From Desulfobulbus sp. (GTDB taxonomy: Bacteria; Desulfobacterota; Desulfobulbia; Desulfobulbales; Desulfobulbaceae): a stretch of 37,705 bases of DNA. Positions within the stretch are counted from its first letter, which is position 1. The number at the start of each line of letters is the position of its first letter. The stretch covers positions 1 through 37,705 of the forward strand of contig DRKI01000156.1 of NCBI GenBank assembly GCA_011051875.1, in the 5' to 3' direction. A model generated the notes under the pieces. That model was given only the letters and a program-made list of their open reading frames with translations, ran no database searches and was not told the DNA's origin. Made by a program: the position numbers and the translations under genes. Below, in pieces: positions 1 to 37,705 of the stretch.

Positions 1-1
1 C

Positions 2-1159
2 AACCGCCGGGAAGAGGAGCGCCTGTCGCCGGCAGCCTGCTTCAGCCGGCAGGGGATCCGCCGCCGGGCCGAGAAGCGGTCCGACCATCGCCAGAGTTTC
101 AGCCAGGACTGCGACCGGATCCTTCATTCACGGGCCTATACGCGCTACATCGACAAGACCCAGGTTTTTTCGCTGGTGGAGAACGACCACATCACCCACC
201 GGGTTCTCCATGTCCAGATCGTGTCCAGGATCGCCAGGACCGTGGGCCGGTTCCTGGGACTCAACGAGGACCTGATCGAGGCCATTGCCTTGGGGCATGA
301 CATCGGGCATCCGCCCTTCGGCCACGAAGGTGAACGGATCCTGTCCAGGCTCTGCCGTGAGCACGGGCTGGATTCGTTTCAGCACAATATCCAGTCGGTC
401 CAGTTCCTGGACCGGTTTGAGCGCAAGGGCCGCGGCTGGAACCTCTGTCTGCAGGTGCTTGACGGGATTCTCTGCCACGACGGCGAGGCGGATGGTGTCC
501 GCCTCGGCCCGTGCAGGGACAAGGATTTCGCGACCCTTGACAGGGAGATGGCGGCCAAGGGGCGCGATCCCGGAACCCGGCTTACGCCCATGACCCTGGA
601 GGGATGCGTGGTCCGGCTCTGTGACACCATCGCCTATATCGGCCGGGATATCGAGGACGCTATCGAACTCGGCCTGATCCGGCGGCAGGAGATACCGGCC
701 CGTTGCGCGGCCGGGCTGGGCACCAGCAACGGCACCATTGTCTACACCCTGGTCACCGACCTGATCACCAACAGCCGTCACGTGCGGGAGACAGGACCGG
801 GTGATGCCGGGGCCGACTGGATCGGTTTCAGCGAAGAGATCGCAGCCCTGCTCCTGGAGCTGAAGCGGTTCAATTACCACCGCATCTACCGGAACCCGGC
901 CTTCAAACCGGATTTTGAACGTATCCATGTCTGCTACGAGCGATTGTTCAACCATTACCTCGAGCAACTGGATCATGACCCGGCAGGAAGCGATCCCGGA
1001 CGGAGCTTTCTCCACTCCATGTCAGAACATTATGTGCAAATTCATCCGGCTGCAGCTGTTGTCCGTGATTATATTGCCGGTATGACAGATGAATTTTTTC
1101 TGCGCCAGGCCCAGGGCCTTGGCTGCGATATTCCCCAGCGCACATGCTTGCCAGACTGA
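2..1159 (+). CDS. dGTPase-like HD-domain triphosphohydrolase (5' truncated)
   Basis: The reading frame is open from base 2, so the start lies outside the window; about 385 residues are visible. The family hydrolyses deoxynucleoside triphosphates to the nucleoside and triphosphate in the cytosol, controlling dNTP pools. The HD metal site can be read in order: the first His in THRVLHVQIVSR, the HD pair in ALGHDIGHPPFGHEGE, and a late Asp in RLCDTIAYIGRDIEDAI, where canonical members have an ADEIAY-type motif. The N-terminal stretch with SQDCDRILHSRAYTRYIDKTQVF is also typical of dGTPase-like proteins. The in-frame ATG at 176 is internal, because conserved family sequence precedes it. The 3' end overlaps the next gene by 16 bp, suggesting cotranscription. 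Substrate preference cannot be read from sequence. Confidence 0.9.
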   Translation, partial: NRREEERLSPAACFSRQGIRRRAEKRSDHRQSFSQDCDRILHSRAYTRYIDKTQVFSLVENDHITHRVLHVQIVSRIARTVGRFLGLNEDLIEAIALGHDIGHPPFGHEGERILSRLCREHGLDSFQHNIQSVQFLDRFERKGRGWNLCLQVLDGILCHDGEADGVRLGPCRDKDFATLDREMAAKGRDPGTRLTPMTLEGCVVRLCDTIAYIGRDIEDAIELGLIRRQEIPARCAAGLGTSNGTIVYTLVTDLITNSRHVRETGPGDAGADWIGFSEEIAALLLELKRFNYHRIYRNPAFKPDFERIHVCYERLFNHYLEQLDHDPAGSDPGRSFLHSMSEHYVQIHPAAAVVRDYIAGMTDEFFLRQAQGLGCDIPQRTCLPD

Positions 1160-2925
1160 AAATTTTTCTACCCGGTGAAAATACCCGCATGATCCTGACC
1201 GCCACCTTCATCGGTCTCATGGCCGGGGTGGCGATCATCGTCTTCCGGGAAGCGGTGGAGTTGGTACACGAGTACGTGTTCCTCCGGGGCTATGAGCTGC
1301 TCGGGATCGGCGAGGGCGGCTGGCGGAGGTTTCTGCTGCCGCTCCTGCCCATGACCGGCGCCGTCCTGCTGATTCCGCTCTCCCTGGCCTTTCCGGGCAA
1401 GGTCAACGGGTACAGCTTCACCAACTTCCTGCGCCGGGTGAACCTGGAGAACGGCGTCATCCGGGCCCGCAACATCTTCATCAAGGTGATCAGCACCGCC
1501 ATCACCATCGGCACGGGCAACTCCGCCGGTGTCGAGGGCCCCATCGCCGTGATCGGCGGCGCTCTCGGTTCCCAGGTCGGCCAGAAGACCCGGGTCTCGG
1601 GCAAACGGATGAAGGTCTATATCGCCGCCGGCTGCGCCGGCGGAATCGCCGGCATCTTCAACGCGCCGATCGCCGGCATCTTTTTTGCCGCCGAGATCGT
1701 CCTGCTCGGCACCTACGAGATCTCCTCCTTTGCCGCCCTGGTCATCGCTTCCGCGCTCTCCACCGTGGTCTCGCGGGCATACTACGGAGAGGTCCCGGCC
1801 TTTCCCATTCCTGATTACCACATGGTCAACCCCTTTGTCGAGATCCCGCTGTACGTGGTCATGGCACTGATTGTCGCCGTGCTCGCCGTGCTCCATATCC
1901 GTTTTTTCTATTTCACCCGCGACAAGTTCCAGGCCCTGCCCATCCATGAGCAGCTCAAGCCCATCCTCGGTGCCTTCCTGGTCGGCTGTATCGGCATCGC
2001 CTTTCCCCAGGTCATGGGTGACGGCTATGATTTCATCGAGAGGGTCCTGGCCGGTCACGGCCTGGTCAGCGTCCTGCTGGCCCTGGTATTTCTCAAGTCC
2101 ATTGCCACGGCCATAACCCTGGGCTCGGGCGGTGCCGGCGGAGTCTTTGCCCCGGCCCTCTTCATCGGTGCGGTCATCGGCGGTGCCTACGGTGGCATCA
2201 TGCACTCGCTGCTGCCGGAGAGTACCGCCACGGCCGGGGCCTATGCCACCATCGGTATCGGCGCCTTCCTGGCCGCTTCCACCCATGCGCCCATGACGGC
2301 CATATTTCTGCTCTTCGAGATGACCGGCAACTACGAGATCATCGTTCCGGTGATGCTCACCTCCATCCTGGGCACAGTGATCGCCACCCGCCTCTACCAC
2401 GACTCCATCGACACCGTGGATTTCACCCGCGAGGGCATCAATATTCACGAGGGCAGGGAGGTGGCGATCATGAAGTCGATCAGGGTGGGCAAGGCCATTA
2501 CCGAGGATGTCGATTTCATCAGTGAGAACGCCAACATCAACCAGTTGCTGGAGTTGTTCCGCATTGCCAAGGATTCCTTTTATTTTCCGGTAATCGACCA
2601 CAAGGGACAGATGGTGGGCGTGGTCTCCATGCAGGACGTCAAGACCATCCTTCATGACGAGGAACAGCGGGTCTGTCACCTGGTGGGCGCCATCTGCAGC
2701 CGCGACGTGATCTTTCTTACCCCGGACGACAATCTCTATGATGCCATGCAGCTCTTTGACGTCAAGGGTATTGAAGAGATCCCGGTGGTGGAGAGCGCCG
2801 AGAACCCCTGGGTCCTGGGTATGCTCAAGCGGCGGGACGTGATCGCCGCCTACAACCACGAGGTCCTGAAACGGGGCATCGCCGAGAAGGCGGAAAGTAT
2901 CCGCATGCTCTGCTCCACCACCTGA
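1144..2925 (+). CDS. CLC-family chloride channel/transporter with C-terminal CBS pair
   Basis: A 593-residue inner-membrane protein. The CLC core covers roughly residues 15-420 and a tandem CBS pair roughly 445-590; CBS pairs in this family usually bind adenine nucleotides and tune gating. Visible CLC motifs are GVEGP (E131 equals the external gating glutamate), the NAPIAG helix signature near 174, and GGVFAP near 333 (GxFxP chloride motif). The first selectivity motif (GSGIP in CLC-ec1) is not recognisable; VNGYSF occupies the region. After NAPIAGIFFAAE the residue matching the internal proton glutamate E203 of CLC-ec1 is Ile185, which favours channel-like or proton-uncoupled behaviour (inference). 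ATG 1144 is chosen because family members begin with a similar short basic N-terminus before helix 1; the Shine-Dalgarno is weak and the gene overlaps the upstream one. Confidence 0.93.
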   Translation: MLARLKIFLPGENTRMILTATFIGLMAGVAIIVFREAVELVHEYVFLRGYELLGIGEGGWRRFLLPLLPMTGAVLLIPLSLAFPGKVNGYSFTNFLRRVNLENGVIRARNIFIKVISTAITIGTGNSAGVEGPIAVIGGALGSQVGQKTRVSGKRMKVYIAAGCAGGIAGIFNAPIAGIFFAAEIVLLGTYEISSFAALVIASALSTVVSRAYYGEVPAFPIPDYHMVNPFVEIPLYVVMALIVAVLAVLHIRFFYFTRDKFQALPIHEQLKPILGAFLVGCIGIAFPQVMGDGYDFIERVLAGHGLVSVLLALVFLKSIATAITLGSGGAGGVFAPALFIGAVIGGAYGGIMHSLLPESTATAGAYATIGIGAFLAASTHAPMTAIFLLFEMTGNYEIIVPVMLTSILGTVIATRLYHDSIDTVDFTREGINIHEGREVAIMKSIRVGKAITEDVDFISENANINQLLELFRIAKDSFYFPVIDHKGQMVGVVSMQDVKTILHDEEQRVCHLVGAICSRDVIFLTPDDNLYDAMQLFDVKGIEEIPVVESAENPWVLGMLKRRDVIAAYNHEVLKRGIAEKAESIRMLCSTT

Positions 2926-3191
2926 CTCCGGCTCCCCCCATTCCCGGCCTGACCGAACGAAAATCCCCGTTTCAGGACAGGCACGAACTCCATTGAACGA
3001 TCCACCCGACTGGAGATGGAACCTGCCGCTGTCGGCCGGGATCTCTTCACGGACGGTGGGGCCGGTTCCGCCGGGCGCCTTCCGGAGCCGGGATTTCGTC
3101 GGTGCCGGTGGTTTCTTTGTGGCGTCTGCCGCGGGAAATGATTACAGAATACTTAGTGTCATTCAACAGTGGATCGTGCGGGGATGATACC

Positions 3192-3626
3192 GTGTGCAAC
3201 AGGAAAGAGGTACAGGCGCAGGGGGGCGGGAATGAACAGCCGGACGGCCGCCGGCCGTTGAAGATCACCCTCTACTCATTTGGCTTCAAGCATGGCTATC
3301 CCGAGGCGGACATGGTCTGGGACGTGCGGTTTTTACCCAATCCCTACTGGGTGGAAGACCTGAAGGATTCCACCGGCAGGGAGCCGGCCACGGCCGCCTA
3401 TGTCCTGGCCAACAGGGTGGGCAGGGAATTTCTTTCCCGGCTCGAGTCGATCCTCCGCTTCCTGGTCGAGCAGTACAGGGCAGGCGGCAGGCCGGACCTG
3501 CGGCTTGCCATCGGCTGCACCGGTGGCAGGCACCGCTCCGTGGCCGTGACCGAGCACCTGCGCCGGTTTTTCGACGGCCTGCCGGTGGATCTCCGGGTTT
3601 TCCACCGCGATATCGAGAGATCCTGA
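3192..3626 (+). CDS. Stand-alone RapZ C-terminal-domain protein
   Basis: About 144 residues if started at GTG 3192, which has a GGGG stretch about 10 nt upstream. In-frame alternatives are ATG 3138 and GTG 3102, but the residues they add look non-conserved. The sequence matches the C-terminal domain of RapZ/YvcJ: SFGFKHGYP, VWDVRFLPNPYWV, then IGCTGGRHRSVAVTEHL and a final HRDIE. In full-length RapZ this domain senses glucosamine-6-phosphate and presents the GlmZ small RNA to RNase E, while the N-terminal half is a P-loop ATPase. No Walker motif is present here or upstream, so this is a C-domain-only protein. The GCTGGRHRS loop suggests a phosphate or phosphosugar ligand (family knowledge). 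It lies in a plus-strand run between the CLC and a phasin-like gene. The exact start is uncertain. Confidence 0.8.
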   Translation: MCNRKEVQAQGGGNEQPDGRRPLKITLYSFGFKHGYPEADMVWDVRFLPNPYWVEDLKDSTGREPATAAYVLANRVGREFLSRLESILRFLVEQYRAGGRPDLRLAIGCTGGRHRSVAVTEHLRRFFDGLPVDLRVFHRDIERS

Positions 3627-3723
3627 CCCGACCCGGCCGCAACTGCCCGCCCGGCGCCGGGACGGCCTGCCGGAGGATGACTGCGGCCCGTGTCCACAAT
3701 TATCCAGACAACAGGAGGGAACA

Positions 3724-4038
3724 ATGAAAGAGTTGATGAAGAACGTTGTGTACGCCGGTGTGGGAGCGGCATTTCTCACCAAGGAGAAGATCGAGGAGCT
3801 GAACCGCGAGCTGGTGGAAAAGGGCAAGATGACCCAGGAAGAGGGCAGGAAGTTTGTCGAGGAGCTGATCAAGAAGTCGGAAAACGCCAAGGACCAGCTC
3901 GAACTCTGGATCAGCCAGCGGGTGGAGGACAAGATCAAACAGTTGAACCTGGCCACCAGGGATGAACTTGCCGACCTGAGGCGGCAGGTGGAGGAACTGC
4001 AGGTGGCGCTCAATGCCCGGGCCGACGAAGAAAAGTAG
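3724..4038 (+). CDS. Phasin-like small coiled-coil protein
   Basis: A 104-residue protein with a clear Shine-Dalgarno (AGGAGGGAACA before ATG). The first 20 residues are mildly hydrophobic (NVVYAGVGAAFLTKEKI). A highly charged amphipathic helical region follows, with heptad-like spacing: ELNRELVEKGKMTQEEGRKF, then ELIKKSENAKDQL, then a C-terminal coil ELADLRRQVEELQVAL. This is the layout of PhaF/PhaI-type phasin-family proteins, which coat polyhydroxyalkanoate granules or bind membranes; many homologues in non-PHA organisms have no known role. No PHA synthase is visible nearby, so a granule function is not supported by context. The gene has its own strong ribosome site and sits about 100 bp after the RapZ-like gene. 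Confidence 0.75.
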   Translation: MKELMKNVVYAGVGAAFLTKEKIEELNRELVEKGKMTQEEGRKFVEELIKKSENAKDQLELWISQRVEDKIKQLNLATRDELADLRRQVEELQVALNARADEEK

Positions 4039-4086
4039 GATCGCAGATCACAGGATCAATAACCCGGCGTTTTTACATCCTCAAAA

Positions 4087-4102
4087 CTGTACGTTGGTAC
4101 AG
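4087..4102. promoter_or_regulatory. CTGT-N8-ACAG palindrome (LexA-box-like)
   Basis: The 16-bp site CTGTACGTTGGTACAG is two perfect 6-bp arms (CTGTAC and GTACAG) separated by GTTG. It lies 120 bp before the ABC1 kinase start. It matches the CTGT-N8-ACAG form of the gammaproteobacterial LexA operator. LexA recognition differs between bacterial classes, so regulator identity is inference. Confidence 0.35.
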
Positions 4103-4222
4103 GTGCCCCGTGTCTTGCAGGCGTGCCGGTTCGCTGCAGTCTCTCTGCGCGGGCCGGCATGATCGTGCCGGGACGGATGCCTGTGACAGCGTGCGCAGGA
4201 TCGGGGGCACAGAAAGTTCTTC

Positions 4223-5920
4223 ATGTTCAGCATACGGAAGCTCGGCGCCATCAGCCGAACCTACAGGCACCTGAACCGGTATCACCGGGTTCTCCGGGTC
4301 CTGTTCAAGTACGGCTTCGAGGACCTGGTCGACCGGCTGCATATTGATCAGTACCTGGAATCGGGCCTGCAGATGATCAACCGCAAGCCGCGGGAGCAGA
4401 TCAGCAGGCTGTCACGGCCCGAGCGGCTGCGCCTGGCCCTGGAGGAGCTGGGTCCGACCTTTATCAAGCTGGGCCAGCTTCTCTCCACCCGCCCCGATTT
4501 CATCCCTCCCGAATACCTGCAGGAACTGGCCAGGCTGCAGGATGAGGTTCCCCCCTTCCCGTACAGGGATGTCCGCAAGATCTTTGTCGATGAGACCGGC
4601 AGCCCGCCGGAGGAACTTTTCGAGTATTTTGACACCGAGCCCCTGGCCGCGGCCTCGATCGGGCAGGTGCACCACGCCCGTCTTATGAGTGGCTCCGACG
4701 TGGTGGTCAAGGTTCAGCGGCCGGACATCGAGAGTGTCATTGCCGTGGACCTGGAGATCCTGGCCCACATCGCCAGCCTCATGGAACGGTACCTGGAAGA
4801 GGTCCAGGGCCACCACCCCACGGCCGTGGTGCACGAGTTTGCGCGCAGCCTGTCGCGTGAGATCGATTTTTCCCTGGAGCTGTTCAATATCCAGCGGTTC
4901 GCCAGGCAGTTCGAGGGGAACGGCACGATCCACGTTCCCCGCACCTATCCCGAGTTCAGCTCCGAGCGGATCCTGGTCATGGAGTATGTCAACGGCATCA
5001 AGTCCTCCAAGGTCGCCCTGCTGCGCGAGCAGGGGTATGACCTGGAACTGCTTGCCGAACGGGGGGCCAACCTGGTCATGGAACAGATCTTCGTGCACGG
5101 ATTTTTCCATGCCGATCCCCATCCCGGCAACATCTTTGTCCTGCCCGGCAACGTGGTCTGCTTCATCGATTTTGGCCAGATGGGACGGCTGTCCCGCAAG
5201 GACCGGGAGGATTTCACCAACCTGGTCCTCAACCTGGTGGAAGGAAACGAGCGCAAGGTGACCGGCGGCGTGCTCAAAGTGACCATTCAGCAGGGTGAGG
5301 TGAATCGTGACGACCTGGCCCGCGATCTTGGCGATTTCATGGACCGGTATCTCTACCGTCCCCTGGGCGAACTCAAGGCCGACAGGATCCTGCAGGACCT
5401 GCTCGATCTTGTCAGTAAACACAGGCTGTCTCTCAAGCCCAATCTCTACCTGATGATGAAGGCGCTCAGCACCGTGGAAGGTGTGGGCCTGATGCTCGAT
5501 CCCAACCTGCAGCTGGTCCGGCTGGCCGAGCCATTCCTGAAAAAGGTCCGGCTGGGCAGGCTGCAGCCGAAACGGCTGGCCGAGGAGTTCAGCGAGACCG
5601 GCGGCGAGTACCTGTCGCTCCTGCGCGAGCTGCCCACCGAGCTGCGTTTCATCCTGCAGCAGATGCGCGAGGGGCACCTGCGCATTGAATTCGAACACCG
5701 CGGCCTCAAGGGCCTGGAAAAGACCCTGGACCGGGTCTCCAACCGGGTCTCGTTCGCCATTGTCCTGGCCTCGCAGATCATCGGCTCCTCGCTCGTGGTG
5801 CTCTCCGATATCCCGCCCCGCTGGTACGGTGTTCCGGTCATCGGCCTGATCGGGTTTCTGTTCGCCGGTATCATGGGATTCTGGCTCCTGGTTTCCATTA
5901 TCCGGCATGGCAGGATGTGA
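4223..5920 (+). CDS. ABC1/UbiB-family atypical kinase (AarF-like)
   Basis: A 565-residue protein of the UbiB/ADCK family, atypical kinases or ATPases needed for isoprenoid-quinone biosynthesis and lipid handling at the inner membrane. Signature elements are in order: the KxGQ motif in FIKLGQLLSTRPDFIP (about 80-95), the alanine-rich loop AAASIGQVH (142-150) replacing the usual glycine-rich loop, Lys163 in VVVKVQRPD, the catalytic segment HGFFHADPHPGN (292-303), and DFGQMGRL (316-323). Two C-terminal transmembrane helices (about 515-560) anchor it. The length is typical. ATG 4223 gives the usual short N-terminal helix; the Shine-Dalgarno is weak. It is separated from the phasin-like gene by 184 bp that contain the CTGT-N8-ACAG palindrome, so it may have its own promoter. 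Confidence 0.93.
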   Translation: MFSIRKLGAISRTYRHLNRYHRVLRVLFKYGFEDLVDRLHIDQYLESGLQMINRKPREQISRLSRPERLRLALEELGPTFIKLGQLLSTRPDFIPPEYLQELARLQDEVPPFPYRDVRKIFVDETGSPPEELFEYFDTEPLAAASIGQVHHARLMSGSDVVVKVQRPDIESVIAVDLEILAHIASLMERYLEEVQGHHPTAVVHEFARSLSREIDFSLELFNIQRFARQFEGNGTIHVPRTYPEFSSERILVMEYVNGIKSSKVALLREQGYDLELLAERGANLVMEQIFVHGFFHADPHPGNIFVLPGNVVCFIDFGQMGRLSRKDREDFTNLVLNLVEGNERKVTGGVLKVTIQQGEVNRDDLARDLGDFMDRYLYRPLGELKADRILQDLLDLVSKHRLSLKPNLYLMMKALSTVEGVGLMLDPNLQLVRLAEPFLKKVRLGRLQPKRLAEEFSETGGEYLSLLRELPTELRFILQQMREGHLRIEFEHRGLKGLEKTLDRVSNRVSFAIVLASQIIGSSLVVLSDIPPRWYGVPVIGLIGFLFAGIMGFWLLVSIIRHGRM

Positions 5921-6094
5921 CTTCGGCCGCTGAATAGTCCTTCATTTTTTTCCCTTCCCTGGTTGATCATCCGGTCCTATTCTGCTAGTTTTCTCACGAT
6001 TCACGGCCCCGGCGACGGGCTGGCCGACGGTGCAGCAACCGGGACCGGGGACAGGTTTCCGGTCCTTTCGTGGCAAGAAAAAAGGAGAAGAGAG

Positions 6095-7060
6095 ATGATC
6101 AGGAAAGTCAGTGTGTTGTGTTGCCTCTGCCTGCTGCTGGCCGGCAGTGGCAGGGCCCTGGCCGGTGGCGGACAGAGCTACCCCAATGGTGCGGAAGGGT
6201 TCCTGAGCGGCATGGTTCCGCCGCCGGGGTTCTATTTTCTGGATTATGTCTACCACTATGGTGCCGATACCATGAAGGATGACAACGGCGATGCCATCGG
6301 GGCCTTTGACAGTGTCTCGGTCCTGGCCAATGTCTTCCGCTTCCTCTGGATCAGCGACAGGAAGATCCTGGGCGCCGACTACGGCATGCATGCATTTGTC
6401 CTGGTGGCAGGCGTAGACCTGGACTTCAACGCGCCGGTGGGACCGGAAACCAAACGTTCCTACAACAGCACCGATGTCCCCTACATCATCTACAGCCCCT
6501 GCATCCTTTCCTGGCACCTGATGGACGGAAAGCTGCACATGGCCGCCTCGCTGGCCGATATCTATATCCCCACCGGCCAGGATGACGGCAACATGGCGTC
6601 GGTGGGCCAGAATTTCTGGACCATCGAGCCGGTCTTCGCTGCCACCTACCTGCTGGGCGACTGGGCGTTTTCCGGCAAGTTCATGTATGACTTCAATACC
6701 AGCCAGGACCGTTACGCCACGGTCTACGGTGTCGAGGTCGACCGGGATCCGGGTCAGGAATTCCATGTCGACTACTCGCTCTCCTATGCCGTCAATCCGC
6801 AGTTCAGGCTTGGCGCGACCGGCTACTTCTATATCCAGACCACGGACGACTCCTATGACCTGGACGACTCGATCCCGGCGCCGGTCCGGGAACTGCTCCG
6901 CCAGGACGAGGACAATCACGGCCGTGTCTTTGCCATCGGTCCGGGACTCTGGTATAATTACAAGAATATGTTCTTTTCACTGCGCAACCAGTATGAGCTG
7001 GGAGCCCGCAACAGGACAGAAGGGTACAATATCTGGGCCAAGTTCACCTACGCTTTTTAA
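6095..7060 (+). CDS. Secreted outer-membrane beta-barrel, MetA-phenol-degradation/transporter-like
   Basis: A 321-residue protein starting at ATG 6095, preceded by AAAGGAGAAGAG. Longer in-frame starts would add residues ahead of the signal peptide. The N-terminus MIRKVSVLCCLCLLLAGSG followed by ALAGGG is a Sec signal peptide cleaved near residue 23. The mature part alternates short hydrophobic and polar strands rich in aromatic residues and ends in FTYAF, the terminal aromatic typical of BAM-inserted barrels. PGFYFLDYVYHYGAD near the mature N-terminus and the strand pattern resemble the Phenol_MetA_deg outer-membrane family (often called transporter); members are placed next to varied pathways, so no substrate is assigned. 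It is followed by a terminator hairpin. Confidence 0.8.
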   Translation: MIRKVSVLCCLCLLLAGSGRALAGGGQSYPNGAEGFLSGMVPPPGFYFLDYVYHYGADTMKDDNGDAIGAFDSVSVLANVFRFLWISDRKILGADYGMHAFVLVAGVDLDFNAPVGPETKRSYNSTDVPYIIYSPCILSWHLMDGKLHMAASLADIYIPTGQDDGNMASVGQNFWTIEPVFAATYLLGDWAFSGKFMYDFNTSQDRYATVYGVEVDRDPGQEFHVDYSLSYAVNPQFRLGATGYFYIQTTDDSYDLDDSIPAPVRELLRQDEDNHGRVFAIGPGLWYNYKNMFFSLRNQYELGARNRTEGYNIWAKFTYAF

Positions 7061-7124
7061 GTCCGGCGCACCATTCATCTGTCCAGGCGGTCTGAGCCTG
7101 GACCTGGCGTGAACCCAGGCTGGA

Positions 7125-7161
7125 AAAAAGCCGCAGGCCGCTACCCGGTCTGCGGCTTTTT
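7125..7161. terminator. Bidirectional intrinsic terminator
   Basis: A perfect 12-bp stem, AAAAAGCCGCAG at 7125-7136 and CTGCGGCTTTTT at 7150-7161, with a 13-nt loop. The T-tract after the GC core serves the plus-strand barrel gene, and the A-tract before it serves the minus-strand kinase. The hairpin overlaps the last codons and the stop of the kinase gene, so convergent genes share one compact terminator. Confidence 0.85.
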
Positions 7162-9150
7162 CAGTTCTTCACCCACGGCCATGGCCAGTTCTTCCATGGT
7201 GTAGGGTTTCCTGATATAACCGCCCGCGCCAAGCTCCATGGTTTTCCGGATATCCTCGGTCTGGGAATAGCCGCTGGCGATCACCGCTTTCTGGCCCGGA
7301 TGCAGGGCCAGGATCTGGAGGTAGGTCTCGAGGCCGCCCAGGCCCGGTTCCATGATCATGTCCAGCAGGACCAGGTCGGCGCTCTGGTTCCGCATGAACG
7401 CCACTGCCTCCTCGCCCGAAGCCGCGGCCTCGACCCTGTAGCCGAGCAGGACCAGCATCTGGGTGGCGATGTCCCTCTGCAGTGGATCGTCGTCCACGAC
7501 AAGGATCAGCTCGCCTCTTCCCTGCAGGTCACAGAACCCCACCTTGTTCTTTTCCTTTTCTTCCTCTTCCCTGGTCAGGGGAAAGTAGAGGGCAAAGGTG
7601 GTGCCGCCCTCGTTGCTGTCCACCAGGATGGCGCCGTCATGATCCTGGACGGTATTCCACACCACGGTCAGGCCCAGCCCGGTGCCGCTCTTGCCCATGA
7701 CCTTGGTGGAGTAGAAGGGTTCAAAGATGTGTTCCCTGTCATTCTCCGGGATTCCCGGGCCTGAATCGGAGATGGAGAGCACGCCAAAGGTCCCCGGTTC
7801 GACGCCCAGTTCAGCCGCGGTCTTCTGCCCGATCTCCCGCCTGCGGGTGGCGATTACGATTCTGCCCCGCTGTCCCACAGCCTCCACCGCGTTGGTGACC
7901 AGGTTCATGAGACACTTGTTGATGTGAATGGCGGAACAGCAGATCCTGCCGCTGTCGGGAGCAAGAAGAATGTCGAACCGGATCTCGGGGCGCTCTCTGC
8001 GCAGGTTGCTGAATTCCGGCGATTCCAGGTACTCGGTGGCCAGGCTGTTGAGACTCCGTACCGAGCGGGTGGAGGCGACGCCGCGGGCCACGGTGAGGAG
8101 GTCGGCCACCACGGCCGCCGCACGCTGGCCCGAGCGGCGGATCGCCTCCAGCGGCTTGCGCAGCTCGTTGTCCTCATCCATTCCCATGAGGAGCAGTTCG
8201 GGGTAGCTGACAATGCCCGAGAGGATGTTGTTCAGGTCGTGGGCCACCCCGCCGGCCATGAGTCCAATGGCCTCCATCCGCTTTGCCTTCTGCAGCTGCC
8301 GCTCCGCCGCGGTCCGGGCCAGCTCCGCCTCCTTGACATCGGTCAGATCGAGCAAGACCCCGATGATGCCGTTGATGCGGCCATCGACATCAAAAAACGG
8401 CGCCCGGTGGAAGACGACCTGGCGTGGCGCGGTGCCGGTTCCAATGATTCGCGCCTCGTAGATCTGCAGACCGGGCTCGGCCAGGAGGTGTCGGTCTTTT
8501 TCATGTTCCAGGTCGGCCAGTTCCGGCGAGACCAGGTCAGCGAACGTCTGGCCGATGATCTCTTCGTGCCGAAGATTGAAAAAGTACTCGAAACTCCTGT
8601 TGCAGCCGATGATTGTTCCCCGGCAGTCCTTGTAGTAGAAGGGAACCGGTATGGTGCTGGTCAGTTCCTGCTGGAACTGCAGGGAGCCGGCCAGATTCCG
8701 TTCCACATCGTGTCGTTTCCTGATCTCCTGTTTCAGGTTCTCGTTGACCGTGTGCAGCTCCCGGGTCCGTTTCCTGACCAGCGCCTCCAGGTTGTTTTTA
8801 TAGTCGTCAACCTGCTCATGGACCCGCTGCATGCGGCTGAAGTAGATGCCCAGGGTAAAGATGATGATGAAGCTGGCCGTATTGATGGCGCCGGTATAGG
8901 GAGCGATGTGGTGCCAGGTCGTTGCCAGGCCCCGGGCCAGGAGTATCTGCTTGACCAGGTGCCCCACGGAGCGGGAGACGGCAAACAGGACCAGGAAGGA
9001 TGTCAGCATGAAGACATACTGGCAGAAGAGGTTTTCCTGGTTGTTTTTCCGCCAGTTGACGGCGATCCGAAAACAGAGGATGCTCAGGGCGAGGGTGAGC
9101 ATGGATCCCGTGACATCGGTTATTCTGACCGGCCACCAGGGAAGGATCAT
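7141..9150 (-). CDS. Membrane hybrid histidine kinase (TM-coil-PAS-HisKA-HATPase-REC)
   Basis: A 669-residue sensor. Its N-terminus has about three membrane segments (about 12-32, 45-62, 84-104) with a conserved-looking SRSVGHLVKQ and a TTWHHIAPYTGAIN stretch. A coiled coil follows (about 110-160), then a PAS domain (about 165-275), HisKA with the phospho-acceptor His304 in GGVAHDLNN, and HATPase with N-box NLVTNAVEA, G1 DSGPGIPE and G2 GKSGTGLGL. The C-terminal receiver (about 547-665) has acidic VVDDDP, acceptor Asp597 in LLDMIM, and Lys648 in YIRKPYT. The start ATG at 9150 overlaps the stop of the upstream gene as ATGA, implying translational coupling. No DNA-binding output domain or separate regulator is adjacent, so the phosphorelay target is unknown. 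The signal sensed is unknown; the His-bearing membrane helices are suggestive only. Confidence 0.9.
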   Translation of the reverse strand: MILPWWPVRITDVTGSMLTLALSILCFRIAVNWRKNNQENLFCQYVFMLTSFLVLFAVSRSVGHLVKQILLARGLATTWHHIAPYTGAINTASFIIIFTLGIYFSRMQRVHEQVDDYKNNLEALVRKRTRELHTVNENLKQEIRKRHDVERNLAGSLQFQQELTSTIPVPFYYKDCRGTIIGCNRSFEYFFNLRHEEIIGQTFADLVSPELADLEHEKDRHLLAEPGLQIYEARIIGTGTAPRQVVFHRAPFFDVDGRINGIIGVLLDLTDVKEAELARTAAERQLQKAKRMEAIGLMAGGVAHDLNNILSGIVSYPELLLMGMDEDNELRKPLEAIRRSGQRAAAVVADLLTVARGVASTRSVRSLNSLATEYLESPEFSNLRRERPEIRFDILLAPDSGRICCSAIHINKCLMNLVTNAVEAVGQRGRIVIATRRREIGQKTAAELGVEPGTFGVLSISDSGPGIPENDREHIFEPFYSTKVMGKSGTGLGLTVVWNTVQDHDGAILVDSNEGGTTFALYFPLTREEEEKEKNKVGFCDLQGRGELILVVDDDPLQRDIATQMLVLLGYRVEAAASGEEAVAFMRNQSADLVLLDMIMEPGLGGLETYLQILALHPGQKAVIASGYSQTEDIRKTMELGAGGYIRKPYTMEELAMAVGEELKKPQTG

Positions 9151-9578
9151 GGGTGTCTGCTCCAGCGCTGCAGGGCAAGGAGGAGAAAGAGAAAGGCCGG
9201 AACCAGGAGAAAATGATCCAGCCTGCTGGCATAGAAGACCAGGTCGAGCGGACCGTTTACCTGGTAGGAGGTGGTTATGGTGCCGCTTTTGATGAAGTGG
9301 TCGGGGGGGATCATCCCGTCCAGCCAGTGGCCGGTGATGGTGATGATGTTCCACAGGACGATGCAGCAGAGAAAGTGCCTGAAGGAGCGCCAGGCAGGGG
9401 CCTGGAGGTTCCGGCGGCGGATACGCCAGAGCAGGTACCCCATGCCGGCCAGAAAGAGGAGGTGGCCGATCTGGTGGGAAACCAACCCCTCGGAGCCGCC
9501 ATGGACCTGGACAGCCAGGGCCGGGGTGGGCAGGGCCGGGACAAGGAAAAGTAAAAACCGGATCGCACGAAGAGTCAT
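9147..9578 (-). CDS. Small His-containing membrane protein, partner of the hybrid kinase
   Basis: A 143-residue protein. The chosen ATG at 9578 begins a signal-like hydrophobic segment (TLRAIRFLLFLVPALP); a longer frame to 9791 would run through the promoter and lacks coding character. Three further hydrophobic segments can be read (about 36-52, 69-85, 112-137). Several histidines sit in or at the edge of these helices: SHQIGHL (35, 39), TITGHWLDG (84), PPDHFIKSG (94), SRLDHFLL (122). The stop codon overlaps the kinase start as ATGA, so the two are made in step. I do not recognise a named family. From context I infer a membrane input module for the kinase; the paired histidines could bind heme or a metal, but nothing proves it. 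The Shine-Dalgarno before ATG is poor. Confidence 0.7.
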   Translation of the reverse strand: MTLRAIRFLLFLVPALPTPALAVQVHGGSEGLVSHQIGHLLFLAGMGYLLWRIRRRNLQAPAWRSFRHFLCCIVLWNIITITGHWLDGMIPPDHFIKSGTITTSYQVNGPLDLVFYASRLDHFLLVPAFLFLLLALQRWSRHP

Positions 9579-9703
9579 GGGCCGGGCAGATCTATTAGAG
9601 GTCGGGAAACCGGGGCGCTCACACGCAAAGCTCGCTCCCGGCACGGGGACGCCCCTGCTCCGTATCCCGGCCTGGAGGGTCGTATGTCTGCCGGCAATGG
9701 GGG

Positions 9704-9717
9704 AACAGGATCCTGTT
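9704..9717. promoter_or_regulatory. Perfect 14-bp palindrome at predicted transcription start (candidate operator)
   Basis: AACAGGATCCTGTT is a perfect 14-bp palindrome. It begins about 8 bp downstream of the -10 element of the sensory-module promoter on the minus strand, so it would cover roughly +1 to +15. That is a normal position for a repressor operator. The regulator is unknown. Confidence 0.45.
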
Positions 9718-9724
9718 ACATGGT

Positions 9725-9754
9725 AGTATACGGGAAGGTATTCCGGCTTGTCAA
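9725..9754 (-). promoter_or_regulatory. Sigma-70-type promoter of the sensory module
   Basis: Read on the minus strand, TTGACA (9754-9749) is followed after 18 bp by TATACT (9730-9725). The -35 is a full consensus match and the -10 matches five of six. Transcription would start near 9718, giving a leader of about 140 nt before the 143-aa membrane protein. Confidence 0.7.
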
Positions 9755-9801
9755 ACCGGTGCTGCCGGAAAAAGGATTCCGGACAGGCCATGGATTCCCG
9801 G

Positions 9802-9841
9802 ATTGAGCGTTCTGCCCACCTGCAAATGGGAACCGCTCAAT
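9802..9841 (-). terminator. Hairpin downstream of ydbL (possible transcription end)
   Basis: ATTGAGCG at 9802-9809 pairs with CGCTCAAT at 9834-9841, with further partial pairing inside (TTC/GAA, CCCA/TGGG). It lies 8 bp after the YdbL stop codon. On the minus strand no U-tract follows, so it may be an mRNA 3'-end stabiliser or a Rho-assisted end rather than a classical intrinsic terminator. Confidence 0.4.
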
Positions 9842-9849
9842 GCGGCGGA

Positions 9850-10173
9850 TTATTTTTTCTTCCAGACACCATTGATTTTGATGAACTGACCCGGGGGCGT
9901 TTTTTCGATCGCCTTTTTTCCGGCAAGGATCTCCACGGCCTGCAGCGATGTCTTGTTGCGCCTGGCAATTTTTTCGTACTGCTGTTTGCGCTTGGCGTTG
10001 ATGGTCCGGATGAGCTTTGCCACTTCCGGCGAAGGCGCCTTGACCGGCGCCAGATACCCGGTGGCGGTTTCGCCCACCAGGCCCCTGGTCTTGGCCGTCT
10101 TCAGGTCAATGGCAAAGGCGGGCTGACAGACCAGGGACAGGACCAGGAAGAGCAGAACGATGTATTTTTTCAT
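9850..10173 (-). CDS. ydbL: YdbL-family periplasmic protein (DUF1318)
   Basis: A 107-residue protein with a Sec signal peptide (MKKYIVLLFLVLSLVCQPAF, cleaved after AFA). The mature part carries the DUF1318 pattern: LKTAKTRGLVGETATGYL, then VAKLIRTINAKRKQQYEKIA and a terminal GQFIKINGVWKKK. Start ATG 10173 has a good Shine-Dalgarno (GGAGGA). In E. coli, YdbL is encoded with YdbH and YnbE and is described as a periplasmic modulator of the YdbH-YnbE intermembrane bridge; the same trio is found here in the same order. Assignment to the family is firm; the role is taken from E. coli. Confidence 0.88.
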   Translation of the reverse strand: MKKYIVLLFLVLSLVCQPAFAIDLKTAKTRGLVGETATGYLAPVKAPSPEVAKLIRTINAKRKQQYEKIARRNKTSLQAVEILAGKKAIEKTPPGQFIKINGVWKKK

Positions 10174-10249
10174 TGGAGTCCTCCGTTGTCGTTATCGGTT
10201 GCGCCGGGCGGCGGCAAGATCTTGTCCTGAGGTCGGGCCCGGCAATGGA

Positions 10250-10441
10250 TCAGAACAGGCCGGAATCCTCGCTGAGCACATTGTCGAGTTCCTTTTCCAC
10301 CTTGACCCGTATCTCGTGCTGAATCTTGACATTGAGGTTGATGGTGATCGGTTTTTCCGGTGCCTCCATGCGGACCGTGGGTGAACAGGCGGTGGAGATG
10401 AACAGCGCAAGAAAGAGGAGAGGAGTGAAGAGCCGGTACAT
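10250..10441 (-). CDS. ynbE: YnbE-family outer-membrane lipoprotein
   Basis: A 63-residue lipoprotein. The hydrophobic leader MYRLFTPLLFLALF ends in the lipobox ISTAC, so Cys19 would be lipidated and the protein anchored in the outer membrane. The remaining PITINLNVKIQHEIRVKVEK is a beta-strand-forming segment typical of YnbE, which in E. coli stacks onto YdbH to bridge the periplasm for phospholipid traffic. A strong Shine-Dalgarno (CAGGAGGAACA) fixes the start at 10441; longer in-frame extensions upstream lack this. It is 76 bp upstream of ydbL, and 316 bp separate it from ydbH. Confidence 0.88.
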   Translation of the reverse strand: MYRLFTPLLFLALFISTACSPTVRMEAPEKPITINLNVKIQHEIRVKVEKELDNVLSEDSGLF

Positions 10442-10757
10442 TGTTCCTCCTGCAGATGGGGGTGCGTGACCCGCCTCGGGTAGTATTGACCTGGATTGAC
10501 TCTGCGCATCGTGAATTCCGACCCGGACGGAGGCAGAGATGCCGCAGGTGTGTGCAGGTGCCGCTGCCTGGGGATGCATTGTAGTGAGATCGGATGGATT
10601 TGTCCAGCCCATCTCTCAGGTGGTGGTCATTTGCAGGATGTCGGACCTGTGAGGACCGTGTCCATGTCCGGGTGGAAACTGCCCCGGAGCACCGGCTGCC
10701 GCGCCCTGTGGCCCGGTAACCGGGCGGTGGTTGCCGGAACCGGCGGGGAAAGGGTGG
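10442..10757. other. 316-bp gap between ydbH and ynbE, no gene seen
   Basis: I see no convincing coding frame here. It contains the ynbE ribosome site at its left edge and a short palindrome, GCCCGGTAACCGGGC, whose arms are too close for a classical terminator and lack a T-tract. A separate promoter for ynbE-ydbL or an mRNA processing site are possible. The gap is unusually wide for this trio. Confidence 0.4.
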
Positions 10758-13259
10758 CTACGGAACCGGCGCGGTCGGGGCGGGGCTGTAGTGCTGCTGG
10801 ACGGACCGGTCCAGTTCTTCTGTCAGGGTGCGGCTGTATCGCAGGCTTTTCAGCAGGGAGAGCAGGTTCTGTTCCGTATGGATATTGAGATGGACCGGGC
10901 GCGTGGTCTCCAGTTTCGGGCTGTGGCCTTCCATGTGCAGGCTGACATTGAGCTGTCCGTCCGCCCGGTAGTCCACCCGGGCGGTGAGCAGGTTGTAGCG
11001 GAAGTCTTCCATGGCCTTGAGGGCATAGGCGGTGAGTTCCATCCCGGCCAGGCCGCCCTTATGTTCCGGCCGGTAACGGATGGCGCCTCCGGGCGGCCGG
11101 TTGTGCAGTTCTCCGTCCCTGACACTGATCCCCTCCCTGTCCAGGCGTACCGGCAGCCTGCCATCCACGGTGCCGCTGACCTGGAGATCCTTGACTTGCA
11201 TGATCCGGACCACCTCGGCCAGGTCAATGCCGCTGATGGTAATGGTGAAGCGCCCCCCGGGCCTGGCCGGATCGAGGGTCAGGCCGGATGTCGTGACCCG
11301 GCCGCCCAGCAGCCGGGCCGCAATGCGGTCGATGCGAAGCGCCGGCCGGGCACCGGCTGGTGGTTCCACCAGGGCGATCTTGGCCTTGATGTCATGCACC
11401 ATGATCCCGGCATCCAGGCTTTTCAGGGAGATGGTTGCCGGAACGAGGGACGAGAGGCGGGGCAGAATCTGGAGCTTTTCCCGTACCTGCAGGCCGGAGA
11501 AGGCCAATTCCCCGATCTTGCCCCGACCGTCGGCCAGGGAGATATCAAGCCGCAGTGACGGGGATGAGCCGGCGGACCAGGATGCTTCTGCGCCCAGTTC
11601 CAGGGTTCCCTGGTCAAGATCAAGGGGAACTCCCGGCAACAGGTCCGCCAGCGGATGGTTCCGGCTGAAACGCACCGGCTGCGGGGTGTGCAGCTCCAAC
11701 CTGCCGGCGGACGCAGCCGGTTCATGGACCAGGATCGCTTCCAGCCTGCCGGGCAGATCATCCAGGGCGAACCCGGCTTTTCCCCGCAGCCTGGCCTGGT
11801 CCGCCTCGATGTGGAGACGGAGGTGCGAGATGGGCATGCGTCGGCCGCGTCCGGCAAGGACCAGTCCGGGGGAACTGAGATCGCCCCGGGCAATCCAGTT
11901 GTCCCGGCCTCCCTCCAGCCTCTTGAGTGCAATGGTGAGCGGCCGCACGCGCAGGGAAAAGCCGCCGGCCGCAGCGGTGAACGGCTCCAGCCGCCAGTCA
12001 CCGGGGCGGACAGACCAGCGGCCTGGCCGGAATATGATCTCTGTCCGCTGCCCTGGAGCCAGTTCAAGGCCGGTCAGGCGGGTTGCGTTGCCGGTGAGGC
12101 CGGTTGCCTGCAGCCGGAAGGCCTGGGTCAGGACCAGGGTTGCCAGGTCCGGCTGCAGGGCGAGGGAAAGCGCCGGCTTGATCTGCAATTGTTCACAGCG
12201 CCAGCCGGGCGCGGACACTCCTGTCAGGATCCATCCCCGGCCAGCCGCTGGTTTGAGGAGAAGGCCCGGCGCCTGCCGGCCATAGGTTCCGGCAAGCGCC
12301 AGGTCGGCCGTGGCAATGGCGAACCCGGCCCCCTTGAGCCCGGTCAGGGAGAGACGGGAGCCGTTGTCGAGGATGATTTCCCCGGTGCTGGTCCGGAGTG
12401 TGCCTTTGAGTCGGAGAGATGCCTGTTCCGTCTGCAGGGAGGCGGTGCCTGCCGCGTTGGCGAGCATGTTCAGGGAAAACAAGGGATCGGTGCCAGCGGC
12501 AAGAAGGAGGCGGCCGCTGAGTGTGCCCCTGAGTCCGGAAGTGGTCCGGGTCTGCAAGGGGGCGAGCCGGGAGAGAGCAGCGAGACGGATGGTGAATTCG
12601 CCGCCCAGGCCGTTTCCGTCAGGATGGAGGGCGAGACGGGAGATCCCGGAGCCCTGGCCGTCTTCCAGCAGGAGTTCGAGCCTGTTGTGCCGGGAGAGGT
12701 CCAACCTCAGGCGGAGGGTTTCTCCCGCTGCAGTCATGGCCAGGGTTCCATGTACTGTCCTGTCCGTTGCCACCAGGGCCAGGGAGAGATCCTTGCCGGC
12801 CACGATACCGGCCCCTCTTCCCGAGAGGCGCAGCCGGCCGATGGTCAGCCTGTGCAGGGGGATCCTGTCCTGCCAGCCGGTGCTGTCAGGGATGGCCGGC
12901 AATGGGGGCAGGCGGAAAGGGGACGATGAGGGCGGGCCCGATTTTTCCGGCAGCCGGAGGGCGAGGGAATCGATGCTGATGGTGTCGAGCCGCCGGTTCC
13001 GGAGGATTGCAGCGCCATAGGTGGCGGTCAGGTTGTGCAGGCTGATATTCAGCCGGTCCCCGGCCAGGGGCAGGGAAAAGGCGATGGTCTCAAAACGGAT
13101 GCTGTGCGGGGATACCCGGGCTACCCGTACCGTGACATGGCCGGCCCCCTGCATCTCCAGAAGCTGGCGCACCCCCAGGGCGAGCAGACGGCAGCGGGAG
13201 ACCACCAGCAGGAGCAGCAGGGACAGGAAAGCCAGGGTCAGGATCTTGAGGGTCCGCAT
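10758..13259 (-). CDS. ydbH: YdbH-family AsmA-like intermembrane lipid-transport protein
   Basis: An 833-residue protein with an N-terminal inner-membrane anchor (MRTLKILTLAFLSLLLLLVV) and a long periplasmic part built of repeating beta-rich stretches. This is the AsmA-like layout shared by YhdP, TamB and YdbH, which form grooved rods carrying phospholipids to the outer membrane. The C-terminal third (about 600-800) carries the YdbH (formerly dicarboxylate transport) domain, including SGTVDGRLPVRLDREGISVR and NLLTARVDYRADGQLNVSLH. The presence of ynbE and ydbL next to it supports YdbH over other AsmA-like proteins. ATG 13259 is preferred because it directly precedes the membrane anchor; an ATG 10 bp upstream is out of frame. 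It lies 95 bp after the M50-HlyD gene on the same strand, so readthrough from the export locus is possible. Confidence 0.88.
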   Translation of the reverse strand: MRTLKILTLAFLSLLLLLVVSRCRLLALGVRQLLEMQGAGHVTVRVARVSPHSIRFETIAFSLPLAGDRLNISLHNLTATYGAAILRNRRLDTISIDSLALRLPEKSGPPSSSPFRLPPLPAIPDSTGWQDRIPLHRLTIGRLRLSGRGAGIVAGKDLSLALVATDRTVHGTLAMTAAGETLRLRLDLSRHNRLELLLEDGQGSGISRLALHPDGNGLGGEFTIRLAALSRLAPLQTRTTSGLRGTLSGRLLLAAGTDPLFSLNMLANAAGTASLQTEQASLRLKGTLRTSTGEIILDNGSRLSLTGLKGAGFAIATADLALAGTYGRQAPGLLLKPAAGRGWILTGVSAPGWRCEQLQIKPALSLALQPDLATLVLTQAFRLQATGLTGNATRLTGLELAPGQRTEIIFRPGRWSVRPGDWRLEPFTAAAGGFSLRVRPLTIALKRLEGGRDNWIARGDLSSPGLVLAGRGRRMPISHLRLHIEADQARLRGKAGFALDDLPGRLEAILVHEPAASAGRLELHTPQPVRFSRNHPLADLLPGVPLDLDQGTLELGAEASWSAGSSPSLRLDISLADGRGKIGELAFSGLQVREKLQILPRLSSLVPATISLKSLDAGIMVHDIKAKIALVEPPAGARPALRIDRIAARLLGGRVTTSGLTLDPARPGGRFTITISGIDLAEVVRIMQVKDLQVSGTVDGRLPVRLDREGISVRDGELHNRPPGGAIRYRPEHKGGLAGMELTAYALKAMEDFRYNLLTARVDYRADGQLNVSLHMEGHSPKLETTRPVHLNIHTEQNLLSLLKSLRYSRTLTEELDRSVQQHYSPAPTAPVP

Positions 13260-13354
13260 GATCGTTCATGGATATCTTTTCGCAACTGATCACAGGAGGA
13301 ACTCGTGAACGTTGGTCGCTCCTTGTTGACCCGGCACTGCTGATCCGCAGCCGG

Positions 13355-15517
13355 TCACGGAATATCCCGGCTGTCGGCCCGTTGCTGTTTTCGCTTCAGC
13401 CAGGATCGCCACCAGTCGCCGAGCACCTGTCCCGGGGTGATCCGTTCTCCCGGGGCATGGATCCAGGCCCGTTGGCCTTCCCGCAGCCGGCCGACCACTG
13501 TTGCCGGCAGGGCAAGGTCGATCCGGAAGACCGGGCGGAACAACTCGATATGATAGCGCTGCTCGAAGGTTTTTCCGGTCCCGGCAACCGCCTGTTGACG
13601 GACATCCAGCGGGCCGCCGTACAGGGCGGCCAGGGCGGGATGGGGCAGTTCCATGGTCGCGGCCGGGGCCACCCGTTCCAGCAGCGCCATGAAGGTCCCT
13701 GCACCGGCCGCCCGCATGTCCACGGTCAGCGGCCGGCCGACCAGGCCGCGCAGGCTGTCGATATCGTCCTGGGCAGCGGCACCGACCAGGTGTTTCTGCC
13801 CGGGACTGATGATCCACAGGATCTCCATGCCCCGGCGCAGAAAGGTTCCCTTCAGGCTGTCCAGGTCAGGGGCAACGACCAGGCCGTCGGCCGGGGCCGT
13901 GATGCGCAGGGCATCCATGTCGTTTTCCAGGAGCTGTGCTTCTTTTTCCAGGGCATGTCGCTGCTGCCGGAGGATCCTGAAATCGGTGAGCCGGTCCCGG
14001 CTGTGGGCCAGCCGGATACGGATATCCAGCTGCCGCAGTCGCCGGCGGACATCACCGAGGGAAGCGGAGATCTCCGGATTGTCCAGGAGAAGGAGAAGCT
14101 CGCCCTGCCGGACCTGGGCGCCGTCACCGGTCTCGATGCTCCGGACGAATCCCGGGGCCGGGGCCCGCACCCGGACCTGGTGCTCGTATTCCACCACCGC
14201 GGGCACCAGGATCTGTCTGCGCCAGCCGGCGAACTGCCAGATGACCGTGATCACAAGCAGGGTCAGGAGCAGGCGCAGGGAAAGATGGCGCAGCAGGTGC
14301 GGGTTCCTGGTTCGGTACAGGGGCAGCCGCTGCAGGAAACCATACACCGGCATGCCGATCCAGACAAGGACCGCGCCCATGGTGACGAAGATTCCCAGCC
14401 CGCCGGCCATCATGCTGGCCAGGTAACCGAGCGACAGGACCACCAGGATCCGCCAGATGAAGACCGCCACGCCGTAGATCCTGATGAAGGTCCGCCGGCC
14501 GCCCCGGTAGCGGAGAGGGAGTGGCTGGATGCCGAGAAACCAGCGGGCGGCAAGTCCCTTCACCTCCTGAAAGGCGAGACCGTACAGGTTCGGGATGCCC
14601 ACCAGGTCGGAGAGCACGTAGTAGCCGTCAAAACGCATGAGCGGGTTGGCATTGAAGAGCAGGGAACTGATACCGGCCACCAGTACCGTGTTGTGGGCGA
14701 TGAACCCTGCCTTGCTGGCCGGATCCGTGACCCAGACCAGGATGGCGACCCAGGCCACCATGGTCTCGGCCAGGATGCCGGCCAGGGCCACGTGGATCCG
14801 CTGCCAGCGCGAGGGAAAGCTCCAGGAGGATGTGGCCTCCACGTAGGTGAGCGGAATGAAGAGGATGAACAGGATCCCGGCCTCGGGCACGCGGCCGCCG
14901 TAGAGACGCGTCACCAGGGCGTGCAGGAATTCGTGCAGGAGCTTGAGACCCGACCAGATCAGCCAGGTGATGAGCAGGTTGCGGCTGGAGAAGAAGCCGG
15001 CCGCCTGGTGGCTGAACTCCTGCCAGTGGCCGGCCAGTGTGGCCAGGCCGGCCACTGCCAGCAGCAGCCAGAGGCTGAGGAATGGCAGGCCGCTTGCGGC
15101 CACCATCCAGGCCGGCAGCCGGTCAAGGAAGGGGTCGGGGTTGAAGAGCGGCAGCTTGAAGGAAACCAGGTTGAGGCGGCTGAATTGTTTGAGCCGGCGC
15201 TGCCGCTCCTCCAGGACCAGGTGATCGGTCGGCGCCTGCTCGTGCCGCAGGAGCTGCTGCCGGTCGAGCCACCTGATGACGGCCTGGGCCTGTTCCGGGG
15301 TCAATGGTTCGTTGCCGGCGGCATTGACCACGGCCAGCAGTTCGTCCATGGTGCGTGCCCGGTCCAGGGTGATGGCCAGCAGGTACTCTTCACGGCCGAT
15401 ACGGAAAAAGAGGTGCCGGACCGGATCCTCGATGATGTAGCAGTCTTCGCCACCGTCGTTCACAGGGCTGAATCTCAGCTCGGGGCGGAGGCCGGGCAGA
15501 GCGTGACGGGTCGTCAT
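13355..15517 (-). CDS. M50 (site-2-protease-like) membrane protein fused to a HlyD-type adaptor
   Basis: A 720-residue polytopic protein with three parts. Residues 1-100 look like a PqqD-type winged-helix domain (CYIIEDPVRHLFFRIG, then EEYLLAITLDRARTMDELL). Residues about 135-430 are multi-spanning and hold the M50 zinc motif HEFLH (195-199) and the distal NPLMRFDGYY (291-300, Asp297 as third ligand). From about 440 a lipoyl-like HlyD half-domain (VRAPAPGFVRSIETGDGAQV), a coiled coil (about 485-560), the second lipoyl half and a beta domain follow. No ATP-binding motif is present. It starts 6 bp after the GAF-HlyD stop, so the two are almost certainly cotranslated and probably one complex. 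The role I infer is the inner-membrane core, possibly maturation peptidase, of an exporter for the giant adhesin; the catalytic residues appear intact. Confidence 0.85.
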   Translation of the reverse strand: MTTRHALPGLRPELRFSPVNDGGEDCYIIEDPVRHLFFRIGREEYLLAITLDRARTMDELLAVVNAAGNEPLTPEQAQAVIRWLDRQQLLRHEQAPTDHLVLEERQRRLKQFSRLNLVSFKLPLFNPDPFLDRLPAWMVAASGLPFLSLWLLLAVAGLATLAGHWQEFSHQAAGFFSSRNLLITWLIWSGLKLLHEFLHALVTRLYGGRVPEAGILFILFIPLTYVEATSSWSFPSRWQRIHVALAGILAETMVAWVAILVWVTDPASKAGFIAHNTVLVAGISSLLFNANPLMRFDGYYVLSDLVGIPNLYGLAFQEVKGLAARWFLGIQPLPLRYRGGRRTFIRIYGVAVFIWRILVVLSLGYLASMMAGGLGIFVTMGAVLVWIGMPVYGFLQRLPLYRTRNPHLLRHLSLRLLLTLLVITVIWQFAGWRRQILVPAVVEYEHQVRVRAPAPGFVRSIETGDGAQVRQGELLLLLDNPEISASLGDVRRRLRQLDIRIRLAHSRDRLTDFRILRQQRHALEKEAQLLENDMDALRITAPADGLVVAPDLDSLKGTFLRRGMEILWIISPGQKHLVGAAAQDDIDSLRGLVGRPLTVDMRAAGAGTFMALLERVAPAATMELPHPALAALYGGPLDVRQQAVAGTGKTFEQRYHIELFRPVFRIDLALPATVVGRLREGQRAWIHAPGERITPGQVLGDWWRSWLKRKQQRADSRDIP

Positions 15518-15523
15518 GGTCGT

Positions 15524-17335
15524 CTACAGGAATCGGTCCAGGATATGGAGCAGGGTGTACCAGGGGCGATGCAGGAGGATCCACCCCAGGCTGCGCCGGC
15601 CGCAGTCGATGCTTGCCTCGCCGCGCATGCCGGGCCGGAGGCGGCCGTCACCATTGGCGGTCTCGAGTTCGGCGATGAAGACGTTGCGCATGTCACGGAT
15701 GCGTGACTTGGGAATGATCCGCTGGATGGTTCCCTGCCACTGCCGGCCCGGGAAGGCGTCGAAGCGGATGACCACCTGCGTCCCGGGCCGGACCCGGGCG
15801 ATGTCGTCTTCGCCGATGGCCAGTTCGATGTTCATCGTTTTCAGGGGCGCCACCTCGAACAGGGTCTGCCCCTTGTTCACCGGTCCGCCCTCGGCCCGTT
15901 TCAGGTCCCCGGTGAGCACGATGCCATCCACCGGGCTGACCAGTCGCAGGTGCTGCTGCCGCTGTCGGAGCAGGTCGATCTGCTGGTCCAGCCGTTCCAT
16001 GTCCAGGCGGGCCACCTGCGCCGCAGGCGTATCGCCGGCGGCCAGGTAACGGTCATACATCCTGGCCGCCTTGTCCCGCTCCGCGGTCAGGCCGGCAAGC
16101 TGCAGGCTGATTTCGCGGCCATCGAGCCGGGCAAGGAGTTCGCCGGCATGAACCCTGTCGCCGGGATCGACCAGCACCTTGTCCAGGATCGTGTCGAACC
16201 GCGCCACCACGTATCGGGTGGTAACCGGCCTGACCAGGGCCGAGGCCGGCACGCGGAAGGGGACCGGAATGAGCAGGACCAGGACCAGGATGGGGACCGC
16301 GCCGGCCATCAGCAGCCGGCGCCGCCGCCGCTGCCGTTCCCCTGTCTCGCCGCCCGCCAGCCGCCACGACCGCGGCTGCAGGACCTGCACACAGCCGGCC
16401 AGCAGGGGTGCGGCCTTTCCGAGCATGGCCAGGGTGGCGGTGACGTCCGCAGGCTTTTCCTGCCAGAGCAGAAGCAGGCCGCCGCTGGAACCGGAATCAC
16501 CCGGCAGGGGTACAGCGGCCACGCAACCGCTGCCCGTGGCACGACCTACCTCGGCCAGGACAGGAGATTGCTGTTCCGGGTCAGGGGCGGGCCAGCAGAG
16601 GCTGGCGGAGCGGCCGGCGCATTCGGCAATCCCCTTTTCCAGGAGCCGCGTCTCCTCGGTACGGCGGTCCGGGGAGCTGATATCGGAGAGCGTCAGCAAG
16701 GCCATGCGGCTGCCGCGGCTGCCGGCAATGGCCACGCGGCTGCAGCCGGTCAGTCGGCGCAGGCCGGCAGTGAGCCGCAGCAGACCGTCCCGGCCGCCGG
16801 CCTGCAGCACCTCGGCCAGCAGCCCGGTCATGCCGGAGTCGTCTCCATCCGTGGCGTCGCAGGATGCGAGCTGCAGTTCCAGGATGGCGGCCAGGAGCTG
16901 GCCAACGACCAGCAGCGGCTCAACGTTTTCCGCCGCTGTCCGGCAGACGAGCGTCAGGCAGGCAGGGAGCCCGCCTGCCAGGGGACAGGCCATGAGAAAG
17001 ACCGGGGGGTGGTCGGCAAGGGACCGGTACAGGGCCTTCTCCCCGGCCCGGGCCTGCCGGGCCAGGCGGGCGAGCTGCTGCTCCATGTCAGGGGCCCAGG
17101 CCAGGGCCTGGCGCGAGAGCAGGGTGGCGATGGCGGCCGGATCCCCATCGTTCTCTGCAAATATCACGGCCCCGGCCGCATTGAGCAGGCCGATGGCGTG
17201 ACGGAGGAAGCCGTGCAGCAGTTCCTCACGGTCCCGGCGGCCGATACCGGCAAACAGGCCGGTCAGGCGGTAGAGATCCGGTTGTTCGATCCTGGCACCC
17301 GCCTGACCGGGACTGGCTGATTGCTGACTGTTCAA
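15524..17335 (-). CDS. Two-GAF-domain, membrane-anchored HlyD adaptor
   Basis: A 603-residue protein. About 335 cytosolic residues contain two divergent GAF-like regions (about 35-150 and 170-315). A basic stretch RQRRRRRLLMAG leads into one membrane helix (341-358). The periplasmic part is HlyD-like: a lipoyl half (VVARFDTILDKVLVDPGDRV), a short coiled coil (about 410-450), the second lipoyl half (LRLVSPVDGIVLTGDL), and a beta barrel with the usual IRFDAFPG. The only start in the open frame is TTG 17335 without a visible Shine-Dalgarno. The frame stays open upstream for 27 codons to the stop of the preceding small gene, so the true start is uncertain. GAF domains bind small ligands or regulate partners; their fusion to an export adaptor suggests ligand-gated assembly or energisation (inference). 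Confidence 0.85.
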   Translation of the reverse strand: MNSQQSASPGQAGARIEQPDLYRLTGLFAGIGRRDREELLHGFLRHAIGLLNAAGAVIFAENDGDPAAIATLLSRQALAWAPDMEQQLARLARQARAGEKALYRSLADHPPVFLMACPLAGGLPACLTLVCRTAAENVEPLLVVGQLLAAILELQLASCDATDGDDSGMTGLLAEVLQAGGRDGLLRLTAGLRRLTGCSRVAIAGSRGSRMALLTLSDISSPDRRTEETRLLEKGIAECAGRSASLCWPAPDPEQQSPVLAEVGRATGSGCVAAVPLPGDSGSSGGLLLLWQEKPADVTATLAMLGKAAPLLAGCVQVLQPRSWRLAGGETGERQRRRRRLLMAGAVPILVLVLLIPVPFRVPASALVRPVTTRYVVARFDTILDKVLVDPGDRVHAGELLARLDGREISLQLAGLTAERDKAARMYDRYLAAGDTPAAQVARLDMERLDQQIDLLRQRQQHLRLVSPVDGIVLTGDLKRAEGGPVNKGQTLFEVAPLKTMNIELAIGEDDIARVRPGTQVVIRFDAFPGRQWQGTIQRIIPKSRIRDMRNVFIAELETANGDGRLRPGMRGEASIDCGRRSLGWILLHRPWYTLLHILDRFL

Positions 17336-17416
17336 GGAGAGACGGGATGCCCGGGCAGCCGGAGGGTCGTGTTCCGGGGCCGGGCCGGATAAAGGGAGGT
17401 GGCGGTCATTGTCCGC

Positions 17417-17719
17417 TTACTGCTGCATGTTTTCTGCCGGCCGGCCTTCGGCCGGGCCTGTCTCTCCCCCGGCCCGCTGCTGGGTGAGGACGCGGGTGAG
17501 GACATCGTGCAGCCGGCGGGCTGCGGACATGGTCATACCGATACGACAGTCCACGGTCAGGATACTCTCGCCGGTCGCCGGGTCGGTCAGGGGGCCGGGT
17601 GAGCAGTTGAGGATCAGTTCGTCACCGTTGATGTTGACAATGAACTGGGAGGCAAAGGTGGCCGAGGTCTCATTGTACCGGACCTTGATCTGCTGCTGTC
17701 TGCTCTGTTGTTCGGTCAT
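17417..17719 (-). CDS. 100-aa small protein in the export locus, DUF3467-like
   Basis: A 100-residue soluble protein without a signal peptide. The core RYNETSATFASQFIVNINGD, then ELILNC, a short loop, LTVDCRIGMTMSAARRLHDVL and a Q/E-rich tail resembles the layout of DUF3467 proteins (strand, strand, then a Pro/Ser-Ala-Ala-helix segment), but the match is by eye. Its ATG at 17719 lies 50 bp inside the end of the upstream HlyD gene, a strong sign of translational coupling. It would be cytosolic and could be a chaperone, an adaptor to the GAF-HlyD, or a regulatory subunit; none of these is proven. Its stop is in the same frame as the downstream GAF-HlyD gene. Confidence 0.6.
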   Translation of the reverse strand: MTEQQSRQQQIKVRYNETSATFASQFIVNINGDELILNCSPGPLTDPATGESILTVDCRIGMTMSAARRLHDVLTRVLTQQRAGGETGPAEGRPAENMQQ

Positions 17720-18572
17720 GGTCTTCTGCTCCGACAGGGATGGAGAGGGTGAGGTGACAGCGGCTGCCGCTGGTCAGGGCAAGGTCGGGATTGGGGACCC
17801 GGACACGCACGGTCACCGTGCCGCTCCTGGCGTCGATGACAGGAGAGACGAAGTCGATGGTTCCCTCTGCCCTGGCATCACCGATGCGGACCTGGACCTC
17901 CTGGCCTGGCCGCAGTCCCTGCGCCGCCGTCAGCGGCAGGTGGAACCGGCCGAGCAGGGGATCGAGCTGGACCAGGGTCAGAAGCGGCTCGGCGTCACCG
18001 CCGCCGATAAGTTCAAATTGTTGTTTATACACCTTTTCCACGACACCGTCAAGGGGGCTGCGCAGTTTCTTCTCCTCGATTTTCGCCTCGATGACCAGGA
18101 CATCGAGTTTCTTCAGGCGCTGTTCCTCGATTGCGCTCTGGAGCCGGGCCCTGGCCATGGCCAGCTCGGTGCGGGCACCGGCCAGTTCCCTGGGCCTGGC
18201 GTTCCCGCTTTTTTCCAGTTCCTGCAGCAGGTCCAGCCGGTTCTTCCGCATGGTGACCAGGGCGCGGGCCGCATCGATCGCGCCGTGGGACCCGGCTGCC
18301 TGGCGGGCCGCGGCCAGGTCGGCCTGCAGGACCCGGCTGTCCAGCTCGGCCAGGAGCTGGCCGGTTTGCACCCGGTCCCCGTCCCGCACGTGTAACCTCT
18401 CGATCCTGTCCCGGAACGGGGTGGAGATATCAACCACCTGGTTCGGTTCGAGGAAGCCCTCGAATTCCGGACCGGCGGCGCCGGCGGCGTGGGGCAGGGC
18501 CAGGGCCAGCCACAGCAGGCCGAGCAGGATCTCTGCCGCATGGCAGGGTATGGGATTACTGCGCGCGGACAT
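17670..18572 (-). CDS. Periplasmic HlyD/RND-type membrane-fusion adaptor
   Basis: A 300-residue periplasmic adaptor. A signal-like segment (ILLGLLWLALALPHAAGAA) is followed by a lipoyl half-domain (PFRDRIERLHVRDGDRVQTG), a helical hairpin (about 80-165), the second lipoyl half (KLRSPLDGVVEKVYKQQFEL) and a beta-barrel domain (LDPLLGRFHLPLTAAQGL, then GTIDFVSPVIDARSGTVTV). This is the compact layout of adaptors that dock TolC-like channels onto inner-membrane pumps. The ATG at 18572 overlaps the TolC-like gene by 17 bp and no Shine-Dalgarno is visible, consistent with coupling. It is the third HlyD-type protein of the cluster and the only one with a cleavable signal, so it may be the part that meets the channel. 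Confidence 0.88.
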   Translation of the reverse strand: MSARSNPIPCHAAEILLGLLWLALALPHAAGAAGPEFEGFLEPNQVVDISTPFRDRIERLHVRDGDRVQTGQLLAELDSRVLQADLAAARQAAGSHGAIDAARALVTMRKNRLDLLQELEKSGNARPRELAGARTELAMARARLQSAIEEQRLKKLDVLVIEAKIEEKKLRSPLDGVVEKVYKQQFELIGGGDAEPLLTLVQLDPLLGRFHLPLTAAQGLRPGQEVQVRIGDARAEGTIDFVSPVIDARSGTVTVRVRVPNPDLALTSGSRCHLTLSIPVGAEDHDRTTEQTAADQGPVQ

Positions 18573-20373
18573 TGATGACCGGCAGGCCGTGGTCCGGTTC
18601 CTCCTCGGTGAACTCGATCCGGTTGGTTTCCACCAGGATGCCCATGGCCCGGTACAGGTTGTAGAGGGAGTAGTTGTAGGTCAGTTCGCTCTTGGCAAAG
18701 AGCTCCTCCGAGTCGGTGAGACGCTCGCTGGCATCCATGAGCTGGTAGAGGACCTCGCCATAGGGCCGGTTGTTGGCCAGGAGATAGTCAACCCGGGCAA
18801 GGAGGGCCTGGACTTCTTCGTCGTCGGCCTTCATAATCTGGTAACTCTGGACCATGGAACGGTAGTTCTTGACCAGCTCCCGGTAGGAGACGCGGGTCTC
18901 CAGGAGCACGTTTTCCACCGTGGTGTCGAGCTGGTGGAGGAGCTGGCGGATTTCGAGCCGCTTGCGCAGGTTGCGGGCCTCGGCGCCGTTATTGCCCAGG
19001 GGGTATTCGAACCTGAGCCCGGCCACGTAGCTGGGACCGCCTTCGTCGAACTGGTTGTCGTAGGCCGAACCGTATCGGTAGTCGCCGTCAAGGCCCTTGA
19101 CATAGGTCTGGAAAAAGAGGTCCAGGTCAGGAAAGAGCTCGTTCTCCGAACGTTCGAGCCGGAGATAGGCGGACTGGATCTGGCGGATGGCCTGCGCCAC
19201 CTCGGGCCGCTTGTCCAGGCTGGTCTGGAGGGCGTGGTCAAAGGAGACATCGACCATGTGGTCCGCGGGCAGCTGGCGGGTGATCATCTCCAGGCCCGAG
19301 GCGTTGAGCAGGTCCGGCGCATTGACCAGGGCCCGGATCCGGGCCTGGGCGTTGAGCATGGCATATTCGGCCTGCAGGGCGGCCAACTCGTGGGAGCTGA
19401 CCAGGGAGCGCGCCCGGGCGAGCAGGCTGGGCTCCACGTCCACCTTGGCGCGTTCCTGCATCCGTTCAAGGAATTTTCTCGTTTTCTCCGCAAGGCGGGT
19501 CTTCTGCACCAGCAGGGAGCGTTCCAGGTAGAGCCCCCAGTAGGCCCGGCTGATCTCGAGTAGGTGACTTTCCACGTCGCGCCGCAGCTCCTCGCCGGCA
19601 ATGTCATGGTCGATGCGGGCAAGGTCGATGGGGGCCCGGTTGTAGCGGATGCCGAACCGCTTGAGCAGCGGCTGCCGGATGGTCAGGTAGGTCCCGGCCC
19701 GGGCCTGGTCCTCGGGATTGAAATAGGTGGAGTTGGTGTCCATGTCACCGATGTTCTGCTTCAGCTCCACCTCGGTGCCGGTAAGGAACTTCTTGCGGAT
19801 GCCGTACTCGAGGTTTTTCGAGGTCTCCTCGTAGCGCAGCGGGCCGCCGGTCTTGAGATCGTCACCTACGGGTTCGTCGAGATCGGTCAGCCTTCCTTCG
19901 GCAAAGAGGCGAAAGTCATAGGGGCCTTCCGCCTCCCGGATCGAGGTCTTGCGGATCAGCGGCAGGTCGCTGAAGACCTTGATCTGGGACGAGCTGGACA
20001 ACGCCTTGACAAAAAGCGACGAGATGTCGGTCTCCACCTCGGGCACTGCCTCGTTGATCCGGCCATTGACCTTTTTCTGCCACCAGGGAGTGTATCCTTC
20101 GGGGATGGTACCGGTTCTGATGGCCAGGCCGGTCTCCTTCCGGCCGGAAAAGACGCTGACATAGTTTTTTTCCGCCTCTTCCATGCGGGTGACGATATCC
20201 TGGTACCGCTGGAAGAGCTTTTCCTTGAGCTTGTCGTAGTCGCTCTTGCTCTCCTCAACGGCCCGGGTGACCCGGGTGAAGTCGGAATTCTCCTCTTCGT
20301 GTTCCGCCCGGGCGTCTGCCAGGCAGCAGACCAGGATGAGCAGGGCGAGGGCAAGGGTGGTGCACTGTTTCAT
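18556..20373 (-). CDS. TolC-family outer-membrane channel
   Basis: A 605-residue protein with a Sec signal (MKQCTTLALALLILVCCLA, cleaved near ARA). After a charged, coiled N-terminal extension (about 30-75) and a further region to about 190, two TolC repeats follow with the expected long helices (for example HLLEISRAYWGLYLERSLLV and LETRVSYRELVKNYRSMVQS) and barrel strands such as AGTYLTIRQPLLKRFG and YVAGLRFEYPLG. At 605 residues it is longer than E. coli TolC (about 490), mostly from the N-terminal extension. It sits 88 bp after the giant adhesin gene and overlaps the HlyD adaptor gene, so it is most likely the outer-membrane exit for the adhesin. ATG 20373 is preceded by AGAGGT. Confidence 0.92.
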   Translation of the reverse strand: MKQCTTLALALLILVCCLADARAEHEEENSDFTRVTRAVEESKSDYDKLKEKLFQRYQDIVTRMEEAEKNYVSVFSGRKETGLAIRTGTIPEGYTPWWQKKVNGRINEAVPEVETDISSLFVKALSSSSQIKVFSDLPLIRKTSIREAEGPYDFRLFAEGRLTDLDEPVGDDLKTGGPLRYEETSKNLEYGIRKKFLTGTEVELKQNIGDMDTNSTYFNPEDQARAGTYLTIRQPLLKRFGIRYNRAPIDLARIDHDIAGEELRRDVESHLLEISRAYWGLYLERSLLVQKTRLAEKTRKFLERMQERAKVDVEPSLLARARSLVSSHELAALQAEYAMLNAQARIRALVNAPDLLNASGLEMITRQLPADHMVDVSFDHALQTSLDKRPEVAQAIRQIQSAYLRLERSENELFPDLDLFFQTYVKGLDGDYRYGSAYDNQFDEGGPSYVAGLRFEYPLGNNGAEARNLRKRLEIRQLLHQLDTTVENVLLETRVSYRELVKNYRSMVQSYQIMKADDEEVQALLARVDYLLANNRPYGEVLYQLMDASERLTDSEELFAKSELTYNYSLYNLYRAMGILVETNRIEFTEEEPDHGLPVINVRAQ

Positions 20374-20461
20374 TCTTCATCTACCTCTGGTTGTTGTCAG
20401 GTGCTGTTGCGTGGTTTACGGTCTGGCCGGCCGGCACGGGCCGTGGCCGGAGCAACATTCC

Positions 20462-23400
20462 CTAATGACTGAGATTGGAAGGATTGATGGACGGAGACAG
20501 GAACTCGTAGTCCCGGTAGCCGTTCCAGCGCAGGGTGAACGAGGACAGGTTGCTCTGGTGGACCGATTCCATGACCGTGGTCGGCATCTCGGCGAACACG
20601 GCATCCGCGGTCAGCGGCACGGTGGAGAAGACCATGGAGCTGAAATCGGGATTGAAGTAGGTCCGCAGGTTGAACATGCCGGCCGAACTGTCGTTGTAGC
20701 TGGATATGGTCTGCTCGATCTCCAGGTGATGCGGGACATCGTAGAGCAGGGAGCCCGGGAAGCCGGCCAGCCAGTTGCCGGCCGTGTCCGCCATCACGGT
20801 CTGGTAGCCGATGGCATCACCATGGACATCAAAGAGGGTCATGAACAGGGTGGTGCCTGGCTCGGCGTGGCCGCTGTACACGGGCGAGATGGGCACCAGG
20901 GGCTGCGGCCACGGGATCCCGGCAAATGGTGTGAACAGGGTCTCCTCTGTCTGTTCCGCAAACTGGCGGTACATGAGCAGGCTGTCCGCCTCGGGCAGGA
21001 CCGGCTCGGCCGCCGGTACCGCGGGAGAGGGCGTCACGGGCCGGGGTTCCGGCTGGACCGGGGTGACAGGAGGCGAGGGCGGAAAGGTGTAGCCGAAATC
21101 CGTGCTCCGGTTCTGTTCCCCGGCGCCCAGGTCGACCACGGTGGTGTTGTCGCCGCCGCCGTCAGGGTCAAAGCCGGGTTGGATCCCCGGGGGCAGGGTG
21201 GCGGGGTTGACACAGACCGTGTGGCTGCCGGCCGGCAGGTTGTCGAACAGGTAGGCGCCGCTTGCGTCGGTGGTCGTGATGGCCCGGTAATCCGGCTGGC
21301 CGTCACCGTCGAGGTCAACGCCGATGCAGACCTGCACCCCGGCCAGGCCGGCCTCGCCCGGATCCTGGACACCGTTGCCGTTGGAGTCAACCCACAGCTG
21401 GTCGCCGATGGAGCCGGTGCCGGTGTAGCCGAAGTCCCGGGAAAGGTCGTCCTGGCCCGGCGCCAGGGTCAGGGTGGTGGTGTTGTCAATGACGCCGTCC
21501 GGATCGCCGCTGCCGGTCATGCCCCCGGGAAGGGTGGCCGGATCGACGGTGATGTCGAATTCGCCGGCCGGCAGGTTGGGGAACAGGTATGTGCCGTCCG
21601 GGCCGGTGGTGACGGTCATGGTGTCATCGGTCTGGCCGTCGTTGTCAAGATCACCGGTAAGAGTGACGGTGACTCCGGGAATTCCCACTTCATCCGGATC
21701 CTGGACACCGTCATTGTCGGCGTCGTACCAGATGGTATCACCGATGGAGCCGGTGCCGGTGTAACCGAAATCCACATCCAGGTTGGCCTCGTTGTTGCCG
21801 ATGGTTACCTGGGCGGTGTCGGGTGACCCGGTCCCATCGGCATCAAAGGTCTCCTCCATGCCGCCGGGCAGGGTGGATGGGTCAACGGTGATGGCATAAC
21901 TTCCGGCAGGCAGCCGGTCAAAGAGGTAATTGCCGTCCCCGTCGGTTACCGTGGTCAGGGTATCATCGGCCACACCGTCGCCGTCAAGATCGCCGACCAG
22001 GGTGACCTGGACGTTGGCCAGCCCTGGTTCGCCGGGATCCTGGACCCCGTCGCCGTCGGCATCATACCAGATGGTATCGCCGATGGCGCCGGTCTGCTGG
22101 TAGCCGAAATCCTGGTCGTTGTTGGTTTCACCGGCTGCCAGGGTGACATTGGCGGTATTGTCGTTCCCGCCATCCGGATCAGCGGTGGGCTGCATGCCGG
22201 GCGGCAGGGTGGCCGGGTCAACAGTGATGGTGTACTGCCCTTCCGGCAGATGATAAAAATGGTATTGGCCATTGCTGTCAGTGGTGGTGGTCACCGTGTC
22301 CGGGATGCCGTCTCCGTTGAAATCCCCGCTCAGGGTGACGGTGACTCCGGCCAGCCCGGTTTCGCCGCTATTCTGCGTGGTGTCTCCATCGGCATCGTTC
22401 CAGATGGTGTCACCGATGGAACCGGTGCCGGTATAGCCGAAATCCTGGTCCAGGTTGACCAGGGGACTGGAACCGCCGATGGTAACCTGTGAGGAATTGT
22501 CATTTCCACCATCCGGATCTGCGGTCTGGGTCATGCCGTTCGGCAGGCCGGTCAGGGTGATGGTATAGTCACCGGCGTTCAGGTTATCAAAGAGATACTT
22601 GCCGTCACTGGAGGTTGTCGCCGTTGCAACGGTATTGCCGTTTCCGTCGGTCAGGGTGACGGTGACCCCGTTCAGTCCCAACTCGCCGGGATCCTGGACC
22701 CCGTCGCCGTCGGCGTCATACCAGATGGTATCGCCGATGGCGCCGGTCTGCTGGTAGCCGAAATCCTGGTCGTTGTTGGTTTCACCGGCTGCCAGGGTAA
22801 CGTCTGCTGTGTTGTCATTTCCTCCATCCGGATCAAAAGTCTGGTTCATTCCCGGCGGCAGGGTGGCCGGGTCAACGGTTATGGTGTAGTTGTCGGCCGG
22901 CAGGTTGTCGAAATGATAGTTGCCGTTGGCATCCGTGGTTGTGGTCACGGTGTCCATCACCCCGTCATTGTTCAGGTCAGCGGTCAGGGTGACGGTGACT
23001 CCGGCCAGCCCGGTTTCGCCGCTATTCTGCGTGGTGTCTCCATCGGCATCGTTCCAGATGGTGTCACCGATGGAGCCGGTGCCGGTATAGCCGAAATCCT
23101 GGTCCAGGTTGGTTGCACCACCGGCAAGGCCCAGGGTGGTGGTATTATCGTTGACTCCGTCCGGATCAGCGGTCTGGGCCATACCCGGCGGCAGATTGCT
23201 TACCGTAATGGTATAGTCACCGGCCTGCAGCTGGTCAAAGAGATAGTGGCCGTCGGCATCAGTGGTCGCTACAACCGTGTCCGGGTTGCCGTCACCATCC
23301 ACATCACCGGTCAGGGTGACGGTGACTCCGCTCAGCCCCAATTCTCCCGGATCCTGGATACCGTCGTTATCGGCATCATACCAGATGGTATCGCCGATGG

Positions 23401-26400
23401 TGGCCTGGGAGTTGTAACCGAAATCCACATCATTGTTGATCGGGTCGGCCGCATCCAGAGTGACTGCCGCCGTATTGGGAGTCGCCGGTGTCGTGGAATG
23501 CGGGTCATCAAGATCATGGGTCTGGCTGTTGCCGGGCGGCAGGGTGGCGGGATCAACGGTCACCGTATAATCGCCAAGGAAGAGGTTGGCAAAGGCGTAG
23601 TGGCCGCTTGCGTCCGTGGTCGTGGTCAGGGTGTCATCGGCCTGGCCGTCATGGTCAAGATCACCGGTCAGGGTAACCGTCACTCCGGCAAAGCCGTTTT
23701 CTCCCGGATCCTGGATGCCGTTGCCGTTGATGTCGTTCCAGACCGTATCGCCGATGGCGCCTGTTCCGGTGTAACCGAAATCGACCCGGTCGGTGTGTTC
23801 ACCGGTTACAAGGGTATAGAGGGTTGTGGAGTCCGGTGAGGTAGTAGCGCTGTCCAGGTCATAGGTGGGCGTGGCACCGTCAGGCAGTGTGCCGGTATCA
23901 ACGGAAATGGTGTAGTCCGTCCCGACAAGATGGTCAAATTGATATAGACCATTTGCATCGGTTTGGGTTGATGTTGAAAATTCATTGAAACCGTCACCAT
24001 CCACATCAGCGGAAATGGTGACCGTGACCCCGGCCAGCCCGGGTTCGGTCCCCTCCTGGACACCGTTGCCGTTTATGTCATACCAGACCGTGTCGCCCAG
24101 GGAACCGTTGCCGGTGTAGCCGAAGTCCACGGTATCATCATTGCTGCCTGCGGCAAGAGAATGAACAACAGTATTTGCGCTGCCGGTTCCATCTTCATCA
24201 TAGGTCTGGGTCCAGTTGGAAGAGCCACCAGGCAGGGTGGCAGCATCAACAGTTATGGTATAGCTGCCGCCAAGGAGATGGGCAAAGCTGTAACTGCCGT
24301 CATCGGCCGTGGTGGTGGTCGCGGTGAAGTCGACGGTACCGTCGCCGTCGATATCACCGGTCAGGGTGATTTCGACGCCACCGATACCGGCATCGGTACC
24401 GTCATTGGCCTGGTTGGTATCGGCGTTGCCGTCGTACCAGACATAATCACCAATGGAGCCGGTGCCCCGGATCCCGAAGTCGATATCATCACGATCCTGG
24501 TCAGCACCCAGGGTCAAGGGTGTTGTGTTGTCCGGCGAACTTGTGCCGCCATCGTGGTCATAGGTCGGGGTGGAACCCGCGGGCGGCGTTACGGAAACAG
24601 CATAGTCACCGGCCGGCAGGTGGTCAAATCTGTAATGACCATCTGCATCCGTCGTTGTCGAGGTGGTATACTCATAGTTTCCGTCACCGTCAATGTCGGC
24701 GGACAGGGTAACGGTCAGGCCGCCTATGCCGTCTTCAGCAGGAGTTCCCGTCGTGCCGTCATCCTGGTTGCCATCGCCGTCCACATCAAACCAGACCGTG
24801 TCGCCGACGGAATTTTGGCCGGTATAACCGAAGTCTATGTCCGTGCGGTCCTGGCCGGCCGCCAGGGATGCGGTGGTGGTATTGGCGCTTGCCGTGCCGT
24901 CCTGGTCAAATGTCTGTGTATATCCCTCGCCTGCCAGGTTTGTGGGGTTGGTGCCGCCGCTGGTGGCGGTATCCACGGTGATCACATAACTGTCAAAAGC
25001 AGCCAGGTTGCCGAACGTGTACCGGCCATTGGCATCGGTGCGCACGGTCTGCGTGTATTCAGAAACGCCGTCATTGTCGATGTCCGCGGTCAGTGTCACG
25101 TCAACCCCGCTGATCCCCACGTCACCGGCAGTTTCGGAACCGGAGTTATCCGCGTCAAAAAATACAGTATCGCCAATGGAGCCGGTGCCGCGATAGCCGA
25201 AATCCACATCCGCCCTGGTCTGACCCGCGGCAAGTGCAACCGCGGCCACATCGGCGGTCCCGATGCCGTCAAGGTCATGGGTGGCAACCATGCCGCCGGG
25301 CAGATCGGAATGATCCACGGAAACGGTATAATTGCCGGCAAGGAGATGATCAAAGTGATAACTGCCGTCATCGGCGGTCGTTGTTGTCCTGGTTTCGTTC
25401 ACCCCGTCGTTGTCGAAATCACCGGTCAGGGTTACATCGATACCGCCCAGGCCGGAAGCGGGTCCTTCATTCTGCGTTCCGTCTCCGTCAGCGTCGTACC
25501 AGATGAAGTCGCCGATGGAACCGGTACCCCGGTAGCCGAAATCCACATCGGTCTCGTTGGCACCGATACCCAGGGTGGTGGTGTCGCTGTTGGGGCTTGT
25601 GAACGGTGCAAGGTTGTCATCCTTGTCATATGTCTGCTCGAATCCGCCGGGCAGGGTGTTCGTATCAATCGTGGTTGTATAATCAGCCGCAGGCAGATGA
25701 TCGAAGGTATAGTTGCCGTTGGCATCGGTCTGGGCGGTCCCGGTCCACTCGTTGACACCGTCACCATCCACGTCGGCCGTGATATGAACCGTCACATTGG
25801 CAAGCCCGAGCTCATCAGTATCCTGAACACCATCCGCATCAAGATCAAGCCAGACCCTGTCGCCCAGGGAACCGGTGCCGGTGTAGCCGAAGTCCACCGT
25901 GTTGTCCGTACCGCCGGCAGCAAGGTTCAGGCTGGCTGTATCAGGTGTTCCTGTTCCGTCCAGGTCATGGGTCTGGGTCCAGTTGGAAGAGCCGGAAGGC
26001 AGGGTGGCCGTATCCACGCTGACCGTGTAGGCCGCACCCAGCAGATTGGCAAAGGTATAGCTGCCATCATTGGCCGTGACTGTTGAGGTTGTGTAATCCG
26101 CGGTGCCGTCATGATCAAAGTCGGCAGACAACTGCACGGTCACATTGGCAAGACCGGAATCTGCACCGTCATCCTGGTTGCCATCGGCATCTGCGTCAAA
26201 CCAGACAAAATCACCGAGGGAGCCGGTGCCGCGATACCCGAAGTCGATATCGTCGCGGTCATTGTCGGCTGTCAGCGTGAAGTTGCCGGTGTTGGCGGAT
26301 GCGCCCGTGGTTGAACCATCGATGTCATAGGTCTGTACACTGCCGGACGGCGGGGCGACAACCACCCGGTAATCGCCAGCGGGCAGGGAATCGCCAAAGC

Positions 26401-29400
26401 TGTACCAGCCGTCAGTGGTCACACCGCCAACGGTATGGGAGGCCGTGGATGTGGAGGTGGAATATTCATAGTCTCCGTCACCGTCGATATCGGCATACAG
26501 GGTGACGCGGAGACCGTTGAGGCCGCCCTCATTGGCATCCTGGGTTCCGTCACCGTCACCATCCCACCAGACCACGTCACCCACCGAGTTCTGGCCGGTA
26601 TAGCCGAAATCCACGTCGGTACGGTCCTGGCCGGCTGCCAGGCTGATTTCCCGCGCCGTGTGGTCCAGGACCGGGCTGCCGTCTTCGTCCAGGTCATAGG
26701 TCTGGTGGTAGCCGGAATCCTGGAGATTGAAGGGGCTGCCGCCGCTGGCATCGTAGTCGACGCTGATGGTGTAGGCGTCAAAGGCGGCCAGGTTGTCGAA
26801 CAGGTAGTTTCCGGAGCTGTCGGTGGTCACGGTGCGGGTGTACTCGGGCGTACCATCGTTGTCCACGTCGGCGCTGATGGTGACATTGACTCCGGAGATG
26901 CCCACGTCGTCGGCGGAGAAGCCGCCCGAATCGTTTGCATCGAAGAAGACCATGTCACCGATGGAGCCATCGGTCACCACGGTGAAGGATGCCGAGTCCT
27001 GGTCCTGGCTGCCGTCCACGGGTGAGTTGCCGGTATCGGCATAGGTCCGCTCGCCGGCCTGGCTGCCATCCATGCTGGACCAGTCGCCATCCACGGTGTT
27101 GCTGTAGGTGCCGGCGGTGAATCCGGCGCCCATGACGGTCACCGTGTACTGGACCTGGACCCAGTCGCCCACCGCGATATCCCAGTCACCGCCAATGGTG
27201 AGGGTGCCGGCTCCGTTATCGGTGACCGTGACCGGCACGGCCGCGCCGTCCTGGTCGGCCGCGGACGCCGAACCGGCATTGAATGCCACCCCGCCGGGCA
27301 GGGTGTCCCGGGCGTTGACCTCGTAGGCCGTGGACTGCCCGGTGTTGGTGAACCGTACCGTATAGGTCATGACCTCACCCGGCGAGGCGTCGGTGCCCGC
27401 GTCGGCCGAGTCGGTCACGGTCTTGAGGGTGGTGATCTGGGGTTCCACCACCGTGACGGTGGGATCGGTGGGATCGTCGGTGGTTATCCTCTGGCCGGGA
27501 TTGTTCGGGTCGTCAAAGGTCATGGAGGCATGGTTGGTGAGCGTGACCCCCTGGTAGTTGCTTCCCTGGTCCAGGACCTGCACCGTCACCTGGATGGTGA
27601 AACCGTTGTTGGTGGAATCGTTGTCCGCCGTGACCTGGACATTGCCGAAATCAAAGGTGATGTCGTTGCCGTCCCCGGCTGTGCTGACCACGGTCGGCGC
27701 GTTGAGGGTTCCGCTGAAGGAGGAGGTGTCCACCTGGTGCGAGACATAGACCATGCCGTCGGGCAGGGCGTCGGTGACCACCAGGCCATTGGTGTCGCCC
27801 TCGGGCAGGTCGACCTGGATGGCATAGGTGACCTCCTCACCAATGGTATAGGCGGTGGGTGACGGATCCTGCTTGTCGATGGTGGCGATCACCGTGACCT
27901 GGGCCGTGGAGGCGTCGCGGTAGTCGTTGGCCGCGCCGCCCGGATCCGCCGTGTCACCGGTCCGTTCCGTGGAGAGACTGTTGTGCGTGGACTGGGGCGC
28001 GGTCACGTCACCCGGCAGGCCGGTCCAGCCGATGTCTGCCGTATTGGAAAGGTCCTGGCCGGCCTGGGCCGTATCCAGGTGGGCCTGGAAGGTGAGGGTC
28101 GAGGTCTGGCCCTGGACAAATGTGGACCAGGAGGCGGAGATGACATTGCCGCTGATGGCGAGCGAGTCAGGCGCCAAGCCGCCGGTGTGCTGCAGCGAGC
28201 CCGTGACATAGGTCAGGCCGGTCGGGATGGTATCGGCCAGGCTGGCCTCGAAGGCGTCCGCGTCACTGGAGCCCGCATGTTCGATCACCATGGTGAAGGT
28301 AATGGTATCATCCTGGTCCGGGTGCGGCGCATCCACGGTCTTGGTCACCTGCAGCGTCGGTTCGACCACGGTCAGGTCCGGGCCGGAATCGGCATGGGAG
28401 TGGAAGACGCCGTTGCCATCCTGCCAGATCAGCCTGGCCTGGTCGTTGACCGTCTCGCCCCGGTCCAGGTCCGGGTTGTTGAGGACCACCCCGGTGAAGG
28501 TGACCGTGACGGTCTCGGTAGCCGAGTTGTCGGTGTCACTGTTGACCAGGTCGCCGAAGTCCAGGGTGAATCCGCCACCGTCGGCGTCGATGGTGGCATT
28601 GTTGAGGATATCGTCAAAGGTACCGTTTGCCGCCGAGAGCCCGGCCGAGGCGCTGATGGAATCCAGGCTGAGCACGGCCATCTCGACACCGGCAACGTTA
28701 TCGGTCATGGCGTCGGTCAGGCGCGCATTGTAGAGTGTGCCCTCGGGCACTGTGAACGTGACAGTATACTGCGCCTGTTCGCCGATGGCCACGTCGGTGC
28801 CGCCGGTATGGGCCTGGTTGGTTGAGACAAGAACCTTGTCGGTCCGGGCGGCGGCCGTGGTCACCCGGGCGTTGTCGGTGGGATCGGTGACCGTGTGGTC
28901 TGTGCCGCCCTCGGTGCCGGCATAGTTGGTGATACGTGCCGTGTTGTCCAGGTTCTGGAACGAGGAGACGCCGGTGGTGGCGGCCAGGTCGTAGGTGATG
29001 ACCAGGATGTCCGCGCCCGAGGCCGGATCGGTGGGGGCCAGGGCGCCGTCGGCGTCATCGGTTATTTCGAGGCCGGTGAACAGGTCGCCGCTGTAGGCCA
29101 GGGCATTGCCGGCACCGTCGGTCACCGACAGGTTGAGGCCGCCCGAGGGGGTGGTGAAACCGGTGGGCATGTCATCGGTGATCCGGATGTCAAAGGCGCC
29201 GGAATGGCCGGTATTCTGCACCACGATGGCAAAGGTGACCAGGTCGCCGGCATCGATACCGATAAGGTTGGTGTCGATGTTGTGGCCCGCCAGCCAGTCA
29301 CTGGAGATCACGGTTCCACCCTCGCTGCGGAAACCGCTGCTGCCCGGATCGGTGAAGTAGGAATCCACGCCTGCGTTGCCGAGGAAGGCGCCGGCGGGAT

Positions 29401-32212
29401 TGTCGGTCTCCACCGCGCCCTTGGTGATGGTCAGCTCGGGCTGGTCAAGGACCACCTGGGTGATGGCGTCCGTGGTGTTGTCGGCAAGCGGGGTTCCCTG
29501 TTCCGTGGCCCGGACCTGGTTGGTCAGGTACATGCCGTCGGCAAAGGGCTCGCCCGAAACCGTGACCGTGAACAGGATCTCCACGGTGGACGAGGTGCCC
29601 GAGGCGTCATGGTAGGGCGCCCAGTCAAAGACCAGGGAGTTTCCGGTGCCGGGACCGACGCTGTCCATGGTGGTATTCAGATTGTGGTAGGTGTCGTTGG
29701 CGGTGAATGCCCATTCTCCTGCCCCGGGCAGGGTGCCGTCGGCGACCTGGGACCAGCCGGAGGCGGTGCCGTCCTGGTCCGGGTCGTTGACGTCAAAGAT
29801 CGGCAGGGGCAGGTAGTCTACCAGGTGAAAGTCCTCGGTGGAGCTGAGCGGCATGTCGTAGTACAGCCGGTAGGTTACCGTGTCGCCGGGCGAGATGTGG
29901 GGATTGACCCCCACACCGGTTATGCCGTTGACGGCATAGATATCCTTGTCCACGCTGCCGGTGACGATCTGCAGGGAGTCACAGGAGCCGTCGCCCTCGG
30001 CCTGGCCGGTAAAACCGTTGTTTGCGTAGATTTCGCCGGTGATCGACGCCGGGCCGGCGAGGATGTCACCCTGGTCGATGTCGTTGTCCGTGCCGCCGCT
30101 GCCGCCGGAGTTGTTCTCGTCGTGGTAGACCCGGGCAATGTCGGCGCTGTAGGTGATCCGGCCGTGGGTCGGGCCGTCCTGGCTGCCGTCGGTCATGTCA
30201 CCATGGAGGATACCGTCGCTGAATCCCATGCTGGTGAGGATTTCGTGGAGGTTGTAATGGACCTCGAGGTTGTTGTCCGCATCCGTGGTAACCCACATCA
30301 TGTCGCCGGGCGTGGTGGTGCTGGTCAGGTCCAGGTGGACGAGCGTGGTGCCCTGCCAGATGTCGATCCCGGCCAGGTAACTGCTGCCATTGTTGTTCAT
30401 GGTGAGGCCGTCAGGCACCAGGTCGTCGATGCGGAAACTGTAGTCGCCATCGGCCGGATCATGGTCACCGAAGGAGAAGAAGTCGGAGACCTGGAAGTCG
30501 AGGGTGAAATCCACCGTGTCGCCCGGGCTGTAGCCGGCCGCTCCCGCATCGGTGCTCAGGGCATGGTCCTTCTGGATGGCGATGGACTGGGCATGCGAGA
30601 TATCGTCGATGTCCGGGGCGTCCGAGAAGTGGCCGTCCTGGTCCACCTCGGCGTTGACGACGCCGTTGACCGGGCCGGGATCGTGGGAGTCCACGGGCGT
30701 CCAGGTATAGGATACCTCGCCGTTGTTGACGATGTGGACGGCATCGCCGGTGAGCGGATCGATGATGGCCTGGCCGCTTCCGGTCTGTTCGGGAACATAG
30801 AAGTCATAGCGGATGGTGACGTCCGTGGCGTTGCCGGTACCGGTGACCGGGGCATCAAGGCTGATCTGCAGATCGGTGCCGATCTGGTTCGTATGGAAGG
30901 TCAGGGGGGTGCCGCCACTGTCGGTGACCGAGACGTTGCCGAGAAAGACGATGTTGTCGGGCAGGTGCTCGGTGAGCACCAGGTTGTCCACGCTCTGGCC
31001 GTCAGCGATACCGATCCGGGCCACGTAGGTGCCGGGATAGTTGGGACCGGTGGGAATCTCCTGGTGGTTGGATTCAAAGACCTGGCCGGGATCATCGGCC
31101 TGGTAGCGCGTGTCATGGTCAGCGGCGTGCTGCACCTGGCAGTCGCCCTGTACCCCGGTGATCTCGATGTCGGCGTTGTAGGTGATCACCTCCGGTGAAA
31201 AGGAGAGAGAGGACGTGGCGATGTCGCGCAGGGGCGGATCGGCGGCCGGGTTGTCCAGGGCATCGTGGCCGTACATGGCGCCGGTGGTCACCTCCACGGC
31301 CAGGTCGTTGCCCGGCCCCACGTCGGCGTTTTCGCTCATGTGCGCTGTTACGCTCACCTCGGCGGCAGGCTGGTCGGTCTCGAAGGAGCCGAATGGCATG
31401 CGCAGGCTGACGAACTGGTCGCCGGCCCGGAAGGTGTGGCCGTTGATGCCATCCACCTGGAGGGGATCGCCGTTGCTGTCCGTTGCCCAGGGATGGTCCA
31501 CGACCTGGCCGTCGCTGGTGATGTCGATCACCCGGGCCTCGACATCGACACCCAGGTAGGTGGCGCCCTGGAAGGTGATGCCGTCCACTGTGGCGTCGGC
31601 GCCGTCCTGACCGCCGTCGAGCAGGATGTCGATGTAGGGGCCGTACACCGTGCTGGCCGTGGTGTTGTCAAAGCTGACCGTAAACTCGAAATCCTCGCCG
31701 ATCATCGGATCAATGGCCTGGTCCGTTCCGGCGGTATCCATTGAATCGGAAACCGTTGGCTCAGCGGAGTTCTGGAGATCATCCGCCTGTCCGGTATCCA
31801 TGGTGCCGTCCCCCGGTACCTGCGGGCCGGTCCCGGTTCCGGCCTCCCCCGGATCCTGGCCCGCGGTTTCATCCCCGGCCGTCTCAGTGGTTCCGTTCTC
31901 CTGTTGCTGGCTGGCGGCCATGGTATTGGCATCCGTGCCGGTCTCCTGGGCCGGGGCCACGGCGTCGCTGTCAGCGGCGGCGGGTGGTGCGGCCGCCGGG
32001 TCCTGTTCTTCCTGTGCCACCTGTTCGGTGTCCGGCTGATGGGCAATGTCCGGCAGATCGTGGGCAGCGGGATCCGTGGATGCCACGGGATCAGGAAGGT
32101 CGGGCACGTCAATGCCGGGTCCATCCAGGGCACCGGCGACGGGATTGGCGTCGAGAAAGATCCGGTCTTCGAGCTGTTCGAGAAGGAGGTTTCGCTTGGC
32201 AGGCTTTGACAT
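20462..32212 (-). CDS. Giant LEPR-motif / DUF11 / SdrD_B-repeat surface protein (adhesin)
   Basis: About 3,916 residues, acidic. There is no Sec signal; the N-terminus is RNLLLEQLEDRIFLDANP, a LEPR-like export motif (LExRxxxDA) of very large surface proteins. Next come a low-complexity Asp/Gln/Ala/Pro linker (about 30-155), DUF11-like conserved-repeat domains (about 155-1745), 17 SdrD_B-type repeats (about 1750-3710) each with DxDxDG calcium loops, a Pro-rich spacer (PSPPVTPVQPEPRPVTPSPA) and a C-terminal domain of about 200 residues with YSGHAEPGTTLFMTLFD and RWNGYRDYEFLS. There is no RTX GGxGxD array, no LPXTG and no C-terminal membrane helix. ATG 32212 is chosen because GGAG lies 7 nt upstream; for ATG 32218 it would be only 1 nt away. 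The neighbouring TolC and HlyD genes imply dedicated export. Adhesion or matrix function is inferred. Confidence 0.9.
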   Translation of the reverse strand: MSKPAKRNLLLEQLEDRIFLDANPVAGALDGPGIDVPDLPDPVASTDPAAHDLPDIAHQPDTEQVAQEEQDPAAAPPAAADSDAVAPAQETGTDANTMAASQQQENGTTETAGDETAGQDPGEAGTGTGPQVPGDGTMDTGQADDLQNSAEPTVSDSMDTAGTDQAIDPMIGEDFEFTVSFDNTTASTVYGPYIDILLDGGQDGADATVDGITFQGATYLGVDVEARVIDITSDGQVVDHPWATDSNGDPLQVDGINGHTFRAGDQFVSLRMPFGSFETDQPAAEVSVTAHMSENADVGPGNDLAVEVTTGAMYGHDALDNPAADPPLRDIATSSLSFSPEVITYNADIEITGVQGDCQVQHAADHDTRYQADDPGQVFESNHQEIPTGPNYPGTYVARIGIADGQSVDNLVLTEHLPDNIVFLGNVSVTDSGGTPLTFHTNQIGTDLQISLDAPVTGTGNATDVTIRYDFYVPEQTGSGQAIIDPLTGDAVHIVNNGEVSYTWTPVDSHDPGPVNGVVNAEVDQDGHFSDAPDIDDISHAQSIAIQKDHALSTDAGAAGYSPGDTVDFTLDFQVSDFFSFGDHDPADGDYSFRIDDLVPDGLTMNNNGSSYLAGIDIWQGTTLVHLDLTSTTTPGDMMWVTTDADNNLEVHYNLHEILTSMGFSDGILHGDMTDGSQDGPTHGRITYSADIARVYHDENNSGGSGGTDNDIDQGDILAGPASITGEIYANNGFTGQAEGDGSCDSLQIVTGSVDKDIYAVNGITGVGVNPHISPGDTVTYRLYYDMPLSSTEDFHLVDYLPLPIFDVNDPDQDGTASGWSQVADGTLPGAGEWAFTANDTYHNLNTTMDSVGPGTGNSLVFDWAPYHDASGTSSTVEILFTVTVSGEPFADGMYLTNQVRATEQGTPLADNTTDAITQVVLDQPELTITKGAVETDNPAGAFLGNAGVDSYFTDPGSSGFRSEGGTVISSDWLAGHNIDTNLIGIDAGDLVTFAIVVQNTGHSGAFDIRITDDMPTGFTTPSGGLNLSVTDGAGNALAYSGDLFTGLEITDDADGALAPTDPASGADILVITYDLAATTGVSSFQNLDNTARITNYAGTEGGTDHTVTDPTDNARVTTAAARTDKVLVSTNQAHTGGTDVAIGEQAQYTVTFTVPEGTLYNARLTDAMTDNVAGVEMAVLSLDSISASAGLSAANGTFDDILNNATIDADGGGFTLDFGDLVNSDTDNSATETVTVTFTGVVLNNPDLDRGETVNDQARLIWQDGNGVFHSHADSGPDLTVVEPTLQVTKTVDAPHPDQDDTITFTMVIEHAGSSDADAFEASLADTIPTGLTYVTGSLQHTGGLAPDSLAISGNVISASWSTFVQGQTSTLTFQAHLDTAQAGQDLSNTADIGWTGLPGDVTAPQSTHNSLSTERTGDTADPGGAANDYRDASTAQVTVIATIDKQDPSPTAYTIGEEVTYAIQVDLPEGDTNGLVVTDALPDGMVYVSHQVDTSSFSGTLNAPTVVSTAGDGNDITFDFGNVQVTADNDSTNNGFTIQVTVQVLDQGSNYQGVTLTNHASMTFDDPNNPGQRITTDDPTDPTVTVVEPQITTLKTVTDSADAGTDASPGEVMTYTVRFTNTGQSTAYEVNARDTLPGGVAFNAGSASAADQDGAAVPVTVTDNGAGTLTIGGDWDIAVGDWVQVQYTVTVMGAGFTAGTYSNTVDGDWSSMDGSQAGERTYADTGNSPVDGSQDQDSASFTVVTDGSIGDMVFFDANDSGGFSADDVGISGVNVTISADVDNDGTPEYTRTVTTDSSGNYLFDNLAAFDAYTISVDYDASGGSPFNLQDSGYHQTYDLDEDGSPVLDHTAREISLAAGQDRTDVDFGYTGQNSVGDVVWWDGDGDGTQDANEGGLNGLRVTLYADIDGDGDYEYSTSTSTASHTVGGVTTDGWYSFGDSLPAGDYRVVVAPPSGSVQTYDIDGSTTGASANTGNFTLTADNDRDDIDFGYRGTGSLGDFVWFDADADGNQDDGADSGLANVTVQLSADFDHDGTADYTTSTVTANDGSYTFANLLGAAYTVSVDTATLPSGSSNWTQTHDLDGTGTPDTASLNLAAGGTDNTVDFGYTGTGSLGDRVWLDLDADGVQDTDELGLANVTVHITADVDGDGVNEWTGTAQTDANGNYTFDHLPAADYTTTIDTNTLPGGFEQTYDKDDNLAPFTSPNSDTTTLGIGANETDVDFGYRGTGSIGDFIWYDADGDGTQNEGPASGLGGIDVTLTGDFDNDGVNETRTTTTADDGSYHFDHLLAGNYTVSVDHSDLPGGMVATHDLDGIGTADVAAVALAAGQTRADVDFGYRGTGSIGDTVFFDADNSGSETAGDVGISGVDVTLTADIDNDGVSEYTQTVRTDANGRYTFGNLAAFDSYVITVDTATSGGTNPTNLAGEGYTQTFDQDGTASANTTTASLAAGQDRTDIDFGYTGQNSVGDTVWFDVDGDGNQDDGTTGTPAEDGIGGLTVTLSADIDGDGNYEYTTSTTTDADGHYRFDHLPAGDYAVSVTPPAGSTPTYDHDGGTSSPDNTTPLTLGADQDRDDIDFGIRGTGSIGDYVWYDGNADTNQANDGTDAGIGGVEITLTGDIDGDGTVDFTATTTTADDGSYSFAHLLGGSYTITVDAATLPGGSSNWTQTYDEDGTGSANTVVHSLAAGSNDDTVDFGYTGNGSLGDTVWYDINGNGVQEGTEPGLAGVTVTISADVDGDGFNEFSTSTQTDANGLYQFDHLVGTDYTISVDTGTLPDGATPTYDLDSATTSPDSTTLYTLVTGEHTDRVDFGYTGTGAIGDTVWNDINGNGIQDPGENGFAGVTVTLTGDLDHDGQADDTLTTTTDASGHYAFANLFLGDYTVTVDPATLPPGNSQTHDLDDPHSTTPATPNTAAVTLDAADPINNDVDFGYNSQATIGDTIWYDADNDGIQDPGELGLSGVTVTLTGDVDGDGNPDTVVATTDADGHYLFDQLQAGDYTITVSNLPPGMAQTADPDGVNDNTTTLGLAGGATNLDQDFGYTGTGSIGDTIWNDADGDTTQNSGETGLAGVTVTLTADLNNDGVMDTVTTTTDANGNYHFDNLPADNYTITVDPATLPPGMNQTFDPDGGNDNTADVTLAAGETNNDQDFGYQQTGAIGDTIWYDADGDGVQDPGELGLNGVTVTLTDGNGNTVATATTSSDGKYLFDNLNAGDYTITLTGLPNGMTQTADPDGGNDNSSQVTIGGSSPLVNLDQDFGYTGTGSIGDTIWNDADGDTTQNSGETGLAGVTVTLSGDFNGDGIPDTVTTTTDSNGQYHFYHLPEGQYTITVDPATLPPGMQPTADPDGGNDNTANVTLAAGETNNDQDFGYQQTGAIGDTIWYDADGDGVQDPGEPGLANVQVTLVGDLDGDGVADDTLTTVTDGDGNYLFDRLPAGSYAITVDPSTLPGGMEETFDADGTGSPDTAQVTIGNNEANLDVDFGYTGTGSIGDTIWYDADNDGVQDPDEVGIPGVTVTLTGDLDNDGQTDDTMTVTTGPDGTYLFPNLPAGEFDITVDPATLPGGMTGSGDPDGVIDNTTTLTLAPGQDDLSRDFGYTGTGSIGDQLWVDSNGNGVQDPGEAGLAGVQVCIGVDLDGDGQPDYRAITTTDASGAYLFDNLPAGSHTVCVNPATLPPGIQPGFDPDGGGDNTTVVDLGAGEQNRSTDFGYTFPPSPPVTPVQPEPRPVTPSPAVPAAEPVLPEADSLLMYRQFAEQTEETLFTPFAGIPWPQPLVPISPVYSGHAEPGTTLFMTLFDVHGDAIGYQTVMADTAGNWLAGFPGSLLYDVPHHLEIEQTISSYNDSSAGMFNLRTYFNPDFSSMVFSTVPLTADAVFAEMPTTVMESVHQSNLSSFTLRWNGYRDYEFLSPSINPSNLSH
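21085..26971 (-). repeat. 17 tandem SdrD_B-type repeats
   Basis: Seventeen units of about 115 codons, each opening with a form of GSIGDTIWYDADGDG and closing with DFGYTG. Each unit has two Asp-rich loops (DADGDGVQD and DVDGDGNPD types) expected to bind calcium and stiffen the stalk. The first five units (25183-26971) and the next five (23407-25182) correspond one to one in diagnostic words and nearly equal length, showing a five-unit block duplication. Confidence 0.85.
22031..23338 (-). repeat. 654-bp tandem duplication inside the SdrD_B array
   Basis: Two copies of a two-repeat unit (218 codons), 22031-22684 and 22685-23338. Two patches are almost identical at exactly 654-bp spacing: 22031-22142 versus 22685-22796, and 22331-22454 versus 22985-23108, each with one difference. 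The stretches between the patches are clearly more diverged. Confidence 0.8.
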
Positions 32213-32543
32213 ATCCATGCTCCGGTTGTGTTTCCCGATGGTCGGTTTTTGGAAACAGGAATAGGAGGCGTTTTGGACAGAGAATTATTTTTATTGGTCA
32301 ATATTTTACATATTTTTCCCGAAACTGCAACAGCTCTGTCGGCCACATCGTGGGTGCACAATGCGGATGGCTGAAAACTCGTTGTCCCCCAATGGATTTG
32401 GGCGAACAGGGGTGGCCGGTCCCTGTAAATCATTGCGTCGGCACGGTCTCTTTTCCCAGTTGCAGATGGGTGAAACGCTCATTCCAGGTGGAAGGCGGGT
32501 GGAGCCATTCTTTCTTCTGCCAGTCGCTGAAAGGGCATGGGTC

Positions 32544-32571
32544 TTGACTTTGGGCTTCTATTTTTTATAGT
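32544..32571 (+). promoter_or_regulatory. Candidate sigma-70 promoter
   Basis: TTGACT (32544-32549), 16 bp, TATAGT (32566-32571). Both hexamers match consensus at five of six bases. Transcription would start near 32578, about 240 nt ahead of the glycosyltransferase, leaving a long leader that contains a hairpin with a T-run. Confidence 0.5.
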
Positions 32572-32614
32572 GTGGAAATGACATATATTTTTTTGCCATG
32601 TTGCCACCTTCCAC

Positions 32615-32644
32615 GGACAATTGCTGCCCGGAATGTCCTTTTTT
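32615..32644 (+). terminator. Small hairpin followed by T6 in the leader
   Basis: GGACA (32615-32619) pairs with TGTCC (32634-32638), extendable by two pairs past a one-base bulge, and is followed by TTTTTT (32639-32644). Only about 37-66 nt lie between the predicted transcription start and this structure. It could be an attenuator, or the end of a short RNA of about 65 nt. The stem is weak. Confidence 0.35.
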
Positions 32645-32816
32645 GTCTAACTATGTGAATTCATTTTGAATCTCTGGTGGCGCGAGGCCGGACCCTGGGG
32701 CCGGGACAGGCGGGCGGGCCGCCCTGTCCAGGTTTCCTGATCATCCCATGGGAGCCATGGCCGGGACAGGGGCGGCATCGGGTTGTCCGGCCAGGGGGCC
32801 GAACCCGGGAGGAACC

Positions 32817-34076
32817 ATGCCTGAACGGATAGGTTTTATCTCCACGCGTTTTGCCGGCACCGACGGTGTCTCGTTGGAATCGGCCAAGTGGGCCGAGGTG
32901 CTCTGGCGTGACAAGCATGTCAGTTTCTGGTACGGCGGCGTACTCGACCGGGGCAGGGAGGTCTCCATGTGCGTGCCCGAGGCCTATTTCGGCCACCCGG
33001 AGAACGAGTGGATCGACAAGCGCATCTGGGGCCATGCCTTCCGCTCGCCCACCGTCACCCGGCGCATCCACCACCTGGCCGAGTACCTGAAGGGCACGAT
33101 CTACGACTTTGTGCGGCAGTTCGATATCAGCCTCCTGATCATCCAGAATGCGCTCACCATCCCCATGCACCTGCCCCTGGGCATCGCCCTGACCGAGTTC
33201 CTCTCCGAGGCCGTGATCCCGGCCATTGCCCACCACCATGACTTCTACTGGGAACGGAGCCGGTTCCAGGTCAACAACGTGCCCGATTTCCTCGATATGG
33301 CCTTTCCTCCGCGCGACATCGATCTGCGGCACGTGGTGATCAACCAGGCGGCCCGGGAAGAGCTCGCCCTGCGCAAGGGTATCTCGTCCATGCTGATTCC
33401 CAATGTCTTCAACTTTGACGAGCCGCCGGACGATACCGACGACTACGGGGCCGACATCCGGGAGGAGATGGGCCTCTCGCCGGAGGACAAGCTCATCCTC
33501 CAGCCAACCCGTATCGTGCCGCGCAAGGGCATCGAACACTCCATCACCCTGCTGCAGCGGCTGGGCGATCCACGCTGCAAGCTGGTCATCTCCCACGCCG
33601 CCGGTGACGAGGGATCCGACTACCCCGACCAGATCGCCGAGCTCGCCCATGCCGAGGGAGTGGACCTGCGGTTCTTCGGGGACCGGGTGGGTGACCACCG
33701 GCATATCAATGCCGAGGGCAAGAAGATCTATGTCCTCCAGGATCTCTATCCCCATGCCGACCTGGTGATGTACCCCAGCATCTACGAGGGGTTCGGCAAT
33801 GCCCTGCTCGAGGCCTTCTATTTCAAGGTGCCCATCATCGTCAACCGCTACCCGGTCTGGGTGCGGGATATCGAGCCCAAGGGCTTCCACGTGCCGGTGA
33901 TGGACGGTTTTGTCAACCGGCGCATCGTGGCCGCGGCCAGGCGTCTGCTCGACGATGCCGACTACCGGCGGCAGATGGTGAATCACAACTACGAGCAGGC
34001 AAGGCGCTACTACGGCTATCCGATCCTGCACTACTGCCTGCGCACCCTGATCAGCAACATCAAGAACGGCATGTGA
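32817..34076 (+). CDS. GT4-type glycosyltransferase (solute glycoside type)
   Basis: A 419-residue cytosolic GT-B enzyme. ATG 32817 has a strong ribosome site (GGGAGGAACC) and gives MPERIGFISTRFAGTDGVSL, the usual donor-side start with the GTDGVS loop. Further features are PMHLPLGIALTEFLSE and AHHHDFYWERSRF in the N-terminal fold, LQPTRIVPRKGIEHSI at the domain junction, and YPSIYEGFGNALLEAF with the EGFGNALLEA nucleotide-sugar motif in the C-terminal fold. Homologues I recall act on glucosylglycerate-type compatible solutes (for example mannosylglucosylglycerate synthase), and the GH13_18 phosphorylase directly downstream supports this, but acceptor and donor cannot be proven here. It is separated from that gene by 116 bp containing a GC-rich hairpin without a T-run. 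Confidence 0.8.
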   Translation: MPERIGFISTRFAGTDGVSLESAKWAEVLWRDKHVSFWYGGVLDRGREVSMCVPEAYFGHPENEWIDKRIWGHAFRSPTVTRRIHHLAEYLKGTIYDFVRQFDISLLIIQNALTIPMHLPLGIALTEFLSEAVIPAIAHHHDFYWERSRFQVNNVPDFLDMAFPPRDIDLRHVVINQAAREELALRKGISSMLIPNVFNFDEPPDDTDDYGADIREEMGLSPEDKLILQPTRIVPRKGIEHSITLLQRLGDPRCKLVISHAAGDEGSDYPDQIAELAHAEGVDLRFFGDRVGDHRHINAEGKKIYVLQDLYPHADLVMYPSIYEGFGNALLEAFYFKVPIIVNRYPVWVRDIEPKGFHVPVMDGFVNRRIVAAARRLLDDADYRRQMVNHNYEQARRYYGYPILHYCLRTLISNIKNGM

Positions 34077-34192
34077 TCCGGGAATACCCGGCCACCGGCG
34101 GCCAGGGGGCCGCGCCGGCGGCGCAGCACCGGCCTTGAACAACAGGCGAGACCGGGAGCAGACAGTTCATCCGGCAACCAGGAGACAAGGGT

Positions 34193-35926
34193 ATGTGGAG
34201 ATTTATCAACACCTTCAAGGAGATCTTCGGCAAGCGGCTGGAATTGCTGTATCCTGACCGGAATGTAGACCGGATCCTGGAACGGATCGCCCTGGTTTTC
34301 GGCCGCTACGATTACCTGGTTCGCAAGGAGCCTCCCGAGGGACCGCTCTGGGACGAGAAAAGCTGCCTGCTTATCACCTACGGCGACATGGTGACCAAGG
34401 AGGATGACGAATCACCCCTGGTCACCCTGCGTCTCTTTCTCCGCGAGTACCTGGCCGGGGTGATCACCGGCGTCCACGTGCTTCCCTTTTTTCCCTACAG
34501 TTCCGATGACGGCTTCTCGGTGATCGACTACCGGGAGGTGAATCCCGCCCTGGGCGGCTGGGCGGACATCCGCATGCTGGGCGAGAATTTCGATCTCATG
34601 GTGGACCTTGTCCTCAACCATGTCTCCAGCCATTCCCGGTGGTTCCAGGACTATATCGGCGGTATCGCCCCGGCCCGGGATTATTTCATCGAGGTGGACC
34701 CGGACACCGACCTGTCCATGGTGGTGCGGCCGCGGACCTCGCCCCTGCTGACCCCGGTGCAGACGGTGGCGGGCCAGCGCTGGGTCTGGACTACCTTCAG
34801 TGCCGACCAGGTGGACCTGAACTATGCCAATCCCGACGTGCTGCTGGAGATGATCGATATCCTGCTCGGCTACGTGGCCAACGGCGCAGTGATCATCCGC
34901 CTGGATGCCATCGCCTACCTGTGGAAGGAGATCGGCACCAGCTGCATCAACCTGCCCCAGACCCACGAGGTGGTGAAGCTGTTGCGTGATATCCTCGAGT
35001 ACATGGCTCCCGGCACCATGGTCCTCACCGAGACCAACCTGCCCCATGAACAGAACATCTCCTATTTCGGCGACGGCGACGAGGCCCATCTCGTCTACCA
35101 GTTCACCCTGCCGCCGCTGCTGCTCCATACGCTGCATTCGGGATCGTCGAGCTCCCTGCAGCAGTGGGTCAGGGACCTGGCGCCGCCACCGCCGGGCTGC
35201 AGTTTTCTCAACTTCACCGCATCGCACGACGGAATCGGTGTCCGTCCCCTGGAGGGACTGCTCAGCGACGCCGAGATCCTCGGCCTGGCCGATACGGTCC
35301 GGGCCTGCGGCGGCCTGGTTTCCAGCCGGACCGGACCCGACGGCAGCGAGCAGCCCTATGAGCTCAACATCACCTATTTCGATGCCATGAAGGATCCGGA
35401 CCGGCCCGATGATCTCAGCTGGCAGGCCCTGCGTTTTCTCTGTTCCCAGATCATCATGCTTGGCCTGCGCGGCATCCCGGCCATCTACTTCCACAGCCTG
35501 ACCGCCACCCGGAACAACTATGACGGCGTGGCCGCCACCGGTATGAACCGCACCATCAACCGCGGCCGCTGGCGCGACGACGAGCTGCGCAACCTGCTGG
35601 CCAGCCCGGAGTCGTCCACGGCCCGCGTGTTCAGGAGCTACGTGGACCTGATCCGGAAAAGGGCCATGGAACCCGCCTTCCATCCCGATGCGGTCCAGGA
35701 ACTGGTGGAGAGCCGGGATTCGCTCTTTGTCCTCGTCCGCAGGCCGGAAGAGGGTCGAACCATCACCTGTGTCCACAATGTCAGCCCGGTCAGGCAGGAG
35801 GTGCGGCTCAAGGAGCTCGGGCCCGCCCTGGCCCGGCGGAAAAGGGTCTGGGACTGCATCGGGGAGGAGAAGGTGGGGCCGGTGGTGTACCTGGAGCCGT
35901 ACCAGTGCTGCTGGCTGGCAAGCTGA
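34193..35926 (+). CDS. GH13 subfamily-18 sugar phosphorylase (glucosylglycerate-phosphorylase-like)
   Basis: A 577-residue (beta/alpha)8 alpha-amylase-family enzyme of the sucrose/glucosylglycerate phosphorylase group, which cleave a glucoside with phosphate to release alpha-glucose 1-phosphate. The active-site residues are readable: nucleophile Asp in IIRLDAIAYLWKE, acid/base Glu in MVLTETNLPHEQN, and transition-state Asp in NFTASHDGIGVRPLEG. The first conserved region is VDLVLNHVS. Motifs such as SCINLPQTHEVVKLLRDI and PYELNITYFDAMKDP fit the glucosylglycerate-type branch better than classic sucrose phosphorylase, though specificity by eye is uncertain. With the upstream GT4 it forms a make-and-recycle pair for a glycosidic solute. 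The start at ATG 34193 follows AGGAGACAAGGGT. Confidence 0.88.
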   Translation: MWRFINTFKEIFGKRLELLYPDRNVDRILERIALVFGRYDYLVRKEPPEGPLWDEKSCLLITYGDMVTKEDDESPLVTLRLFLREYLAGVITGVHVLPFFPYSSDDGFSVIDYREVNPALGGWADIRMLGENFDLMVDLVLNHVSSHSRWFQDYIGGIAPARDYFIEVDPDTDLSMVVRPRTSPLLTPVQTVAGQRWVWTTFSADQVDLNYANPDVLLEMIDILLGYVANGAVIIRLDAIAYLWKEIGTSCINLPQTHEVVKLLRDILEYMAPGTMVLTETNLPHEQNISYFGDGDEAHLVYQFTLPPLLLHTLHSGSSSSLQQWVRDLAPPPPGCSFLNFTASHDGIGVRPLEGLLSDAEILGLADTVRACGGLVSSRTGPDGSEQPYELNITYFDAMKDPDRPDDLSWQALRFLCSQIIMLGLRGIPAIYFHSLTATRNNYDGVAATGMNRTINRGRWRDDELRNLLASPESSTARVFRSYVDLIRKRAMEPAFHPDAVQELVESRDSLFVLVRRPEEGRTITCVHNVSPVRQEVRLKELGPALARRKRVWDCIGEEKVGPVVYLEPYQCCWLAS

Positions 35927-36154
35927 AGGATTCCGCTTGACCCCCGTGCTGCCGCCTTGCGGTGTCACGCACGGCTGTGGCACCCTGTAACCGGCTGCAG
36001 GTCCTGTATCGATTGCGGGTAATTGCATACCCCGTGATCGGGCATGTGCAGGCAGAGCCTGTCTTCATGGATTGTTGCGGCGGGGTTGGCCAAGACCTGG
36101 TCCGGCCCGCCGCTGTTCACCTGGATGGGGCATTTCACAGATGACGGAGAAGAG

Positions 36155-36529
36155 ATGGCACAGATTACACGCAGGGAGTATGTTCAGGTAACCGAGCATC
36201 GGCCATGGGGCACCTTTACCGTCCTGGCCGACGAGGAGGACCACAAGGTGAAGAGGATCACTGTCCGGCCGGGTCAGCGGTTGTCGCTGCAGCGGCACCG
36301 CCATCGGCAGGAACACTGGTACGTGACCAGGGGGCGCGCCATCGTGACCCGTAACGGGGAGCAGATCGCGCTCACCGCCGGTGAGTCCGTGGACATCGGC
36401 CGTGGCGATGTCCACCGGGTCCAGAATGAGGACGCAGAGGACCTGGTCTTTATCGAGATCCAGCTCGGCGATTATTTTGGCGAGGATGATATCGAACGTC
36501 TGGAGGATGATTATGGCAGGACCACATAG
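36155..36529 (+). CDS. Cupin protein, type II phosphomannose-isomerase domain
   Basis: A 124-residue single-domain cupin. ATG 36155 follows GGAGAAGAG with good spacing; a nearby ATG at 36141 is out of frame. Typical elements are HRPWGTFTVL, VKRITVRPGQRLSLQRHRHR, HWYVTRGRAIVT (cupin metal ligands His-x-His and a later His), and DIGRGDVHRVQNEDAEDLVF. The family (MPI_cupin) includes the C-terminal isomerase half of bifunctional GMP/PMI enzymes and free-standing forms that interconvert mannose-6-phosphate and fructose-6-phosphate. No nucleotidyltransferase half is present. It would supply mannose-6-phosphate for mannosylated products, compatible with the GT4 upstream. A 228-bp gap from the phosphorylase suggests a separate promoter or a weakly linked operon. 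Confidence 0.85.
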   Translation: MAQITRREYVQVTEHRPWGTFTVLADEEDHKVKRITVRPGQRLSLQRHRHRQEHWYVTRGRAIVTRNGEQIALTAGESVDIGRGDVHRVQNEDAEDLVFIEIQLGDYFGEDDIERLEDDYGRTT

Positions 36530-36549
36530 CCCGGGGGAGTATCGCCGTC

Positions 36550-37701
36550 ATGGATGAACTGGAACAGATTCTCTACAGGGTCAGACGACTGCCGGCCGAG
36601 CTGGAACCCTATCGCGAGATGCTGCTGGCCAACCTGGTGATGATCGGCGAGATCCCGGCACCCACCTTTGGCGAGGAGCGACGCATCGCCTTTCTTGAAC
36701 AGCGTTTCACCGAGTGCGGCCTGCAGAACTGCTCCACCGACGAACTGGGCAACGGTGTCGCCATCCTGCCGGGCAGTGAGGGGAAGCGGGCCATCCTGGT
36801 CACGGCCCATGCCGACACCCCCTTTCCCGCCAGCGTCGACCACACCTTCATGGTGAGCCACGGCCTGGTCCGCGGACCGGGTGCGGCCGACGACTCGCTG
36901 GGCATGGCCGTGCTGGCCACCCTGCCCACCCTCCTGGAGGGACTCGGCATCACGCTTGCCAGCGACCTGATCCTCCTGGGCGCCACCCGCAGCCTTGAAC
37001 AGGGCAACCAGGAGGGATTGCGGTTTTTCCTCGCCAACAGCAAGCGTCCGCTTGACGCCGGCATCTCGCTGGAGGGCGCATCCCTGGGCCGGCTCCATTT
37101 CCGGTCCGTGGCCTCCCTGGGCAGTCTCATCTCCTGCCACGTGGATCGCCGCTACAGCCAGCTCTCGGCCGTGGATGTCATCAACCAGGTGGTCAACCGG
37201 CTGCACGCCCTGGTCCTGCCGAGCCAGAGCCACACGGCCCTGGTCCTTGGCAGCATCGGCGGCGGCTCGTCCTACAAGGTGCCGGCCCGCAATGCGCAGC
37301 TGAAGTTCCAGCTCCGCAGCGATTCCGACCAGGTGCTGGTGGACCTGGTGGAACAGGTGGACGCCATTCTCGACGACATGGGCCAGCAGTCCGGCGTGTC
37401 GGCCCACCTGGAGGTCATCGCCAGGACCCGTTCCGGCGGGCTCGACTCCAATCATCCCCTGGTGACACGCACCCGCAGGGTCATGTCGGCCCTGGATATC
37501 CAGCCGTGGGACACCATCTATTCGCCGGTGATCTCCGGCTACGTGGAACAGGAGGTGCCGGCGGTCTGCATCGGCCTGACCAATGCCGACAACGTGAACT
37601 ATCCCGACGAGTCGGTGGAGATCGATCCCATCCTCACCGGCGTGGCCCAGTTGATCGGAATCCTGCTCACCATTGACGGAGGCTGTCGTGCTGAACATTG
37701 A
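36550..37701 (+). CDS. M20/M28-like peptidase-family protein with altered metal ligands
   Basis: A 383-residue protein starting 21 bp after the cupin gene, with GGGGGAG about 10 nt upstream of ATG 36550. Zinc-hydrolase features seen are the HAD motif in VTAHADTPFP and the bridging Asp in GPGAADDSLG, then a dimerisation-like domain (LVLGSIGGGSSYKVPARNAQ). The position of the catalytic and metal glutamates reads ATRSLEQGNQEG instead of an EE pair, and the C-terminal ligand region reads NADNVNYPDESVEI, where an Asn appears to replace the usual His. It may therefore bind a different metal set or be a binding protein rather than a peptidase; alignment by eye leaves this open. The last 14 bp overlap the start of a further gene. 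Confidence 0.75.
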   Translation: MDELEQILYRVRRLPAELEPYREMLLANLVMIGEIPAPTFGEERRIAFLEQRFTECGLQNCSTDELGNGVAILPGSEGKRAILVTAHADTPFPASVDHTFMVSHGLVRGPGAADDSLGMAVLATLPTLLEGLGITLASDLILLGATRSLEQGNQEGLRFFLANSKRPLDAGISLEGASLGRLHFRSVASLGSLISCHVDRRYSQLSAVDVINQVVNRLHALVLPSQSHTALVLGSIGGGSSYKVPARNAQLKFQLRSDSDQVLVDLVEQVDAILDDMGQQSGVSAHLEVIARTRSGGLDSNHPLVTRTRRVMSALDIQPWDTIYSPVISGYVEQEVPAVCIGLTNADNVNYPDESVEIDPILTGVAQLIGILLTIDGGCRAEH

Positions 37702-37705
37702 CAAC
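37688..37705 (+). CDS. Start of a further gene at the window edge (partial)
   Basis: GTG 37688 follows GGAGG with 5-nt spacing and reads VLNIDN to the window end, overlapping the upstream stop. Such a tight overlap is typical of an operon continuation. Only six codons are visible, so identity cannot be given. Confidence 0.35.

Follow-up and report, generated by a model that had tools for sequence, protein, structure and literature searches.

An M50-HlyD fusion protein with a predicted RiPP recognition element fold is associated with giant proteins carrying a common N-terminal LExR leader

The stretch of DNA analysed here in its entirety (37,705 nt from Desulfobulbus sp., contig DRKI01000156.1; hereafter the window) carries an operon on its minus strand. 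In order, its genes encode a giant protein of 3918 aa, a TolC-like channel, an HlyD protein, an HlyD protein with an N-terminal extension, a fusion of an M50 peptidase to an HlyD adaptor (M50-HlyD), YdbH, YnbE and a DUF1318 (YdbL-type) protein, with M50-HlyD being the final secretion gene of the operon. The giant (20462..32218, minus strand, as are all features below) displays SdrD_B, DUF11 and prealbumin-like repeats in profile scans and is the presumed cargo; RTX repeats were searched for in this protein and none were found. Nor did we find an ordinary signal sequence in the giant, the hydrophobicity of which is below that strength, whereas the TolC-like outer-membrane channel (OEP; 605 aa, 18556..20373, OEP profile 1.6e-22) has an ordinary hydrophobic signal-like stretch at its N-terminus. 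The third HlyD/RND-type adaptor (300 aa, 17670..18572) was assigned using Pfam and scored above the TIGR01730 cut-off. The second HlyD protein (603 aa, 15524..17335, HlyD_D23 4.8e-22) has an N-terminal half corresponding to the GAF part of its relatives; no GAF domain match was returned for the window copy, while PF01590 was detected in one relative (L087, 3.7e-6). The operon in the window contains no ABC ATPase and no RND or MFS pump. Scanning it for promoters and terminators gave no informative signal.

Downstream of M50-HlyD lies a gene for a YdbH-like protein of 833 aa (10758..13259, PF11739 3.5e-71), which is perhaps outside the exporter proper. The YdbH, YnbE-like lipoprotein and DUF1318 (YdbL-type) genes that follow the cassette (window 9850-13259) form a lipid-transport set, and YdbH follows or neighbours the cassette also in loci L045, L047, L048, L050 and L063.

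The M50-HlyD ORF (13355..15517) starts with ATG and encodes 720 aa, assigned by ORF, Pfam, AlphaFold2 and Foldseek analyses to a PqqD/RRE domain, an M50 intramembrane metalloprotease and an HlyD adaptor. Peptidase_M50 (PF02163) was detected above its cut-off (E=3.7e-7), and the translation contains the zinc-site motif HEFLH (residues 195-199, 14921..14935) and the distal NPLMRFDGYY (residues 291-300, 14618..14647), in which D297 is the third zinc ligand. Across 111 M50-HlyD relatives, H195 is retained in 110, E196 in 111, H199 in 109 and D297 in 111, indicating that the zinc site is not a product of chance. Both HExxH and the distal DG fall in predicted membrane helices, the arrangement that defines an M50/site-2 protease. 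The whole-chain AlphaFold2 model (mean pLDDT 82.8; pTM 0.55, for which reason the placement of the domains is uncertain) consists of a small N-domain, the helices of residues 144-428 and then a barrel-hairpin-barrel adaptor. According to the AlphaFold2 helices, hydrophobicity and the positive-inside count, residues 144-428 (14234..15088) represent a membrane core of seven helices. The even loops contain 18, 3, 8 and 3 K+R residues versus 1, 0 and 0 in the odd loops, an asymmetry that positions the zinc site, like the N-domain, on the cytoplasmic side and the HlyD part in the periplasm.

Foldseek searches with the full chain were dominated by HlyD matches; hence, the N-terminal domain (residues 8-92, 15242..15496) was modelled separately. 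The resulting model (residues 1-91, pLDDT 87.9) displays three strands and three helices, as does the PqqD/RRE winged-helix fold, and its best PDB matches were complexes of an RRE with its leader (5v1u, 5v1v and 6jx3; prob 1.00, TM 0.62-0.68, E 0.004-0.06, the modest E values being due to the small size of the domain), comprising leader-bound TbiB1 and a lasso-peptide B1 protein with leader. PF05402 (PqqD) did not match the window copy in Pfam; it was detected in 6/18 M50-HlyD relatives (best E 1.8e-7), and one plasmid relative carries the annotation 'PqqD family peptide modification chaperone'. The predicted structure of the N-domain is that of a RiPP recognition element (RRE). At the other end of the chain, the periplasmic HlyD/MFP part (residues 431-693, 13439..14227) returned HlyD_3 (PF13437) above its cut-off (9.3e-6) and HlyD_D23 just under its cut-off (4.9e-7). 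Its AlphaFold2 fold of beta, helical hairpin (481-536) and beta reproduces the lipoyl half, hairpin, lipoyl half and beta barrel of HlyD/membrane fusion proteins, and Foldseek matched it to MacA, MexA and AcrA (E down to 3.6e-13). The initial annotation of this gene, made from the letters, had proposed a complete M50 zinc site, an HlyD unit in the same chain and a PqqD-like N-domain; all three agree with these results, the full-chain prediction containing the zinc-site helices as well as the N-domain that proved PqqD-like when modelled separately.

The NCBIfam model closest over residues 28-385 was the daptide intramembrane metalloprotease NF041824 (152.9 bits, E 1.3e-44); as the equivalog cut-off of 300 bits was not reached, M50-HlyD is homologous to this family and not a member of it. 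In common with the daptide protease and the YydH/LiaK epipeptide protease (NF058609), to which it is related by profile homology, it combines an N-domain with an M50 core; unlike both, it remains below the equivalog cut-offs, carries an extra HlyD adaptor and adjoins giants instead of small peptides. A scan of viral contigs using the M50-HlyD protein returned no match. Some related sequences depart from the zinc motif. In the M50-HlyD of locus L107 (Fuerstiella), which adjoins split HlyD ORFs, the second zinc histidine is replaced (HEVAP), and this locus may be a cassette in decay or may reflect an error of assembly. The window's own genome encodes a second M50-HlyD-like paralog (L033, G000:C149:1722-3137) with relatives at L040, L041 and L042; paralogs of this type lack HExxH (GEVVK or SETAK instead) and retain the distal DG motif. 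The L041 paralog is flanked by genes for a TPR-PilZ protein and an OEP, and the L033 type may be an inactive, c-di-GMP-linked exporter variant.

The giant begins with MDMSKPAKRNLLLEQLEDRIFLDANP, in which the motif LEDRIFLDA (giant residues 16-24, 32147..32173) was located by a six-frame search with NF012209 and by alignment with relatives. This LEPR-8K model (NF012209, 17-bit cut-off) scored 20.4 bits in the six-frame search and 14.0 bits in the protein scan. The giant is reminiscent of the LEPR-XLL proteins described by the model in being very long and repetitive and in bearing an N-terminal LExR motif, and differs from them in that the window letters are LEDR. Neighbouring giants have the consensus leader [LF]-E-x-L-E-x-R-[ILV]-L-[FL]-[DS]-[AG]. 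The motif occurs within the first 90 residues of 19/80 ORFs of 1000 aa or more near M50-HlyD, and among ORFs near M50-HlyD it is 21.6 times enriched there relative to the remaining residues. In the aligned leaders, the motif is extended by [DS]-[AG]-x and an obvious single cut consensus was not seen; a hydrophobic core of signal-peptide strength was not found in the LExR leader. That giants neighbouring M50-HlyD have a common LExR leader is new, and we found no literature linking the LEPR/LExR motif to an M50-HlyD exporter.

Leader and M50-HlyD are associated by co-occurrence, adjacency and co-variation. Among 296 genomes of the window's phylum, a LEPR hit was obtained in 8/15 with M50-HlyD vs 2/281 others (p=2e-10); these counts cover the window's own phylum only, and because the search scored the best three candidates per genome, those for M50-HlyD may be low. 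Among 96 nearer relatives, the corresponding figures were 13/24 and 5/72 (p=2.7e-6), and the hits in the five genomes lacking M50-HlyD were all to ORFs not exceeding 550 aa. No LEPR hit was obtained in about half of the M50-HlyD genomes, for which broken assemblies and divergent leaders may be responsible. Leader-bearing giants adjoin M50-HlyD in at least 16/80 loci of the genome scan, in which many contigs are cut. Leader similarity also tracks M50-HlyD similarity over 31 pairs (Mantel rho 0.46, p=0.0002), within Pseudomonadota (rho 0.58, p=0.002) and within the window's phylum (rho 0.52, p=0.01). When the protein was divided into parts, co-variation with the leader was similar for HlyD (rho 0.41), RRE (0.44) and M50 (0.46), which demonstrates co-inheritance but is not proof of direct contact; the difference between RRE and HlyD was too small to claim that the former co-varies more with the leader.

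The tie between the leader and the M50-HlyD exporter is not a strict one, given that two genomes of 95-96% completeness (G167 and G210) contain long LExR ORFs without a detectable M50-HlyD, and that a LEPR giant with an RTX domain at its C-terminus has been reported from Vibrio (PMC10868602). As leaders exist without the cassette, the tag may be used by additional routes. The proposal of the initial annotation that the LEPR-like N-terminus of the giant is the leader is strongly supported by a genomic association that extends across many phyla, and is corrected as to the letters. The data suggest that the LExR tag is an address read, and probably cut, by the M50-HlyD exporter.

The 80 loci recovered from the public genome scan were distributed over Planctomycetota, Verrucomicrobiota, Pseudomonadota, Myxococcota, Nitrospirota and others. 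Further HlyD genes were present in 65 of these, a SecA-like ORF (mostly 632-735 aa) in 32, an N-terminal LExR ORF in 16 and a nearby ABC ATPase in 4. A SecA paralog was identified in 46/111 M50-HlyD loci, always on the same strand and directly adjacent in 39; these paralogs possess SecA_DEAD, SecA_PP_bind and P-loop_SecA domains, with scores that do not reach the SecA equivalog cut-offs. On the M50-HlyD tree, SecA-labelled members form clusters, and the window lies within a SecA-less clade. No secondary SecA_DEAD protein is encoded in the window, and only one full-length SecA was found in its 80%-complete genome. Members of the window's family retain the order of the cassette, the nearest named record to the window cassette being a Desulfobulbaceae MAG. 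Cassettes of the SecA type occur beside giant ORFs of 9,795 aa (G306) and 15,080 aa (G223). At locus L175 (G053:C7), a SecA paralog adjoins an HlyD gene in a genome without detectable M50-HlyD.

In E. coli, the M50-HlyD gene is present in 24/5,426 complete genomes, mostly on plasmids and with insertion elements near. The SecA-less five-gene layout was observed on E. coli plasmids and one chromosome and on a Kosakonia cowanii plasmid. The E. coli giant in the records read is a 4459-aa Ig-like protein with an LExR leader (NZ_CP010169.1 2237722-2257473; NZ_CP081687.1 44829-64580), and the leaders of the E. coli and K. cowanii records are FALESRQLFDGAA and SLEPRMLFDGA. In Thalassospira marina, a gene annotated LEPR-XLL is positioned directly upstream of an HlyD and M50-HlyD pair, while Mesorhizobium ciceri encodes a giant with the leader FEALEPRLLLSAD and a SecA-like gene that carries a DEAD/DEAH helicase annotation. 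The leader in Azospirillum lipoferum 4B is FALEPRFMFDAA. The cassette layout thus recurs in named records of Thalassospira, Mesorhizobium and Azospirillum as well as E. coli and Kosakonia. Plasmid pMSR-1 of Magnetospirillum is an exception, the neighbouring gene being without a leader.

The gene content of these loci is reminiscent of the module of SecA_DEAD, M50-HlyD, GAF-HlyD, HlyD and OEP described by Kamneva, Poudel and Ward in 2015 (PMC4452313) in Planctomycetes, Verrucomicrobia, Proteobacteria, Nitrospirae and Chlorobi, who proposed that it acts in a manner resembling type I secretion, M50 serving as the pore; the main text of that paper does not name a substrate, a leader or a PqqD domain. 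The window shares with this module a conserved locus in which M50-HlyD, GAF-HlyD (in the window, a counterpart without a GAF match) and HlyD occur together and an ABC transporter is absent (the module includes OEP in some loci), and departs from it in lacking SecA and in having the TolC gene and the giant cargo inside the operon. HlyD adaptors, a TolC-like channel and a giant adhesin cargo are likewise found where RTX adhesins such as LapA are secreted by the type I route (HlyB-HlyD-TolC). However, the window operon lacks an ABC ATPase, and its giant bears an N-terminal leader and is without RTX repeats; the ABC transporter, HlyD and TolC set of a classical type I secretion system is incomplete, and RTX-type type I secretion was dropped as an explanation. 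We found no literature joining M50, HlyD and PqqD.

On this basis, M50-HlyD is probably the leader-reading, leader-cutting inner-membrane part of an exporter that handles giant repeat proteins, is coupled to TolC and is free of an ABC transporter. We infer that export is the function and that leader binding and cleavage would precede it in the following order. The cytoplasmic RRE would bind the N-terminal LExR leader of the giant; the membrane zinc site beside it, on the cytoplasmic side, would then cut at or near the leader; and the periplasmic HlyD part, together with the two other HlyD proteins, would dock a TolC-like channel through which the chain could exit the cell. In SecA-bearing relatives, the dedicated SecA paralog, usually encoded adjacent, would supply the push, and in SecA-less forms such as that in the window the motor may be the housekeeping SecA. 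The initial annotation had placed leader recognition, cleavage and export in one protein, which overstates its role: since the cassette adds further HlyD proteins, usually a TolC-like channel and often a SecA paralog, M50-HlyD is at most the leader-reading and leader-cutting part. Roughly even, in our estimation, are the chances of the broader claim that these loci represent an unrecognised pathway of protein secretion. In it, an RRE, a domain known to date from peptide natural products, would read LExR on proteins thousands of residues long, an intramembrane metalloprotease would remove the leader, and passage of the chain through HlyD and TolC would be powered by a SecA paralog or by the housekeeping SecA instead of an ABC ATPase.

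Cleavage is the step on which a rather less likely, though serious, alternative differs. Here, LExR would be an uncleaved targeting or retention tag and the machine would still carry the giant, with M50 freeing stalled chains, cutting a regulator or acting as the pore. The continuation of the motif as [DS]-[AG]-x with no obvious single cut consensus is consistent with this idea, as is the proposal of M50 as a pore by Kamneva et al. (PMC4452313). However, the near-invariant HExxH and D297 argue for catalysis, and a role in leader processing is favoured by the fusion of an RRE to M50 and by the match to the homologous daptide protease model.

The route across the inner membrane could also differ, in that the giant might cross by ordinary Sec and the action of the cassette be confined to the periplasm and outer membrane. 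Sec-type translocation is indeed suggested by the dedicated SecA paralog of many relatives, and the window genome shows one SecA only. Nevertheless, the LExR leader has no hydrophobic core of signal-peptide strength and the cytoplasmic RRE would be left without a role, and we consider this explanation, which is in part compatible with leader reading and cutting by M50-HlyD, unlikely. Least probable is that the operon encodes an ordinary efflux pump or an exporter of RiPP-like peptides with the giant gene as a chance neighbour: MFP and OEP parts are known in drug pumps and the M50 part has homologues in the daptide and epipeptide proteases, but the operon has no ABC, RND or MFS pump and giants with the same leader adjoin M50-HlyD in several phyla. 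A plain drug-efflux operon was dropped.

We found no paper that answers how LEPR-tagged giants exit Gram-negative cells or what the SecA/M50/HlyD module of 2015 carries. The evidence joins both questions, with the giants as the likely cargo and the LExR segment as the likely address, and would extend the RiPP leader-recognition fold to protein secretion. Culturable carriers include Methylomonas sp. LW13 (locus L164), Kosakonia cowanii, Thalassospira marina and some E. coli strains. Finally, a DUF3467 gene is positioned directly after the giant in L190 and L188 (Mesorhizobium ciceri, Thalassospira marina), representing a possible additional member of the cassette.
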